DNA of 58,196 nucleotides from a virus. Every line of letters starts with the position of its first letter. Positions within the stretch are counted from its first letter, which is position 1. Where the stretch lies: the IMG/VR virus record IMGVR_UViG_3300007276_000055, positions 1-58,196 of that record; one strand, written 5' to 3'. The notes under the pieces were generated by a model that did no database searches, was not told where the DNA came from, and worked only from the letters and a program-made list of their open reading frames with translations. Of this stretch, positions 1 through 58,196 are shown in pieces. Made by a program: the position numbers and the translations under genes.

Positions 1-1
1 T

Positions 2-136
2 GTTGTTGATGCTGAACTTGGGGGTATTGCCTTGCAACAAGGAACAGACTTTAAACTACGTGTAGATAGCACAAGTAGTAACAACGTAAGGTTTAGCGGC
101 AAGATGGAGTATTTAGAAATTAATGAAATTACATAG
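2..136 (+). CDS. C-terminal end of a truncated upstream gene
   Basis: An open frame enters from the left edge and stops at TAG (134-136), giving 44 residues that begin VVDAELGG and end LEINEIT. It is followed at once by the next plus-strand gene in the same orientation, so it is most likely the last part of a virion protein of the late block. The fragment is beta-rich and polar with no motif I recognise. The gene is cut only by the window edge; nothing suggests a broken gene. Function unknown. Confidence 0.6.
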   Translation, partial: VVDAELGGIALQQGTDFKLRVDSTSSNNVRFSGKMEYLEINEIT

Positions 137-608
137 TATGTTATTAACTACAATCCTTCAAGGCAAAGCCCCTATACCTACATTCTCTGAGCTTTTAGCT
201 ACGTATGGGCCTTACGGGGTTATTGTCGTAGTAGCAGCGTTTTTAACTTTATTGTGGTATTTTGGAGTTATTGGGAATCGTAAAATAGAATCAAATTCGA
301 AAACGACTTCGTCTATAGCCCCAGTAGTAGATTCCGGAATTACTATCATAGATCTTGAGCAATCTAAAGGAATAGCGGTAGTTGAAAGCTTACAAAAAAC
401 TGCTGAAAAAGAACGTAACAGTATCAAACAAGAGATGCTAAGTAAATTTAAGGAACTCACGGATCGTATGCTCGACCTTGAAAGAAATCAAGCAACTAAT
501 ATGGCAGAGTATGTTATCTTCAAAGAAGATGTTACTGTATTAAAAAGCATGTTCTCACACATTTTGAATAAACTGGATGGCAATGGCCCAAAAGAAAACC
601 AGCAATAA
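123..608 (+). CDS. Single-TM lysis-associated or membrane protein
   Basis: This 161-residue protein has one strong hydrophobic segment near residues 24-46 (around GPYGVIVVVAAFLTLLWYF), followed by a polar, probably coiled-coil tail of about 100 residues. The form resembles one-TM phage holin or spanin-like proteins, and a holin candidate and a DUF5675-like protein follow within 1.1 kb. I cannot assign a family. The start is ambiguous: ATG at 123 overlaps the previous gene by 14 bases, while ATG at 138 lies two bases after its stop and would give 156 residues. There is no Shine-Dalgarno signal to decide, as is usual in Bacteroidota. Confidence 0.6.
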   Translation: MKLHSMLLTTILQGKAPIPTFSELLATYGPYGVIVVVAAFLTLLWYFGVIGNRKIESNSKTTSSIAPVVDSGITIIDLEQSKGIAVVESLQKTAEKERNSIKQEMLSKFKELTDRMLDLERNQATNMAEYVIFKEDVTVLKSMFSHILNKLDGNGPKENQQ

Positions 609-609
609 A

Positions 610-738
610 ATGAGTGAGATCAAAAAACAGTTTGAAGAGGTAACTAAAAAACCACTCAAACAGCTTGATAGTTATACTATTAGGGTAATTAAAGAAGTAA
701 CCAAAAGTCAAAAACCTAAACCTGTTTTTAACGCTTAA
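610..738 (+). CDS. 42-residue charged small protein
   Basis: An ATG two bases after the previous stop opens a 42-codon frame ending in TAA (736-738). The product starts MSEIKKQFEEVTKKP and is rich in Lys and Glu with no membrane segment. It fills the space between two confident genes in the same direction and ends just before a promoter-like box. A coding role is supported only by position and the clean frame; function unknown. Confidence 0.5.
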   Translation: MSEIKKQFEEVTKKPLKQLDSYTIRVIKEVTKSQKPKPVFNA

Positions 739-750
739 GCAGGAATTACT

Positions 751-758
751 TACATTTG
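751..758 (+). promoter_or_regulatory. Bacteroidota-type -7 box before the DUF5675 gene
   Basis: The sequence TACATTTG matches the Bacteroidota -7 consensus TAnnTTTG and lies six bases before the ATG at 765. A start of transcription 4-7 bases downstream would give an mRNA with almost no leader. A T-rich stretch (725-729) lies about 21 bases upstream, where the -33 TTTG would be, but is not an exact match. Confidence 0.5.
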
Positions 759-764
759 TCAATC

Positions 765-1232
765 ATGAAGCTAGACGTACTGCGATATTCTGACAACGGA
801 AACTCCACTTTAGGACTTCTTTTCGTTGACGAAAAATTTGAATGCTACACTCTCGAAGATGAACACCGAGACGTTAAAGTAAGAGGAGAAACTCGAATCC
901 CTTCTGGGGCCTACCAAGTCACTTTCAGAAACGAAGGGGGCTTTGATGCTAGGTATAAAGCTCGTTATGGGGATTTCCATAAAGGCATGCTGTGGGTACG
1001 CGACGTACCAGGTTTTGAGTACATCTTAATCCATGCCGGTAACCACGAAGGGCACACCGCTGGGTGCCTTCTAGTAGGCGATACTTCGAATGATAATAAA
1101 GACACTAAAGGATTTGTTGGCGCCAGTAGAGCAGCTTATGAAGACTTGTATCCTAAAGTCAGTGAAGCTTTGCTAAACAACGAGTCTGTACAGATCCGTT
1201 ATCACGATTTAGATAGAACCTTTCCACTATGA
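765..1232 (+). CDS. DUF5675 family protein, lysis-cassette neighbour
   Basis: The 155-residue product matches the DUF5675 pattern seen in many phages: a central E-TRIPSG-Y motif (about residues 42-50) and a H-A-G-N...T-A-G-C motif (His90, Asn93, Thr98, Cys101) that recalls the active-site layout of L,D-transpeptidase-like folds. It stands between the one-TM protein and the two-TM holin candidate, so a peptidoglycan-acting role is plausible but unproven. I chose ATG 765 over the in-frame TTG at 756 because the TTG lies inside the TAnnTTTG box. The stop overlaps the next ATG (ATGA). Confidence 0.8.
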   Translation: MKLDVLRYSDNGNSTLGLLFVDEKFECYTLEDEHRDVKVRGETRIPSGAYQVTFRNEGGFDARYKARYGDFHKGMLWVRDVPGFEYILIHAGNHEGHTAGCLLVGDTSNDNKDTKGFVGASRAAYEDLYPKVSEALLNNESVQIRYHDLDRTFPL

Positions 1233-1675
1233 CTAACATCTTTGACAAGATAAAAGCTACAGCTGACGCCATTCTAAAGCCCGTCAGTAAAACTATTGAT
1301 GACCTACACGTCTCTGATGATGAAAAGGCCAGCAAGAAAAACGAACTTACTCAAATTGTTTTAGGTAACCTTACCTCTTTGGCCCAGGCCCAAGCGGATG
1401 TTCTTAAAACTGAAATGTCCGGTAACTTCCTCCAACGTTCTTGGAGACCTATTATAATGCTAACATTTGGAGCAATCTGTGTGATAGCCGTATTTTACGA
1501 TGTTAAGTTAAACGCAATTCCAGCAGAGTTTTGGGATCTTCTTAAGATCGGTATAGGAGGCTACGTCGCAGGACGTAGTATCGAAAAGGTTGCGGGTACT
1601 GTAACTCAGAATGTTGATATGACTTTCCTTAAGAAGAAAGATAGGAAAAGCAATATTAAGGACGACATTCAATAA
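1229..1675 (+). CDS. Holin-type protein, GTA/3TM holin-like
   Basis: The 148-residue protein has a charged amphipathic first half, then a conserved-looking R-S-W-R-P-I segment (about residues 71-76) leading into a hydrophobic helix (77-94) and a second helix around 103-118 that ends in a Gly-rich turn. This is the pattern of the holin family named 'holin of 3TMs, for gene-transfer release' (GTA_holin_3TM). It would form lesions in the inner membrane that release the lytic enzyme. It is ATGA-coupled to the DUF5675 gene, which makes these two the core of a lysis cassette. Assignment rests on motif and topology only. Confidence 0.7.
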   Translation: MTNIFDKIKATADAILKPVSKTIDDLHVSDDEKASKKNELTQIVLGNLTSLAQAQADVLKTEMSGNFLQRSWRPIIMLTFGAICVIAVFYDVKLNAIPAEFWDLLKIGIGGYVAGRSIEKVAGTVTQNVDMTFLKKKDRKSNIKDDIQ

Positions 1676-1687
1676 ATCCTTATTAGT

Positions 1688-2983
1688 ATGAATTCTTGGA
1701 GCCAATGGAGCTACATCGAAGAGGCTATTTTTGCCATCTATCGTGAAGATCCAGCTACTTCTTACTCGAAAGCTGCACGTCAGTTACTCGAGGATAATAC
1801 CATTACCTATAAACCAGAACATTCTATTTCCAAAGGGAACATCAACACTCTTCGGACTTACATCAAGCGAATACTTCAAAAAGCAGACGTCGAAGAGTTT
1901 AGCACTGATAATATTTCGTCTACGGAGAATTATGACAGACCGGTAGATCAGAAAGCTCTTCAACGTTTCTGTGAGGAAAAAGGCATCGATTTTTCTAAAG
2001 TACAAAGCGCAAAATATATATCGCATATACCTGGATTCGAGACCTTCAACGTTGTCCTTAAAGAGGCAAACGATGCTATAGCCGTTGACTGGGAGGCTAA
2101 GTTTGAAGAACTTATACCTTACTTTGATTCACTATCTTCCGGGCCCAAGCGTAAGCCAGTCTCTACATACGACAAAGCCTTAGTACTTTTCTTCTCGGAC
2201 GAGCACGTAGGGCTGCGTATTATGGACAATAACATGTACGGCGTTCAATACAACGAAAACATTTTTCGAAGTCGTATGAAGGAAGCTGCTGAGTTAGTAC
2301 ATATTTTGATGGCTACGCATAACTTTGACAAAATTGTGATCTGTCAGTTAGGAGACGAGCTTGATGGTTACAATGGGACTACAACCCGGCAGACTCATCC
2401 GCTACCACAAAACCTCACTAATGAGGAGCAGTATGATGTGTGGGTCAAAGCTAAGTCAGAATTTGTGACAGAGATTGCTACTAGTTATCTTGATGTAGAC
2501 ATTGAGATAATGTGCATGGCGAACTCTAATCATTCTGGATTAGGTTTTAGCTACATGGCTTTTAACACGTTACGTGAATATCTTTTAAGAGTGTTCCCGG
2601 ACATTAGTACAACTATCTCAAGATCCTTCATTCAACCTATGGAGGTTATGGAGCATCAGTATCTTCTTACCCATGGTAAAGACGACCAGTTTATGAAAAG
2701 AGGCTGGCCACTTCACTTAGACGATAAAATATCTGGCAAGCTTAAAGAGTACATTGCACACTTTGGCGTTTCCGGTAAATCTATACGCTTAGTTAAGGGC
2801 GATTTACACACAGCTGCTGCAGACTTAACAAGTAAATTCAGCTACCGCGGCGTATTAAGTCTTGCTGGAGATTCTGATTACTCAATGATGAACTTTGAAA
2901 AATCGGTACCTGGGTTATCTTACGACGTAATATTAGATAGGAATAACATAGTTATGGGTGGTGATTACCCATTTAATTCGTAG
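1688..2983 (+). CDS. Metallophosphoesterase-like protein with N-terminal helical domain
   Basis: This 431-residue protein carries the ordered motifs of calcineurin-like phosphoesterases: S-D-E-H (Asp171, His173), G-D-x-x-D (Asp223, Asp226), N-S-N-H (Asn281, His282), T-H-G-K (His330) and G-D-L-H (372-375), the last in place of the usual G-H-x-H. The first 70 residues are helical and resemble a small DNA-binding helix-turn-helix region, followed by a linker. The substrate cannot be told from sequence; nucleic acid is likely given the N-terminus. It lies between lysis and neck genes, so it may be virion-associated. Its stop codon TAG forms part of the promoter box of the next gene. Confidence 0.75.
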   Translation: MNSWSQWSYIEEAIFAIYREDPATSYSKAARQLLEDNTITYKPEHSISKGNINTLRTYIKRILQKADVEEFSTDNISSTENYDRPVDQKALQRFCEEKGIDFSKVQSAKYISHIPGFETFNVVLKEANDAIAVDWEAKFEELIPYFDSLSSGPKRKPVSTYDKALVLFFSDEHVGLRIMDNNMYGVQYNENIFRSRMKEAAELVHILMATHNFDKIVICQLGDELDGYNGTTTRQTHPLPQNLTNEEQYDVWVKAKSEFVTEIATSYLDVDIEIMCMANSNHSGLGFSYMAFNTLREYLLRVFPDISTTISRSFIQPMEVMEHQYLLTHGKDDQFMKRGWPLHLDDKISGKLKEYIAHFGVSGKSIRLVKGDLHTAAADLTSKFSYRGVLSLAGDSDYSMMNFEKSVPGLSYDVILDRNNIVMGGDYPFNS

Positions 2984-2988
2984 TTTTG
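2981..2988 (+). promoter_or_regulatory. -7 box TAGTTTTG before the neck gene block
   Basis: TAGTTTTG fits TAnnTTTG and ends four bases before the ATG at 2993, overlapping the stop codon of the upstream gene. The short distance predicts a leaderless mRNA for the first neck gene. I see no exact TTTG 19-21 bases upstream, so support is partial. Confidence 0.45.
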
Positions 2989-2992
2989 TAGT

Positions 2993-3682
2993 ATGGCCGA
3001 TTCTATCCGAGATTTAGCAAACCAAGTGTACGAAGAAGTAGGTATTACCTCTGATGATACAGAGGTAGATATCCGATATATCTATGACTTAATAGGTAAT
3101 CAACGTGCCTTATGGCTCAGAAATGAGTACAATAAGACTCGTAATATTCATCAAGCACTTGTACAAGACCTTAATTGTCTCGAGATGGAGCTCGCAGATC
3201 CTGCAGAGTGTTGTCCGGTAGATTCGAATTGTAAGGCTGTGCGAACAAAACTTACTCTTCCAAGACCGATCGAGTTATATTACACCGATGGTATTACTCG
3301 AGTAGGGCCTACAAACAAATTTCACAAGGAATACAATATGATTCCTTATGATCGGGTACCATGGTTCGGACACGGTAAGTTTAATAAAAGCGCCGTGTAT
3401 AGTGTTTACCTCAACGATCGTATTTATCTCTTATCCCACCGAGATGATGTCGACTTTGTCGAGTACATTAACGTACGAGGGATGTGGGAAGACCCGTTTG
3501 AAATAGCGAATTACGAAAGTTGCGATCCAGAGAAGCCTTGTTGGACAGTCGATTCGCCTTATCCATTAGCTCGCTGGATGTGGGCAGTGCACGTAAAGCC
3601 TATCGTTGTTCAGACTGTGCTTAAAAAACTTTCAGTACCGCAAGACACTGAGAATGATGCCTCAGACGAACAGCGTCAATAA
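2993..3682 (+). CDS. Probable neck/ring virion protein
   Basis: This 229-residue protein begins with a helical region (I-R-D-L-A-N-Q-V-Y-E-E-V-G) typical of head-tail connector adaptors, then has a mixed beta region with the motif Y-D-R-V-P-W-F-G-H-G-K-F and a C-terminal helix. Placement at the head of an overlapping run of genes leading to the muzzle-type protein matches the ring-protein genes of crAss-like phages. Several cysteines (P-A-E-C-C-P...C) are clustered near residues 72-81. I recognise the context more than the sequence; the exact ring identity is not claimed. Its stop overlaps the next ATG. Confidence 0.6.
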   Translation: MADSIRDLANQVYEEVGITSDDTEVDIRYIYDLIGNQRALWLRNEYNKTRNIHQALVQDLNCLEMELADPAECCPVDSNCKAVRTKLTLPRPIELYYTDGITRVGPTNKFHKEYNMIPYDRVPWFGHGKFNKSAVYSVYLNDRIYLLSHRDDVDFVEYINVRGMWEDPFEIANYESCDPEKPCWTVDSPYPLARWMWAVHVKPIVVQTVLKKLSVPQDTENDASDEQRQ

Positions 3683-4209
3683 TGCCAGAAGGTCCAGGTA
3701 AATATAACGCGGACTATGGGAACAAAGACATCCACGCTTTGCTTCAGGAACTTTATCCAGAAGTTAAAATAAGTCGTGGCGAATTATACAACTTGTTGTC
3801 AGACCTTAATCAAGGAATGATAGGCTTAGCAGTCGAACAAGCTGTTAGATTACATTTACCCGGCGCGGGTTATCTTAGTGTGATGAAGTATCGTCCTAGG
3901 TTAATCAACGAAGAGGGTAAACTCATGAAAGAACGTTTGCCACTTGATTATCAGGCATGCTGGAAGTTGTGGGAAGAACAATACCCTAAAAAAACTAGGG
4001 CAGAAATTAAAGAGATCCCTAATAAGGAGCTCCGATTTTTATCGAATCTACATACCGATGGGTATAAGATGCGATTTCACTGGGATAAATACAGTATCCC
4101 TCTTCGAGGGAAGAGTGGTTACATGTTTGTCCCTACAAGAGATAACTCTCGTTGGATCAAGCGTGCTGTAGATAACGGCGCTGATTTCTACGAAAAAACA
4201 AAAGTGTAA
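3682..4209 (+). CDS. Probable neck/ring virion protein
   Basis: The 175-residue product starts MPEGPGKYNADYG and has a helical first third (a segment around L-L-Q-E-L-Y-P-E-V-K-I), a loop L-P-G-A-G-Y-L-S-V and a C-terminal part with L-H-T-D-G-Y-K-M-R-F-H-W-D-K and Y-M-F-V-P-T-R-D. The last pattern is familiar from conserved small structural genes in the neck region of crAss-like phages. It overlaps both neighbours by one base or so, showing tight coupling in a stoichiometric structural operon. The role is inferred from position; no enzyme motif is present. Confidence 0.6.
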   Translation: MPEGPGKYNADYGNKDIHALLQELYPEVKISRGELYNLLSDLNQGMIGLAVEQAVRLHLPGAGYLSVMKYRPRLINEEGKLMKERLPLDYQACWKLWEEQYPKKTRAEIKEIPNKELRFLSNLHTDGYKMRFHWDKYSIPLRGKSGYMFVPTRDNSRWIKRAVDNGADFYEKTKV

Positions 4210-4478
4210 TGTATTTAGAAACAAATGACTACAAATCTTGGTCACAAGAAGGGCCCGCGGAAGAAGGCTTTAAAAAACAAACTGAAGTCGTGGAATTGCC
4301 TCTCAGTGATGGGTCAGCTATGATGTATATCGTGTCTGAGCGTAAATGGAAACCTCAACAAGACTGGGAAGAACAAGAAAAATCACAAACAAAGAAATGC
4401 TACGTATCCGCAGTGAACCCACTGTCAGATGCTTCTACAGCAGCTATATTAAAAGAGATGTTGGGTAAAAACCTCTAA
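4209..4478 (+). CDS. Small hypothetical virion-block protein
   Basis: An 89-residue, Glu/Lys-rich protein with no recognised domain. It starts on the ATG overlapping the stop of the gene before (TAATG) and ends one base before the next start, so it is translated as part of the neck operon. It could be a small structural or assembly protein. No signal peptide, membrane segment or catalytic motif is visible. Confidence 0.65.
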   Translation: MYLETNDYKSWSQEGPAEEGFKKQTEVVELPLSDGSAMMYIVSERKWKPQQDWEEQEKSQTKKCYVSAVNPLSDASTAAILKEMLGKNL

Positions 4479-4479
4479 A

Positions 4480-5331
4480 ATGGATAACGGACAATTCATA
4501 TCATATAAGTCAGTACTAGAACGTCTTCACATGATCCTTAAGATGGATTTCGAACTTGTCCATGCGGATGCGATCGAGATTATCGGTGGGCTCATGCGTC
4601 GTTTAAAGGTACCTTACGCTTTAGAAGATAAGGTTGAAAAGATCTCTATCGAACAGGGCCGTGGTTTTATACCGTGTGATATGGAAGGTATTATCCAATG
4701 TGCATGGATGGGGACCACAAACGGGACTACCTTAGGTAATGTTCCTTCTGTCGTCTTTACCGAAAATGAAGTAGTTGTTGATGAAGATACAGATTACGAC
4801 TGGTCGTTTAATTCTAAAATGATTGTAGAGTATTCGAATACTAATAGTGTGCAATTGTATCCTATGAGGTACTCTCATGATTCTATGCATATGCGATTTC
4901 ATTGCTGTGACTTTGATTTTGACCCATCTTGTAGTATTACTTACCAGATACAGAATGGTACTATATTTACCAACCAAGAAGAAGGATGTGTAGTTATGGC
5001 TTATCGGGCTATTCCTACAGACGAAGATGGGTTCCCAATGCTACCAGACGCTGATGCGTGGATTCTAGCATGTACGTACGAGCTGGCCTTCCACATCTGT
5101 CTTGGACTTCGAAGTGTGAATAAAATAGACGACAACTTTTTAGACCGTATGGATAACCTACGTGTGAAATATATTCGTCAAGCAGCTAACTGGGTACGCG
5201 CCCATCCTACAAAAGATCAATTGGAGGCTTCTACAAATGAAATGACACGTTTCATTAAGAAAAGGTCTCACCATGATAATTTCTTCTCGAATTTCCAAGC
5301 ACCGGAAAGAGAGTACCAATTCCAGAGATAA
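4480..5331 (+). CDS. Probable neck/ring virion protein
   Basis: This 283-residue protein has an N-terminal helical part (residues 1-60), a central beta-rich domain with many aromatic and acidic residues (around Y-D-W-S-F-N-S-K-M-I) and a long C-terminal helix (about 195-245) that includes A-Y-R...A-N-W-V-R-A-H-P. The organisation is like adaptor and ring proteins of short-tailed phages. It sits directly before the muzzle-type gene and shares its TAATG junction with it. Specific family membership is not certain. Confidence 0.6.
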   Translation: MDNGQFISYKSVLERLHMILKMDFELVHADAIEIIGGLMRRLKVPYALEDKVEKISIEQGRGFIPCDMEGIIQCAWMGTTNGTTLGNVPSVVFTENEVVVDEDTDYDWSFNSKMIVEYSNTNSVQLYPMRYSHDSMHMRFHCCDFDFDPSCSITYQIQNGTIFTNQEEGCVVMAYRAIPTDEDGFPMLPDADAWILACTYELAFHICLGLRSVNKIDDNFLDRMDNLRVKYIRQAANWVRAHPTKDQLEASTNEMTRFIKKRSHHDNFFSNFQAPEREYQFQR

Positions 5332-8300
5332 TGCAGCCGGAAAGACGTGCGAGGGCCACATATAACGGGATGAACCAAGACCTTGCTAAGACCTCTAGCG
5401 AACGCGTGGGGTACTACTACCAAGGCCGTAACATTACTCTAGTATTTAACAAGAGTACTGGGAACTCTGTGATCCAAAACGAACGTGGAAATAGTAAACT
5501 TGTAGCTATTCCTACGCTACGATTCCTAGTGACCGGCACCGATGTACAGTTACGAGACGCTGACACTAACGGGATTTTATCGACTCAAAGCTTTTCTAGA
5601 GATGTCAACGACATCATTGATCCTGGTTTCTTAAACACTGACTTAAGTGCTCCTACTATTATAGGGGCCACACGCGTACGCGACGAACTTATTGTGTTTA
5701 CCACACATGCTGCAGTAGACTGTATTTGGAAGATTGATTACAACTACGACTACAGCCCGACGGTTACTTTATTATGGGCCGGAGATGCAAACTTTTCTAC
5801 TTCTAATCCTATCAAAGCTGAAGGCAACTTCGAGAATACTAAGGTTAAGAAACTATACTGGGAAGATGGGAAACGCAACCAATTACGACACTTTAATTAC
5901 GGAGTTACAAATCCTTTAGACACTTTAGCGGTATTTCTGGATGCTACTCCAGAAGTAACTTTTGTACAACCGTTTGTTCAAGAGCGTATTCCTGGAGGGA
6001 ATATGGAAGCAGGTGTAGCCCAATACTGTTATAATTACTACAATATTAATGGGGCCCAAACTAAGATTTCCCCACTATCCTCAGGTTACCCAGTTTCGAA
6101 GAATGGTCGAGGACTTAGCGTTAATGAAGAAGGCGGAGACGCTTTCCGAATCGAAATAGATGGCTTAGATCAGAATTACGACTATATCAGAGTCTATCGT
6201 ATCATGTATACCAACAGTTCTGGTACTCCTGGTGTTACTATACTGTATGATGCAGAGGCTAATACTAATAAGCTTACTATACTAGATGACGGCAGCACTT
6301 CTATAGGTACCTCATCAATTAGTGAATTAGACCAACTAGGTGCCGGACCTTTTTACCCGAATACTATTGCTTCGAAAGACGGAATATTATTTATGGGGAA
6401 CGTTCAAGAACAAGAATTTGACCTTAGCGGTTACGATTGTCGAGCGTACACTTTCAGAAAATCGACTACTACAACTAATATTTTTGATGATAATGGGAAG
6501 CGTTTTAAAGTTAACGGGTCTTTCCAGATTGTTGAAGAAGAAACTAACGGGGTAACTACTACTCCCACTGCCTATAATGTTCCGACAAATCACGATGCTA
6601 TTAATCCATCGATCGTACCTACACGTCAAAGTCCTACAGGAACGGTTTCATTAGATGACATTGTTTCTTGGAATGATACTGCAGCGCAGAACTTTTGGTC
6701 TTCCGGAGCAAATGCTTTAGCTGCAAGAAACTACCAGTTTCAGTATAACAATACGACATTAGGAGCAGAGGGTCTTAACATTAAATTAGAATGGGTAGAC
6801 GACCCTTTAACAGCTGATTCACAGCAACCTAAAGAATTTAGAAACTATGTGTACCGATCTTATAAACGAGGCGAAGTATATCGATTTGCCGTAGTATTCT
6901 GGAATAAATATGGCCAAAAAACATTTGCATACTGGATAGGAGACTTCCGATGCCCTACGTTACAGCCGGTTAACGGTGTTACACTTAACCGTTACATTTA
7001 TCAAAGCGGTAATCCCGTTGTGGCTTATCCTAAGTTCACGCTAAAGAATATGGCCGCACTTCGAGATGCTGGAGCAGTTGGGTATAAAATCGTTCGTATG
7101 GAACGAGACAGTACTGACAGAGAAGTCGTATCTCAGGGGGTTGTAAATCCTTTAATGTATTTAGGGGAAGGAAATCAACCGGCTTCTTTTAAAGGATACA
7201 ATTTAGTTATGCCTCTTAGAATCCTGTTTAGTGGCACTACGTCTACTGCTTATAGTAATCCTTCTAATAGATTCAACATAGGATTCAATGCTAGGTTGAG
7301 GCAAATCGACGGTATTAATTTAGCAACTGTAGGTACTTTACTCCCAGTAACTGATCCGGGATTACATTCACTTTCTAGCGAAGAAGGGAATTCAAACCAG
7401 TTAGGACTTCGAGGGGATTACCTACACCTACACAGTCCGGAAACAATCTTTGACGATAGTTTAGAAGAAAACAAAACTGCGTATTTAAGGCATTTTGGAC
7501 AAATTAAAGCAGATTCTTTAAACACCTTAATGTCTATTTTTGCAGCAACAAATGAATATATAGCAGCTTCTCCAGTACCTCATTCAAGTGATTTAGGAGG
7601 TTCTCCAGGAACCACTCACTGGAAAAAGCATTATTACTTAGGACACGATTCTAGTTTTACTGCGGGCACTGATTTTGGTATAGCTACGCGTCATAAAGGA
7701 TATTCAATGGTGGCGGATGAAGTTTTCTTAGCTTCCGGCGCTAGTCATTTTGATACAGACAATTTAGAAGACGTCAGTGTAGTAGCTGCTGGTGGTTTAA
7801 ACGGCCAACTAAGTGAAACCGATGTGTACTTTCAACGCTTCAATAACCGGTATTATTACCGTAGAGGTAGCTACAGGGATATGCAAGCTATAGGAGCACG
7901 TACTTTAGTCACTCGTCCTTATACAGATTACAGCTACTTTAAGTACGTAGATGATAACAACCATTGGGACAATTCTTTGGCGCAAGCAAAAAGCTCTGGA
8001 ACAGAGGCGCAGAGTTACTTTCTTATGGCCGAATACGTTAAACCTTTAAGCCGAAGTAGATACTCAGGATGGACTTACGAAGCCCGTCAAACTAATTCTT
8101 ACATCGAAGCTGGAGATTATGTAGACATTGCTAGCGGTAGTACAAGTATTATTAATGTGCGTAATGGGGATACTTTCGTCAGTTTGTTTAGCTCTTTCCG
8201 CTTACAATGGTATGATTCTGCGGATCAAGGTTTAGGTAATACAGCTATCCCTCAAAGTTCTCCAGGAGACCTTACAGTAACCGCACATGAGTGGGTTACT

Positions 8301-9713
8301 TTTCCAGTAGAATCTAGATTTAATTTAGCTTACCGAGACGATAAATCCCAACCAGAGCTTAGTACTATGGATATCGATAAAGACTCTCTAGAGTCTTATA
8401 ACTCCGCGTATCACCGAGAAATGAACGGCTTTATTAGACCTTCGAAGCCCTTGACATTTAAAGAGGTTGTAGACTTTGACGTCATTACTCGGTACTCGGA
8501 TACAAAGTTGACAAACGAAACTATTGACAGCTGGCTACAATTCCGTATCAATAACTTTGGAGAATGTGATAGTAAGCGTGGAGCTATTACAGGGTTTTAC
8601 CGATTTAACGATCGATTTATCGTTACCCAAGAGAACGGTATCGGGTTATGGAGTATTAATCCTACGGCTTTAACAGAGTCGACTGCCGGTACTATCCAGT
8701 TAGGTACTGGAGCTACTTTACAAGACTATTCCGTACTTTCCGACATCTACGGTACTCGCCACCGTATGGGGGCTGTGATAGGTAAGCGTTCTTTATACGT
8801 AATGGATACTGACAACAAGAAATTTATCTCCGTCATAGATGACCCAAATGTAGGAGTATCTGATATTAAAGGGATGTACAGTTTCTTCGATAAACAGATT
8901 CAAAATAATTCAGTACTTGACGGCGGTAGCCCATTACTCTCTGAAGGAGTGTGTATGGGCTATGATCCAGATACTTACAACGTTTACGTCACAACTTATT
9001 CTTCCAACCGTTCTAGCGGCGGAGGATCCGGGGCAGCTCCAGTAGCTGAAGGAGGTGAAGGAGGCGAATCAAATGCGCCTATTATTGTAATCACTCCAGG
9101 TAGGGACGGTGAGGATGAAGGAATCATCACGGCTTCTTCAAGTATAGACTATAGTTTTACACTTTCGTACAACGAAATTACTGGGTCTTTTGTAGCCTTG
9201 CATGATTACTTGCCTAAGCTATACTTTAACGATCGACGTCATATGTTTACTCCCGGTTCATTCAGTGGAGCTTCTACAGAAGTCTGGACTCATAATATCG
9301 GAGACTATGGATCCTACTACGGCACTATTCAGAATAGCTACTTACGTCATTTACTAGCTCCGGATGCTATGGAAGATAAACTATGGTTATGGCTTATGTA
9401 TCGATTGGAAGTACGTAGCGGAGACGACACTGTAGTTAACCATAATTTAGACTCATACCGAGTTTGGCACGGGGCCCAAGACACTACTACCATAGATCTA
9501 GATCCAACAGTAGCTAGACCTAATGCAAAGCAGTTGTTTAGAACGTGGAGGATACCTATCAAAAGGGACCCAACTTCTAGAAAAAGTCGACAGCGCTTAA
9601 CAAATCAATGGGTTTATGCACAATTAAATTTTGATAATAACCTAGTAGAGGGTAATTCATACCAGTACATGCTTCACGATTTAGAAGTGGTGTACCAGCA
9701 TGCCATCTATTAA
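5331..9713 (+). CDS. Tail muzzle/stabilisation-type protein
   Basis: A 1460-residue, beta-rich protein. The N-terminus (M-N-Q-D-L-A-K...Y-Y-Q-G-R-N) and the motif K-K-L-Y-W-E-D-G-K-R-N-Q-L-R-H (about residues 174-188) match what I know of the large tail 'stabilisation' or muzzle proteins of crAss-like phages, which close the tail tip and are distantly like P22 gp10. A Gly/Ser-rich linker (S-S-G-G-G-S-G and G-G-E-G-G-E-S) lies near residues 1230-1250. It would sit on the outside of the short tail and be needed for DNA retention or host contact. It is the largest gene of the neck operon and ends 17 bases before a new promoter-like box and gene. Confidence 0.75.
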   Translation: MQPERRARATYNGMNQDLAKTSSERVGYYYQGRNITLVFNKSTGNSVIQNERGNSKLVAIPTLRFLVTGTDVQLRDADTNGILSTQSFSRDVNDIIDPGFLNTDLSAPTIIGATRVRDELIVFTTHAAVDCIWKIDYNYDYSPTVTLLWAGDANFSTSNPIKAEGNFENTKVKKLYWEDGKRNQLRHFNYGVTNPLDTLAVFLDATPEVTFVQPFVQERIPGGNMEAGVAQYCYNYYNINGAQTKISPLSSGYPVSKNGRGLSVNEEGGDAFRIEIDGLDQNYDYIRVYRIMYTNSSGTPGVTILYDAEANTNKLTILDDGSTSIGTSSISELDQLGAGPFYPNTIASKDGILFMGNVQEQEFDLSGYDCRAYTFRKSTTTTNIFDDNGKRFKVNGSFQIVEEETNGVTTTPTAYNVPTNHDAINPSIVPTRQSPTGTVSLDDIVSWNDTAAQNFWSSGANALAARNYQFQYNNTTLGAEGLNIKLEWVDDPLTADSQQPKEFRNYVYRSYKRGEVYRFAVVFWNKYGQKTFAYWIGDFRCPTLQPVNGVTLNRYIYQSGNPVVAYPKFTLKNMAALRDAGAVGYKIVRMERDSTDREVVSQGVVNPLMYLGEGNQPASFKGYNLVMPLRILFSGTTSTAYSNPSNRFNIGFNARLRQIDGINLATVGTLLPVTDPGLHSLSSEEGNSNQLGLRGDYLHLHSPETIFDDSLEENKTAYLRHFGQIKADSLNTLMSIFAATNEYIAASPVPHSSDLGGSPGTTHWKKHYYLGHDSSFTAGTDFGIATRHKGYSMVADEVFLASGASHFDTDNLEDVSVVAAGGLNGQLSETDVYFQRFNNRYYYRRGSYRDMQAIGARTLVTRPYTDYSYFKYVDDNNHWDNSLAQAKSSGTEAQSYFLMAEYVKPLSRSRYSGWTYEARQTNSYIEAGDYVDIASGSTSIINVRNGDTFVSLFSSFRLQWYDSADQGLGNTAIPQSSPGDLTVTAHEWVTFPVESRFNLAYRDDKSQPELSTMDIDKDSLESYNSAYHREMNGFIRPSKPLTFKEVVDFDVITRYSDTKLTNETIDSWLQFRINNFGECDSKRGAITGFYRFNDRFIVTQENGIGLWSINPTALTESTAGTIQLGTGATLQDYSVLSDIYGTRHRMGAVIGKRSLYVMDTDNKKFISVIDDPNVGVSDIKGMYSFFDKQIQNNSVLDGGSPLLSEGVCMGYDPDTYNVYVTTYSSNRSSGGGSGAAPVAEGGEGGESNAPIIVITPGRDGEDEGIITASSSIDYSFTLSYNEITGSFVALHDYLPKLYFNDRRHMFTPGSFSGASTEVWTHNIGDYGSYYGTIQNSYLRHLLAPDAMEDKLWLWLMYRLEVRSGDDTVVNHNLDSYRVWHGAQDTTTIDLDPTVARPNAKQLFRTWRIPIKRDPTSRKSRQRLTNQWVYAQLNFDNNLVEGNSYQYMLHDLEVVYQHAIY

Positions 9714-9718
9714 TTTCG

Positions 9719-9726
9719 TATTTTTG
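9719..9726 (+). promoter_or_regulatory. -7 box TATTTTTG before the cargo/RNAP gene block
   Basis: TATTTTTG fits TAnnTTTG and ends four bases before the ATG at 9731. The same eight bases occur upstream of the tmRNA gene. From here four genes run without a clear break to 30193, so this may be the promoter for the cargo and polymerase block. No exact -33 TTTG is seen. Confidence 0.5.
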
Positions 9727-9730
9727 CTTT

Positions 9731-11941
9731 ATGGCTCAGAAAAAGTACCGTTACCTTAAATTTGGAGATTTCCTTAAAGAAATAGGCACTACCGCACTTC
9801 CTATTGTAGGTGCAGCTTTAGGAGGCCCAGCAGGCGCCGTAGCAGGTAAAGCCGCAGGAACAGCTGTTGAAGCTGCTACAGTCAAACCCAAGCAAGGTCG
9901 TCTTGACCGTATTGATGCGCGTAACAAACGTTTAGATGCAAAATCTGAAGCTACTACTGAAGCTATTGGTGATGTAGGTAGCGATTTACTAGGCGCAGGA
10001 GTGAATCTAGCTACAGCTGGTAGTGCTGAAGAACGTAAAAAAGCAGGAATGGGAGCCCTTAAATCTGTAGCCAAAACAGGTCTAGGATTGTTGATGGAAG
10101 ACGGTGGACAACTTACTGAGTATGAAGCCGGTGGTACTCACGATGAAAATCCAAGGGGAGGAATTCCGATTGAAGCATACGGAGCAAAAGTCGAAGAAGG
10201 TGAAACTAAAACTAGTGCACATGATTATGTGTTCTCCGACAAGCTGCGCATGCCTGGAGACCTAGTAGAAGAGTTTGGCCTTAACCCAAAATTTAATGAC
10301 CTCACATTCGCTGAGGCTTCGAAGAAAATAAATAAGCGCCACAACAAGGTGGAGCGTGAAGGTGATAGACTAAGCCAAGAGGCTGAAGCTAAAGACCTGG
10401 AACAACTTATGAACTCTCAAGAAGCGTTCAAGGTTATGAAAGACATTGAAGACTTCGACCAAGCAATGGCTTTAGGAGGATTTATCAAGATGGAAACCGG
10501 TGGTTACATGATGATGGAAGAAGGGGGAGACTCTACTAAAGCTGCTAACAAACAAGCTGCCGAAGCTTACTTAAAAGAATTCTGGAGACTTAACGATCAA
10601 TATAAACCTGATTCTGTAGTTCTTGAAGAAGCGCTTATTGAGAGGCTAGCGTCAGGTGATTCTCTTATAGATGCTGGAGTAAGTCAACCTACCATGGAAG
10701 CTTTATCTAGTTACATGCAAGATTATCCTGAGCAGATACCTCAAGGAATGAAGGATACCTTCCTATCAAGTTTTGCTTCACCAGAAGGTAAAGACGCCGG
10801 AGTAAAACAAAAAGCTTCTGCCGAGTCTAATACTACTCCTGCTTTAATAGACGAAGATGGTGACGGTGTTTCTGATCTTATACAACGACCTAAAAATACT
10901 GAAATATCTGACGGTAGTTTAATCGCAGATCCAGCATCTAGTCGTATCCGGAATCAAATGAAACGTTTAACGGATCCGTTATACAATATTAATAACCCTG
11001 ATAGGGTACCGATAGCAGAACCTATGGAAGATGCAGAGCCTACAGCCGTATCGTCAAATCCAAAGTCTAAAACTAGTTCTGGAGACCTTCGAGATAAAGA
11101 AGCCGCTCAGGATTTAAAAGGTGGTACACCTCGTATACAAGCTCCTGTCGGAGACTTTATGATAGACGCTGAAGGTAACACAGTGTTTCCTGAAGACCTT
11201 GAAAATTTCTCAACCCCTGCTAATTCTAACGCTACTAGTGACGTTGACCTTACTGGAGGTGCACAAGAGTTTACCGGTAAAGGGCCTAACTTTGGTGAAG
11301 ACGGTAAAGGGCCTAACCTTGGTGAAGGTGATGAGGAAGAAGAGGATAAGGATAAAAAGAAGAAAATAAACCCAGCTGCAGTAGGAGCTAATGTTTTACG
11401 ATTCGCGCCGTTAGTAGGCTCTATAGCTAACTTGAATAACCTTAAAAACAATAAGCCTACTCCTAAAGCTGAAAACATGTTTGACGTCGACACAGACTTT
11501 GAGGCTAACTTGGTAAACCGAGATCAATACAAAAGGGATATCGAACAAGAATCCGCTTCAGCAAGAGCAGCTATCGGAAATGCTTCTGGCGGATCCAGAG
11601 CTACAGTGCTTTCGAATCTAGCCGGGGCTAATGAAAGAGCTATGAATGCTTTAGGTGCTACAGATGTGCAAGCAGACATGGTGGACCAGCGAGAACTAGC
11701 TCGAGTAGACCAGATAACTAATCGAAGTAACATGTTCAATAGTTCTATGAAAGAACGTGTGACAAACATGAATGACGCTGATGCTGGAACGTGGCAAGGG
11801 CTACTGCTGGATAATGTTAGCAACTTGACTAATAATGCAGGACAAGTAGGTACCGACTTAAGCCGCGAATCAGATGTTATGCAATTTTTGAAGAACAATG
11901 AAATTGACCCTGACAATTTTGAATCAATTTTAAAAGACTAA
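9731..11941 (+). CDS. Internal virion (cargo) protein
   Basis: This 736-residue protein starts with a Gly/Ala-rich hydrophobic segment (residues 14-45, P-I-V-G-A-A-L-G-G-P-A-G) that could insert into membranes. It then has a G-G-T-H-D-E-N-P-R-G-G-I-P motif followed by E-E-G-E-T and Y-V-F-S-D (about 136-173), a pattern I associate with internal proteins of crAss-like phages. The middle is acidic and low in complexity, and the C-terminus is Ala/Asn-rich and helical. It is expected to be packed in the capsid and ejected with the DNA. The stop overlaps the next ATG (TAATG). Confidence 0.65.
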   Translation: MAQKKYRYLKFGDFLKEIGTTALPIVGAALGGPAGAVAGKAAGTAVEAATVKPKQGRLDRIDARNKRLDAKSEATTEAIGDVGSDLLGAGVNLATAGSAEERKKAGMGALKSVAKTGLGLLMEDGGQLTEYEAGGTHDENPRGGIPIEAYGAKVEEGETKTSAHDYVFSDKLRMPGDLVEEFGLNPKFNDLTFAEASKKINKRHNKVEREGDRLSQEAEAKDLEQLMNSQEAFKVMKDIEDFDQAMALGGFIKMETGGYMMMEEGGDSTKAANKQAAEAYLKEFWRLNDQYKPDSVVLEEALIERLASGDSLIDAGVSQPTMEALSSYMQDYPEQIPQGMKDTFLSSFASPEGKDAGVKQKASAESNTTPALIDEDGDGVSDLIQRPKNTEISDGSLIADPASSRIRNQMKRLTDPLYNINNPDRVPIAEPMEDAEPTAVSSNPKSKTSSGDLRDKEAAQDLKGGTPRIQAPVGDFMIDAEGNTVFPEDLENFSTPANSNATSDVDLTGGAQEFTGKGPNFGEDGKGPNLGEGDEEEEDKDKKKKINPAAVGANVLRFAPLVGSIANLNNLKNNKPTPKAENMFDVDTDFEANLVNRDQYKRDIEQESASARAAIGNASGGSRATVLSNLAGANERAMNALGATDVQADMVDQRELARVDQITNRSNMFNSSMKERVTNMNDADAGTWQGLLLDNVSNLTNNAGQVGTDLSRESDVMQFLKNNEIDPDNFESILKD

Positions 11942-13848
11942 TGGCAGCAAATAGATTTACCAAACAGCGAGTACAACCTGAATTTATTGCGGAGCCTTTG
12001 CAAGACAAACTGGCTCTTCCTCTTTTAGACATGAAACGTAAAGAAGAGACTATGGGAGCTCTATCGGACTTAACGTTCGGTGTAGAGGCTACCGAGCAAG
12101 ACATGAAGAATGGTGTCGCTCAAGATATTGAGGCTTTCAAAAAAGCTCGAGAAGAAGCTACTGGTGCTTTAATGCGTGGAAACACTTCACAAGGTGTGGC
12201 TAAGTTACAGCAGATTCGCCGCGAATGGGACGGTTACATGAACAATCCTAGCGGTCGTGGGTACCAGGCACAAAGATTCTATCAAGCTAAAGTTGCCGGA
12301 GATAAAGAGTATAAGACCATGGGTAAAGATCATTCAGGAAAAGATATTACTCGAGGATTACAGAGCGCAGTTAAAGGCTGGCAAGAAGCTGGTACTTATG
12401 GCGCTATTGTCACAGACGAAGAAGGTAAAGCTACTGGAGACTTTAGGGATTTCGCAGATCAAGCTGTACTGCCTCCTAAGTACTACAATGTAGAGAAAGA
12501 AGTTCAAAATTCGTTTAGAGCTTTGGGGCACACTAAGACTCAAGGGTTTATGGATGCCATGAATAATGGGGACATCAGTCTAGTCAATGTAGAAGGCGTA
12601 CCTATGTTTAAAATGACTGGAAGAACAAGTACGCAGTCTAACAAAAATCAGGTAGACCAACGTACTGTATCAATTATGAATGAGTGGCTGAATGGTCCTA
12701 AAGCTGAGTCAGCTGAATTCATGCAGTATACTCCAGAAAAGCTTCAAGAAATTATTCGACAGGTAGGCAACTCAGCTTTGAAATTCGAACAAACTGTGGA
12801 CCCTAATCGGTACCAACAAGTTCGAGGACTTGGCGGGAGCGGTGCAGGCGGTGGCGCAGATAAGACTGCAATGACCCAAGCTTTACACAGTGTAGCTGAA
12901 CAACTTCCTGGTGTAAAAGAAATTAGAGCACCTGGTTCCAGGGACGGTTACACAGGATCAATACCTACATACGGTATCGGTATGCCTTACGAAGCAGTAG
13001 GTTCAACAGCAATGCAAAAAACCGATTTAAAGGCTTACGAACAAGAGGTTAAAGAATTTACTGCTCTTAAAAATCTCTATGAGTTTGAAGGTTCGGATAA
13101 AGAATTCGCTGAAGCATGGAACTTTGTAAACAAAGACAAGCAAAGTTTATTCCGACTAACATTATCTATGGGTGTAGCACCTACTGAAGCTGTTCGTACG
13201 GAACTACACAACATATCAAACAGCGCTACATACTTGGTACCTGGAGCCAGCTCCCCGCTAAACCTAGGCCAATTAAAGAAACATATGCTAGGTGTTGAAC
13301 TTGATGAAGATTTAACTCCGGAGCAGGAACAAGAATTTGAAGGTATGTGGGCAGCTCGTAAAGCTGAAGGATACCGTCCTACACAAGGAGGATTTGCTCT
13401 TGGGTTAGGTAACAAAAGTGTAGTGCAGTTAAATGAAGAGATTAGTCAACATCACCCGCTATCCCAACTAATCGGGGAAGCGGTACTTCCAAAAAATCCG
13501 GATACTAAAGAACGGGTAAAAAGTATTGACTTAGGTTATAGAGACGAGTCTGGAAACCCACAACCTATTAAAGTAACTCCTAGGATAATACCTCGAGACG
13601 GTGGGGGATACAAATTAGTTACTGATATAGACATGCCGGCTAAAATGAGAAGTGATATAATGTCATATCTTACAAGTTCTGGACAAGCTAGGGTTCCTAA
13701 AAATGAAGCTGAGTATAAAGAACTAATAACATTAGCAGAAAACCCTCAAACTATTGCACGTTGGGAAAATAGTAGGTATCTTCGTTCAAGATACACTTCA
13801 GATTTGAATAAGGAAACGTCGAGTAAGAACGACATTGATTATTACTAA
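11941..13848 (+). CDS. Internal virion (cargo) protein
   Basis: A 635-residue, largely helical and charged protein with no catalytic motif. It follows the first cargo gene with overlapping stop and start codons and precedes the polymerase gene by five bases. A Gly-rich turn (G-G-S-G-A-G-G-G) occurs near residue 298. The position and composition fit an ejection or scaffold protein packed with the polymerase. Identification is by context only. Confidence 0.55.
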   Translation: MAANRFTKQRVQPEFIAEPLQDKLALPLLDMKRKEETMGALSDLTFGVEATEQDMKNGVAQDIEAFKKAREEATGALMRGNTSQGVAKLQQIRREWDGYMNNPSGRGYQAQRFYQAKVAGDKEYKTMGKDHSGKDITRGLQSAVKGWQEAGTYGAIVTDEEGKATGDFRDFADQAVLPPKYYNVEKEVQNSFRALGHTKTQGFMDAMNNGDISLVNVEGVPMFKMTGRTSTQSNKNQVDQRTVSIMNEWLNGPKAESAEFMQYTPEKLQEIIRQVGNSALKFEQTVDPNRYQQVRGLGGSGAGGGADKTAMTQALHSVAEQLPGVKEIRAPGSRDGYTGSIPTYGIGMPYEAVGSTAMQKTDLKAYEQEVKEFTALKNLYEFEGSDKEFAEAWNFVNKDKQSLFRLTLSMGVAPTEAVRTELHNISNSATYLVPGASSPLNLGQLKKHMLGVELDEDLTPEQEQEFEGMWAARKAEGYRPTQGGFALGLGNKSVVQLNEEISQHHPLSQLIGEAVLPKNPDTKERVKSIDLGYRDESGNPQPIKVTPRIIPRDGGGYKLVTDIDMPAKMRSDIMSYLTSSGQARVPKNEAEYKELITLAENPQTIARWENSRYLRSRYTSDLNKETSSKNDIDYY

Positions 13849-13853
13849 AAGCG

Positions 13854-16800
13854 ATGGGTAAACAAAAACGGGACTATAGCGACCCTACTTACGAAGAATT
13901 TCTATCCGCGGTAAATGAGGATCCTCAAAACCTTGAGCCGCCTACTACTTTAGATGGCGTAGAAGTGGAGCCTTTTATTCCACCTCAATCAGAGGAAGAG
14001 TTTAACGCACTTGTAGAAGAAGTTAAAGCTTCTGACAACATTGGAAATAATTTTTCAGGTAGCGCAGATTTATCTGGTGGACGATTCGGAATCGGAGATA
14101 CTAACCTAGATGACGATGGTGTTAGTCTATACCAGGTCCCACACTTAGAAGACCTTCGAGCACAAAGCCAAGGAGGTATGCGCCTATTAGGTAACGCTCT
14201 AACTAACTTTGGAATTGAAGCAGCTGCTGGTGTACTAAACTTCGCCGGTACCATTATGGACTTCGAACAAATGGGTGACCTGATCAACGGCACTGAAATG
14301 GAGTTCTCAAACTTTTTTACTGATGCTGTTAACGGGGCCAAAGATAGTCTTGTTCAGGATGATGGAGCTATGTTTAAGATCTATCAGACTAAAGCAGCTC
14401 AGCAAGGTTTTGCTCCTACCGATTCCACTTGGTGGGCAAAAGGAGCAGGCACTTTTGGTACTTCAGTAGGTCTGATGGCCCCAGCATTGGCTGTAGGGTT
14501 TCTATCTGGTGGAGCTCTCGGAGCAGTTGGTGGGGCAGTAGCCGGTGCCACAGTCTCACGGTATGTAGAGAATACCATGGAAGCTTTTGAAGTTACAGAC
14601 CGTCTATACAAAGATTTTATTCGTGAAGGTATGCCTGAAGAGCAGGCTCGAGAAAAAGCTGGAGCTCAAGGACGTAAAGTATGGATAGCTAACTCTGCAA
14701 TGCTTCCTATCGATATAGCCCAGTTTATTATGTCGGCCGGTACTATGAAGGCTGCTAGTAAAATGGGCTTAGGTATGGCTAAAGCTATCGGTAAAGATGC
14801 CGCAACACAAATACCTCAAGAAGCTTTTGAAGAATTTTACCAACACGTAACTGCTGAAGAAGCGGTAAGTGAAGGTTTAGGTAAGAGTGGTTTCTACGAT
14901 CAAGGATTTACTTATCGATTAGGAGATTACGTACGTGATGAACAAGCTTGGAATGCAGCTTTCTGGGGAGGTGTAGGAGGGGGAGTCTTCTCTGCAGCTA
15001 GTCCTATGATCCAAAAGAAAATGGAAAAGACTGCATTATACAACGGTCTGTTAAATCAGTTTCGTCAAAAGGGAGATGCAGTACAGTTTGAAAAGACTAG
15101 TGCTACCATGGCCTACTCTACCGCTTTACAAGATCTAGAGAATACCGGTAGTTTAGATAAGAGTATTAGTACGCTTGATGCTATTGCTCAAGACGATAAA
15201 CTAGAGCCTGAAGCTCGAGACCGTGTAACGTCACTCCGTACAGACTTAGAAGAAATTAATAAAGAGATTCCTGCGTGGCAAGACCAAGGTTATTCGAAAG
15301 CAGAGATTGCGAATCTTTCTAAGCTATCCATGGAACGTCGTGGTATCCAGCGTGCACGTAAGCAGCTTGATTCTGAAATCAGTGATCTCGAGAGTTCAAT
15401 GATTGAAAACGATGCTATGACTCCAGGGGCCCTTGAAGTAAAGTCCGCTCAGACTAAAGCTGAAGCCTTATCTGAATTACAAAGATTCCTTACTCTCAAA
15501 GAACGTAACCAAGCGGCCCAAGAGCAGCAGATGGTTACCGACGGGAAGAGTCCTGCAGAAATTGCTGCGTTTCAAGAAACTCGCAAGCATACTAAGACCA
15601 TTTTAGGTCAGCTTAAAAAAGATGTCCCAGCTGCTGCTAAAGCTGCTGAAGAGGCAAAAGCTGCTTTTATAGAGTCTGAAGAATTTAATAATGACGTCGA
15701 TACTCTAGAGGGTCAGACTTTAAGTACCATAGAGAATAAGTACTTCGAAGCTATAAGTAGACGTCAACAAGAGGACTATGCTTTAGGTCGCGTCAATCGT
15801 GATTTAAAAAAAGCCGGTACTCGTAGTTCTAAAAAAGCTACTGATCAACAAGCTGAGACAGAGAAAAAGAAAACTGAAGACGCAGTTAAGCAAGCGGCTA
15901 AAGATGAAAGCTCTATCGAGGAAATCAACAAACTCTTTAAACGTAATGACCCTATTACGTACACTGATGAAGAGGGGAACGAGGTCAAAGGTACTTTTCA
16001 AGGTACTAGCCAAAGTGGCGTAGCTGTAAAAGGAGAAGACGGGGTTACCCGTCCAATAGCCAAAGACAAGTTTAGTCAAGCTATTGAAGAAAAACAAGCT
16101 TCTTTAGAAGGTACTACTGAGGATATTAATAAAACGGCTAGAGAAAAAACAAATGAATCTCCTGGTGGATGGGGAGCAGGCACTGTTGAAGAAACTGCTG
16201 CACCTAGTTCAGAAGCTAAAGGAGGCTGGGGAGAAGGTACCACAGAAGGTGCTACTAAACCAGAAGCAGATCCTACTACTGAACCTGAAGTAGGCGTTGA
16301 CAATAAAGTCGTTGATGAAGCTCATCGAGGGCCCGGGGAAGTATCGACTACTCCAGAAAATAAATCTATTGCTAGTGAGAAAAAGCGTCCTACTACAATT
16401 GCTTGGATCTCTGCCAACAATCCAAAGTACAGTGGAGAGCAGCATGATGCCGATAATAAAGCCACTACTGAATTCTTCGAAGCAGATAATACTACTGAAG
16501 GTCTCGAGGCTCGCGTAGTAATTAGCAATGAGATACAAGATTGGGATACTCAAGACTCCCCTTTAGATGTTGACGATGTAGATATTCAGCTTAACGTTTT
16601 AGACGATCAGGGTAACGAAATTAAGATTAACGACGGCCAAGTACGAGGATGGGTACACAAAACTAATTTCGAAGGGTACAAAACTGAAGCCCAGAAGAAA
16701 CAAATAAGAACTATACGTCAAAACATGATTGACGCTGTTCGTGCGGGAAATGAAGTACGAGTTAAACTAGGCCCTAAGAAAGGAGGACAAATCTGGTATT

Positions 16801-19800
16801 CATCAGAAGTCAATACTCTTGAAGACATCTTTAAGAAATCCTATGAGGATATCAATGTTTATGTAGTAGACAATACTGGGCAGTTGATGCCTGGTAACCC
16901 GACTGTTACAGCAATGCCTGATCACACCGGTAAGATAGCTGTAGTCTTCGAAGGATATGATGGCCAGCTTATTGCAGCTACTGGTGGTACCGCTAAGTAT
17001 ACTCCAGCACTTGCTGACGCCGCTATGATAGTATTACGTAACGCTACTAATTATTTAGGTAAATCGACTATCACTCCAAAGTTGGCTAAGTACCTAAGAG
17101 AGCACGAGTCTACTGAAGTTTCTGATGTCGGCACAATCTTTAATCTAGATCCTACTAAAGGAGATCTTCCTACACTCAACGAGTTATTAAACTTTTTCGT
17201 TGTGGAAGGTAGCCGGACAGAAGGCAACAAGAATGCTTTAAAAGCAAAAAAAGGAGAAGGTGTCACATACGTTTCGAATGGAAAAACTCGCTTAATCGAT
17301 AATAAGTCTACTCCCGAAGAGACTCAAATGTTTAAAGAGCATTTACTAAGCCTCGGCTTTCCAGTACAAGCTCAGCATGTACAGACTCCTGCAGGCCGTA
17401 AATGGTATTACCAACACGGGATTTACAACTTTAAATTAAAGCCTACAGCTAAAGGAGTTCCTATACACACACCTACAATACATTTCTCGGAAAATATTGA
17501 GGCCATAGCTCCTAAAGAAAAAGCGACTCAAACTTCGAAAGCGTCTTCTATGGACAGCCGTATGGATGAGGTTAAGGCTGTCAGCCAAACTTTCTCTTTG
17601 TCTAAAGATGAGAAGAAGTACACTCGAGTAGTTGATGGTAAAACGTTAACATACGAGCGCGTTACTCAGTTTTACAAAGGCGAATCTACTGAGAAGACTC
17701 CGAAACCTGTCATGATTTCAGGAGGTATCATCGGTGATAAGAATGACGAAATCTGGAGAGCTTTCTTCAATGGTGAGATTAAAACTGCTGAAGACATTCG
17801 TAAATATAAGTTCCAGAAGAAAAGTATTAAAGGGCAGAAGTTTGGTAAGAATCTTACAGACGCCCAGCTTGAGACCTTCTTAAATAGGCTCAAAGCTCTC
17901 CAAACTGATTTTGAAAAACAAGGGATGAAAGTCCTAGCTACTGATGTGGTAGTGTTCGATGACGTCGAGATGGTAGCAGGTACCGTAGATTTACTTCTTT
18001 ACAATGATAAAGGGGATGTATGGATCTACGACATGAAGGCCATGAAGGGTAACAAATTTACTGAGCATTACGGCAAAGATCCTAACACTAAATATAATGC
18101 TACGTTCGATGGCGGGATGTCTGATAAAGAGGCACACTCGAATCAGCTGTCTGCCTACAGAGCACTTCTACACAACGCGTACGGGATGACCGCTAGTAAG
18201 TTAGCCATTCTTCCTACAGTAGTTTCTTACAACCCTGGAGACACGGATATTAACTTCAGTGACGTATTCGGTACTGACGAGCAAGAAATTAGATTCGAAG
18301 TTCTGAATCCTTACCCGGTAGCTATTAAAGACAAAGTTGTGCACCATGCAGATTCCGATCGAGTCTTAACTATCCGCAAAGGAAAAGTTACTAAAGACGT
18401 GACCAAGAAATCTGCAGACGATATCATGGACGGCCTTCTAGGAGATGGGTATAGTTCTACATTAGACGATTCTATTTCTAAAGAACGTCAGATGGACACT
18501 CAGACGCTGGATACTATCTTACCTTACTCTACTCGTAGAGTATCTACCATGGAAGAAACCATTACTGGTCTACTTACTTTAGGGGATGCAGATGTAATGA
18601 CTGACATGTATGCTATGCAGAAAGCCGCTGCTTTTGGTGGCTCTACGTTCATGCAAGAGTTCGGATCCAAAGTAAAAGTAATTGTCCGATCAGGTCGAGA
18701 GATGAGTGCACGTCCTTCAATGGCGGGTAAAGACGCTTCAAGAACTATCGGTATTTACGAACCAGAAACGAACCAAGTAGTTATGAATAAGGACCTCATT
18801 CCTTACGCGACTCCTAACATGCTAGCACGTACTTTACTTCACGAGTTTGGCCACGCTGGTACAATCCACGTAATGCATATTTACGAAACCGATCGTACTT
18901 TACTAAGCGGCTTAGCACAAGACTATGTATCTACATTTTATGAGATGTATGATAACTTACAACTTACTGATTCCGAAAAAGCAAAGACACATGCTTTAAA
19001 AAGTCCTCAAGAATTTGTGGCTGAGTTTTTTGGTAATCAAAAATTCCGTCAATGGTCTGTTGAAAGATTAGTAGCCAATAATGAAAAAGCTACTGGAAAC
19101 ATTTTACGACGTTTATTCACTTTCTTCAAAGAGCTATTTCGATTCGGGTTTAAAGCGGCTATTAAAGCGCAACGTCCTGTTACTGCAGACCAGTTAATGG
19201 GAGAATTTGACGAAGCTTTCTCTGCTTCGATTAATGATATTCGAGTAGCTGCTAGAGGACTTGGCGGTTACTATGCTCAGGAAGTACAAGAACCCGGTGA
19301 AGCGACTCCGTCAGAATTAGACGCGCAAGAAACAAACGAAGTCTTAGACTTTATGCAGCTTGTATTCTTTACCCAGCTTCAAGGAGCCAAAAGCTCTGTT
19401 GTAAACCTTTCTTTAGACTTTGGCCAAGTGCGAGAAAAATTAGCCACTCTATCTGAAGAAGCAGAAGCTCCTATTGCGAACGTATTTAAAAGAGCAGTTC
19501 TCCCAGAGAACTATGCGATTTTAGTAGGTCGCTTAAATGATAGACTACGTCAAGCAGGTATCGTGATCAACGAAGAGGCGGAAAGCTCCATGAAAGAAAT
19601 GGGAGAGTACGACAAAGCTTCTTTCACGATCAACCGTAAACAGAATGCGAATCTTGATGTAAAACTTATGGTAGCCAGTCTTCCAGAGATGGATGCAAAA
19701 GTTGATTCAGAGGGTAACTACACTTATACAGCAGCCAAAGGAGAACTTCTCGGTCTTGGTAAGCTGGCTCCTGCAAACGCTACTTGGTATGCAATACAGC

Positions 19801-22800
19801 ATCTGTTAAAGAACCTGACTATTACTGAAGGCAACTCTGACGTGTATTCAACTATGCGTGAAAAGATCCGCCAGTTTACTCCATTCTATCCGAGTTTAGC
19901 GGTGCTAGGAAACTGGTTAGACAATGCTCCAGAGTATCGTCGAACACAGTTCATGAAAGCTTTTAACCTCCAAGAGATTACATTTATCTTGTACCAATTT
20001 AACGGTTATGGTAAAGACCTATCTGTTCGTCGAATGGATACTACTTCTGTAAGTAAGCGTAACAATTTACTTGAGATGTGGAAGAATGGCTTTACTACAG
20101 CTTTCTTCCAAACGAATGAAAAGAATGAGGTCAAACTAACTTCGAATGCTAAGATAGCGGTAGAGAGATTCAACGAACTCGCCAAAGAGACCTCTAGATT
20201 ACGTAAAGGAGGCAAGCTCCCTAAGGAACACTTGGCCGATTGGGCAACTTTCTTAAAAGACTCTGGTATAGGTATAGATCCTCGAACGCTCGAGTATGGT
20301 GCTACACTTCGAAATGAGTCTAATCCAGCCGATGGTTTACAGCAGCTTATTAATACCACTTTCCGGTACGTATTTGCAAAAAGTAATTACGGTAATCCGC
20401 TAGCTAAGCTGGTTAACGAAGGAGTAAGCGTTGATGAAAATGGGGACATTCCTAACCCTATCAAGCATGCTGATTCTGAATCAAGTCTTAAATCTTTAGT
20501 CGAACTCGAGATGATGTTCCGACCTCAAATGAATGAATCTACTGTATTAGGTGCTGATGGTGATAGTTACTGGGTTTTCCAAACCTATGACTACACGAAC
20601 CTATTGATCGATGAGTTAAAAGCTAATCCTAAAATGGTGGACTCTTTACTTCAGATACCTTACCATAAGCATAGTTCTATTTTAAAACTGATGCAGAAAT
20701 ATGGTACAGACATCATCAAGGTAGACACCTGGAACAACGCGCGTCGTATGAACGCTGCTGATAAAGGTACCAAGTATTCTCGTCTAGAGCGGCCAGATGA
20801 CCTCCTGTTAAAAATGTGGGGATACACTAAAGGTGTGCTTCCTTACATCAACCAAGCGGATAAGTCTCGCCACTATGAGATTTCTCTAGACTTCAAAAAA
20901 ATTAAAGAGCGTAATGGCGGCAAAGAAGTTATTTTACTTCCAGAAACGGCTATGCGTAAAGACGGTACTTGGGCTTTAGGGCGATCGGTTCCGTTAATGG
21001 CTTCATTGTTCTTAAACGAACTTAATGCTTCTCGTCTTGCTTGGGAACAAGTATTCGGAGATAACAAACTCCCGGACAACGAGCTTATTGAAGATTATCA
21101 CTTTGTCAGAGATGAATCTGGGAACATGGTTAAAACTTTACCCAACGGCCTTCCCACTGGTTCTGTATTTTATTCGGATATTTTCCCGGAACTTTCTCCT
21201 GGCACAGGGCTAGCTGTAAGCTTAGACCTATATGATAGTAATGGTCGACCTAACGTAGCCAACAGCGAAGAGTACTACGCAGGTACTACAGGTGGTGGTA
21301 GTAAATTAATCCCGTCTTTCCAAAAAGCTTTCGAACCTTTAGTTCTAGCTAAGATCCTTCGTGAGAAAAACCGACTGCTACAAATAGCCGAAGACGATGG
21401 CCTTATCGAAAAAACGGATAGTGGTTATGACAATCTTATTATCCCGGAAGAGCTTATAACAGAGTCTGGTACTTTAGAGAATCTGTTCATGACAGTGGCT
21501 GCAAGATCTATTTACGCTAATGCAGAAATCACATCATTGTTTTACGGGGACCGACGAGTCTTCTCTAAAATGAAGAAAGATTCAGACGGAGCTTACATGC
21601 AGGGAGTATTCTCATCTAGCCTTTCAAAAAGGGTTACTGGAGCTACTGCTGTTAAAGGGCGCCTTAGAATCGATGGTAAGCGAGTACGTAAAACGTATAA
21701 GGCTGCTGTCATTGCTGACATGATAACTTTCTCGGATAAACTACTCTCTGAAGAACACTTGAGAGAAGTGGCCAAAGCTACTGGAGAAAGCTTCAGCGCT
21801 ATCAAAAGAATTTTCTCGGATCAGGGAAAAACTAAAAACGAACAAACTGGTTCCGGGTACGACAACAACAACGCTGCAGATGCGCAAGCGTGGATTACCC
21901 TAGATAGGGCAAAAGAAATTTTTGAAGGGGAAGGTCTCTGGGACGACCAGATGGAGGACGCTTACGAGTCACTTAAAGCAGGAAAGCTAAAGCAAAGTGA
22001 TGTAAAGCTTTTTAGCAAAGCTGTTAATTTAGCGCCTCAAAAGGGAGCTTACTTTGCGCCGATGGTTATTAACAACCAACGTGTGTCAGTCATGGACAAG
22101 TATTCTCAAGCTATTTTGTATCCGGGATTGACTAAAGGCACTGGACTAGACGGTTTGCGTTTAGCCATGGAAAGAAAAGTAGACGGCCAAAACGCAGTCG
22201 ATGAGGTCATCACTCGTTCTGGTTCTAAAGGAGCAGTACAAAAAGTAGCTACTATATTCGATAGCGACGGTAACATGTTAGACCAAGCAACGATCGAAAA
22301 AGAACTATTCACTACTGACCGGGAAAATAAGCATTGGGGACGTCAGGTAGAAATGAGTCCTAAAGCACTTAACGATAACACCTTAGTTAATACTCAGGTA
22401 CGTAAAAACGTATTCGCTAATGTCGATCGGGAGTACGTATATGAATCTGGCCGTAAAGGCGGAGAAATCTTAGCGGAAAAAAATGCGGTAATTTCTGAAC
22501 TAAGTAATAGAGGTTTAGCAGAAGTTTCTGCTTTATATGGTACAGACCCTGATGGCCGGTTTAGTGAACCAGCTATTCGTAAAGTGATGCGCGATGAGAT
22601 GGTAGCGAACAACGCTCCTCAAGACCTTATTGATTCACTTGATGGTACTACTAACTTAAACGCACTTCCTCAGGATCGAAAAACACTTTGGTATCGAATT
22701 GCTGCAGGAGTAGTAAAAAACACAGTTAAGCTTAAGCAACTTGGTGGAGGGTTTATCCAAATGTCCATAGCTGGTATTTCAGATACTACTGAAGCAGGTG

Positions 22801-25661
22801 TTGTGGATCTTTCGTACTTGAAGGATTTAAAGAAGCTTAAGGAAATGCGTCGTAACATTATTTGGTTGAAAGACCGTAAGGACTTAGATCCGCCGATGAT
22901 TAAAGACGGAAAACTTATCCCGGGACAGATTCTTCTTCCATACAAGTTCCTTAACCTAGTAGGCGGGGATGTTTCGAAGATTGATAAAAAGCTTCTTAAC
23001 ATGATCGGTTACCGTATTCCTAACCAAGGAGACGCCTCTACTGATTTACTTGAAGTAGTAGGATTCCTTCCAGAAGAGTATGGTGATACAGTAATTGCTT
23101 ATGCAGAGATTACCGAAAAAACTGGTAGTGACTTCGATATTGATAAAATGTACATCATGGCCCCTAATTTCACGATGACTGAAGAAGGCTTAATCAAGAC
23201 TCCTTACAATGAAGGAACATCTAAAGATGATGTTAAAGCACGTTACGAGATCTATTCAAAAACATTGGCAACTAAGCATGCCCTCTACGCAGAACTTGAC
23301 AAAGTAGATTTTTGGAATCACCGTTCAAACTTAGTGCTAGACGCGGTTAAAGAAATCCTGAACGCCAAGTTTGCTAAGAATGACAATGCGTTAGCCTTTA
23401 TAGCTATGATTGATAGTACGGAGTACGAAAACTCCAGTATCCTAGACTCCATCAAGTCTTCGAATAACGTAGATATCTTATCGTTTGAGGAGTTCGCTAA
23501 GCTTCCGGTTACTGAACAGATTACTACTGAAGCTCTTCAAAACAGGTTTATGGATATCATGACAGAAGTTCTTTCGGAACCTTCTGGGTACATAAACATG
23601 ATGACTCCATTGGAGTACCGTACCGCGGCTATTAAGAAAGACCTTAATCAAGTGCTAGAGGAATCCAATAGTACTCGAGATATTGATGCTTATGGTTTAT
23701 CAGGACAGATTGATTCCAAGTATGCGTTTGCTGGAGGTAAAGCACAGCTTGGTGAGGTGATGAATTTCCTTCAGGACCACAGTGTGCGCCGTGAGGTAGG
23801 CCGTTTTATCAAAGCCGGACTCATAGACCTTAAAGCTGTAGAAACTCGTTTAGATGGGCGCTATGATGAAAACGGAGTGCCGTTGATGCAGATCTTTTCT
23901 GCGTACGCCTCGCTTCACGTAGATATTGCGACAGATCCTATCATTATCCGTGCAAACTGGTCTCAAGATACTACTAAAGTAGGATTGCTTATGCTGGCTG
24001 CTGGGTTACCTTATTCAAAAGTCGATCGGATTTTAAATCAACCTATTATACGAGAGTACACTAAAAATAAACGACGCTTACGTGCAAAGTCTACTACACC
24101 TATCAAAAACAGTAACGGTAAGAAACTAAGTGCTTTTGAAGTAGCTGCTTTGAAATTTAATGAAGGTCAGAATATTAACGAAAAAGATTTACCAGTAACT
24201 GCTCCTAGTATGTTGACTAACAAAGTTTTAACGAGCCAGTTACAGTCAACAGGTAATGAACAGTTAGGTATCTTAGGTTTATACAAATTGTATGAAGACA
24301 ACGCTAAAGAACTTACTCGAGGTATCCAAAATTCGAAGGTCGACAGCTCGCCGCCTAAACACCTTGTTGACGCATATGTTAAAGCGGACGTACGAGAAAA
24401 GATACAGCAGCATGATACTATAGGTAACTGGGATCAAACTTTTGACCAAACTTTCTTAGGTACTATGTGGAAAAACTCTGTAACTACCCTCATTAACGGC
24501 TTACAGGACATAGCTATTGAAGGTACCCCAGCATTCCAAACAGCTATGAAAGAGTTCATGCATATGTCTGGACAAGATGTTTCAGTAGATGCGGTAGAGC
24601 AGTTCATGGAAGAGCTGTATGGAGCGTTCGCTTCAGGTTCTTCATTAAGCTTAACCGACGCGGAGTTTCAACGAATTTTTATAGGCAGCCAATCAGTGGC
24701 CCATAAAACTGTGGAGTATCAACAACCAGGCAGTCCGCTATACGGAAACGTATTTATTCAGTATCTGAATCCGAGTATTAAAACCGGAGATCACCCATCG
24801 ATAGTCACAATTGATAACAACAATCAAATTTCAAATGACGTTATCAACAATTTAAGAAACCAGTGGGTACAGCTTTATCGCCACGAAGATCCAGCTATTC
24901 GCGCTTATGCTTCTGACTTAGCTAAAGCGGCTTACCACACAAGTAATTTCAGGTATTCTACAAGAAGTATGTTGAAGTTACTGCCGGATCCTATCCTTCA
25001 AGACTTAGGGTATACAAAGTATGTAGAGGAGGCTATATCTGGGAAGTTACAGGAAAGTAATTACTTATTGCCTATGATTAACCAAGTCTATAAGCACTTG
25101 TCAGACAACTCATCTTTGGTTCCTTTTGTTCCGTTTAAAGATATGCAGACAGTTCCAGTAGCTAACGAGTATAAAGACTATTTTCACAAAAGTCGCGTAG
25201 CATTAGTCGATGTCGAGAATAACCCAAAACTGGTTATTAAAAGCGATGGGAAAGATTTACTGCCTAACATGAAGCCCTTTATCTCCACCAAACTAAAAAC
25301 AGGTAGTGAAGAGCAAGGGAATCGACGTCAAATAGATGCTACCATGATGTTCGTCGGTGTAACCAACAGTAAAGGCCGACAAAAAGCAATTTATGTTCGC
25401 ACAAATACTCTAGGGTACTTCTCGGAAGGGAAGCGAGTAACAGAGTACAGCTTCTTCGAGTCCGGTAAGACTTCGAAGTTCTCTAAGAATAATGTACTTT
25501 TGTCTAAGGAGCAAAGAGGACTTATAGGGCAGTTCCTTAAGGAGAGTGCTGAAATAGCTAGTAGAGTCCAAGAAGATATGACTTTCTCAGCAGAACGTAG
25601 AGCACTGTCCCCGGAAAACGAAGAGAATCAAAAAATCAGTAAATTCTGTAGCACATCATGA
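13854..25661 (+). CDS. Giant virion RNA polymerase fused to nuclease-like and zincin-like domains
   Basis: This 3935-residue protein is one uninterrupted frame. In order I see: a charged N-terminus with a Gly/Ala-rich hydrophobic region (about 199-238) suited to membrane passage; a long helical part; an acidic linker near 760-820 with two G-G-W-G repeats; a PD-(D/E)XK nuclease-like core (G-T-V-D at Asp1379, then Y-D-M-K with Asp1393 and Lys1395); a zincin-like H-E-F-G-H (1663-1667); and a large C-terminal region with S-D-F-D-I-D-K (D-x-D-x-D at 3093-3097), the metal-binding signature of the crAss-like/YonO/QDE-1 class of RNA polymerase. Known crAss-like polymerases are virion-packaged and transcribe early genes after injection; the phi14:2 enzyme is about 2180 residues, so this one is much longer. 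Cleavage by its own or the neighbouring zincin-like domain is possible but not shown. Confidence 0.85.
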   Translation: MGKQKRDYSDPTYEEFLSAVNEDPQNLEPPTTLDGVEVEPFIPPQSEEEFNALVEEVKASDNIGNNFSGSADLSGGRFGIGDTNLDDDGVSLYQVPHLEDLRAQSQGGMRLLGNALTNFGIEAAAGVLNFAGTIMDFEQMGDLINGTEMEFSNFFTDAVNGAKDSLVQDDGAMFKIYQTKAAQQGFAPTDSTWWAKGAGTFGTSVGLMAPALAVGFLSGGALGAVGGAVAGATVSRYVENTMEAFEVTDRLYKDFIREGMPEEQAREKAGAQGRKVWIANSAMLPIDIAQFIMSAGTMKAASKMGLGMAKAIGKDAATQIPQEAFEEFYQHVTAEEAVSEGLGKSGFYDQGFTYRLGDYVRDEQAWNAAFWGGVGGGVFSAASPMIQKKMEKTALYNGLLNQFRQKGDAVQFEKTSATMAYSTALQDLENTGSLDKSISTLDAIAQDDKLEPEARDRVTSLRTDLEEINKEIPAWQDQGYSKAEIANLSKLSMERRGIQRARKQLDSEISDLESSMIENDAMTPGALEVKSAQTKAEALSELQRFLTLKERNQAAQEQQMVTDGKSPAEIAAFQETRKHTKTILGQLKKDVPAAAKAAEEAKAAFIESEEFNNDVDTLEGQTLSTIENKYFEAISRRQQEDYALGRVNRDLKKAGTRSSKKATDQQAETEKKKTEDAVKQAAKDESSIEEINKLFKRNDPITYTDEEGNEVKGTFQGTSQSGVAVKGEDGVTRPIAKDKFSQAIEEKQASLEGTTEDINKTAREKTNESPGGWGAGTVEETAAPSSEAKGGWGEGTTEGATKPEADPTTEPEVGVDNKVVDEAHRGPGEVSTTPENKSIASEKKRPTTIAWISANNPKYSGEQHDADNKATTEFFEADNTTEGLEARVVISNEIQDWDTQDSPLDVDDVDIQLNVLDDQGNEIKINDGQVRGWVHKTNFEGYKTEAQKKQIRTIRQNMIDAVRAGNEVRVKLGPKKGGQIWYSSEVNTLEDIFKKSYEDINVYVVDNTGQLMPGNPTVTAMPDHTGKIAVVFEGYDGQLIAATGGTAKYTPALADAAMIVLRNATNYLGKSTITPKLAKYLREHESTEVSDVGTIFNLDPTKGDLPTLNELLNFFVVEGSRTEGNKNALKAKKGEGVTYVSNGKTRLIDNKSTPEETQMFKEHLLSLGFPVQAQHVQTPAGRKWYYQHGIYNFKLKPTAKGVPIHTPTIHFSENIEAIAPKEKATQTSKASSMDSRMDEVKAVSQTFSLSKDEKKYTRVVDGKTLTYERVTQFYKGESTEKTPKPVMISGGIIGDKNDEIWRAFFNGEIKTAEDIRKYKFQKKSIKGQKFGKNLTDAQLETFLNRLKALQTDFEKQGMKVLATDVVVFDDVEMVAGTVDLLLYNDKGDVWIYDMKAMKGNKFTEHYGKDPNTKYNATFDGGMSDKEAHSNQLSAYRALLHNAYGMTASKLAILPTVVSYNPGDTDINFSDVFGTDEQEIRFEVLNPYPVAIKDKVVHHADSDRVLTIRKGKVTKDVTKKSADDIMDGLLGDGYSSTLDDSISKERQMDTQTLDTILPYSTRRVSTMEETITGLLTLGDADVMTDMYAMQKAAAFGGSTFMQEFGSKVKVIVRSGREMSARPSMAGKDASRTIGIYEPETNQVVMNKDLIPYATPNMLARTLLHEFGHAGTIHVMHIYETDRTLLSGLAQDYVSTFYEMYDNLQLTDSEKAKTHALKSPQEFVAEFFGNQKFRQWSVERLVANNEKATGNILRRLFTFFKELFRFGFKAAIKAQRPVTADQLMGEFDEAFSASINDIRVAARGLGGYYAQEVQEPGEATPSELDAQETNEVLDFMQLVFFTQLQGAKSSVVNLSLDFGQVREKLATLSEEAEAPIANVFKRAVLPENYAILVGRLNDRLRQAGIVINEEAESSMKEMGEYDKASFTINRKQNANLDVKLMVASLPEMDAKVDSEGNYTYTAAKGELLGLGKLAPANATWYAIQHLLKNLTITEGNSDVYSTMREKIRQFTPFYPSLAVLGNWLDNAPEYRRTQFMKAFNLQEITFILYQFNGYGKDLSVRRMDTTSVSKRNNLLEMWKNGFTTAFFQTNEKNEVKLTSNAKIAVERFNELAKETSRLRKGGKLPKEHLADWATFLKDSGIGIDPRTLEYGATLRNESNPADGLQQLINTTFRYVFAKSNYGNPLAKLVNEGVSVDENGDIPNPIKHADSESSLKSLVELEMMFRPQMNESTVLGADGDSYWVFQTYDYTNLLIDELKANPKMVDSLLQIPYHKHSSILKLMQKYGTDIIKVDTWNNARRMNAADKGTKYSRLERPDDLLLKMWGYTKGVLPYINQADKSRHYEISLDFKKIKERNGGKEVILLPETAMRKDGTWALGRSVPLMASLFLNELNASRLAWEQVFGDNKLPDNELIEDYHFVRDESGNMVKTLPNGLPTGSVFYSDIFPELSPGTGLAVSLDLYDSNGRPNVANSEEYYAGTTGGGSKLIPSFQKAFEPLVLAKILREKNRLLQIAEDDGLIEKTDSGYDNLIIPEELITESGTLENLFMTVAARSIYANAEITSLFYGDRRVFSKMKKDSDGAYMQGVFSSSLSKRVTGATAVKGRLRIDGKRVRKTYKAAVIADMITFSDKLLSEEHLREVAKATGESFSAIKRIFSDQGKTKNEQTGSGYDNNNAADAQAWITLDRAKEIFEGEGLWDDQMEDAYESLKAGKLKQSDVKLFSKAVNLAPQKGAYFAPMVINNQRVSVMDKYSQAILYPGLTKGTGLDGLRLAMERKVDGQNAVDEVITRSGSKGAVQKVATIFDSDGNMLDQATIEKELFTTDRENKHWGRQVEMSPKALNDNTLVNTQVRKNVFANVDREYVYESGRKGGEILAEKNAVISELSNRGLAEVSALYGTDPDGRFSEPAIRKVMRDEMVANNAPQDLIDSLDGTTNLNALPQDRKTLWYRIAAGVVKNTVKLKQLGGGFIQMSIAGISDTTEAGVVDLSYLKDLKKLKEMRRNIIWLKDRKDLDPPMIKDGKLIPGQILLPYKFLNLVGGDVSKIDKKLLNMIGYRIPNQGDASTDLLEVVGFLPEEYGDTVIAYAEITEKTGSDFDIDKMYIMAPNFTMTEEGLIKTPYNEGTSKDDVKARYEIYSKTLATKHALYAELDKVDFWNHRSNLVLDAVKEILNAKFAKNDNALAFIAMIDSTEYENSSILDSIKSSNNVDILSFEEFAKLPVTEQITTEALQNRFMDIMTEVLSEPSGYINMMTPLEYRTAAIKKDLNQVLEESNSTRDIDAYGLSGQIDSKYAFAGGKAQLGEVMNFLQDHSVRREVGRFIKAGLIDLKAVETRLDGRYDENGVPLMQIFSAYASLHVDIATDPIIIRANWSQDTTKVGLLMLAAGLPYSKVDRILNQPIIREYTKNKRRLRAKSTTPIKNSNGKKLSAFEVAALKFNEGQNINEKDLPVTAPSMLTNKVLTSQLQSTGNEQLGILGLYKLYEDNAKELTRGIQNSKVDSSPPKHLVDAYVKADVREKIQQHDTIGNWDQTFDQTFLGTMWKNSVTTLINGLQDIAIEGTPAFQTAMKEFMHMSGQDVSVDAVEQFMEELYGAFASGSSLSLTDAEFQRIFIGSQSVAHKTVEYQQPGSPLYGNVFIQYLNPSIKTGDHPSIVTIDNNNQISNDVINNLRNQWVQLYRHEDPAIRAYASDLAKAAYHTSNFRYSTRSMLKLLPDPILQDLGYTKYVEEAISGKLQESNYLLPMINQVYKHLSDNSSLVPFVPFKDMQTVPVANEYKDYFHKSRVALVDVENNPKLVIKSDGKDLLPNMKPFISTKLKTGSEEQGNRRQIDATMMFVGVTNSKGRQKAIYVRTNTLGYFSEGKRVTEYSFFESGKTSKFSKNNVLLSKEQRGLIGQFLKESAEIASRVQEDMTFSAERRALSPENEENQKISKFCSTS

Positions 25662-28600
25662 TATGTCCTAATGTAAACAGCCAGGAATGGCAGCACCTTG
25701 TAACTGCGGTAGGCGAAGATCTCGCTTATTATTTATGGGACGCCAATAACGGTAACCCAATGTCTATGACTCCGCAAGGAGAATTATCGCCATTGTACGA
25801 CCAAATGCTGGACTATACTAACGGTAATGCTTTCGCTGCGTCAAAGCTTAAAGCGAGTGCTTACGATATCGCTTACCTACAAAGTAATGAGTGGCGTAAG
25901 GGTGCTGAGCCTAAGCTCGAAGTTAAAAGTAATGGCTCTTTGTACTTAGTACAGGATGTCGAAGGAGTTCCGTTTTACTACCGTATTAAGGCCCCAAGAA
26001 CTACTACTAGTTTAAACTTCAATGATGCTGCTTCTATGGATGCGTATAAAGCTCCAGAGAACGAAGAAGACTTCAACACGAAGCTTGATATGATGCAAAA
26101 AAACTTCGCAGCATTTGACATAGACTTACAATTCGAAGGAGTGAATCCATCGATCGTGGCCATTAACGGCCGGATTCAACTTAACATGCCTTATCCTAAC
26201 ATATTAGCAGGGAAAGACAGTTTACTTCACGAGCATGGCCACATTTTAATCGAAGCTTTAGGTGGTATGAAAGATGACCACATAGCATTCGCTAGGCGTC
26301 AACTTGCAGGTACCAAGCTTGAAGAAGAGGTTACCAAAATGTATCGTAGCCTAGATCAGGAATCTCTGGACAAAGAAATTATAGCACAAGCGGTAGGTAT
26401 GAAGGCCGCGGAGCTTTTTGATGACTTAATGAAGCAGCGTAAATGGAAAGCTTGGCTTAAAGTTTACTTAAATCGATTGAAAGCTACACTAGGACTTAAT
26501 CATGACGCAGTCATGGAACTAAGTCGCAAACTTCTTTTAGACGAATTAGCCTACACTGAGACCGACTTCCAAGCGGATGATAAGGTTTTAGGTACGCCAT
26601 TCGAGCAACGTCAAACTGTTGAGGGGGTCCTAGAGAATTTAATGGAACGAGTGCAGAGTTTGTATGCCCACTGGCAGCGTTTTAAAAACACAGACGCTAT
26701 TGAACGTATGGGTCAGATGATTGAAGACATGGTAAACTTTAATGACATTCGATCGGCTATCGTGTACACCCAGAATGCAGAGCGAACTACGCTTAGGATC
26801 GAAAAAGACTTTGAAGAAATAGAAGCTAAACTCAAAGCTGGGGGATACATTACGGACGCAGAGTTTGAAAAACTTAGCCACCACCTCAAAAACATGCAAC
26901 AGTTTGCTGGAGCTTTTAACTTGATTCCGGAAATTCAAGAATTGTTAGAAGCAGGTGAAATAGAATTCGGTAAGAAAGACTTAGTAGAGCTCGACTTTAA
27001 AGCCCCGGTAAAGACTTTAGGAGCAGTAGATGCCCGTCTCAAAAAGCTAGACAGGATGTACCAACGTATAATTCAAGAGTACACGGTCCAGCGCCACTAT
27101 AAGGATATTGACATTGTGGAAAAAAACTGGGGACGAAAATTCGAAAAAGAATACCACAAGCTCTACCGTAGCGCTGATCGTAAACGTCTAGGTAAAGAGG
27201 AGTACGATCGACGTAAACTAGCATTCATTAAGGAAAAGCTGGGAGAGAACCAGGCGACTATTGATGCCGAGTCTCAACAGTATTTACGTAATATGCTAGA
27301 TAGACATATTGGATACGTTAGTGACATATCTTCACTTACAGAATGGGCCTCGGATCCAAAATCCATTACTGATTCGGTTATGCAGATAGCCATAAAAATC
27401 ATGGATAGAATCGATGAGGAAGTGCGCTTCGAGTTTCAACAAGCACTTAGAGAACCTGTGGAAGCTTTTCAAAAATTTACAGCAGAACGAGGTAATCCTT
27501 TAAATCAGGAGGAGTTGTACAAAGGATTGTACGAAGAAATCGACGGAGAAAAAACCGGATTTTACAACGGTAAGTTCCTAAGCTCCTTCTTGACTAATAA
27601 AAACGTATTGTGGAATGCTTATGCGGAAGCTAAAGAAGTAGATCCAAACGGTCCTAAAGAATTAGAAGCAAAAGCTGCATTCGAAGAGTGGAAGCTTGAG
27701 AACGAAGAACAACCTTATACAGCTGAGTTCTTAAAAAGGGTAACTGAGAATCGTGAACAATTTGTTCGTACAGAGGAGTATGTAAGGCTGAGTAAAGAAC
27801 AGGCTAAAATCAGAAAGCGCTACATAATTAATGGAAGTTTCGCTTATGATAGACTCACTCCCGTAGACAAAGAAGCTTGGGACGCTAATGAAGCTGCACT
27901 TAAAGTAGAGCGGGAAGTTACTAAAGCGGAGAATAAAACAGTACAAGAGGAATTTTTCAAGCTGTGGAAGTTTGTAGAAACTGCTCGTTACGAAAAAGTA
28001 AAGGACGAAAAACTTTTAGAAGGTACTGAGGCATACAACGAATGGTATGTGGCTAATCATGATAAAGGTAAGGCTAAGCCCGCCTGGACTAAACTAGTGC
28101 CAAAAAGTGATGCTAACAATAATCCGAATTATCGGGAACATTATACGACTCCGAAGTCGCAATGGTTAAACCCAGCTTGGGGGAACATGAAACAAATGAT
28201 GGAGAACGAAAACAGTTCTGCGGGACAAATGTTGAAGTTCTTAAAAGAGAATGCTAATCGTGTGGATAAGGAATACGCGGGGAAAAGTCATCGTCGTAAG
28301 TATCTTACAAACGATGCTATGGACGACCTGATAGGGATTCCGAAAGCGGAAAAACAGACTATCGAAAGGATAGCTGAGTCAGGCGTGCGTGCGGTATTTT
28401 GGGAAGGGTTAAAAGACAAACTGCAAAAAAGATCTACAGACACAGATCTAGAGATGGAAACTATGGATAACCCCGAGTGGGAAAAGTTCGTTAAAGTAGT
28501 TGTTGATGAGAATCACAAAGTAAAGCGATTCATTCCTATCTACTTCCGAAACAGTCTAGCTAATAAAGCTGACCAATCTTATGACTTACTTTCACTAGAA

Positions 28601-30193
28601 ATGATGGACTTGTATGCGGCTTTAAACTACAGCCGTAAAAGCAAATCCGAAGCAGACATCATGATCATTCAAGATGCTATGGCTAATCGAAAAGTAGCGC
28701 AGCAGAAAGGATTTAAGTATATGGTGAACTCTATCCTACCTTGGATGAAGGGCGAAAACTTTAAACCGGTAAATATTGAGGGAGTGCACTCTAATGTTTA
28801 TCAAGCCTTAGCTTCTACAGTAGAGAATCGATTATACAACATCGGTGTACAAGATGCTGGGTCCGTCAAAATATTTGGAAAAAAGATTTCATTAAATAAA
28901 CTATCCGACACTATTGCCGGATTCACTGGTTCCGTCATGCTGACCTTCAACTGGCTGTCTGCAGGAGCTTCTGGACTACAGGGTAATATCCTGAACATGT
29001 CGGAAGCTTTTGGAGGCGTTAATATCAACGCGAAGAATATTAAAGCAGCGTACGCTTTGTATGCTGCTGATTTTGGGAATGTCATTGCAGATGCTGGGCG
29101 TGTTGTACATAGAGCTAAGACTAACGCTTTACTCGAGTACTTCAATCCGTCTGGTGCTTATCAAGGATTAGAAAGGCGTTTCTCTCAAAACAATATTATT
29201 CGACAAACAGCCGGTGCTGGTCTACATGCATTAAACTTTACCAACTGGCAGGAGCATCAAGTGCAAGGTACTTTAATGTACGCATTGCTTGATAGTTATG
29301 AAGTAGCTACTAAGTCCGGAGAAACTATGCCTTTACACGAAGCTTTGGTAGTAGCCTCTAATGGTACTATTAGCTTTAATCCTGAAATCTCGCTGTCAGA
29401 TAAGGAAATGAAAAGCTTACTGCTAGAGGCTTTCCGTAAGATTAAAGAAGTTACGAAGCAAAAGCATGGTAATTATGATCCAGCTAACAAAGCAAAAATG
29501 CAGCGAGTTATTGCTGGGCAACAAACTAGTATGCTACGTAAGTGGTTAGTACCAGGAGTACAACATCGCTTTCTCAATCTACGTTCCTTCAGTAAGGACT
29601 TCGAAGACATGGACGCCTACGAGTTAAGTTATAACGAATCTTCTGGGCAATTTCAAGAAGGTATTTACACGACTACTTTAAGATTCTTACGCCAGTACCA
29701 CAAAGAATTATTGGGACTTAAGTTTAAAGTAGCAGGAGCTGCCTGGGACGAGCTTACAGACGTGGAGCGAGGTAATATTCGCCAAACTGTATTTGAAGCT
29801 GGTATGATGGGCGCTACCTATTTAGCTTTTCTTGCTTTCTTATCGTTAGCAGAGGATGACGACGAATGGGCATATGTCCCAGCATTCTTCATGAGAAGAT
29901 TATTTGGAGAACTTAGCTTCTATGTATGGCCGCCAGAGGCTTTCAAGATTTTACATTCGCCTGCAGCGACTGTATCTATGCTCGAGAGATTATCAGTGCT
30001 TGCTGTGCAAGCTATTTATGATATAGGAATGGTAGCTACAGGAGGCGAAGCTACTCGATACGTGCAGAAACCGCACAAGGGGGAATTAAAATTGTGGAGA
30101 CGTACTAAACAAGCTTTACCGATCGCATCTCAATTAGAACGAAACGTTCAGAAGTCTCTGGAGTACCAACGTCGGATGATGGTTAACCAATAA
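25658..30193 (+). CDS. Giant zincin-like internal virion protein
   Basis: This 1511-residue protein overlaps the polymerase gene by ATGA. It has a zincin-like H-E-H-G-H motif at 191-195 within L-L-H-E-H-G-H-I, a long charged coiled-coil region (about 300-950), a Gly/Ala/Ser hydrophobic stretch near 1080-1110 and a strongly hydrophobic helix near 1378-1396 (around T-Y-L-A-F-L-A-F-L). Crass-like phages carry a zincin-like metalloprotease gene beside the polymerase, which supports ejection with it. It may cut cargo proteins or host envelope proteins. It is the last plus-strand gene of the block; the transcript runs toward the tRNA zone and its terminators. Confidence 0.75.
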   Translation: MICPNVNSQEWQHLVTAVGEDLAYYLWDANNGNPMSMTPQGELSPLYDQMLDYTNGNAFAASKLKASAYDIAYLQSNEWRKGAEPKLEVKSNGSLYLVQDVEGVPFYYRIKAPRTTTSLNFNDAASMDAYKAPENEEDFNTKLDMMQKNFAAFDIDLQFEGVNPSIVAINGRIQLNMPYPNILAGKDSLLHEHGHILIEALGGMKDDHIAFARRQLAGTKLEEEVTKMYRSLDQESLDKEIIAQAVGMKAAELFDDLMKQRKWKAWLKVYLNRLKATLGLNHDAVMELSRKLLLDELAYTETDFQADDKVLGTPFEQRQTVEGVLENLMERVQSLYAHWQRFKNTDAIERMGQMIEDMVNFNDIRSAIVYTQNAERTTLRIEKDFEEIEAKLKAGGYITDAEFEKLSHHLKNMQQFAGAFNLIPEIQELLEAGEIEFGKKDLVELDFKAPVKTLGAVDARLKKLDRMYQRIIQEYTVQRHYKDIDIVEKNWGRKFEKEYHKLYRSADRKRLGKEEYDRRKLAFIKEKLGENQATIDAESQQYLRNMLDRHIGYVSDISSLTEWASDPKSITDSVMQIAIKIMDRIDEEVRFEFQQALREPVEAFQKFTAERGNPLNQEELYKGLYEEIDGEKTGFYNGKFLSSFLTNKNVLWNAYAEAKEVDPNGPKELEAKAAFEEWKLENEEQPYTAEFLKRVTENREQFVRTEEYVRLSKEQAKIRKRYIINGSFAYDRLTPVDKEAWDANEAALKVEREVTKAENKTVQEEFFKLWKFVETARYEKVKDEKLLEGTEAYNEWYVANHDKGKAKPAWTKLVPKSDANNNPNYREHYTTPKSQWLNPAWGNMKQMMENENSSAGQMLKFLKENANRVDKEYAGKSHRRKYLTNDAMDDLIGIPKAEKQTIERIAESGVRAVFWEGLKDKLQKRSTDTDLEMETMDNPEWEKFVKVVVDENHKVKRFIPIYFRNSLANKADQSYDLLSLEMMDLYAALNYSRKSKSEADIMIIQDAMANRKVAQQKGFKYMVNSILPWMKGENFKPVNIEGVHSNVYQALASTVENRLYNIGVQDAGSVKIFGKKISLNKLSDTIAGFTGSVMLTFNWLSAGASGLQGNILNMSEAFGGVNINAKNIKAAYALYAADFGNVIADAGRVVHRAKTNALLEYFNPSGAYQGLERRFSQNNIIRQTAGAGLHALNFTNWQEHQVQGTLMYALLDSYEVATKSGETMPLHEALVVASNGTISFNPEISLSDKEMKSLLLEAFRKIKEVTKQKHGNYDPANKAKMQRVIAGQQTSMLRKWLVPGVQHRFLNLRSFSKDFEDMDAYELSYNESSGQFQEGIYTTTLRFLRQYHKELLGLKFKVAGAAWDELTDVERGNIRQTVFEAGMMGATYLAFLAFLSLAEDDDEWAYVPAFFMRRLFGELSFYVWPPEAFKILHSPAATVSMLERLSVLAVQAIYDIGMVATGGEATRYVQKPHKGELKLWRRTKQALPIASQLERNVQKSLEYQRRMMVNQ

Positions 30194-30264
30194 GAAACGA
30201 GTGGCAGTACTTTAGCCTGGCTGTGTTTACGAACCTCACTCATTAATGCTTGCACTCTATTTAG

Positions 30265-30338
30265 CACGAGAGGTAAGACTCAAACTTACAACCTTCGGTT
30301 TTGCAGACCACTGCCTACATCCCCTCGGCCACACTGAC
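30265..30338 (-). tRNA. tRNA-Cys (GCA), acceptor stem weak
   Basis: On the minus strand the arms are in order: a GCC/GGC D stem with a GG-containing loop, anticodon loop CTGCAAA (GCA) and a perfect five-pair T stem GTAAG/CTTAC with loop TTTGAGT. The acceptor is poor: of seven positions about three are Watson-Crick, two are G.T and two (T6.T67, C3.C70) are mismatched. The discriminator base reads G, whereas bacterial tRNA-Cys usually has U. It may be decayed or wrongly ended by my reading. No CCA is encoded. Confidence 0.55.
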
Positions 30339-30351
30339 TTGTTTAAAACAA

Positions 30352-30379
30352 AAAAGGCCCTCATTTCTGAGAGCCCTTT
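30352..30379. terminator. Bidirectional-looking terminator hairpin
   Basis: AAAAGGCCCTCA and TGAGAGCCCTTT pair over 12 positions (two G.T) around a four-base loop. Read on the minus strand it is followed by a T run, so it would end tRNA transcripts; on the plus strand it is followed by TTTCT and may stop read-through from the 1511-residue gene. The stretch between it and tRNA-Met (30386-30498) holds no gene that I can support. Confidence 0.65.
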
Positions 30380-30498
30380 CTGTCCTATGTGCTTACCTAA
30401 ATTGCTTCGTTAGCGACAATGACGGTCAGGGCCCTCTGTAGAGACGGCTATTCTAAACCACTTATTAATCGCTGTACATTTCATAATCGTACTATTAG

Positions 30499-30580
30499 TT
30501 GCGGGAGAGGGACTTGAACCCTCGAGGCCAAAGGCGGTGGGTTATGAGCCCACTGAGATACCAACTTCTCGCACCCCGCA
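30499..30580 (-). tRNA. tRNA-Met (CAT), initiator-like, with enlarged variable region
   Basis: The minus strand shows acceptor TGCGGGG/TCCCGCA, anticodon loop CTCATAA (CAT) and a perfect T stem GAGGG/CCCTC with loop TTCAAGT. The anticodon stem GTGGG/CCCAC has the three G:C pairs at 29-31:39-41 that mark initiator tRNAs, and the 5' end TGCGGGGTG closely follows bacterial tRNA-fMet. Position 1:72 is T:A here, not the usual C.A mismatch. The variable region is about 13 bases with a small GCC-AAA-GGC hairpin instead of five bases. It has its own promoter-like sequence. No CCA is encoded. Confidence 0.75.
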
Positions 30581-30589
30581 ATAAGTGGA

Positions 30590-30622
30590 CAAAGTTAGTG
30601 TAAAATAATCCACAGTACCAAA
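30590..30622 (-). promoter_or_regulatory. Bacteroidota promoter for tRNA-Met
   Basis: On the minus strand TTTG (30619-30622) is followed by a 21-base spacer and TAACTTTG (30590-30597), matching TTTG-N19-21-TAnnTTTG exactly. The -7 box ends nine bases before the tRNA 5' end, leaving a short leader for RNase P. It is the best-formed promoter I find in the window and would drive tRNA-Met and tRNA-Cys. Confidence 0.65.
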
Positions 30623-30642
30623 CTTTTTATTACTAATCTGCA

Positions 30643-30730
30643 GAGAAAAGTGGCTCCGACCCACATCCAAGGATTACTCGGACCAGCTGCTTAGCAGGCA
30701 GTGCCTATACTCCAGGTAGGTTTACTTTCT
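30643..30730 (-). tRNA. tRNA-Ser (GCT), degenerate in parts
   Basis: The 88-base length, long variable arm and anticodon loop CTGCTAA (GCT) between CTGC and GCAG identify a serine tRNA. The D stem CCTA/TAGG pairs, and the acceptor AGAAAG/TTTTCT pairs with one G.T. The T stem is four pairs (GTGG/CCAC) and the T loop reads GTCGGAG rather than the usual TTCRANN. The gene may be partly decayed or have an unusual fold. Confidence 0.6.
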
Positions 30731-30736
30731 ATTTTG

Positions 30737-30806
30737 TGAGATAGCAGAGACTTAAACTCCGCAAGGTTAAAGGGTTACAATCTCGACCAGTATCTTTTTA
30801 TATCCC
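30737..30806 (-). tRNA. Short tRNA-like element, possible tRNA-Thr (TGT)
   Basis: The acceptor GGGATA/TATCTC (six pairs, one G.T) and T arm CGGAG/CTCTG with loop TTTAAGT are clear, and a loop ATTGTAA would give anticodon TGT. Total length is only about 70 bases: the D arm is very short and the anticodon stem has only two good pairs. It lies seven bases upstream of tRNA-Ser in the same direction. It is either a decaying tRNA or a tRNA-like element. Confidence 0.3.
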
Positions 30807-30811
30807 GTATG

Positions 30812-30898
30812 AAAAACGGTAGTATTCTACCCTTTTCGGTTATTTTTAGGCGCATCACAGGAAAAATGGGCGCAAATCGGTATTATCCTACCGTTTTT
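30812..30898. repeat. Long imperfect inverted repeat
   Basis: The arm at 30812-30831 and the reverse complement of 30879-30898 agree at 17 of 20 positions, starting with eleven exact bases AAAAACGGTAG. The 47 bases between hold T-rich and GGCGC-containing sequence without a reading frame. It stands between the Thr-like and Leu tRNA genes. It could be a structured RNA, a processing signal or a recombination scar. Its function is not known to me. Confidence 0.6.
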
Positions 30899-30899
30899 G

Positions 30900-30980
30900 A
30901 ACTCTAGGTGGGAGTCGAACTCACAACCTAAAAGAGCATGAGCCTAAATCATGTGCGTGAACCAATTTCGCCACACGCCT
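30900..30980 (-). tRNA. tRNA-Leu (TAG), acceptor stem poorly paired
   Basis: The D arm (TGGCGAAATTGG...CGC) is leucine-like, the anticodon stem CATGA/TCATG is perfect and the loop TTTAGGC gives anticodon TAG. The T arm GTGAG/CCCAC has an A.C mismatch at the fourth pair with loop TTCGACT. The seven-base acceptor halves AGGCGTG and CTAGAGT pair badly; a shifted TAGG/CCTA pairing is possible. A near copy of the 5' D-arm sequence (TATGGCGAAATAGG) lies just upstream. A terminator hairpin stands 21 bases upstream, so how the gene is transcribed is unclear. Confidence 0.55.
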
Positions 30981-30999
30981 ATTTCGCCATACGGGCATA

Positions 31000-31034
31000 A
31001 AAAAACCTCTCGCTGTTTCCAGGAGAGGTTTTGT
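31000..31034 (-). terminator. Rho-independent terminator of the minus-strand block
   Basis: AAAACCTCTC (31002-31011) pairs perfectly with GAGAGGTTTT (31023-31032) over ten bases around an 11-base loop. On the minus strand the stem is followed by seven T. It would end transcription of the genes that read leftward from 31629 and above. Confidence 0.8.
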
Positions 31035-31057
31035 GTTTGATCAAAAACAATGTTTTG

Positions 31058-31117
31058 TTCTACACCATAGCTCCCCTGTTACCATTGCTGGTCAGTAACG
31101 AACTATAGAGCGTAGAA
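31058..31117 (-). ncRNA. Candidate structured RNA in the 3' untranslated region
   Basis: The 60 bases begin and end with TTCTAC and GTAGAA (six pairs), with inner CTC/GAG and GTTAC/GTAAC pairings, which gives an extended two-level hairpin. It lies between the stop codon at 31150 and the terminator and holds no reading frame or tRNA arms. It may be a 3' UTR stability element or small RNA. The strand follows that of the flanking transcript. Confidence 0.3.
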
Positions 31118-31149
31118 TTTCTCATGAGGGCAAAAATAGTAAAAACTAT

Positions 31150-31629
31150 TTAAACTATAATACCTAAAGCCACCCTTGGGTGTAATTTTAATGCCGTTTC
31201 ACATTGACCCTTAGTAGCCATAAGCGCTTTTTTAAGGTTATCAGGCAAATGTTCTGGGTGATTTTCCATGCCGTGTGAGATAAACATCATGTTACATCCG
31301 ATGTGTCCGATATGAGGAAGACTACTTTCAGGATCCAAGTATTCACCGTTTTGCAATGCTACAATATGCCTCAAGAGACTATCTAGCAATTGGTTAAACG
31401 GGAAGCCATCTTTCCACTGGTCTCGACCACTACGGATCACTTTCAGGTTTTTAGCCTCATTCGGTGTAATGTCGACACCTTGTACTTCTTTTCCTTCCTT
31501 ATCTTCGAAGACTGAGTATTTGTGCGCTCCATAAGCTAGCACATCCGCCACAGGCTTTAGACTTTCCATATCGATATAGCTGTACTGGGTTTTACCAGTA
31601 TTGTATCTTAAGGCTTCCTTAGAACTCAT
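31150..31629 (-). CDS. dATP/dGTP diphosphohydrolase N-terminal-like protein (DUF5664)
   Basis: The 159-residue product has the family pattern R-Y-N-x-G-K near the start (residues 8-13), Y-G-A-H-K-Y (33-38), a central L-L-R-H-I-V-A-L segment, then G-E-Y-L-D-P-E-S and H-I-G-H-I-G-C-N. This matches the DUF5664 family, now described as the dATP/dGTP diphosphohydrolase N-terminal domain, which occurs widely in phages. It would act on purine dNTPs and alter the dNTP pool. It overlaps the gene upstream by 11 bases and is the last gene before the block terminator. Activity is known only by family name. Confidence 0.75.
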   Translation of the reverse strand: MSSKEALRYNTGKTQYSYIDMESLKPVADVLAYGAHKYSVFEDKEGKEVQGVDITPNEAKNLKVIRSGRDQWKDGFPFNQLLDSLLRHIVALQNGEYLDPESSLPHIGHIGCNMMFISHGMENHPEHLPDNLKKALMATKGQCETALKLHPRVALGIIV

Positions 31630-32215
31630 CGAGTAGTTTTTGAATCTTAGATTGTTTAACTCCGAACATAGAATCCGCCATCAATGCGCCCAAGTCTGCA
31701 CGTAATCCGTAGTACTTTTTCTCCAACGCTTTGTCTACACAAGGTTCATTCAACGCTGCTTTAAGCATTGCGTTATCTGCTGTAAGCTCCCTGTTTTTGA
31801 TCCTAAGTTCTTTGACTTTTTTGTAAGCTATAGCTTTAGTGGTGTTGTTTTCTAAAGCGGCGCTAAACGCAATTTCAGCTTTGTGTAATTTGTCTCGAGC
31901 TTCTTTAACTTGGGACTTAAATTCTTCAAACTTTTTTCGATACAGAGCAGTTAATTTTTTGTCTTGAATTACGACATACTTTTTATCGACTATTGTATCT
32001 CGAGTAGGATAACCATAAAATCTCTGATACGTTTGTACGGGTTCTTGTTTTACAACGATTTTAAGGCTGTCTAGTTTATCAGGATCTACGTCAGGTAATT
32101 TAGCACGATTGTCTGCTTGTACTACTACTCGCTTAAAATCCAGAAGAGTATTATACTCCTCTAAAGGAATCTTGACAAAACTTTTAATTTTGTCTTCTTT
32201 CGATTTGGTACTCAT
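31619..32215 (-). CDS. Hypothetical coiled-coil protein
   Basis: A 198-residue, very Lys/Glu-rich protein with a long predicted coiled coil from about residue 90 to 160 and the C-terminal sequence I-Q-K-L-L-D-E-F. No enzyme motif, signal peptide or membrane segment is seen. It starts just after (on the minus strand) the tRNA-Arg gene and overlaps the diphosphohydrolase-like gene by 11 bases, so the two are translated together. I do not recognise the family. Confidence 0.65.
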   Translation of the reverse strand: MSTKSKEDKIKSFVKIPLEEYNTLLDFKRVVVQADNRAKLPDVDPDKLDSLKIVVKQEPVQTYQRFYGYPTRDTIVDKKYVVIQDKKLTALYRKKFEEFKSQVKEARDKLHKAEIAFSAALENNTTKAIAYKKVKELRIKNRELTADNAMLKAALNEPCVDKALEKKYYGLRADLGALMADSMFGVKQSKIQKLLDEF

Positions 32216-32242
32216 ATAAGTAATTTAAAATTAGAAAATTAG

Positions 32243-32314
32243 CAGTCTTAGAAGGATTTGAACCCTCATTTCCTGGTCCGTAGCCAGGTGTTTTGTCCGT
32301 TAAACTATGGGACT
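32243..32314 (-). tRNA. tRNA-Arg (ACG)
   Basis: The anticodon stem CCTGG/CCAGG is perfect with loop CTACGGA (ACG), the D stem GTTT/AAAC pairs and the T stem GAGGG/CCTTC pairs with one G.T around loop TTCAAAT. In the acceptor AGTCCCA/TAAGACT five pairs hold but positions 5:68 and 6:67 are both C.A. The discriminator is G. A34 would need conversion to inosine by TadA to read the CGN box. No CCA is encoded. Confidence 0.8.
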
Positions 32315-32320
32315 AATTAG

Positions 32321-32395
32321 GGAGTCTATTGGGATTCGAATCCAAGTTACCTGCACCACAAGCAGGCGTGTTAGACCAACTACACTATAGACTCC
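32321..32395 (-). tRNA. tRNA-His (GTG)
   Basis: The acceptor GAGTCTA/TAGACTC is perfect, and an extra G at -1 faces C73, the histidine identity pair. The D stem GTGT/ACAC and the anticodon stem CCTGC/GCAGG are perfect, and the loop TTGTGGT gives GTG. The T stem TTGGA/CCCAA pairs except for A53.C61, where nearly all tRNAs have G:C. It lies seven bases from tRNA-Arg, so the two are co-transcribed. Confidence 0.88.
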
Positions 32396-32403
32396 ATGTG
32401 CTT

Positions 32404-32769
32404 TTAATAAGGAGTGATGATCCGCTTAAGCTTGTAATGCCGTGCAAGTTTAATCATACTTTCTGTGCCTTTACTTCGGCCGTTCCAAAATATGATAGCT
32501 CTTTGGGCATAGCGAGCCATTTCACCATTCCGTATTATACCTCCTGCTTTTGGAAACGTATTCCAATCAGCGGGAAATTGTGTCAGTTTGTAATCTTTCT
32601 CCTTTGCGTACTGCTCTCCAAGTTTGTCAGCTCCGCGTGCGGTACCACTAACAATCTCAATAGTGTGAGTTTTCTTGAACTTACGTAAAGCTTTGTCACA
32701 AACTTGTTTAAGCAGGGAGTAGTCTTCAAAATCTCTGCCCCCTGCGATGATCACTTTTAAGTGTTTCAT
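32404..32769 (-). CDS. SLOG-domain protein (DUF2493/YspA-like)
   Basis: The 121-residue protein has the nucleotide-binding pattern of the small DUF2493 (YspA, cpYpsA-related SLOG) family: I-I-A-G-G-R-D-F (residues 7-14), V-S-G-T-A-R-G-A-D (about 40-48), P-A-D-W, A-G-G-I-I-R-N-G-E-M and W-N-G-R-S-K-G-T. SLOG proteins bind nucleotides or nucleotide-derived ligands, including ADP-ribose-related ones in some defence contexts; the phage versions have no settled role. It is ATGA-coupled to the DNA ligase gene. Confidence 0.8.
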   Translation of the reverse strand: MKHLKVIIAGGRDFEDYSLLKQVCDKALRKFKKTHTIEIVSGTARGADKLGEQYAKEKDYKLTQFPADWNTFPKAGGIIRNGEMARYAQRAIIFWNGRSKGTESMIKLARHYKLKRIITPY

Positions 32770-33803
32770 TTGTCTAGTCTTACTCCGATGAATACGGGGA
32801 ACCTAGGTAACCCATCATCAGTCTCTTCAAAGTATCGAATCTCTGCAGTCTGGCCTATGATGCTATGATCGAGAAGTAATTCTCTTCGTGCAGTATGAGA
32901 CATTTTCGGCGTAGCCTTGAAAGATTTACCGTTGTGTTCACATACTACGACAGCTTGGTCAGGTCTCGCCTCCATAGGAACTAGTCCTACAATCTTACAT
33001 GCGAGATCTTTGAAGTCCTTATACTTTAGCAAATTCGAAGAACGGCCGTTAAGTTTATATCCTGCAGTTCCCCATCGAACGATACTACCTTCATAACCAT
33101 CGTTTAAGAATTTTGCATGATAGTGATCAAGCTCTTCTTTACTATTAATTAGGTACGTAGGAACTATTTCAACCGTGTCGTAATCTTCTACAATTTCTGC
33201 CAGTCGTTTATACCGAGTAAAGAAAGGCTCATCAGAGACCAAGTCGTATACATGAAACTTCACGCTTTCAGACTCTTCACCACGATACTTTTTGATGAGC
33301 TTCATATTCTCTTGGAATGAAATTCCATGAGCGTAAAGCTCCCCATCTAGAATCTGATGCGTAGAATCCATGATGTCATTAACGATGTGGTCCATGGTTT
33401 CAATTTTTCCGCCAGTGCGAGATGTCAAAGAACGTTTGCTGTACAATGCACGCATACCATCTAATTTAGGCTGTACGAAACATGGGTACTCTACTTTTTT
33501 AACTTCCTTATCGAAAGACTTAGCTAACATCGGAAGAATTACTGTGGTATTCTCAGCTTCTTCTTGCGTTCGAAAGTAATCTTCCTTCAGCTTCTCGGTT
33601 ATTTTAGAGTTCATTTGTAGAACAGCTTGCTCCGTACCAGTAGTCTCGTTCGCTCGACCAACGTTTTTAGGCGTTGCGGTTTTACGACTTTCAGCATGTT
33701 TTCCATCGATGAGGCCATACTGTTCGATAATTTCGTCTCCTGTAGTGGAGATCTTCCAGACTCTAATTTTTCCTTTAGAGTCTTTCTTAAATAGTTGTGT
33801 CAT
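32766..33803 (-). CDS. ATP-dependent DNA ligase
   Basis: The 345-residue enzyme has the adenylation motif Q-P-K-L-D-G-M-R with Lys113 as the AMP acceptor, then S-R-T-G-G (motif III-like), L-D-G-E-L-Y (IV), and E-G-S-I-V-R and L-L-K-Y-K-D (V region), with an OB-type C-terminus. The first 60 residues look like the WGR-like region found before many phage ligases. It seals nicks in replication. I placed the start at ATG 33803; the frame stays open to 33917 but that extension lacks family similarity and overlaps the divergent plus-strand lipoprotein gene. Confidence 0.9.
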   Translation of the reverse strand: MTQLFKKDSKGKIRVWKISTTGDEIIEQYGLIDGKHAESRKTATPKNVGRANETTGTEQAVLQMNSKITEKLKEDYFRTQEEAENTTVILPMLAKSFDKEVKKVEYPCFVQPKLDGMRALYSKRSLTSRTGGKIETMDHIVNDIMDSTHQILDGELYAHGISFQENMKLIKKYRGEESESVKFHVYDLVSDEPFFTRYKRLAEIVEDYDTVEIVPTYLINSKEELDHYHAKFLNDGYEGSIVRWGTAGYKLNGRSSNLLKYKDFKDLACKIVGLVPMEARPDQAVVVCEHNGKSFKATPKMSHTARRELLLDHSIIGQTAEIRYFEETDDGLPRFPVFIGVRLDK

Positions 33804-33813
33804 TAAATTTAGG

Positions 33814-33844
33814 TTTAAAGGATTATAAAAAACTTGTACCTTAG
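33814..33844 (+). promoter_or_regulatory. Promoter-like sequence for the lone plus-strand gene
   Basis: TTTA (33814-33817) and TACCTTAG (33837-33844) are spaced by 19 bases and each differs by one base from TTTG and TAnnTTTG. The box ends three bases before the ATG at 33848. A gene on the opposite strand to all its neighbours needs its own promoter, which makes this weak match more credible. Confidence 0.4.
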
Positions 33845-33847
33845 TAC

Positions 33848-34123
33848 ATGCAAAAATTGATTTTTCTTCTATTGTTTCTAACAGCCTGCTTTCCAGAAGG
33901 TTATATAACAACCCCAAGCCCCTCTATAGAGAACTCTGGAGACAGAACTTTATGGTCCTGCAGTTCAAGACCTGGAGTAGTCCTTGAAAAAATAGAAACA
34001 GATAGGTACATGCTTATGCGTAGATCCATATCAGGAGAGTGGAAGAATATTCGAGAGTATTATATTCCCGACAATAGTTTACCAGCTTCTGCTTACGGTA
34101 TTCTGAATTGTTTTAACGACTAG
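33848..34123 (+). CDS. Small lipoprotein, only plus-strand gene in the early block
   Basis: The 91-residue product starts M-Q-K-L-I-F-L-L-L-F with lipobox L-T-A-C (Cys14), a clear lipoprotein signal peptide. The mature part is about 78 residues with W-S-C-S-S and a final L-N-C-F-N-D. It stands alone on the plus strand between minus-strand ligase and dCMP deaminase genes and overlaps the end of the latter by 11 bases. Phage lipoproteins placed alone like this often change the surface of the infected cell, for example in superinfection exclusion; that role here is inference. Confidence 0.75.
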   Translation: MQKLIFLLLFLTACFPEGYITTPSPSIENSGDRTLWSCSSRPGVVLEKIETDRYMLMRRSISGEWKNIREYYIPDNSLPASAYGILNCFND

Positions 34124-34622
34124 TTAATCGCTTTTTGTAAGCGCTATCTTCATCGATAGGCATGTCCCAATACTTTATTCTCACATTCACTTCTTTAAAC
34201 ATGGTTAAAGCGGCTTCATGGCTATTGTTCCAGCGGCCTTCTTCAAGCGGCACGGTTACAATTCTAGTAATGCCTGCTTGAATAATAGCTCCAGCACAAG
34301 TAGCACATGGAAACTTTGTACAATATAACGTACAGTTTTCAACATTTTTACCATGTCTACCAGCTGTAATGATTGCGTTAATCTCTGCGTGCGTAGTGTA
34401 TAAGTACTTCATAGGTCTTTCAAACCTTTCTTTTACTCCATCATCTACGCCCACAGGAAAACCGTTATAGCCTTCGGATACAATGTATCTTCCATTTACA
34501 ATAACAGCACCTACACCAGTGTTATGGTCTTTACTCCAAGCAATTAAATCTATAGCTCGGTTCATGAACCTACAGTCCCAGCGGTCTACAATCTCTTCTT
34601 CAAAGGTCAGTGTATTTTTCAT
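34113..34622 (-). CDS. dCMP deaminase
   Basis: The 169-residue enzyme has the zinc-binding H-A-E (His78, Glu80) and P-C-A-T-C (Cys106, Cys109) motifs of the cytidine/deoxycytidylate deaminase fold, plus G-A-V-I-V and G-Y-N-G-F-P typical of dCMP deaminase. It turns dCMP into dUMP, the substrate for ThyX, which is encoded later in the block. I use ATG 34622, which overlaps the stop of the gene upstream (ATGA); the open frame to 34724 is an extension without similarity. Confidence 0.9.
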   Translation of the reverse strand: MKNTLTFEEEIVDRWDCRFMNRAIDLIAWSKDHNTGVGAVIVNGRYIVSEGYNGFPVGVDDGVKERFERPMKYLYTTHAEINAIITAGRHGKNVENCTLYCTKFPCATCAGAIIQAGITRIVTVPLEEGRWNNSHEAALTMFKEVNVRIKYWDMPIDEDSAYKKRLTSR

Positions 34623-34840
34623 TTTCGTTCTATAAGTTTTGATCCTGTCATTAGTAAATTTCCAAGGAACACCCAATAAACATAAGGTGAACCCTCTCTG
34701 TGTGATTTGTGGTAATATTCCCAAAAAGATCCTTCTGAATCTATTACTCGATTAGTCATCGGTACTTTGGCAACTAATTCTGTAGGAAATTTAGGGTAAT
34801 TGGAAATACGTTTTGGACATAAATCTTCGAAAGCTGTCAT
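34619..34840 (-). CDS. Hypothetical 73-residue protein
   Basis: A small protein starting MTAFEDLCPKRI, with an aromatic middle (F-W-E-Y-Y-H-K-S-H) and a short hydrophobic segment (V-Y-W-V-F-L-G-N-L-L) too weak to call a membrane helix. It is coupled on both sides, sharing one base with dut and four with the dCMP deaminase gene. The tight fit between two nucleotide-metabolism enzymes supports a real gene. Function unknown. Confidence 0.65.
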   Translation of the reverse strand: MTAFEDLCPKRISNYPKFPTELVAKVPMTNRVIDSEGSFWEYYHKSHREGSPYVYWVFLGNLLMTGSKLIERK

Positions 34841-35301
34841 TATTTTCCCGTTGAGCCGTAGCCACCTTCGCCTCTTTGAGATTCTGATAATTCAGATACC
34901 TCAATAAGTTCAATCTGTGGGTAAGGCATAATGATAAGCTGGGCTACTCTATCACCTACTTTGTAGGGTTGTAATATAAGGGGTTCGAATCTCTCAAGTT
35001 GTGCAGCACTAGTCCAACGTCTATGAGGACGCATAGTAACAGAGATTTCTCCCCTGTATCCTGAATCAATAACTCCCACACAGTTAGCCACACTGTAGTC
35101 ATACTTACGTATAGACGAGCGTGGGAATAGAAGCCCCACAAATCCTTTTGGTATTTCTACAGCTAATCCTGTCGAATAGACTAACATTTCTTTGTCTATT
35201 ACTGTAATGTCTGTAGCTACTAGGTCTAACCCAGCGTCTCCATCTTTGGCATATTTCGGGACAACTGCATCTGGGTGCAATTTTTTAATGTTTACTTTCA
35301 T
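34840..35301 (-). CDS. dut: dUTP diphosphatase (dUTPase)
   Basis: All five motifs of trimeric dUTPase are present in 153 residues: D-A-G-L-D-L (1), P-R-S-S (2), G-V-I-D-S-G-Y-R-G-E with the catalytic Asp (3), V-G-D-R-V-A-Q-L (4) and the C-terminal R-G-E-G-G-Y-G-S-T-G (5). It makes dUMP from dUTP, limiting uracil in DNA and feeding ThyX. It overlaps the downstream hypothetical gene and is ATG-coupled to the gene upstream. Confidence 0.95.
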   Translation of the reverse strand: MKVNIKKLHPDAVVPKYAKDGDAGLDLVATDITVIDKEMLVYSTGLAVEIPKGFVGLLFPRSSIRKYDYSVANCVGVIDSGYRGEISVTMRPHRRWTSAAQLERFEPLILQPYKVGDRVAQLIIMPYPQIELIEVSELSESQRGEGGYGSTGK

Positions 35302-35543
35302 AATACAAAATTTGCTTCTCCTTTTTTAGTTTTCCAACGTAATGCTAACCAGCCTGTAGGTATATAATGACTAGTTTGGTACGCATCAAAAATTCTATGT
35401 CCTCCAGTATCACTTACATGTAAGTATAAAGGAGCGTCGATAAGTAATTTTTTCCCATTAGCTAGGGTATACTCACGCCATTTCTCTGTAGAAATGTCTT
35501 TAAAGTCTAATTCAGACTCGTTGATAAAATTAGGTGTTTTCAT
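35298..35543 (-). CDS. Hypothetical 81-residue protein
   Basis: A compact, probably globular protein (M-K-T-P-N-F-I-N-E-S...A-N-F-V-L) with a beta-rich middle containing H-V-S-D-T-G-G-H-R-I-F-D. No known family is recognised. It overlaps dut by four bases and the MazG-like gene by 14, so it belongs to the same nucleotide-metabolism operon. Confidence 0.65.
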   Translation of the reverse strand: MKTPNFINESELDFKDISTEKWREYTLANGKKLLIDAPLYLHVSDTGGHRIFDAYQTSHYIPTGWLALRWKTKKGEANFVL

Positions 35544-35832
35544 TTTTCTTTTTTAGGTATCGAGCATGGATTCTTTCCATTTTTTGGTTCATGCTCTGTA
35601 AGTACTTTCCCATAAGGTCATCGTCCTCCAAACGATGCTTGAACCACTCTAGCCTAATTTCTAGGTCAGCAGCTTCTTCAATCATCTCGATGGTGATTAA
35701 CTCCTTGTTAGGATGATTACGTGCTTGCTGAATTGCAAGACTTAGTTCTGTGGCTTCTTCTGCCAGTTTGTCAAGGTTTAGCTGGTCGCTGTTCATTTCG
35801 TCCATCTCCTCTAATAGTGTTTTGGGCATCAT
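35530..35832 (-). CDS. MazG-like nucleotide pyrophosphohydrolase
   Basis: The 100-residue, all-helical protein has the E-E-x-x-E (L-A-E-E-A-T-E-L) and E-x-x-D (M-I-E-E-A-A-D-L-E) metal-binding motifs of the MazG/all-alpha NTP pyrophosphohydrolase superfamily. It would hydrolyse an NTP or dNTP; phage MazG-like enzymes have been linked to nucleotide pool or alarmone control. The start overlaps the upstream gene by 62 bases; internal Met codons (for example before N-S-D-Q-L) would reduce this overlap. Confidence 0.7.
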   Translation of the reverse strand: MMPKTLLEEMDEMNSDQLNLDKLAEEATELSLAIQQARNHPNKELITIEMIEEAADLEIRLEWFKHRLEDDDLMGKYLQSMNQKMERIHARYLKKKNENT

Positions 35833-36064
35833 TTAATATTTGAATTTTATTATCAGTTTCTATCCACAGTCTAGCACCACAACTAAGTGGTTTATCCGGG
35901 CTATAGATGACTCTTGCAGCCTCTTTCCCATCTTGTCCGTAGATAATAGCCTCGTTCCCATAGTCATTAGACTTATAAGTTTTACAGGTTATTACAGGCT
36001 CGTTTGTCCCGTGAATCCTGTTTGACGCTATTTTTTGTTTGTTTACATGAATTCTTGTCTTCAT
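35771..36064 (-). CDS. Conserved hypothetical phage protein
   Basis: This 97-residue protein starts M-K-T-R-I-H-V-N-K-Q and includes K-T-Y-K-S-N-D-Y-G, R-V-I-Y-S-P-D-K-P-L-S-C-G-A-R-L-W-I-E-T, a pattern I have seen in small uncharacterised phage and Bacteroidota proteins. It is beta-rich with no catalytic motif. It is the first gene after the terminator that follows the ribonucleotide reductase gene, so it likely begins a transcription unit, although no good promoter box is seen. Confidence 0.65.
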   Translation of the reverse strand: MKTRIHVNKQKIASNRIHGTNEPVITCKTYKSNDYGNEAIIYGQDGKEAARVIYSPDKPLSCGARLWIETDNKIQILNDAQNTIRGDGRNEQRPAKP

Positions 36065-36075
36065 ACTTCTCTTTT

Positions 36076-36105
36076 AAAAAGAGGGAGTACAACCAGCACT
36101 CCCTC
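36076..36105 (-). terminator. Terminator after the ribonucleotide reductase gene
   Basis: GAGGGAGT (36081-36088) and ACTCCCTC (36098-36105) form a perfect eight-pair stem with a nine-base loop, and on the minus strand five T follow. It lies 13 bases past the stop of the reductase gene. Confidence 0.8.
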
Positions 36106-36117
36106 CCCATGTATGTA

Positions 36118-38742
36118 TTAACCGCACTTGGAGCTTCCACAATCCAAGCATTTAAGGCACCCTTCTTCAAGGCGCAAGTTAGTAGAACCACAGTCTTCAC
36201 ATTTAGCACGATCAAGTAGATCATCATCAGAGATGTACTTCTTTAACGTACGCGCTAAAGCTTTACCAAATCCAACGATCGAATCTTCAGACTTGTCTAA
36301 CTGCTCTGCTACGTACTGGACAGGTGTCCCGTGCCGTAAACAAGTTGAAGCTAAACGTGTAGCCAAAGCTTCACCATTAGTTGTAAATTCAGTAATCGGT
36401 ATCTCCTCATCTTCGAAGACTAGGTAATAGGTATGACGAGCTTTGCGCACTATTTTACCTTTAGCAAGATGCTTAGCATATTCTCCGTGCACTGCAAATA
36501 CTTCATAAGGTTTACCCTCTTTGAGGCCCACAATAACGGTGAACCGTTCTCCTTTACCAGTTACATGATAGATGTCACAATCTAGCGACTTCCCACGCTT
36601 TATAGCATCGTGCTGAGCAAACTCATCACTACTATCGTCTGACGTTACTAGTACGCCCGTACGGCATCCATCGCGGTAAACTGTTACACCTTTAAGTCCT
36701 TGCTCCCAAGATGCTTCATAAATGGCTGCAATGTCTTCTTGCGTAGCATCATTAGGCAAATTGATAGTGGAGGAAATACTATGTGTAGTGTACTTTAGAA
36801 TGATTCCTTGGATCTCAACACGCTTAATCCAGTCAATGTCTGGAGCACATGAGCCCATCCACGGTGAGTTAGCAAATGTTAATTTAACATGTTGCTCGTT
36901 TGTAATATCCACATCAACAATTTCAGGATTACCTGAACTATCTTTGTGAATCTCTACTCGTATACCTGAAGCTTGTATCCAGTCATTCAGTTTTGGGTGC
37001 ACAACTGGATAATGCATCCATGAATCTCCGTTTTGGTCTTTCGAGTCTTCACGGAAACCTTCATCCCCCGGATTACCTTTCTTCTTCCTTATGTAGTAAG
37101 GTGCAAAGAGAGGCTCGAGTCCTGAAGTAGTCTGGGCCATCAAGGAAACAGTTCCTGTCGGGGCTACAGTAGACCACGATACATTTCGTCGGCCGTATTC
37201 TTTCATCCTCCAAAACTGTTCTTTGAACTCTGATTGTAGCATCTTGTAAAACGAATTTTCCGGATAATAGTAGTATCGTTGGTAAGTACGCTCTGATTCA
37301 TATTCTTTCTCAAAATCGTAACCTTCAAAAGACCCATGAAGAATTGCTAAATCAATAGAACAGTCTAACTGAGCTTTAAAGATAGTCTTGAACACGATGT
37401 TAATAGCGTCCATACCTAATTCAGAGTCGTAAGAAAGTCCTATAGCGGCTAGCATATCGCCTAAAGCAGTGATTCCAGAACCTGTACGTCGACTAGACTG
37501 TGCTGTTTCTAGAATCTTATTCCAAAGATCTAGTTCTACGCGTTTAGTCTCTTCAGGTAAGTCATCTCTACCAATCTTTTCAATAATGTTCAAAATAGCT
37601 TCGATTTCTAAATCGACTAAATCATCTGCAAGTCGTTGCATTTCGTACGCTAACTCGTACAGCTTGTCTAAGTCTAATTCTGCATTATCCGTAAACGGAT
37701 CTTTAACAGCGGCTAATAAATTTAAAGCCATTAAACGACACGCGTCATAGGGTTGCATAAAAATTTCCCCACATGGGTTTGTAGTTACGCCCTTAAACTG
37801 GGGATACACACTTTCTGGAGAGTAGTCATGATGCCGATCGACAAACATTTGTCCTGGTTCAGCATTGTCCCAAGCGTTAAACACGATAGCGTCATAAATT
37901 TCTTTCGCTTTGACTACTTTGTAAAAACCTATTTGGTTTCCCTGGCCGTCAGAAAGTGGAGCTAACTGTTCCCGAAGTTTGTGCACTTCAAAAAAATTAG
38001 CTGGCAATTTGACGTCACAAGGGAATCTAAGAACGTAATCCTCATCTTTTTTAACCGCTTCCATGAAGTCATCGGTTAGCATTACAGAGACGTTAGCCCC
38101 GGTAACCGCAGATTTATCTTGCTTCATGTTTACGAAGTCCAGAATGTCTGGATGACGAACATCCATTGTAATCATAAGTGCACCTCGTCGACCTCCTTGG
38201 GCCACTTCTCGAGTGGAGTTAGAGTATCGATGCATGAAACTGGCAGCTCCTGTAGAAGTCTTTGCAGCGTTGCTGACGTTAGTTCCTGAAGGTCTAAGCG
38301 TAGAGAGGTCAATTCCTACACCTCCACGACGTTTCATCAGCTGGACAAGTTCTTCATCCTTCTGCATAATTCCGCCGTAGCTGTCCTTTGGTTGGCCGAT
38401 GACAAAGCAATTAGACAAAGAGCCTACTTTATCTTCACGTCCTAGCATAGCCATAACGGAACCTTGAGGAATAATCTGCTTAAACTTATCGAAGTATTCG
38501 AAAATTCGATCGTAAGATAAGTCTTCTCTGTTTTGGCCGTAGGTACTTAACGCATTAAGCATGCGATCGTCTGTTTCCATACCTTCTATAAACGTACGTT
38601 GACGTTCGATTTCCCAGAATTTGTGGGCAAGTCGGCGATGCATATCTTCCGGAGTCTCTTCTCCAGGAGCTGCGTATTTACTAAGCCACGCAGAAGCTGC
38701 TAGCTCATCGCCATTAAAGTATTCGAGTAGTTTTTCTACCAT
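36118..38742 (-). CDS. nrdJ: Adenosylcobalamin-dependent (class II) ribonucleotide reductase
   Basis: The 874-residue enzyme has the class II signature: S-L-S-N-C (Cys112), the active-site N-P-C-G-E (Asn322, Cys324, Glu326; compare Asn320, Cys322, Glu324 of the Thermotoga enzyme), R-R-T-G-S-G and P-T-G-T-V-S. The C-terminus has paired C-x-x-C motifs (C-E-D-C-G and C-L-D-C-G-S-S-K-C-G) for redox exchange or zinc. It makes dNDP or dNTP without oxygen and needs B12 from the host. No small subunit or activase is needed for class II and none is seen. The start overlaps the stop region of ung. Confidence 0.93.
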   Translation of the reverse strand: MVEKLLEYFNGDELAASAWLSKYAAPGEETPEDMHRRLAHKFWEIERQRTFIEGMETDDRMLNALSTYGQNREDLSYDRIFEYFDKFKQIIPQGSVMAMLGREDKVGSLSNCFVIGQPKDSYGGIMQKDEELVQLMKRRGGVGIDLSTLRPSGTNVSNAAKTSTGAASFMHRYSNSTREVAQGGRRGALMITMDVRHPDILDFVNMKQDKSAVTGANVSVMLTDDFMEAVKKDEDYVLRFPCDVKLPANFFEVHKLREQLAPLSDGQGNQIGFYKVVKAKEIYDAIVFNAWDNAEPGQMFVDRHHDYSPESVYPQFKGVTTNPCGEIFMQPYDACRLMALNLLAAVKDPFTDNAELDLDKLYELAYEMQRLADDLVDLEIEAILNIIEKIGRDDLPEETKRVELDLWNKILETAQSSRRTGSGITALGDMLAAIGLSYDSELGMDAINIVFKTIFKAQLDCSIDLAILHGSFEGYDFEKEYESERTYQRYYYYPENSFYKMLQSEFKEQFWRMKEYGRRNVSWSTVAPTGTVSLMAQTTSGLEPLFAPYYIRKKKGNPGDEGFREDSKDQNGDSWMHYPVVHPKLNDWIQASGIRVEIHKDSSGNPEIVDVDITNEQHVKLTFANSPWMGSCAPDIDWIKRVEIQGIILKYTTHSISSTINLPNDATQEDIAAIYEASWEQGLKGVTVYRDGCRTGVLVTSDDSSDEFAQHDAIKRGKSLDCDIYHVTGKGERFTVIVGLKEGKPYEVFAVHGEYAKHLAKGKIVRKARHTYYLVFEDEEIPITEFTTNGEALATRLASTCLRHGTPVQYVAEQLDKSEDSIVGFGKALARTLKKYISDDDLLDRAKCEDCGSTNLRLEEGCLKCLDCGSSKCG

Positions 38743-39476
38743 TTTATTACTTGGTTATTGTTACGTGTTAAAATCTCGTTAATCTCTTCGAAGTGTGGAC
38801 AGTCCCAGAATTCGTCAGCAAATGCAGATTGCATAGGCTCATGAAATTCAAGCACATGGTGAAACTCACGCATTCGATCCGTTATATAGGATTGCGCATG
38901 TTTCCCCCAAGCACAGAAAATTACTCCAGAGCTATTTTCTGTAATGGCTTGTAGGACTTTTTTAGTCCACGGTGCCCACAACTTTAAGTGGGCACTATGG
39001 TTTTCTCTTCTAGCGGTCAACGCTGTATTCAGGAGCAAAACTCCTTGATCCGCCCAATGGGCTAGGTCGTAGTAAGCAAAAAACAATGGAGATTTTTTCC
39101 ATTCATCTTTTTCTATATGGTCTACGCACTCTTCAATTTTACGAAGTGGGTAGCTCACAGGTTTTATATCATTGATGTCATCGTTGATCATACCGTAAGC
39201 TAATCCGTTAGCAGTGCCATTTCTCAAAGGTTCTCTTCCTAGGATGACTACGCGTAAGTCTTTCCAAGGTGTAGCTTGAAAAGCATTAAACACGAGGTCA
39301 CGGCTAGGAACAGTCATTCCTGTCGAGTATTCATTAGTAACGATTTCCATCAAATTACTAAGTCCTTTCGACTTTAGAGTGTCTGCGAGAAGATCGGTCC
39401 AGTCTTTACCCAGCCGCTTTTCCCAGAACTCCTTTTTTTGCCATGGCTTCTTCATGATTACTTCGTATTTTCTCAA
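38736..39476 (-). CDS. Uracil-DNA glycosylase family protein with altered catalytic motif
   Basis: The 246-residue protein aligns by eye along the whole length of family 1 UNG: V-F-N-A-F, V-V-I-L-G, L-L-L-N-T-A-L-T (Asn150 conserved), W-G-K-H-A-Q and H-E-P-M-Q-S-A (His212 conserved). The first motif, normally G-Q-D-P-Y-H, reads G-R-E-P-L-R (80-85): the catalytic Asp is Glu82 and the tyrosine that excludes thymine is Leu84. The Phe that stacks on uracil is Tyr. It may have low or changed activity. It could start at an internal Met (39455), which lessens the overlap with the gene upstream. Confidence 0.85.
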   Translation of the reverse strand: MRKYEVIMKKPWQKKEFWEKRLGKDWTDLLADTLKSKGLSNLMEIVTNEYSTGMTVPSRDLVFNAFQATPWKDLRVVILGREPLRNGTANGLAYGMINDDINDIKPVSYPLRKIEECVDHIEKDEWKKSPLFFAYYDLAHWADQGVLLLNTALTARRENHSAHLKLWAPWTKKVLQAITENSSGVIFCAWGKHAQSYITDRMREFHHVLEFHEPMQSAFADEFWDCPHFEEINEILTRNNNQVIKW

Positions 39477-40098
39477 ACGAATCTATGAGATGTTCTTCCC
39501 ATTTCATCACCTGAGCAGTGTTTAATAACTCCTTCTTTTTATAGGGTTTTTCCCATATCTCTGCACCTTGTAAATCCACTGGACTCATAGGTGAAGAGAA
39601 TCGTTTTTCCTGTGCTTTTCGAAGTATGGGATCCTGTCTAAAGATTCTCTGAATGAGTTTCTCACCAGATTGGTCTCGTTGATGGAGCTTACCATTATAA
39701 AGCACGTTTTCAATGCAAAGGTTTTTGGCCCTAACATCGTACTTAGAATAATGGCCTCGCTTAAATAGTTCGACTTCAGAGGCAAACTCTTCAGGCACTT
39801 GGAAGATATACATTCCAAGTTTGCCTGAACAGATGTCTGATTCTCCTATAAATGTATCTAGCGAAGTTACCATCTCCACAAAGCGTTCGTAAGTTAAACC
39901 TCGGCGTTTTTGCTGATGGTTGTAAACTACAAGGACTATGTGATTCCCTTCTATATCCGGAGCCATGTCGGTTCCAAGATACGCATTGACAAATCGATCT
40001 CTAATAATGGCCCCTTGAACGCCGACTAACGGCGCTAAAAAGTAGGCAGCTTTAGTGATAGGATTTATCTCCTTCGGTAACTTAATGAATTTTGACAT
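39406..40098 (-). CDS. Hypothetical protein
   Basis: A 230-residue soluble protein with a mixed alpha/beta first half (containing I-V-L-V-V-Y-N and G-K-L-G-M-Y-I-F) and a Lys/Glu-rich helical C-terminus ending G-V-L-G-K-A-A-G. I do not recognise a family. The tail overlaps the UNG-like gene by up to 71 bases. It lies between nuclease and glycosylase genes, so a link to DNA replication or repair is likely but unproven. Confidence 0.65.
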   Translation of the reverse strand: MSKFIKLPKEINPITKAAYFLAPLVGVQGAIIRDRFVNAYLGTDMAPDIEGNHIVLVVYNHQQKRRGLTYERFVEMVTSLDTFIGESDICSGKLGMYIFQVPEEFASEVELFKRGHYSKYDVRAKNLCIENVLYNGKLHQRDQSGEKLIQRIFRQDPILRKAQEKRFSSPMSPVDLQGAEIWEKPYKKKELLNTAQVMKWEEHLIDSFEKIRSNHEEAMAKKGVLGKAAG

Positions 40099-40109
40099 TC
40101 AGTAATGGT

Positions 40110-41120
40110 TTAAATAGGTAAGAAGTTGTTTTCATAAAATTCGAGAGGGTAATCCCAGCTACTAGCTACAGTGTGCCAGTGAAGTCTCTCAAACGCTTGC
40201 TTAATTCCTTCATAATTATAGCTTCTCTTTTCAGGAATTCCGCCGAACATTCCTATGGTTATACTTTCGTTCGAAAGTTTGTAAGGAATAGGGAGACGGT
40301 CTCGTTCTTGTGAAGATGCTACTAAAAAATAAAAGTCAGTTTGATAATCGTTCCAGCCTAATTCTTTAGCTTTAGCTTCCACCCAATCAGCCATAGCTAA
40401 TAGGTAAAAACTTCCCTGAAAGTCATACCGGTATTTCCAAAAGTTTTTGCTAAAATGTAACGGACTGTCCGCAGTAGTTTTAACATCAAAAATTCGTATA
40501 ACTTTGTTTTCTAGATCGATAGAAACTCCATCTATTTCTGCCTTACAGAGTATACTCTTGTATTCAAAAGTACGAATAACTTTAGGAAAGTATTGAAATT
40601 TACCTGAATTTTCAAAGAAAGTTTTTGTGTATTCTCCGTACTGCAGGTTGTCCGCAGAATAGCGAGCATTTGCTACCATTTCTGCCGTAACTTCTACCTT
40701 ACCTTTACCGTCAATTAGACTACGATAATAATCATCGTATTCTTTCACTTTCTTTAAAAGTGTTTCTGGTTTGTAAGACTGGCCATAACTTACTGCTGCA
40801 GAAATTTCTACAATAGCGTCATGACATTCGTCTAGGTCATAAACCGGTTCTGGTAGAGAAGCTAGCGTATCAAGTACTTGACGTACTCCGCTATTTTCCG
40901 TCGGTTTCTTTCCTTCGAAGGTATAGTAGGTTTTGGAAAACGCACTAGGGTCCGTTAAAAAGCAATCGACTAAACTGCCGAAATCAAAGTAATCCTTTCT
41001 TTCGTTTAAAGGAGTTTCCACGGCTATTTTGTATCTGGCCGGGTCGGATAATATCAGTTTTAAAGTCGATTGATTTTTCGCTTCGATCGATCTGTATTCT
41101 GGCTCTTGATTTTCGTTCAT
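40110..41120 (-). CDS. PD-(D/E)XK exonuclease, RecE/YqaJ-like
   Basis: The 336-residue protein has the ordered elements of PDDEXK phage exonucleases: N-Q-S-T-L-K-L-I-L-S-D-P near the start, F-D-F-G-S-L-V-D-C, then K-A-E-I-D-G-V (Asp) and I-F-D-V-K-T-T (D-x-K), followed by the Q-G-S-F-Y-L-L helix. This is the RecE-type exodeoxyribonuclease VIII domain family. It would resect ends for recombination together with the SSB-like and P-loop proteins of this block. The start overlaps the small frame upstream by 137 bases. Confidence 0.85.
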   Translation of the reverse strand: MNENQEPEYRSIEAKNQSTLKLILSDPARYKIAVETPLNERKDYFDFGSLVDCFLTDPSAFSKTYYTFEGKKPTENSGVRQVLDTLASLPEPVYDLDECHDAIVEISAAVSYGQSYKPETLLKKVKEYDDYYRSLIDGKGKVEVTAEMVANARYSADNLQYGEYTKTFFENSGKFQYFPKVIRTFEYKSILCKAEIDGVSIDLENKVIRIFDVKTTADSPLHFSKNFWKYRYDFQGSFYLLAMADWVEAKAKELGWNDYQTDFYFLVASSQERDRLPIPYKLSNESITIGMFGGIPEKRSYNYEGIKQAFERLHWHTVASSWDYPLEFYENNFLPI

Positions 41121-41217
41121 CTTCTTCTCTCATTTTGCGAACTATTTCGCGTGCTTCTTCGTCTGAACCACCGTAATCTCCGGTGACCAGCTCGAGGTAA
41201 GTTTTTGTATAGCTCAT
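40984..41217 (-). CDS. Possible 77-residue protein overlapping the exonuclease gene
   Basis: The frame starts with ATG two bases from the stop of the RusA-like gene and encodes a very charged, helical N-terminus (around residues 17-45) and a basic C-terminus ending F-K-R-K-K-G-L-L. More than half lies inside the exonuclease gene in another frame. Either it is a true small gene with a long overlap or only its first 100 bases, which fill an otherwise empty gap, are an untranslated leader. Confidence 0.35.
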   Translation of the reverse strand: MSYTKTYLELVTGDYGGSDEEAREIVRKMREEDERKSRARIQIDRSEKSIDFKTDIIRPGQIQNSRGNSFKRKKGLL

Positions 41218-41218
41218 G

Positions 41219-41698
41219 TTAAAAAGGTGTTATGCAGCAGCGGATTTCTCTATCTTCAAAATCCTTGCACTCTTCCCAGTGGTATCCCACTTCTTGGACG
41301 TATGACACATTATCATCCGGGAGTATACCTTGTTCGACAATTAAGTCGTTTAAGATTTTAACCCAAATAGCTGCTAAATTGTCAATATCCCAAGTAGGTT
41401 GATAGCCTTTCTTAGGCTTAGTCCACTTAATAGCTCCGCCACGAAACGATACTGCTTTCCAATTAATGGGAGCGACTATCGTGTAATGGATCTTGACCGG
41501 ATATTTACTCATCGATACTTGTCCTGGTATATAAGGTCTAGCAAACTCTTTGATGCTGTTCTTCAGATTGCTACGAATTATGCGGTGCATACCGCTGTAC
41601 ATAGCGTTAAATCCTATCTTCAACATTTTAAGCCTAGACTGAGGGACGTGACTTATAAATTCTGGTATTGTGAACTCAAGTTTCTGCTGCTGTTTCAT
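41219..41698 (-). CDS. RusA-like Holliday junction resolvase
   Basis: The 159-residue protein has the D-I-D-N-L...K-I-L-N-D...I-L-P-D-D-N core (acidic residues in the order D-x-D-N and D-D) of RusA-type resolvases, preceded by a basic half with K-P-K-K-G-Y. RusA dimers cut four-way junctions, useful before packaging or in recombination. I use ATG 41698; a TTG start at 41713 lies inside a hairpin. A promoter-like box lies 12 bases upstream of the ATG. Confidence 0.65.
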   Translation of the reverse strand: MKQQQKLEFTIPEFISHVPQSRLKMLKIGFNAMYSGMHRIIRSNLKNSIKEFARPYIPGQVSMSKYPVKIHYTIVAPINWKAVSFRGGAIKWTKPKKGYQPTWDIDNLAAIWVKILNDLIVEQGILPDDNVSYVQEVGYHWEECKDFEDREIRCCITPF

Positions 41699-41726
41699 AG
41701 AGAGAGTACTCAAAGATACTCCCTCT
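41699..41726 (-). promoter_or_regulatory. Hairpin carrying a -7 box before the RusA-like gene
   Basis: AGAGAGAGTA (41699-41708) and TACTCCCTCT (41717-41726) pair with a single A.C mismatch. The minus-strand loop and right arm hold TATCTTTG (41711-41718), a TAnnTTTG match. The structure lies between the rIIB-like stop and the RusA-like start, so it may stop one transcript and begin another. No clear -33 element is seen and the T run in the minus direction is absent. Confidence 0.4.
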
Positions 41727-41743
41727 TTTAAAACTACAGTAAT

Positions 41744-43036
41744 TTAAAGAACGACTGTTCTCATTTTAATTGCCCTTCGCATTGTACCAAGTACTTCACC
41801 CATCTCTCTAACGAGCTGAGCATCAAGCTCATAATTGTGAAGTTTGATACGTTGTCCTTGACTCTTTTCTTTGTACTCGGTGATCAGATTTTTTAAGTTA
41901 TCTGCCGAATAGTTAGCATAATCAATAGCATATGAACCAGGTGAAAAAGGAATAATTTCCCCGTTTTCATCTGTTTCTACGAGTCCAAAAGGTAAATACT
42001 CGCAGCATCTAAATTTAGTGTTATCATACTCAGGTACGGCTACTACGTTCATAGGGTTCACAAGTACGTAAATAGCTACTCCTCCATATCGGAGATTGTA
42101 CTTTTTACTCATAACATGTAATCCCGTTGAACACGGTGCATTAGACTCCTCATCACAAGATTCCCGTGGCATATAAACCGGATGTCCGATTCTGATACTC
42201 ATAGTCCTTGTGTGGTGGTCTGTGTACACTGTGGCTTTCTTTTTCTGGTTAGCTAAATCTGGGCCGGTAAATTGGCCATAGATTTGTCCTAATGAGGCAA
42301 CGGTTTGCCAGTATTTATCTTCAGCTACAGTGATTCCTTTCTGATACAACGATCGATACTCATCACTTCCGTCAGTGTGCTTATTCACTTGCACTACGTA
42401 ATCGAATAATGAATGAGGTGTATCTTTCTGCACTCGAGCGCATTCCGACATAATGAATTGTTCCAGCGTGCGGTCTTCTTCTGAACTTTGATTCTTGATA
42501 TCAACACAGCGTTGGGCTATGATCATTCCGGAATCAGTAATTGAAAATTCTCCAGTAGACAGCCATTTAAACAGGTCAGCTCTAGATATGTCGTTAGGAT
42601 TCAACATACACCATTGCCAGAAATTCAAGATGGCATTTAAAGAGTACTTAGATTCAGAATTGTTGTGTGCGTCTAAAACAGCATCACATACAGCCGCTGG
42701 TACTGGTACCGGATAATTGTCAAAGAAAGGAAGCCCGTCTCTACCAAGTACAAAACGAGTAGTAACTTTCAGCAAATCCATAGACTTTGCTTCGCGTTCT
42801 TCTCGAGTCCAAACTACCGGAGCATAGTGCTCCAGTAATTCTTCTTCTACTTTTTGATTCTTAGGCTTAATCGCATTAATGAAATCTTGGTAAGTGCATT
42901 CATGATCTTCGTTCATAGCGTCATTCGCCAGAGTTACAAAGTCATCAAACTGCTCTTCAGAGATCTTATTAACTTGCAATACTTGTCCATCTACCACAAA
43001 AGTTGCGATAGAGTTTATCAATTTACATTTAATCAT
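41744..43036 (-). CDS. rIIB-like protein
   Basis: The 430-residue protein has the features of T4 RIIB homologues: a central F-W-Q-W-C-M-L-N-P-N-D-I-S-R-A-D-L-F-K segment followed by I-T-D-S-G-M-I-I-A-Q-R and, near the C-terminus, C-S-T-G-L-H-V-M-S. RIIA and RIIB act together in T4 to protect against host exclusion by RexAB, and homologues occur in many phages with unknown targets. The start overlaps the rIIA-like gene stop by four bases, as expected for a functional pair. Confidence 0.75.
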   Translation of the reverse strand: MIKCKLINSIATFVVDGQVLQVNKISEEQFDDFVTLANDAMNEDHECTYQDFINAIKPKNQKVEEELLEHYAPVVWTREEREAKSMDLLKVTTRFVLGRDGLPFFDNYPVPVPAAVCDAVLDAHNNSESKYSLNAILNFWQWCMLNPNDISRADLFKWLSTGEFSITDSGMIIAQRCVDIKNQSSEEDRTLEQFIMSECARVQKDTPHSLFDYVVQVNKHTDGSDEYRSLYQKGITVAEDKYWQTVASLGQIYGQFTGPDLANQKKKATVYTDHHTRTMSIRIGHPVYMPRESCDEESNAPCSTGLHVMSKKYNLRYGGVAIYVLVNPMNVVAVPEYDNTKFRCCEYLPFGLVETDENGEIIPFSPGSYAIDYANYSADNLKNLITEYKEKSQGQRIKLHNYELDAQLVREMGEVLGTMRRAIKMRTVVL

Positions 43037-45552
43037 TTTTTTAGTATAAGCACACGCTTTTTAAGCGCGGGGTCGTTAAAATTATGAAGCTCTGAATGTA
43101 GGGCATCCAAAGTTTCGTTACAATTTCTCTCAATTCTTAGGCCATTACGGTAGGTAAAGTGACCACTATCGATGTCTTTTTGCAGCTGCTCGATATCATC
43201 AATAACCATTTTAGCCACTTCTTCTGTTTCAGGTTCAAACTTAGTGTAGAATCTGGAATGCAGTCTAATCTTAACTGCTTTTGCATATTCTACTTTTAAG
43301 TAAGTCGGAGTATGGGACATTAAGTAAGCGACTAAACCTATTTTTCGATAATAAGTTTCGAGAGTATCCACCAATGATTCGAATTCCTCTTCGTACGAGT
43401 GTCCGGCTTTGTGGTACAATCGATGTAGCTCTTCTAAAAACGGTTCCCAATCACTTGACATCCTTCTTTTCACTTTTTTGTCCCAATACCTTAGACGTTG
43501 AAAAGCTTCCGTAATATGTTCCGGCACCATGTTTCCATAAAGATCCATCATCTCTTGGTATTTATTGCTAGCTGCAGCAATCGCGTCTCCGTGCTTTACC
43601 GTAAAGTACAAGCGCGAAAGTTGTTTGTATTCAGTGCTCATATAATCTTCAATTGATATAGCGTTAGGAATAAGTGCCATAACCTTCTTGTTTGTTTGAG
43701 AAACTGTATAGATGGCTACATTGCGTTTATAATGCATTTCAGACGTATTTTGAGGGATATCAAACGTGTATCGAAAAAATGCAAGACCTGCTAATAGATC
43801 TAACTCTTTACGAGTACCATAAATCACCTTTTGAGTTTTCGAAATGAGAGCAGGCTTTAGATTAACGCTATTAGTACGTTTTTCATAGGTAGTGCATCCA
43901 CCATCATTTCGAACTTGTAAAGTGAACACACCCGCAGGTACTTCATCCTCTGTTCTAATGTATCCCGGAAGCTTTGAACTAGCTTTATAAGCGTCAATCC
44001 AATCATCGGTTACAGTAAAACTTTTGTATGAGTGAGAGTGTGCCTTTAAAAACTCTCTAACGTAGCCTTCCATTTGTTGGATTAACTTAGTTATTCGAGC
44101 TTCCCAGGCTGCTTTAGTCTCTGCAAGATTGTCTCGATAAATGACAATGTTTAACAAAGCCAACCAGTGCTCAAAAGGATATTTCTTGTACTGGTAAGTG
44201 TAAAATTTATTTCTATTGAAACTAGGCTTTAACCAATCTTCAATAATAAAAGCGGTTTTAAACTTATCGTGATCTTTGTCATTAGCGATTCGAAATAATG
44301 GGGTTCTTTTATCATCTATTTCAGAATTGTACCCGAACCAGTTTGGGTAGCCACTAGAATTAGCCTTCCCTAAGTACGAATTTTTAGCTAACTTTTTCGT
44401 TGTCTTTAGACTACATTCTTTACGAACATCAACAAAGTTTCTAGAAAACCATTTATGATCTTGATACCATTTTTCTAACTCAGTGCCTTTAAAAGGTTTA
44501 AATGAAGTAGCACGGTAACTTAAAACAGGAGATATACTATTGTGATCCTCATTTAAGTCTAGTTTAACCTCATCAGTAAAGTTTAAATAACGCTTAACCT
44601 CGTTGTTAGACTCGATATACTCTACAAAATCGTCCGTGTAATCTGTTTGTTTATCGTAACGACTTTGTAACTCTTTTATAGCTAGTTCAATCTTATCATT
44701 AAGCACTTCCACAGAGCCTCTTGAGTATTCGATGTCTTCTCGAGAAGGTGTAGGAATAAGCTCCCCAATACTAAACTTTAAAGCTACCGGAATATTGATC
44801 CGCGGTATACTTAATTCTGCCCACGAAATAGGATAAGCTACATGTCCTAAACAGATATGCATCTCATCAAAAGGTTGGGCCCCTGTTCTGTAAGTAAAGT
44901 GGTTACCTTCGATCAGTTGGAAATCATTCTCCAAAGCTTGACCTTCGAAGTATATGTTGGGAAAGTAAGCTAATTGTTTCAAGCACTCTTCCTCGAACTT
45001 TCGTTTGTCGTAAGAGTCTTTAATCAGTCCTCTAATCCTAGTACCGTTTCTTTTATCGGTAGGTTGTTCATAGAGTTTCTCACCTGCTGGAATACCGTCA
45101 GCTTGTTTAGACATAATCCAAGCAGACTCTATACCATCATGGCGGGAGCGGATTTCAAAAGAATCAGTGTAGGATAGAAACGACTTAGCACCTAGTCCGA
45201 ACCCTCCTATTAAGGCATTCGTCTGGTCTTTAGTAGTACTACCGTAGTTAAAGTAGATGTTGTTAAGGCGTTCAGAACTAAGTCCTACACCAAAATCTTC
45301 AAACTCTACGAAATAACCTTCGTCTGAGTCTACGATACGTACAGTGATAGGCTCGCCGTCGTTACCGGCTTCCACAGTAGCATCCCAGGCGTTTGAAGAA
45401 TATTCTCGAACGATAGATCCTATAGGATTTTTGTACAGATTACTCAGAATCGTGTACATTTTAGACAAGTTAGCAGCATCGATTGTACTTTGTACTTTTT
45501 CGAATGTTTCTCCTTTGACTAAGTTTCTTGTTTTATCTTCTGCAAATTTCAT
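43033..45552 (-). CDS. rIIA-like GHKL ATPase
   Basis: The 839-residue protein has a GHKL ATPase N-terminus: N box R-E-Y-S-S-N-A-W-D-A (Asn54), G1 box E-D-F-G-V-G-L-S (Asp86) and G2 box G-G-F-G-L-G-A-K-S (116-124), the layout of RIIA, MutL and Hsp90-type folds. The rest is an RIIA-like middle and a helical C-terminus. With the rIIB-like protein it likely forms a membrane-associated complex that blocks host exclusion; this is inference from T4. ATG overlaps the primase stop. Confidence 0.8.
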   Translation of the reverse strand: MKFAEDKTRNLVKGETFEKVQSTIDAANLSKMYTILSNLYKNPIGSIVREYSSNAWDATVEAGNDGEPITVRIVDSDEGYFVEFEDFGVGLSSERLNNIYFNYGSTTKDQTNALIGGFGLGAKSFLSYTDSFEIRSRHDGIESAWIMSKQADGIPAGEKLYEQPTDKRNGTRIRGLIKDSYDKRKFEEECLKQLAYFPNIYFEGQALENDFQLIEGNHFTYRTGAQPFDEMHICLGHVAYPISWAELSIPRINIPVALKFSIGELIPTPSREDIEYSRGSVEVLNDKIELAIKELQSRYDKQTDYTDDFVEYIESNNEVKRYLNFTDEVKLDLNEDHNSISPVLSYRATSFKPFKGTELEKWYQDHKWFSRNFVDVRKECSLKTTKKLAKNSYLGKANSSGYPNWFGYNSEIDDKRTPLFRIANDKDHDKFKTAFIIEDWLKPSFNRNKFYTYQYKKYPFEHWLALLNIVIYRDNLAETKAAWEARITKLIQQMEGYVREFLKAHSHSYKSFTVTDDWIDAYKASSKLPGYIRTEDEVPAGVFTLQVRNDGGCTTYEKRTNSVNLKPALISKTQKVIYGTRKELDLLAGLAFFRYTFDIPQNTSEMHYKRNVAIYTVSQTNKKVMALIPNAISIEDYMSTEYKQLSRLYFTVKHGDAIAAASNKYQEMMDLYGNMVPEHITEAFQRLRYWDKKVKRRMSSDWEPFLEELHRLYHKAGHSYEEEFESLVDTLETYYRKIGLVAYLMSHTPTYLKVEYAKAVKIRLHSRFYTKFEPETEEVAKMVIDDIEQLQKDIDSGHFTYRNGLRIERNCNETLDALHSELHNFNDPALKKRVLILKK

Positions 45553-46574
45553 GGGATAAGAATAGTATTTAGGTAAGATTCGGTGTAAGCTTGACCTTTA
45601 TAGCGTCGCATGTCGGATACATCCTTCACATTTTCGTTTGCTTCCGTTATAAAGAAGTAATCAAGGTCATATTGTTCTGATAGTTTTTCCGTATTAACAC
45701 GTCCAGCAGGGTCATCGTCGTACAAGAGAACGACTTTTTCGAATCTTTCTTTGTATTCGTGCATTACGGGATCGTTGATGGGGATGCTCTCCGCTTGGGG
45801 AGCTATTGATGGATACCCTAGTTCGTAGAGCGTCATCACATCTTTTAAGGATTTCGTAATAACTAAGAGTTGTCCGGTATCGGGAAGCATGCTGTATCCC
45901 TGATGAACCTTCCAGTCCGCGTTGTTGATGAATTTCCCTTGATTCCTCTGCCGGTTTGGCTGATAAATCTTGAAGCTCACGCGCCCATCTTTGAATTCTT
46001 TGTAAGCGTATGCTAATGAATCGCATTTTTGAATGTTTCCGTTAAAGAACACATAGCTAATAGGAAACACATTAAACGCTTCTAACGTCTTTTTGTGGAC
46101 TCCGTAGCTAGACCAGTACTCTTTATCTCCTAACGACCATGAGCGGCGTTTAATGGAGATTTCTACTAAAGAAGTGTTTTTGTCGTAATCTTTCTGTTCT
46201 GGGATGTTAACAACCGTAGGTATGTTTCCTATAGGTTGGTACTCCAGATGATTAAGTTGAAAGTCTGTACAAATTTTACGGATAGCGTCAAAATACTTGA
46301 TAAATCCGAATAAGTGTTGCACTAAATTAAAGCAGTCTCCCTTTTCTCCAGTAGCGAAGTCTTTGTACATCAACTTTCCGTTGTTAGAACCATAGAATAC
46401 GTTGAATGAAGGGATGCTGTCTTTACGTAACGGGCTGTTAAAAGCTTTACGTAGAGGAAAATCGCCGAGATAGTGTCTGAATATCTGGTAATCATCAATC
46501 GATTCTAAGATAAGTTCTCTACTGGCAAGTGGTTTTAAGTCATAGGTCTGACTATTAAGGTCAATTTCTTCCAT
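45549..46574 (-). CDS. DnaG-like primase with TOPRIM domain
   Basis: The 341-residue protein resembles DnaG: an N-terminal region F-N-S-P-L-R-K-D-S-I-P-S-F (45-57) in place of the zinc-binding C-P-F-H...T-P-S-F, then a TOPRIM core with V-I-T-K-S-L-K-D-V (238-246) and L-L-Y-D-D-D-P-A-G (283-291). The usual E-G glutamate of TOPRIM appears replaced, and only one cysteine (Cys81) remains in the zinc region. It is placed with helicase, polymerase and SSB-like genes. Primer synthesis is the expected role. Confidence 0.8.
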   Translation of the reverse strand: MEEIDLNSQTYDLKPLASRELILESIDDYQIFRHYLGDFPLRKAFNSPLRKDSIPSFNVFYGSNNGKLMYKDFATGEKGDCFNLVQHLFGFIKYFDAIRKICTDFQLNHLEYQPIGNIPTVVNIPEQKDYDKNTSLVEISIKRRSWSLGDKEYWSSYGVHKKTLEAFNVFPISYVFFNGNIQKCDSLAYAYKEFKDGRVSFKIYQPNRQRNQGKFINNADWKVHQGYSMLPDTGQLLVITKSLKDVMTLYELGYPSIAPQAESIPINDPVMHEYKERFEKVVLLYDDDPAGRVNTEKLSEQYDLDYFFITEANENVKDVSDMRRYKGQAYTESYLNTILIP

Positions 46575-46581
46575 AGGTTAT

Positions 46582-46616
46582 CAAAAAAAAATGGGGGCCA
46601 AATAAATGACCCCCAT
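46582..46616 (-). terminator. Terminator between SSB-like and primase genes
   Basis: ATGGGGG (46591-46597) pairs with CCCCCAT (46610-46616) around a 12-base loop and, on the minus strand, is followed by a run of nine T. It separates the upstream SSB-like transcript from the primase-rIIA-rIIB genes, or allows partial read-through. Confidence 0.85.
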
Positions 46617-46622
46617 ATGGTT

Positions 46623-47216
46623 CTACCAATCTTTCTCATCCGTGGCAGGTGCTTCTGCAACTGCTGTGGATGTTCCAACTTCAGACTCTGAATCGGCTTC
46701 GAGTCTAGTCATTCGATCAACGCCTCCTTTAGTAAGTCGAGACTCACTTGCCGGCACGCTCATCGATTCGATCATAGGTGCGAATCCTCGCACACTAATG
46801 TATTTCGAAGGCTTGTTGGTGGTTCCGTAGTTCGTGAAGATTCTATATGTAGCGCTAGGCTTAAACTCTTTAGAGAGTTTGCCCATAATCTTATCTAGAG
46901 CTTCTTCAGTAGTTTCGAACTTTGGCAACTTGGTTCCCTCTCCAATGATGGCATTTACTAGATGCTTCAATAGCGTAGCTTGTGTCTTCCATTTCTTCGG
47001 AGCCCACTCGTTACGATTGATATCTACGTAATAAAAGCCAAAATTGATTTCTTTGTCGTTAGCGTCTTTAAAGAAGATTTTCCAATCAGGTGTAGAATCA
47101 TCTGTGGTTTTCTTCTCGATCTTAGAGATCTTAACGTTTTCAACTGCTCCAGGTTCTCCATCATTGAAGATGGATACTTCCTTCACATCATACTCATTGG
47201 AATTTAAATCGATCAT
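46623..47216 (-). CDS. Single-stranded DNA-binding-like protein
   Basis: The 197-residue protein has a basic/aromatic N-terminal domain of about 130 residues (with W-K-I-F-F-K-D and N-F-G-F-Y-Y-V-D), a flexible Ser/Thr/Ala-rich linker and an acidic C-terminal tip D-E-K-D-W. The layout of OB-like domain, linker and acidic tail ending in an aromatic residue is typical of phage and bacterial SSB proteins. It is followed by a strong terminator, which suits an abundant protein. No strict family match can be claimed by eye. Confidence 0.6.
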   Translation of the reverse strand: MIDLNSNEYDVKEVSIFNDGEPGAVENVKISKIEKKTTDDSTPDWKIFFKDANDKEINFGFYYVDINRNEWAPKKWKTQATLLKHLVNAIIGEGTKLPKFETTEEALDKIMGKLSKEFKPSATYRIFTNYGTTNKPSKYISVRGFAPMIESMSVPASESRLTKGGVDRMTRLEADSESEVGTSTAVAEAPATDEKDW

Positions 47217-47247
47217 GTACTAAAAATTTAAAAGTGTAAAAAATATG

Positions 47248-47919
47248 CTACCAGTCATCCTCGTCATCTTCTCCAATGACGGCAGGTGCTTTGGTAGCGG
47301 GTTCTGCTTCTTCTTCTTCTTCCGCTTCGTTTTCCTCCGTTGCTTGTACAATTGCAGGAGATTCAACTTCAGCTTCTAAAGATTCTGGTTCTAAAACTAC
47401 TTCCGCTTCAGAAGTTAACTCTTCGACTTCCTCTACATCAATATTTGTAGTAGGTACGCCTAAAGTAAGTTTACTTTCTGCAGGTTCTTCAGTTTCTTCA
47501 GATACTTCCATAAGCATAAGAGGTACCCAGTTGGCGTCCAGATCTTCATCGTGCTGGACATTGTCCATAAACTCGAAGTAAGTATCTTTTGACGTGTCAA
47601 GTTCTAGCACTTTAGCAATATGGCTAAAACTCTTGCTGTCCAGGAATGTTCCTTTTTGGCTTAGTTTTAGAACAGCATCGCTGTCTAATCCTTTACCAGA
47701 AACATTCACTAGCATTACAAGGTCGCCTTCAAACGAAAAAGCGATCTGTTGATCTTCCTTCGTGAGGTCAAATTCAAGGGCATCTAGAGCCTTCGAATTT
47801 AGATTAAAGCGCTTTCCAAAGCGTTTACCTTTGTCAAGCTCCATAGTCATGACTTCAGTATCAGGAAAGAGTTCTTTTGCGCGTGGTTTGCGCTGTTTAG
47901 GGATTCCTAAGTTCAACAT
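47248..47919 (-). CDS. Acidic-tailed replication-block protein
   Basis: The 223-residue protein has a basic N-terminus (I-P-K-Q-R-K-P-R-A-K), a central folded part of about 100 residues, a long Glu/Ala/Val-rich linker (about 140-210) and the end E-D-D-E-D-D-W. The tail is like that of the SSB-like protein encoded 31 bases downstream. I do not know the family; a DNA-binding or replisome-organising role fits the tail and place. Confidence 0.65.
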   Translation of the reverse strand: MLNLGIPKQRKPRAKELFPDTEVMTMELDKGKRFGKRFNLNSKALDALEFDLTKEDQQIAFSFEGDLVMLVNVSGKGLDSDAVLKLSQKGTFLDSKSFSHIAKVLELDTSKDTYFEFMDNVQHDEDLDANWVPLMLMEVSEETEEPAESKLTLGVPTTNIDVEEVEELTSEAEVVLEPESLEAEVESPAIVQATEENEAEEEEEAEPATKAPAVIGEDDEDDW

Positions 47920-47940
47920 GTTGATTAAGTATTTAGGAAA

Positions 47941-48756
47941 TTAGATATTGAGGGTTTCACGGACTTTGTCAATTACAGTCTGCATGTTGTTCGGAATGAG
48001 TGTATCTTCAAACATCTCCATAGAACGTGCATTGTATTGTCCCCAACGACGGGTAACAAACTTGTAACTATCTGGTCCGTATTCACCGTCTTCATTCGGA
48101 TCGACGTGTGTACACAACATCACATCGTAGTAACTATCAGGTAAGAATTTTTCTTCAAGCATTTTACCAAGAGGTACCAGGATCTTATACGTATCAGTGT
48201 TGGTATCCATTACTTGGTGAAATTCAGTTATGATAACAAGATCGTCTCGTAACGTATCAGTGTGCAAGAAAAAAGCCCGAAGTGCATCTGCTGCAAGGTC
48301 GTAAAAACGTGAATACGCTTTATTACCAACAGCTGAGTCCATGAATTCCTTACTTACTGAAATCTTAGAGATATAGTGAGTAAAGTCAGGCATAAACACA
48401 TTTTTGATTTCAGGCATGTGTTCAGAAATGATAGATAGGTAAATAGGAAGCTGCCGGATATGGTCTACAAGAGCCCAGTTTCCAGAGTATTTAGCTTCTT
48501 TACGTTTGTTCATGAGGTTCAGGAATACAGAATAACGATTCGTTACTCCCATCGCCTCCATGAGTGCTTCAGTGTTAGGACTATTCTGAGTCCTAGCGTC
48601 TAAAAGTTGGTTTAGTTCCTTTCCATTTTCATCCTGCAGATAAAGTCGCTTTTTACTCGGTGAGAGTACGAAGTTTTCTTCACCTTTACGCATGAACGAA
48701 CGGGAGAAAGATTTGCCCGTGTTGTAACCGCCGGTTACACCTATTCGGTAAGCCAT
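47941..48756 (-). CDS. P-loop ATPase, recombination-type
   Basis: The 271-residue protein begins with a Walker A motif G-G-Y-N-T-G-K-S (9-16) and has a Walker B-like D-L-V-I-I-T-E-F (about 172-179) and a sensor-like H-V-D-P. The form is like the RecA-fold ATP-binding proteins (Sak-type) that many phages encode next to SSB and exonuclease genes. It likely helps strand annealing or pairing. Family identity is inferred. Confidence 0.7.
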   Translation of the reverse strand: MAYRIGVTGGYNTGKSFSRSFMRKGEENFVLSPSKKRLYLQDENGKELNQLLDARTQNSPNTEALMEAMGVTNRYSVFLNLMNKRKEAKYSGNWALVDHIRQLPIYLSIISEHMPEIKNVFMPDFTHYISKISVSKEFMDSAVGNKAYSRFYDLAADALRAFFLHTDTLRDDLVIITEFHQVMDTNTDTYKILVPLGKMLEEKFLPDSYYDVMLCTHVDPNEDGEYGPDSYKFVTRRWGQYNARSMEMFEDTLIPNNMQTVIDKVRETLNI

Positions 48757-48824
48757 AAAATGATTGTTTTAAATAAGTAAATGATTGGTTCTCTGGTTAT
48801 TGAGAGCCTGTAAAGATACGATTA

Positions 48825-48947
48825 CTATTCGACTTGAGCAAGAGTATCGTCAATAAAAGAGTCTATAAGTTCAGTTCTTTTTTCTAAGAAATCTGGCTCT
48901 CCTCCAAATTTTTTTGAAGAAGATACTGCGTGATAATAAGGTGTCAT
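48825..48947 (-). CDS. 40-residue small protein
   Basis: ATG at 48947 overlaps the stop of the gene upstream (ATGA), and the frame runs 40 codons to TAG (48825-48827). The product is M-T-P-Y-Y-H-A-V-S-S...with an acidic end L-A-Q-V-E. The overlap pattern is the one used by its confident neighbours, which is the main support. Bases 48757-48824 downstream hold no gene I can see. Confidence 0.55.
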   Translation of the reverse strand: MTPYYHAVSSSKKFGGEPDFLEKRTELIDSFIDDTLAQVE

Positions 48948-49171
48948 TGTATATAAATTTCAACCCATCCTTTTTCTCCTTGTTCAGCATTAGCATTTAA
49001 CCCTTCAGCTTTTAAATCTGATTCAAGTTGTTCTGCAGCTTCCCAAAGTTTTGGTTCTGGTACTTGATCATGTTCATCGTCAAAGTATGTAGCACCTTTA
49101 CATTCATAACGTGTAGTATCTTCATCTACTACTAATTCGAAAGTGAATCCGTCAATAGTTCTATTTTTCAT
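48944..49171 (-). CDS. Hypothetical 75-residue protein
   Basis: A small acidic protein starting M-K-N-R-T-I-D-G-F with one predicted helix (L-W-E-A-A-E-Q-L-E-S-D-L-K-A) and a beta end (W-V-E-I-Y-I-Q). It shares an ATGA junction with thyX upstream and with the 40-residue gene downstream. No recognised family. Confidence 0.65.
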   Translation of the reverse strand: MKNRTIDGFTFELVVDEDTTRYECKGATYFDDEHDQVPEPKLWEAAEQLESDLKAEGLNANAEQGEKGWVEIYIQ

Positions 49172-50256
49172 GATTCTACAATTTCTCGATATTGAATAAA
49201 TCCTTTGAAGTTTCTGCTATAACCTCCATATGCGTTAGGATAAAAATCTGCATGGGTCATAGTTTTAGCACAATGTTCGAAAGGACTAGCATGCCCATTC
49301 TTAGCTAGACGGTCATGTAACTTTAGGTCAGCTTCATAATCATCTTTTCCTTCGAAGTTATTGTAACTTATTCGCGCGCAACGGGCTGTAGCAATTTTTA
49401 TTTTAGCTTCAGTCGTAAGAGGATGTTCCTTTCTTTCAAAAGAGTTGTGAGTTATTTCTACAAAGCGAGGGTCTTTATGGACGATTTTATCTTCAATATC
49501 CGCTATTGAAAACTTATCACCAAAAGGAATATGCCATTCTCCAGCTTTCAATAGTGTAGGCTTGTTTTCATTGTACAAGTCCCACATCTTTTCTGCCAGC
49601 ATAGAGATATGAATTTCTGCTCCCCCTGTATTAGCTTTCAATTTAAACAATAGCTCTGTTTCATGTTCCATAGAAGCTGTAATAAGGGGAGAAGTGCCTG
49701 CTTCAATTTCATATTGTACATAGTCTTGCCAACTACGAAATTGACTAAAATATTGAGGACACCTTAACTTGAAGAAGTTCTCGTATTCTGTAGCTGTTAC
49801 GATAACCGTATGCCACATGAAAGGTTCGAGAAGTCTGTTACAAAGTTGTTTGGTTACTCCGTGAGTATTTAAAGAGAATGCTGTATTTACAGCTTTGTCT
49901 CTAGCCATAAGCCAAGCTGTTTTAGCTGTATCATGGTCACTTCTAAACTTAAGTATTCCAGATTCTTTCTCATTGTCGGGAGTCAAATACTCAGTACCTT
50001 GCATACCCTTATGGTCTTTCTGAAAAGCGATAGGTATAAAAGGATGATTCTGTACTTTATCAAGCATCTTTTCAAATGGAATAGCCCTAGAGCTTGCAGA
50101 GTTTCTGCTGAACATTCTATGCGTATTAAACTCTGCGAGTACGATACGTGGAAATGTTACAACGAACGTAATGATTCTATCACCCTGTTCGTTCTTGGAA
50201 TCAGCTACTATCGTAGCATCGATTCCATTATAGTTGTGATCTTTCAACGATTTCAT
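49168..50256 (-). CDS. thyX: Flavin-dependent thymidylate synthase ThyX
   Basis: The 362-residue protein has the ThyX signature in the form T-H-R-M-F-S-R-N-S-A-S-S-R (residues 45-57; canonical R-H-R-x7-S), followed by L-L-E-P-F-M-W-H-T-V-I-V-T-A-T-E-Y-E-N-F-F and a second part with C-A-R-I-S-Y and S-P-F-E-H-C. It is longer than standard ThyX (about 230 residues), as in other phages and some bacteria with the longer form. It methylates dUMP to dTMP using FAD and methylenetetrahydrofolate. It works with the dCMP deaminase and dUTPase of this block. Confidence 0.88.
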   Translation of the reverse strand: MKSLKDHNYNGIDATIVADSKNEQGDRIITFVVTFPRIVLAEFNTHRMFSRNSASSRAIPFEKMLDKVQNHPFIPIAFQKDHKGMQGTEYLTPDNEKESGILKFRSDHDTAKTAWLMARDKAVNTAFSLNTHGVTKQLCNRLLEPFMWHTVIVTATEYENFFKLRCPQYFSQFRSWQDYVQYEIEAGTSPLITASMEHETELLFKLKANTGGAEIHISMLAEKMWDLYNENKPTLLKAGEWHIPFGDKFSIADIEDKIVHKDPRFVEITHNSFERKEHPLTTEAKIKIATARCARISYNNFEGKDDYEADLKLHDRLAKNGHASPFEHCAKTMTHADFYPNAYGGYSRNFKGFIQYREIVES

Positions 50257-50506
50257 AGTCTTCTAAAATTTTAATAAACCGACCGGTCCAGTTTTCGTTA
50301 AACCAAAGCTTATCTACAATCATAGTATTCTCACCGGAGGCAAAAAATTCGACTTTACAGCCGTCTCCTAGGTAGCGCTCTAACAATTCAAGCTTAATAG
50401 TGCCTTGACCATCGTTTCGAGCGCTGCCAGTTCTACGATAGATATGGTAGCTTTTTTCGTATTTGTAGGTTGATTTAAAAATCACTCCTTTTTTAGGCGG
50501 TTTCAT
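50228..50506 (-). CDS. Hypothetical 92-residue protein
   Basis: A basic small protein beginning M-K-P-P-K-K-G-V-I-F-K with a central beta-like region (C-K-V-E-F-F-A-S-G-E-N-T-M-I-V) and C-terminal R-F-I-K-I-L-E-D-Y. It overlaps thyX by 29 bases and the helicase stop by four. The setting between helicase and thyX supports a real gene. Function unknown. Confidence 0.6.
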   Translation of the reverse strand: MKPPKKGVIFKSTYKYEKSYHIYRRTGSARNDGQGTIKLELLERYLGDGCKVEFFASGENTMIVDKLWFNENWTGRFIKILEDYEIVERSQL

Positions 50507-51597
50507 ACTCTTAAGTTTTCGTATTCACGTTTGCGATTCATCACTCTGTCCCAAAGAGTATGATCCTGTTCTATTTCTTCAGGAGTAGGAAGCTCTTTAA
50601 AGTAACCAGTGGCTCCTTGAAAAAAGAGACCTGTAGCCAAGCTATCACGTCCGTCTCTATTCTTCAAAATATGAAGCGATCGATAATATTCCTCGATAGC
50701 ACTATCTCCCATGATTTTGTATCCACGATGCTTATCTAAACCATACTTGTATGGGTAGAATAATGCCATCACAGTATCTGCATCCTCTTGTGAATTACCC
50801 GTTTCTTTGAAATCAGACAGCTGAGGTTCTAATTGATTCTCTCGACGTCTGTCCATACCTTCAATAGAGCGGTTAAATTGTGATAATGGTACCGGGGAAA
50901 GCCCGAAGTTGTTTCTAAAAAATACTAACATACGACTAGTACGATCGATAATTCCTTTTTGAGAACTGTCTCCTTTGTTTCCTGTAAGTAGTCCCAAGTG
51001 GTCAATGATACAAACTGTAATCAGTTTAGGATTATGCGGGATATATTTGTCTAGGATTTTTTCTTTCTGGTTTTTCCATACTACTGAACCTCGCTTTTCG
51101 AAATACTCTAAAAGCACTTTATACATGTAGTTTGGACTAGCCGCTGTGTGAAAAAAGATTTTGTTGTCAATAAGGTTTTCAAACCGGTCTTCGTAATCGT
51201 CGATAAGACTCTCAATTTGTGGATTGATATTCAAGTTACCCATAGAGTAGATCTCATTGTAACTTGACAGCATTTTATGCTCTTCATAAATAAGAGTACT
51301 CAACAGCTTAGCGATTTTTCTTTCTGGAGCAATCTCTAGTGAAAAGTAAATGATTTCGAGATCAAAAAACGGATCGGGATCATTCATAATATGCTGTAAT
51401 GGTCTCATCACGTAGTTTGTATCTACGAATGCTGACTTACCCGTACCAGGAGCTCCACCAATAAGGTCATAACGACCTTTTTGAATGTTGCACAGTAAGT
51501 TAGACACTTTAGGTAATCCCATAGGGATGCCTCTAAAATGTCCTTCCTTACCTAGTCGGATATTTTCTTTTACTTTTTGCCAAAGACTTTGTGCCAT
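50503..51597 (-). CDS. DnaB-like replicative helicase
   Basis: The 364-residue protein has a RecA-fold core: Walker A G-G-A-P-G-T-G-K-S (47-55), I-I-Y-F-S-L-E (H1a-type), Walker B V-C-I-I-D-H-L-G-L-L and S-Q-F-N-R-S-I-E (H3-type), as in DnaB C-terminal domains. The DnaB N-terminal domain is absent. It unwinds the fork for the family A polymerase and works with the primase. The start overlaps the stop of the gene upstream. Confidence 0.88.
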   Translation of the reverse strand: MAQSLWQKVKENIRLGKEGHFRGIPMGLPKVSNLLCNIQKGRYDLIGGAPGTGKSAFVDTNYVMRPLQHIMNDPDPFFDLEIIYFSLEIAPERKIAKLLSTLIYEEHKMLSSYNEIYSMGNLNINPQIESLIDDYEDRFENLIDNKIFFHTAASPNYMYKVLLEYFEKRGSVVWKNQKEKILDKYIPHNPKLITVCIIDHLGLLTGNKGDSSQKGIIDRTSRMLVFFRNNFGLSPVPLSQFNRSIEGMDRRRENQLEPQLSDFKETGNSQEDADTVMALFYPYKYGLDKHRGYKIMGDSAIEEYYRSLHILKNRDGRDSLATGLFFQGATGYFKELPTPEEIEQDHTLWDRVMNRKREYENLRV

Positions 51598-52145
51598 TAG
51601 AATTGTTTTACGTTAGTAGTGTGAGTAGCGTCATCGTCGACGTACTGTTCCCACATACAATTATTGATTATTCTTTCTGGATTCGGTAAGAACTGCATGC
51701 TGTTACGACGGCGATGATTTGCTATCATGTTTTCCGTGCCTTTTACAGCATCTGCATGCTCTTCGCCGGTAGTTACTTTAAGCTCATACTTATGTTTAAG
51801 TTTATTGTACATCGTCGTACTTGCTGCCTTTGTTCGAAAGACGCGAGTTCCTACTCTAGGTGGAATCAAAATCCACCATTCATCGAAATTTATTCCAGAT
51901 TTACTTAGCCCCATCAATTTGCGAGCTTTAGCACCTAGTACAGTTTCTTTGAATCTCAGTCCAGATTTACTGAGGATAAAATCAGTATTATCTTTGATAC
52001 GATTTCTCATAGCTAATGCTCCTGGCCGTGTAAATAGCTTTTCAATAAGTTTCCATTCTTTGTGATACATCAACCAGAGTAATACATATTCGTCTGTTGA
52101 GATACTAGCATTATGGCACTTATGTAAATCTACTTCGACTTTCAT
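51597..52145 (-). CDS. Hypothetical protein beside the helicase
   Basis: A 182-residue, helical and basic protein with an N-terminal region V-D-L-H-K-C-H-N-A-S-I-S-T-D-E-Y-V-L-L-W that looks like a winged-helix type fold. It shares stop/start codons with the helicase gene. The position suggests a helicase loader or origin-binding accessory, but no family motif is seen and the claim is only contextual. Confidence 0.6.
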   Translation of the reverse strand: MKVEVDLHKCHNASISTDEYVLLWLMYHKEWKLIEKLFTRPGALAMRNRIKDNTDFILSKSGLRFKETVLGAKARKLMGLSKSGINFDEWWILIPPRVGTRVFRTKAASTTMYNKLKHKYELKVTTGEEHADAVKGTENMIANHRRRNSMQFLPNPERIINNCMWEQYVDDDATHTTNVKQF

Positions 52146-52390
52146 CGATCCTTTAACCTTGGATTAGCTTTAGATTCTTTCAAAGCTGCTAACCAACGGG
52201 CTTTAGCTTTAACAGGATCTTTTCGCTTACTTACGTAAATCCAAGTACGGTCATCGATTTCGATTTTCTGCAACTTGTTTAAGTCCGGAGATACTTCTTT
52301 GCAAAAGGCCAATAAAGCCCCCCGTTCTGCTTTTAGATTTATTCCACTTATGTAGCCACCTTTTGGTTTCGCTATTCGTTTTCTTGGCAT
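52142..52390 (-). CDS. Small basic protein
   Basis: An 82-residue, Lys/Arg-rich protein (M-P-R-K-R-I-A-K-P-K-G-G and C-terminal N-P-R-L-K-D-R) that probably binds nucleic acid. It overlaps the next gene by ATGA. The 82 bases upstream of its start (52391-52472) hold an imperfect hairpin and no gene. Confidence 0.6.
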   Translation of the reverse strand: MPRKRIAKPKGGYISGINLKAERGALLAFCKEVSPDLNKLQKIEIDDRTWIYVSKRKDPVKAKARWLAALKESKANPRLKDR

Positions 52391-52472
52391 CCTAATTTGT
52401 ATTACATTTGTACCACTTCCTTATTCTTAGGTTTTCTAGCTTCTGGGGATCGCATCCTGCGGTCCCTTTCTT

Positions 52473-53705
52473 TTACTTAAAGTGTTCAAAAAAGTCTTCC
52501 AATCTATCTACCCAGATACTTTGAATGTCTTTATCTCGCTTCTCTAACCAGCTAACTTCCTGCGTATTAGGAGTGTACAGATTAACTATAATCGCTTGTT
52601 TACCTTCTTGAGCCCGAATAATTCGGCCACGGCGCTGTGTACTTACAAGCTTTGTTGAATCACCAGCTACAACTATTCCTAAACTGACTTCCGGCACATC
52701 TAATCCAGCATTAACTGCTTTTACAGATGATACCACTCTTTTCTTAGTTCTCTTGTCTTTGAATACACGTAGAGCTTCTCTTTGAGCTTTTAGTCCTTTA
52801 AGAATTACTGGCTTCCCTTTTTTATTAACTCCCGAGCATTCTACTTTACTGTGTAAGGTGACACAAATGTCTCCTAATTCATTTTGAATAGCATCCGCAA
52901 AGTCTGTAGTTTGGCAGAAGGTCAAAGCCATACGATCATCAAAAAATCGTACAATTTCTCCTACCGCTTCAACTTTACGAGGATTATTCATGCATAAGTT
53001 CTTACGTTTACCGATAGCAGCGTAATACCTAGCAGCAAGTCCACGTTTTGCAGGATCACTACTTCTAGCATACAGCTGAGCTGTTTGAAACGCTTGTCCT
53101 CCGTACCCTAACTTTGCAGAAAGGTGACGTACGTAGTTATTCGCTTTTTGATAGGCTTTTTCTTCCTCAGTATCAAAATTAATAGGAATGTTATAGACAG
53201 TAAAATCTGACACCCAGCCATTTTCTAAGCACTCGTCAATAAGCACTTGGTCAATAACTGGACAAAAATCTTCAATCATTATTTCTCGACCGTCCGCTCG
53301 ATTAACTGTAGCGGTCAATCCTATACGGTATTTGTGGGGAATTTGTGCTGCATAAGCGAACGTGTCTGCAGGTAGAGTATGAATCTCATCATAAACCACT
53401 AAGTCCGCAGACAATTCTTGGTAATTCTTCGCAGCAGTATTGATCACAAAGACCTCAACATTAGGAAGTTTCCAAAGCTTATGGTGAATCCAAGATTCCC
53501 ATTGAGTCTTCAAAGCCCTAGTAGGAACTACTACAATTGTATTAGTAGCAAAACCGCGTTCGTACATTCCTCGAATAGCCATTAAGGCTGCCCAAGTTTT
53601 ACCGAAACCAGTAGCGGCTTCTAAAGTACCTACACAATCATTCTGGAACCATTTGCGGCAAAACACTCGTTGCCTTTCTGTTTTTGTTTCGAAATTCATG
53701 TGCAA
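52473..53705 (-). CDS. SF2 DNA helicase (DEAD/DEAH family)
   Basis: The 410-residue protein has the ordered SF2 motifs: A-T-G-F-G-K-T (I), V-V-P-T-R-A-L (Ia), Y-D-E-I-H (II), G-L-T-A-T (III), A-L-T-F-C-Q (IV region) and T-Q-R-R-G-R-I-I-R (VI). It resembles the UvsW/ERCC3-like helicases of phages, which remodel forks and R-loops and aid the change from origin- to recombination-driven replication. The start codon could be at 53705 or 53699; both overlap the lipoprotein gene. Confidence 0.85.
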   Translation of the reverse strand: MHMNFETKTERQRVFCRKWFQNDCVGTLEAATGFGKTWAALMAIRGMYERGFATNTIVVVPTRALKTQWESWIHHKLWKLPNVEVFVINTAAKNYQELSADLVVYDEIHTLPADTFAYAAQIPHKYRIGLTATVNRADGREIMIEDFCPVIDQVLIDECLENGWVSDFTVYNIPINFDTEEEKAYQKANNYVRHLSAKLGYGGQAFQTAQLYARSSDPAKRGLAARYYAAIGKRKNLCMNNPRKVEAVGEIVRFFDDRMALTFCQTTDFADAIQNELGDICVTLHSKVECSGVNKKGKPVILKGLKAQREALRVFKDKRTKKRVVSSVKAVNAGLDVPEVSLGIVVAGDSTKLVSTQRRGRIIRAQEGKQAIIVNLYTPNTQEVSWLEKRDKDIQSIWVDRLEDFFEHFK

Positions 53706-53895
53706 TAGGTATTAGGACTTTTGTAGAATATGACTTGTTACCAATTTGGTAACACATGTAATACTCTTTAAGGTTTTCTTTGGCCAAACTATCCATACGG
53801 TGTTTGAAAAGGGTTAAATCATCTACCACTAGAGGCGTAGGGGACATACATCCCCCAGCCAATAGAGCTATAATTAAAATAGTAATCTTATGCAT
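53638..53895 (-). CDS. Small lipoprotein
   Basis: The 85-residue product starts M-H-K-I-T-I-L-I-I-A-L-L-A-G-G-C, a lipoprotein signal peptide with lipobox L-A-G-G-C (Cys16). The mature part is hydrophilic with a helix near L-F-K-H-R-M-D-S-L-A-K-E. It overlaps the macro-domain gene upstream by eight bases and the helicase gene downstream by 68, so the three are co-expressed. An envelope role during infection is likely; the exact function is unknown. Confidence 0.7.
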   Translation of the reverse strand: MHKITILIIALLAGGCMSPTPLVVDDLTLFKHRMDSLAKENLKEYYMCYQIGNKSYSTKVLIPIAHEFRNKNRKATSVLPQMVPE

Positions 53896-54562
53896 CAGTT
53901 ATTTGATCGCTTTGGTGCTCACGTATACGCTTTTCAAGCTGACGTGGTGGAATAAACTCCACTACAGTAACTCGAAAGTACGGCACTAATTCTTCAATTA
54001 CGAGGGGTTCTACTTCTTCCCATGTAGCGCCGCCAATACCGCAGCCGATTAATGGTATTCCTAGTCTAAAATCGTTTCCGCCCCATTCGGTCGCAAATTT
54101 ACGAAAACTTAGTCTACAAGCATCTACATCAAATGTAGCTCCTGGAGTAGTTTGTGTGTAGAAATTAATTACCCCACATAAATCAACAAGTTTTGTCTGC
54201 CTTTCAACCATCATAGATAGCCAGCAAGAATAGTTTCCTAAGCGACGTATCCCAGTTGATATAGGATAATCTCGATCAGCTTCGTAAGCTCTCGGAAAAG
54301 CTTCTTTAACAGCAAGTGCTATTCCAGCACCCATGACATTTTGGCAGTTAGCTCCGTGGCCTATAAAATCAAATTCACCTTTTAAAGCAAGTTCGATGAG
54401 GTCACCTTGTACGGTATTATAACTCATGATTTTTGAGAGGTTAAGTGTTTCTGCTGCGTTTTCTTTTTTACGAAAGGAGTGGCGTAATTCAAAGAGTATA
54501 ATCCCCCCAAACATAGCAGAAAGTGATAAGACGATTATAACGTCAATTATTGATAGTTCCAT
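53888..54562 (-). CDS. Membrane-anchored macro-domain protein
   Basis: From ATG 54562 the 224-residue product has one TM helix (about residues 5-26, I-I-D-V-I-I-V-L-S-L-S-A-M-F-G-G), a short basic linker and then a macro domain: V-Q-G-D-L-I, G-H-G-A-N-C-Q-N-V-M-G-A-G-I-A, and P-L-I-G-C-G-I-G-G-A. Macro domains bind or hydrolyse ADP-ribose compounds. The frame stays open to 54637, but that extension lies inside the polymerase gene. A cytoplasmic domain held at the membrane is unusual for phage macro proteins. An internal ATG before S-Y-N-T-V could also produce the soluble form. Confidence 0.8.
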   Translation of the reverse strand: MELSIIDVIIVLSLSAMFGGIILFELRHSFRKKENAAETLNLSKIMSYNTVQGDLIELALKGEFDFIGHGANCQNVMGAGIALAVKEAFPRAYEADRDYPISTGIRRLGNYSCWLSMMVERQTKLVDLCGVINFYTQTTPGATFDVDACRLSFRKFATEWGGNDFRLGIPLIGCGIGGATWEEVEPLVIEELVPYFRVTVVEFIPPRQLEKRIREHQSDQITDA

Positions 54563-54563
54563 G

Positions 54564-56558
54564 TTATTTTTTCCAATGATTCGCAATCTCTGCGTCTGCA
54601 GGGATAGGAACCGATTCACAAAATCGTGCTGCCGCATTTTCCATACAATCTTTAAGCACCACTTTGACCTGTTCTTGGATCACCGCGGGGCATTCTAACT
54701 GTATTTCATCATGCGCCATAACTACAATCTTAACTTCGTTTATGTAATCGTTTTCTTGAATCCAACGCATTACGTAAATAGCAGCCAGTTTGGTCATGTC
54801 TGCAGCTGTACCTTGAATAGGAAAGTTTAGTCCCTTTCTCTGAAACGTGCCTTGAAGCTGAAAATACTCTTTCACCAAAGGCTTAAATTCCTGCTGAAAT
54901 TCGAAGTTATCCTCGGCTTTAGCTGTCCTGTATCTCTCCCAAAAACCCGTAGCACTTACTTGCTTCTTTAAGCTTAAGTATTTGTCATATCCGCCAAGGA
55001 ATGAACGTCTACCAGACTTACTGTTAATCAGTACGTAACCGTGTTTTAATGGAAAATCAGCCGCTTTTTTAAAGTAGCTTTTCAGTCCCGGAAATTTATC
55101 CATGAAGTATTTATAGGCTGCATCAGCTACTTCAATAGCAATACCGAGATTATCAGCAATGGTCTTACCATTACCTCCGTACGGTATTGCAAAAGTTCCA
55201 GGTTTCACAAACTGTCTTTTTTCAGGATGCAGAGCTTTAATCTTTTGATGAGTAAGACTTCGCAACTCTGGATAGACTGCCTGTGCCATCAAACAGTGTA
55301 TATCCTTGGTAGGATCGTTCACATAAGCAAGGTACTCTCTATCACGACTCATGTCCGCTAGTACTCTAGTTTCTTGACCAGAGTAATCCGCTCCTACAAT
55401 AACATTACCGGCTTCTGCTGTAAAGCATTTTCTAGTATGGTCTGCAGGTAAGTTCTGAATATTCGGATCATCTGAAGAAATACGTCCGGTATCCTTAATT
55501 TGCCTAAACGATGAATGAATTCTACCTGTCAAAGGTTTAATGTACTCGAGATAATTTTCTCCGTAAGTAGAAACTACTTTGGCAGCTTTTGAATATGCTT
55601 CGTAAAGGTTTAAGATAGGAAAATTTGCGGCGAACTTCATAATGAACTTGAGCTCCACAGTATGCTTTTTGGTCTTCGAATTAAGAGTATCTATACCTAG
55701 TCCTTTAAACAACATTTTGACTTGTTGGTCAGAGCCCCAATTGATAATTACACCTTCGGTACCATCTGCAGGTTCCCCCTCAGCGTTAAACATTTCCCCT
55801 TGGTAACTGATAAACTGCGAAGTAGGATGTTTTTTTAAAACATAGTCATTAAGTTCTTGAATGGCTTTTGACAAGTTTATCTTGTCTTGAACCATTTTTT
55901 CTCTCCATTTCTTCTGATCTAAATGGATACCACCGTGACTCATGTAAGTCATCGGTACTACAAATTTGTTTTCCAGGTTGGCTACTCTAAGAAGATCTTG
56001 TTTTTCAAGCGCTTTAGATTGCGCTTCATGGAGTTTATGTAAGTACTTTACATCATCTGCAGCATAGACTACTACTCTAGTAGAAAGTCCTTCTCGATGA
56101 ATGTGGCCCCGAACACTCTTATCTAATTGAACTTTTAAGTATCGATCAGCACAAGATGCAAGCCCACGATAACCTTTAAACAGCAGTAAACCAGTTGTAA
56201 GTACAGATTCTTGAAGAAATGTATCAATACATTGCATTGGATAAACGCCATGATGGAATAGAAATCGTAAATCAAAGTTCAAGTTATGTCCTATGATCGT
56301 AGATTCTTCGATAATGTCTTTAAAAGCTTTAAGCGGTACAGTAGTATTGTCTATGACATACTGATCAGAGCCGCCATCAGAGAGCTGCGTACAGAGTAGT
56401 TCGCAACTAAATGGGTCTAATCCTTTAGTTTCAGTATCTAAAGCCAAGAGAGGAGCCCCTTTAAGGGCTTCTCTAGCTTTTTCAACATTCACTTTACGTA
56501 TTAAATCTGGCGAGTACTGGTCAAATAACTCAGTCTGCTCCGTTATTAGATAAATCAT
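54564..56558 (-). CDS. Family A DNA polymerase with 3'-5' exonuclease
   Basis: The 664-residue enzyme has DEDD exonuclease motifs (L-D-T-E at 40-43, H-N-L-N-F-D with Asp96) and the polymerase motifs T-G-R-I-S-S-D-D-P-N-I-Q-N (357-369), A: D-Y-S-G-Q-E-T-R (Asp391), B: R-Q-F-V-K-P-G-T-F-A-I-P-Y-G (448-461), and C: M-A-H-D-E. There is no 5' nuclease domain, as in T7-like replicases. I use ATG 56558; the frame reaches 56600 but within the gene upstream. It is the replicative polymerase of the block. Confidence 0.93.
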   Translation of the reverse strand: MIYLITEQTELFDQYSPDLIRKVNVEKAREALKGAPLLALDTETKGLDPFSCELLCTQLSDGGSDQYVIDNTTVPLKAFKDIIEESTIIGHNLNFDLRFLFHHGVYPMQCIDTFLQESVLTTGLLLFKGYRGLASCADRYLKVQLDKSVRGHIHREGLSTRVVVYAADDVKYLHKLHEAQSKALEKQDLLRVANLENKFVVPMTYMSHGGIHLDQKKWREKMVQDKINLSKAIQELNDYVLKKHPTSQFISYQGEMFNAEGEPADGTEGVIINWGSDQQVKMLFKGLGIDTLNSKTKKHTVELKFIMKFAANFPILNLYEAYSKAAKVVSTYGENYLEYIKPLTGRIHSSFRQIKDTGRISSDDPNIQNLPADHTRKCFTAEAGNVIVGADYSGQETRVLADMSRDREYLAYVNDPTKDIHCLMAQAVYPELRSLTHQKIKALHPEKRQFVKPGTFAIPYGGNGKTIADNLGIAIEVADAAYKYFMDKFPGLKSYFKKAADFPLKHGYVLINSKSGRRSFLGGYDKYLSLKKQVSATGFWERYRTAKAEDNFEFQQEFKPLVKEYFQLQGTFQRKGLNFPIQGTAADMTKLAAIYVMRWIQENDYINEVKIVVMAHDEIQLECPAVIQEQVKVVLKDCMENAAARFCESVPIPADAEIANHWKK

Positions 56559-56883
56559 AAGCGATGTTTTTAAAGGTAATGTCGTGCGTACTGAGGTCAT
56601 CTTCGTTTAATATGCCAGTTTCGACTAATGCGCTAATTCTATAATTGAAGACAGCGTCGTCTAGCATAGCACAAGTTTCAGGATCACATAACGCATATTC
56701 TCCGTTAGGCATCAGTTCTCTCCAAGAGCCATTCGAGATAAACACCGCTAATCGATGTAATTGCGTTTTGCCTATGAAGAATTTTTTTCGTGAAAACCAC
56801 AGCTTAACTATGTACTTATCCTGTTCTTCATTATAAATAGGTAGCACATTAGCAATGTGGTCATAGTACCATGTAAGTTTCAT
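56530..56883 (-). CDS. Hypothetical protein upstream of polymerase
   Basis: From ATG 56883 (M-K-L-T-W-Y-Y-D-H) the product is 117 residues, aromatic at the start and acidic at the end (N-E-D-D-L-S-T-H-D...N-N-G-A-D). The frame stays open to 56913. It overlaps the polymerase start by 29 bases. No family recognised. The region 56884-56978 upstream has only a hairpin (CAGGGT...ACCCTG near 56930). Confidence 0.6.
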   Translation of the reverse strand: MKLTWYYDHIANVLPIYNEEQDKYIVKLWFSRKKFFIGKTQLHRLAVFISNGSWRELMPNGEYALCDPETCAMLDDAVFNYRISALVETGILNEDDLSTHDITFKNIAYDLSNNGAD

Positions 56884-56978
56884 CTCTCTATTGGTTTTTT
56901 GTTTTTGATGCACAGGTTTACCAGCAGGGTCTCAGCCGTAGCTACCCTGTGGTCTAACTGTCTACATAATTGGTGTTT

Positions 56979-57390
56979 TGGTGGAGGCGCCGAGATTCGA
57001 ACTCGGGTCCATATTGTACTCACTACAATTTTTCTACATGTTTAGGATAGAGCCAAGCTCTCCATGGATCAAAAACTTTTTGCGGTGTATAGGACTCACA
57101 CTTAGATAGAGGTTTACGATCATTATCTCAATTTTGTGAACACGCCCTACCACTAACTTAGTGGCCAAGACAGGCTTCTTAGGCAGCCATTGCAACCTCA
57201 CGTACTTCTGTCTCCGCTGGGCGGAAAGAGATTACGTTGTTTTTCTCGGCAGCCAAAACGTCAGCTTTGGTACCTAGTGTTGAATCTACGTTGCCGTTTA
57301 TTCATGATAATACGTATTTTTAGAGTGTCAATATCATTCACTCACATGCTTACAATTCTAACGTTACAACTGTCTATTCCAATCGCCCCC
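56979..57390 (-). ncRNA. ssrA: tmRNA (transfer-messenger RNA)
   Basis: The 412-base gene has 5' GGGGGCG pairing with 3' CGCCTCC (one G.T), then A73 and an encoded CCA. The 3' end holds a perfect T arm (CCGAG/CTCGG with TTCGAAT loop). Between the ends is a tag frame ending G-C-N G-C-N stop: the last codons (57182 to about 57253) read AAEKNNVISF...then...REVAMAA before TAA at 57179-57181. The hydrophobic A-A end is what ClpXP and related proteases recognise. With SmpB from the host it would rescue stalled ribosomes. The resume codon is not certain, so the tag is up to about 24 residues. Confidence 0.9.
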
Positions 57391-57399
57391 ATAAGTTTG

Positions 57400-57407
57400 C
57401 AAAAATA
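57400..57407 (-). promoter_or_regulatory. -7 box for tmRNA
   Basis: On the minus strand TATTTTTG lies nine bases before the tmRNA 5' end, the same distance as for the tRNA-Met promoter, and both leaders end in ACTTAT. A TTG lies about 22 bases upstream. The box overlaps the A/T-rich side of the groEL terminator. Confidence 0.5.
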
Positions 57408-57441
57408 AAAAAAGCCCCAACAATACTGTCAAGGCTCTTTT
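57407..57441 (-). terminator. Terminator after groEL
   Basis: AAAAAGCC (57409-57416) pairs with GGCTCTTT (57433-57440), with one G.T, around a 16-base loop; on the minus strand the stem is followed by T residues. It ends the groEL transcript 22 bases past the stop codon. Confidence 0.65.
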
Positions 57442-57462
57442 TATTCCACTAATTATTCAACT

Positions 57463-58196
57463 TTACATCATTCCGGGCATGCCTCCTCCGAATCCAGGAT
57501 TCTGAGGAATTGCTGGAACGTTACTATCAAATGGTTCGTCTACAACGACACACTCAGTAGTAAGTAATACGCTAGCTGCCGAAGCAGCATTTTCTAAAGC
57601 AACACGTGTTACCTTCGTAGGATCGATAACTCCAGACTCTAAAAAGTTCTGGTATTCGTCAATCTTAGCGTTGTAGCCAAAGTCATCTTTGCTTTCTTTC
57701 ACTTTTTCCACGATTAAAGCTGCCTTCGAACCGGAATTAATAAGAATCTGTTCAAGAGGTACTTGTAGGACATTTTTAAGGATTTCAATACCCTTATTCT
57801 GATCTGCATTATCTCCTTTGACCTTATCCAATGAAGCGATAGCTCTAATAAGAGCTACACCTCCACCAGGTACGATACCTTCTGCTACAGCAGCTTTAGT
57901 AGCACTTAAAGCATCGTCTACACGTTCCTTCTTTTCACGCATTTCTACTTCAGTAGGTGCACCAATGGAGATAACTCCTACACCACCTGAAAGTTTAGCT
58001 ATACGCTCTTCTACTTTTTCTTTGTCCCACAACGATTCAATGTTTTTCAACGAAGCTTTCATGCTCTTAATACGAGCAGCTATAGCTTTTGAATCACCTG
58101 CACCATCGATGATAGTACAAGAGTTTTGTGAGATTTCTACTTTTTCAGCGGTGCCTAAGTCTTCTTCTTTGACGTCTTCTAGTTTAATACCAGTAA
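57463..58196 (-). CDS. groEL: GroEL chaperonin, 3' part (gene runs off the window)
   Basis: The visible 243 residues correspond to roughly the last 45 percent of GroEL. The frame is open to the right edge (T-G-I-K-L-E-D-V at the border), then K-L-S-G-G-V, R-V-D-D-A-L with the conserved ATPase Asp, G-I-V-P-G-G-G-V-A-L, and the C-terminal G-F-G-G-G-M-P-G-M-M. All these match bacterial chaperonin consensus. The gene reads in the same direction as the replication block and is followed by a terminator and the tmRNA gene. groES is not visible. It would help fold phage virion proteins, possibly the giant ones. Confidence 0.95.
   Translation of the reverse strand, partial: TGIKLEDVKEEDLGTAEKVEISQNSCTIIDGAGDSKAIAARIKSMKASLKNIESLWDKEKVEERIAKLSGGVGVISIGAPTEVEMREKKERVDDALSATKAAVAEGIVPGGGVALIRAIASLDKVKGDNADQNKGIEILKNVLQVPLEQILINSGSKAALIVEKVKESKDDFGYNAKIDEYQNFLESGVIDPTKVTRVALENAASAASVLLTTECVVVDEPFDSNVPAIPQNPGFGGGMPGMM

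Follow-up and report, generated by a model that had tools for sequence, protein, structure and literature searches.

GENES AND DOMAINS AT THE LOCUS

The stretch of DNA analyzed here (the window) is a linear record of a virus, 58,196 bases long, and probably represents a fragment of a genome. Positions 13854 to 25661 of its plus strand form one ATG-started open reading frame that encodes 3,935 amino acids with no internal stop, as the initial annotation had described it. The motif positions that it gave for the chain are also exact: Asp1379 (in DLLLY), Asp1393-Met-Lys1395, HEFGH at residues 1663 to 1667, and DFDID at residues 3093 to 3097. The features of this frame and its neighbors are listed below, with the evidence for each in parentheses.

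5331..9713 (+): virion structural protein of 1,460 aa at the stabilization-protein position (phrog_28748, E=2.5e-111)
9731..11941 (+): 736-aa protein without cysteine at the crass cargo protein 1 position (presumed cargo, from position)
11941..13848 (+): 635-aa protein without cysteine at the crass cargo protein 2 position (presumed cargo, from position)
13854..25661 (+): giant chain, gp67-type half plus gp66-type virion RNA polymerase (ORF calls; homology to 6VR4 and gp67)
14157..15002 (+): conserved N-terminal domain, residues ~102 to 383, also present in the upstream gene of phages with two separate genes, phi14:2 gp67 among them (iterative profile)
15774..16463 (+): linker, residues ~641 to 870, of low hydrophobicity and probably disordered
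17697..18239 (+): predicted PD-(D/E)XK nuclease domain, RecB/Cas4-like, residues 1282 to 1462, with D1379, D1393, K1395, Q1431, and Y1435 (profile, alignment, model)
18732..19061 (+): predicted zincin-type domain, residues 1627 to 1736, with H1663, E1664, H1667, and E1720, positioned where split phages have the gp67/gp66 gene boundary (profile, alignment, model)
19620..25658 (+): virion RNA polymerase region, phi14:2 gp66 homologue, residues 1923 to 3935 (6VR4 match, tblastn)
23130..23144 (+): polymerase catalytic motif DFDID, residues 3093 to 3097 (aligned to SDFDID of 6VR4)
25658..30193 (+): next protein, 1,511 aa, positional equivalent of phi14:2 gp65, with one cysteine and HEHGH at residues 191 to 195 (start overlaps the stop of the giant frame)

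The order of these genes (stabilization protein, two cargo-position proteins, giant chain, third protein) is the same in GenBank phages with a fused frame. Elsewhere in the window, a rIIA-like and a rIIB-like gene adjoin on the minus strand (41744 to 45552), and DNA ligase and ribonucleotide reductase genes lie near this pair on the same strand. Searches for a promoter-like pattern and for an integrase yielded nothing informative.

The two halves of the chain are separate genes in phage phi14:2 and in many relatives, as would be expected if a misassembly or a missed stop had joined two genes in this record. Such an artefact is practically inconceivable, and we rule it out, because a second contig (IMGVR_UViG_3300000115_000044) contains the same open reading frame intact, about 50 other genomes, GenBank records among them, have fused frames, and L036, the closest neighbor of the window in the polymerase tree, likewise has a fused frame. 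The two contigs share 22.4 kb at 99.92% identity with no gaps. Within the frame they differ at 7 synonymous and 3 non-synonymous positions (one of the 3 is an ambiguous base), where the neutral expectation is 78% non-synonymous.

In a shuffling test on the giant chain, the motifs HExxH (P 0.03) and DFDxD (P 0.05) were uncommon, but not to a decisive degree, and chance alone should produce a bare D-x(n)-[DE]xK. We accept the three motif sites as real because of homology and conserved residues, not because of the bare motifs.

THE C-TERMINAL HALF IS HOMOLOGOUS TO THE phi14:2 VIRION RNA POLYMERASE

In a PDB search, the giant chain matches 6VR4, the virion RNA polymerase gp66 of phi14:2, with E=1.4e-77 over residues 1923 to 3543. 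This polymerase homology extends over ~1,600 aa, with collinear stretches at residues 1923 to 2275 and 2654 to 3511, and includes the same DFDID motif. A tblastn search of phage records likewise ranks phi14:2 gp66 first (24% identity). The block GYRIPNQG...TGSDFDIDKMY is conserved in 21 aligned relatives and is common to the relatives that we collected (137 distinct cores). The crAss-type RNA polymerase proposed in the initial annotation is thus supported by homology to a solved structure. Two double-psi beta-barrels are predicted for the giant chain by homology to 6VR4 only. When the whole chain was searched against the PDB, 6VR4 was the only match, and no T7-like polymerase was found in Pfam, which rules out an N4-type (T7-like single-subunit) polymerase module.

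In some relatives, the polymerase frame itself is irregular. The frame in L032 (5924 to 13826) is broken by ~950 bases at DFDID, as an intron or another catalytic-site insertion would do. In L121, L122, L134, and L137, the polymerase frames start near 9,430 to 9,460, only ~215 residues before the core match and after a gap of ~480 to 510 bases that follows a long upstream frame; this gap is possibly an intron or a frame break at one shared place.

THE N-TERMINAL HALF CORRESPONDS TO phi14:2 gp67

An iterative profile built on residues 100 to 390 matched 112 domains, among them phi14:2 gp67 at E=7e-76. In phi14:2, the gp67 and gp66 genes touch, and their products have 1,797 and 2,180 aa, or 3,977 residues together. 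phi14:2 and the window share this N-terminal domain and the gene order of gp67, gp66, and gp65; they differ in that gp67 and gp66 are two genes in phi14:2. Since the N-terminal half matches gp67, the C-terminal half matches gp66, and the two are neighbors in phi14:2, we conclude from homology that the window chain is an in-frame join of a gp67-type and a gp66-type gene, read as one piece.

The N-terminal domain has no relative in Pfam or the PDB and corresponds essentially to one uncharacterized PHROG. Residues 390 to 640, 870 to 1250, and 1797 to 1925 have no detectable relative in the collected set except in the near-identical contig. A search of the N-terminal half for transmembrane helices gave one marginal segment (residues 205 to 223), and few relatives show the same at the threshold used; we therefore do not claim a transmembrane helix in this half.

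TWO PREDICTED ENZYME DOMAINS PRECEDE THE POLYMERASE

The nuclease and zincin domains were folded separately, and a joint alignment placed single-domain rows badly. For the nuclease, PHROG_298 (exonuclease) matches residues 1346 to 1453 of the giant chain with E=1.8e-7. In an alignment of 26 divergent sequences, D1379, D1393, K1395, and Q1431 are invariant and Y1435 is nearly so. The AlphaFold2 model of the domain has a mean pLDDT of 77.5, and Foldseek searches with it find AddAB/AdnAB nuclease domains, MGME1, and proteins of the Cas4 family (probability up to 1.00, best E 4.7e-4). These results bear out the PD-(D/E)XK-like core noted earlier and identify the predicted nuclease site as a RecB/Cas4-like PD-(D/E)XK domain with conserved catalytic residues.

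At the HEFGH site, residues H1663, E1664, H1667, and E1720 are invariant in 42 aligned sequences. In the AlphaFold2 model (mean pLDDT 78.4), HEFGH lies in a helix that follows a short sheet, and helices 73 to 93 and 137 to 146 of the model are the HExxH helix and the helix of the distal Glu. The best Foldseek matches are the minigluzincins selecase and jannalysin, with probabilities up to 0.99 but weak E values (0.07 or worse). The zincin reported earlier at residues 1663 to 1667 is therefore upheld with respect to its conserved HExxH and Glu residues in predicted helices, while the match to a known fold is weaker. Based on the alignment and the model, we classify the HEFGH site as a predicted zincin-type domain.

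A profile of this domain matches solved phage ejection proteins, with E=1.8e-7 for gp48 of Pectobacterium phage PhiM1 (8vb2; the HExxH is included in the match), 1e-6 for the internal virion protein 9sfn, 1e-5 for gp10 (23sg), and a marginal 0.086 for the virion RNA polymerase 11fw. Beyond these, the profile touches other zincins at the superfamily level, and comparable superfamily-level links have been described for the N4 polymerase domain by Iyer et al. (PMC5512222). PhiM1 gp48, a tetrameric ejection protein, has a zincin-type HExxH domain like that of the window; it differs in being an ejectosome protein of 1,263 aa that comes from a T7-like podophage and has no polymerase (PMC11440229). 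The domain lies at residues 381 to 491 of 8vb2, and the gp48 structure paper does not refer to it by the words peptidase, protease, or metal site (PMC11440229).

The next protein in the window also carries a zincin-type site, but one of another type (HEHGH). In 27 relatives, the following protein has EExxH in place of HExxH (e.g., L004, 9434 to 13483 on the minus strand; L008, 17827 to 21822; L118, 12905 to 17830), which is a consistent change of the first metal ligand and not random decay. Alignment-guided scans for further zincin or nuclease loci found no sufficiently conserved stretch.

One reading is that the two domains help transcription to begin, for example by clearing DNA-bound proteins or trimming DNA ends; their substrates would then be the entry apparatus or the complex of protein and phage DNA that enters the cell, and not host targets. 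Weak similarities link the zincin to the Pfam SprT-like family (E=5e-4, below the curated cutoff) and the nuclease to AddAB/AdnAB, MGME1, and Cas4-family exonucleases, all of which are enzymes that process nucleic acid ends or DNA-bound proteins. However, superfamily-level similarity does not fix substrates, and in some relatives the domains are located elsewhere or absent, which indicates that neither is essential to the polymerase. We regard this reading as very doubtful.

FUSED CHAINS ARE COMMON AMONG RELATIVES

The initial annotation held that in crAss-like phages such activities are generally carried by shorter or separate proteins. This is contradicted by the GenBank records of the Suoliviridae phages cr1_1, cr4_1, cr118_1, and cr50_1, in which a gp67-type half and a polymerase are on one chain (4,551, 4,491, 4,946, and 4,774 residues, respectively) at the same genome position as in the window. 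Three of these (cr1_1, cr118_1, and cr50_1) also have HExxH at the junction, but of another zincin type (HEAFH), and in cr1_1 and cr4_1 the PDDEXK domain is instead on the following protein. Published accounts of crAss-like phages put the polymerase at sizes reaching about 6,000 residues and assign a PDDEXK domain to the interior of a large transcription protein (PMC10136315, PMC7886860), and polymerase fusions are mentioned for crAss-like and N4-related phages (PMC10770324). The fused chain of the window is a new example of a known crAss-like arrangement, not a new system.

Among 124 classifiable genomes in our sample, 52 are fused and 72 are split. These proportions should not be read as a census, because the sampling leans toward the window's own relatives and a chain counts as fused when it has at least 2,000 residues up to DFDID. 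On the polymerase tree, there were at least 14 switches between the two states. The window ranks 27th in length among 42 complete fused frames, and its nearest relative, L036, has the same zincin type at the same place, although this pairing is only moderately supported. The three-domain chain is not unique: counting the window, ten genomes combine a nuclease-like, a zincin-like, and a polymerase region in a single chain, the regions occur in three different orders, and some of the motifs are degenerate; in L110, the nuclease residues are lost. In L124, L133, L140, L143, and L161, the chain also includes the following (gp65-type) protein or its first domain; these frames have 4,800 to 5,200 residues, with a zincin behind the polymerase.

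THE ZINCIN LIES WHERE SPLIT PHAGES HAVE A GENE BOUNDARY

The position of the zincin raises the possibility that the chain is a self-processing polyprotein, in which the junction zincin cuts the gp67-type half from the polymerase, either in the capsid or after ejection, and the products would equal the separate proteins of phi14:2. Where a fused chain has an intact site (29 chains), HExxH precedes DFDID by 1,292 to 1,523 residues (1,430 in the window). Split polymerases mostly start 1,270 to 1,570 residues before DFDID, which puts the junction zincin where the gene boundary of these phages falls. As a cleavage role predicts, an intact junction site is also commoner in fused genomes (29 of 52) than in split ones (7 of 72; Fisher p=3e-8), and autoprocessing has been suggested by Iyer et al. 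for polyvalent proteins that contain a zincin (PMC5512222).

However, the association is lost when the tree is taken into account (nine supported independent contrasts, median p 0.25, not significant), so that we reject the raw p value as proof of self-cleavage. The junction site is degenerate (HEAFE or WEAFR) in eight fused chains and absent in 15 others, indicating that an intact junction zincin is not obligatory for fusion. Conversely, crAss001 and Dulem virus 41 are split and yet keep an intact zincin. The N4 virion polymerase, which also has an HExxH zincin domain, is packaged unprocessed (PMC5512222) and has been expressed and imaged as a full-length protein (PMC12633501). We therefore consider self-processing unlikely; self-cleavage is disfavored relative to delivery of the whole chain. 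A variant in which the zincin is a conditional maturase, separating the entry half from the polymerase after ejection, with gene splitting as an escape from the need for it, we consider quite improbable. If it were true, gene fission or fusion and protease loss or gain would be alternative solutions to one problem, and an unrelated counterpart would exist in N4-like phages.

CYSTEINE DEPLETION SUGGESTS EJECTION OF THE WHOLE CHAIN

Of the 3,935 residues of the giant chain, only one is a cysteine, and it lies four residues from the C-terminal end. The four presumed cargo proteins together (9731 to 30193, plus strand) have 2 cysteines in 6,817 residues, compared with 1.17% in the minus-strand proteins of the window. 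A survey of cysteine in the cargo block, covering the polymerase chains of 133 relatives, gave a median of 0.08% cysteine for the polymerase chains and 1.48% for opposite-strand frames of the same loci, with the polymerase lower in 42 of 43. N4-type virion polymerases lack cysteine entirely or almost entirely, a trait that has been attributed to their passage through the tail and the oxidizing periplasm (PMC3715699, PMC2784036). By analogy with these injected polymerases, the depletion suggests that the whole giant chain is ejected, and since it spans the nuclease and zincin segments, both are probably ejected with the polymerase.

Virion homologues point the same way. Mass spectrometry places gp47, gp49, and gp50 of crAss001 in the virion; PDDEXK and zincin are on gp47 and the polymerase is on gp50 (PMC10172136). 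crAss001 differs from the window in that these are separate genes, and gp47 is on the opposite strand from gp49 and gp50. Together with the cysteine depletion, these homologues lead us to infer that the giant chain is delivered into the host with the DNA. In phi14:2, gp66 and gp67 are without HExxH, and gp65 has one (HEIMH).

The closest likeness in function is to the N4 polymerase and N4-like polyvalent proteins, which also combine a giant single-chain ejected polymerase with an HExxH domain and little or no cysteine (PMC5512222, PMC12633501, PMC3715699). In N4, however, the polymerase module is T7-like and not two-barrel, the zincin comes after the polymerase and not before it, and the chain is packaged uncleaved. 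The window chain may thus work like the polyvalent virion polymerase of N4, without kinship in the polymerase part. It also fits the description of a polyvalent protein, in which several domains of unrelated activity are on one chain and a zincin serves as a hub domain (PMC5512222).

We think it fairly likely that the chain is a gp66-type virion RNA polymerase, translated in one piece with its gp67-type cargo partner, that is packaged and ejected whole. This reading is supported by the matches of the zincin profile to phage ejection proteins, the crAss001 virion homologues, the packaging of unprocessed N4 polymerase, and the cysteine depletion. The giant chain would be made late and packed in the capsid beside the neighboring cargo proteins. 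It would then be unfolded, ejected whole through the tail ahead of the DNA, and refolded in the cell, where the N-terminal half would have served entry and the C-terminal polymerase would use the incoming genome to transcribe early genes. The nuclease and the zincin would travel with the polymerase as passenger modules, and for the zincin an envelope or host target or a structural role is likelier than an obligatory self-cleaving protease. What is directly observed in this account is the gene join, the homology, the conserved catalytic residues, and the cysteine depletion; packaging, ejection, refolding, and the targets of both passenger enzymes are what we infer.

IMPLICATIONS FOR crAss-LIKE PHAGES

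The fusion itself is already documented in crAss-like phages. A limited search of the crAss-like literature found no report of the zincin position, the cysteine depletion, or the link to ejection proteins, although parts of this may be known. What the comparison adds is a set of questions that can now be tested. One is why the division between entry half and polymerase has shifted or disappeared so often on the polymerase tree, and another is why a zincin-type domain related to those of podophage ejection proteins lies at that very boundary. A third is whether the near-absence of cysteine, seen here in a polymerase family other than that of N4, may be a general mark of ejected proteins that cross the periplasm.

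Follow-up and report, generated by a model that had tools for sequence, protein, structure and literature searches.

A one-piece tmRNA with a 38-residue tag in a crAss-like phage contig, and long tags in other phage tmRNAs

Introduction

Phage-encoded tmRNAs have been described in the mycobacteriophages Bxz1, Catera and Cali and in Bacillus phage G (PMC4131195), and a TLD-only form from phage DS6A was reported to inhibit the endogenous tmRNA (PMC4131195, PMC11915505). A published range for the tags encoded by tmRNAs is 8 to 35 residues (PMC11431127), the commonest length being 10 and the shortest 2 (PMC11915505). The present analysis concerns one linear virus contig of 58 kb (the window, which here means the whole stretch of 58,196 nucleotides), in which a phage-borne tmRNA with an unusually long tag had been predicted from the letters of the sequence. 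To our knowledge, phage tmRNAs in the literature are usually noted just as present or absent.

Results

The tmRNA gene and its parts

The covariance search proposed as a check in the original prediction returned a match to the Rfam tmRNA model RF00023 of 76 bits (E 8.7e-28), well over the gathering score of 47 bits and spanning the model from end to end, at exactly the predicted coordinates and on the minus strand. It was the sole match above the cut-off in the whole record (57390..56979), and ARAGORN made no call for this gene. The acceptor halves, T arm, encoded CCA and tag end REVAMAA followed by UAA, all of which had been predicted, were found. Their order, 5' acceptor, tag, then T arm and CCA, is not that of a permuted (two-piece) gene. 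The phage tmRNA of the window is real and its tag has 38 residues; the features of the gene are as follows.

56979..57390, minus strand: one-piece tmRNA (ssrA) gene, 412 nt, RF00023 match over model positions 1-374
57384..57390, minus strand: 5' strand of the acceptor stem, GGGGGCG, 7 bp with CGCCUCC, G3:U included
56983..56989, minus strand: 3' strand of the acceptor stem, CGCCUCC, partner of GGGGGCG
56979..56981, minus strand: encoded CCA end, from the sequence
56990..57006, minus strand: T arm CCGAG-UUCGAAU-CUCGG, from the sequence and the Rfam alignment
57344..57349, minus strand: 5' strand of helix P2, GCAUGU, partner ACAUGU at 57036-57041
57036..57041, minus strand: 3' strand of helix P2, ACAUGU, partner GCAUGU
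57304..57343, minus strand: pseudoknot PK1, stems GAGUG/CACUC and AUGAUA/UAUCAU, both found
57293..57295, minus strand: resume codon GGC, preceded by AATAAAC, gene position 96, Bacteroidota-type
57179..57295, minus strand: tag frame GNVDSTLGTKADVLAAEKNNVISFRPAETEVREVAMAA and stop UAA, open for 38 codons
57253..57270, minus strand: hairpin CCAAAGC/GUUUUGG within the tag frame, 7-bp stem
57167..57214, minus strand: predicted P5-like helix GAGACAG/CUGUCUU around the tag stop codon, 7-bp stem

A G:U third pair in the acceptor stem is the alanine identity element of tmRNA. P2 and PK1 precede the resume codon, as the tmRNA family requires, and PK1 can also be drawn from other bases (GAUG/CAUC and UGAUAU/AUAUCA) in another phage tmRNA, that of contig L078. 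The tag region itself folds, with a hairpin at 121-138 and a helix at 156-163/192-199 of the gene, and the Rfam alignment places P5/PK2 across it with low posterior. On the 3' side of the tag stop several stems are possible in this one sequence (the PK2-PK4 region), and the stretch from the stop to CATG is shorter than in host genomes (141 nt vs 171-218).

Length of the tag and comparison with hosts

The tag was counted as 38 codons because the resume codon is GGC at 57295, in a host-like position and context. The length of about 22-24 codons given in the original prediction was too small: no resume codon stands there at a host-type position, and reading from GGC 57295 meets no stop before the 38 codons are complete, so that the tag is longer still than the prediction had it. 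The frame begins with a Gly codon of the Gly/Ala type used for resumption, with A at -4, and its UAA stop lies inside the 7-bp P5-like helix after the degron-like end VAMAA. The remaining two frames from the resume site end after 2 and 10 codons (AT and QRRFNTRYQS, each then a stop), and an open frame of at least 30 codons with a hydrophobic-Ala-Ala end occurred by chance with a frequency of 1.5e-4 (20,000 dinucleotide-preserving shuffles). Since the published range is 8-35, a length of 38 residues is slightly past it and not a proven record.

An earlier set of host genomes had been chosen by tag pattern and served for the context of the resume codon; it had no use for a length distribution, and therefore an unselected sample of 79 Bacteroidota-phylum (GTDB) genomes was taken, which gave 78 tmRNAs with an ARAGORN tag. 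In 76 of the 78 the tag had 9-10 residues and ended in -AA, which bears out the earlier figure of 8-11 codons for Bacteroidota; the two exceptions are apparently ARAGORN miscalls. The resume codon lay at gene positions 90-103 in 76/78, in contexts such as TTAAAC-GGC and ATAACT-GGC. With 28-29 residues more than the host tags, that of the window has roughly four times their length, is not of the host kind (9-10 residues, like GE(N)NYALAA or DYSYAMAA), and its likeness to the 78 host tags is limited to the -AMAA end. A YAMAA end is common among Bacteroidota and Chlorobiota tags, and the window end VAMAA is close to it.

Phage context of the locus

The genes that place the tmRNA in a phage are these.

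2993..5331, plus strand: crAss tail ring proteins 2 and 1 (PF25702, E 4e-30; PF24228, E 2e-35)
54564..56600, minus strand: phage DNA polymerase gene, downstream of the tmRNA (phrog_17, E 5e-98)
57391..57450, minus strand: upstream stretch with a GC-rich inverted repeat and T run (groEL end) and TTG-N22-TATTTTTG
57463..58062, minus strand: groEL, partial, running toward the contig end (PF00118, E 2e-25; 73 viral relatives)

With genes for the crAss tail ring proteins 1 and 2, the contig is recognisable as a fragment of a crAss-like phage, and the context is firm. The contig also encodes helicases, ribonucleotide reductase, thymidylate synthase, rIIB-like proteins, ligase, dCMP deaminase and several tRNAs; the ring proteins, the DNA polymerase, the reductase, the synthase and the rIIB-like proteins together confirm that the tmRNA is phage-borne, as predicted. 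The host is presumably a member of Bacteroidota, since the phage is crAss-like and the resume codon is Gly. The tmRNA has groEL on one side; on the other comes first a short ORF and then the polymerase gene. Read by eye, TTG-N22-TATTTTTG upstream of the tmRNA resembles a Bacteroidota promoter and may act as one; a scan with the consensus promoter gave no match in 57391..57450. Searches of the 58-kb window for smpB, clpP and a ClpX zinc domain gave nothing, so host SmpB is presumed.

A near-identical contig from another sample (L228), with identical polymerase and reductase proteins, ends shortly before the tmRNA would come. The annotated phage records yielded no similar tmRNA, DNA comparison gave no close relatives, and no tag homologs were found in PDB, Pfam or phage records. 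The original prediction had named an identical gene in host chromosomes as a sign of contamination; such an origin was considered and is unlikely, because annotated phage records hold no similar tmRNA and every sampled host tag is short and unlike that of the window.

Other features of the window were recorded. A fourth tRNA-like gene (RF00005, 35.4 bits), absent from the ARAGORN list, lies near the Met tRNA at 30265-30338 on the minus strand. The structural genes are followed by two giant ORFs (13854-25661 and 25658-30193, plus strand), which encode 3935 and 1511 aa; in crAss-like phages giant proteins in this place are often parts of the virion RNA polymerase. Next to the DNA polymerase gene, a protein of 249 aa (53888-54637, minus strand) has a weak Macro-domain match (PF01661, E 5e-4).

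Long tags in other phages

Pattern scans of viral contigs with a tag caller, together with cultured phages, gave more than 30 distinct phage tags of 15-34 residues. Long, family-specific tags are thus common among phage tmRNAs and the window is not unique; the scans sample the existing tags and give no rate, because some viral contigs carry host-like tags (prophages or host flanks). Two more groEL-bearing phage contigs, L078 and L079, have the tags ANKNIISQDSRNFANQVEAKIISLVRNEYVAIAA (34 residues) and DEMSTMTFDDLMAFVGADYAVAA (23), L003/L078 being another groEL-bearing phage with a long-tag tmRNA. Other long tags have 34 (L273 and L405), 31 (L317/L388), 24 (L395) and 21 residues (the L241 family, GNVLNKMETLGLLRGSEVTVA and variants), and the scans further gave GDVFANATVGHFVTEGATVAA, AKSEFDFAPSVAEADAFLKAAGFVDAELLAA, AEDNTDSILAEAEYIFNNSDEFLGGVEEEYLMAA and AKEENNVISPVFGFSNHEVLEAVA. 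When 16 loci were checked against Rfam, all 16 scored over the tmRNA cut-off, 13 with the one-piece model and 3 with permuted forms.

Among annotated phages, Cellulophaga phage Calle_1 has a tag of 30 residues, Chryseobacterium phage MA9V-3 of 17, crAss-like phages of 13-15 and cyanophage S-CAM1 of 21. The Calle_1 length is that given by context; ARAGORN starts later, at 22 residues, and misses 8. The deposited tmRNA feature of MT732432 (424-783) begins about 52 nt inside the Rfam/ARAGORN gene (372-733). Permuted-type tmRNAs were seen in cr7_1, cr124_1, cr50_1, cr272_1, cr273_1, MA9V-3 and S-CAM1 (records L433, L434, L427, L429, L430, L431 and L436), the RF04321 match having been tested for L431, L433 and L436. 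The tags of the L241, L229 and L256 families and of Calle_1 (-VGV) have -VTVA, -VVA or -VGV ends in place of -AA, which may be poorer ClpXP degrons.

A 330-kb phage (L418, the phage of L314) carries its own smpB (PF01668, E 9e-58) and a tmRNA with a tag of about 30 residues; among the phage records smpB was found only there. ClpP-like genes were present in 9 of 28 phage records and may be head-maturation proteases. GOLLD RNA (RF02032) lies at L078 2548-2970 (256 bits) and L241 6680-7086 (322 bits), in each case at most a few kb from the long-tag tmRNA.

Constraint on the tags

The 21-residue family gave dN/dS of 0.27-0.57 (Nei-Gojobori), and in one pair the synonymous sites were saturated at only 10 nonsynonymous differences in 46.8 sites; judged from these codon differences, the family is under constraint at the peptide level. 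A codon test needs a close relative, which the window tag lacks, and therefore segment sharing among unlike phage tags was tested against shuffles. The most widely shared segment beat shuffled tags in six settings (p 0.0025-0.022), and with 6-residue words the top seed was every time the window's NNVISF or KNNVIS. The motif had been noticed before the test and the statistic is the maximum over every possible seed; the 36 tags of the test set are possibly of shared ancestry, so common descent may contribute. Matches to the window stretch in other phage tags are KNILSF, RNIISL, ENNVIS, NNIVAF and NNIVDY, and L395 encodes a stretch of the KNNVIS/NNVISF type with different third positions (AATAATGTTATTTCT vs AACAACGTAATCTCT). 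Because the tag region folds, part of the conservation of the tag could be RNA structure. The pattern N[IV][IV]S[FL]..R may resemble the tail at the C terminus of alphaproteobacterial SspB, which binds ClpX.

Discussion

The window gene is probably a working phage tmRNA, which rescues ribosomes through host SmpB and adds a 38-residue tag composed of a host-type degron and a phage-specific extension; its expression, charging, use of SmpB, degradation of its products and the role of the extension are what we infer. The RNA would be processed like a tRNA during infection and charged with alanine, the G3:U pair and CCA being present. Host SmpB would bind it and bring it to ribosomes stalled on broken mRNA, where translation would resume at GGC, add 38 residues and the charged alanine, and end at UAA inside the P5-like hairpin. 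ClpXP-like proteases would then recognise VAMAA as a C-degron of the host type, and the preceding residues, about 30, would be a peptide specific to the phage whose sequence itself is what is retained. The role that we favour for this extension is that of a handle, either a contact for an adaptor or protease or a flexible spacer, which would alter how efficiently phage-era products are cleared. It is plausible, as far as the tag sequence can tell, that such a tag redirects proteolysis in infection; it is simpler to expect that tagged products are degraded by the host pathway, because VAMAA is close to ordinary YAMAA tags. A stronger claim, which we regard as decidedly tentative and on balance doubtful, is that NN[IV][IV]-S/A-F is a conserved internal motif of phage tags, present in the window and in phages of Bacteroidota, of cyanobacteria and of other hosts, and that selection in phages has made it a handle for some protease, adaptor or other partner in the host, so that rescue would be rewired beyond a mere boost.

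The long tag might instead be a neutral by-product of a functional tmRNA, the stop having moved downstream into the former PK2 with only the AMAA end of any importance. This is a possible reading, if a somewhat unlikely one: the region can form a PK2/P5-like structure where Rfam puts PK2, and the stop-to-CATG stretch is short (141 nt vs 171-218 in hosts), but long tags occur in many unrelated phages, one family is constrained as a peptide, and the internal shared stretch exceeds shuffles. Nor was there a trade-off between the length of the tag and that of the later part among 50 viral-contig tmRNAs (Spearman 0.17, p 0.24).

We consider it improbable that the gene makes a decoy or dominant-negative tmRNA, which would occupy host SmpB or ribosomes and slow normal tagging, its long, poorly degraded tag shielding phage proteins. 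The inhibition of endogenous tmRNA reported for the DS6A TLD-only form (PMC4131195, PMC11915505) and the several phage tags that end in -VTVA, -VVA or -VGV instead of LAA agree with such a role, but the window gene has kept every part for full trans-translation, and its AMAA ending is an ordinary one for degrons of Chlorobiota and of some Bacteroidota. That the locus is a decayed or misassembled gene, a host ssrA fragment or relic within a chimeric contig, is very hard to credit. It does lie close to one end of the linear contig of 58 kb, beside groEL, ARAGORN did not call it and no second assembly covering the tmRNA was found; against this, all tmRNA parts are intact, the tag is unlike any sampled host tag, the flanking DNA polymerase is that of a phage, and the groEL-bearing phage L003/L078 also has a long-tag tmRNA.

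A 38-residue phage tag thus stands beside host tags of 9-10 residues, and the survey found such long tags to be common in phages. As tags so unlike those of the host occur in lineages with culturable members (Calle_1 and MA9V-3), degradation, the protease and the effect of the extension are directly testable.

As compared to bacterial ssrA (RF00023; hosts with GENNYALAA), the window gene is alike in acceptor, T arm, P2 and PK1, and it shares with Bacteroidota ssrA the position of the Gly resume codon, the stop in a P5-like helix and the -AA end; it differs from the latter in its tag (38 residues vs 9-10), in the shorter stretch after the tag and in its location in a phage. Cellulophaga phage Calle_1 (MT732432, L428) also infects a Bacteroidota host and has a one-piece tmRNA (RF00023, 86.6 bits), whose 30-residue tag GNNTNAVNAQIEANMEAVNAILNLEVAVGV likewise starts with GN but is otherwise unlike the window tag and ends in VGV; the passages of the describing paper that a text search returned make no mention of the length or sequence of this tag (PMC8776804). 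The permuted tmRNAs (RF04321) of cr7_1, cr50_1, cr272_1 and MA9V-3 come from crAss-like or Bacteroidota phages and their tags begin with GN, one of them, GNVNNIVDYTNVA, having NN[IV]V in common with the window tag, but they are two-piece genes with tags of 13-17 residues, whereas the window gene is one-piece with 38. The tmRNAs of Bxz1, Catera, Cali and Bacillus phage G are one-piece and phage-encoded like that of the window, although their hosts are actinobacterial or Bacillus and the tag sequence is different. The Bxz1 tag is long too, at about 25 residues.
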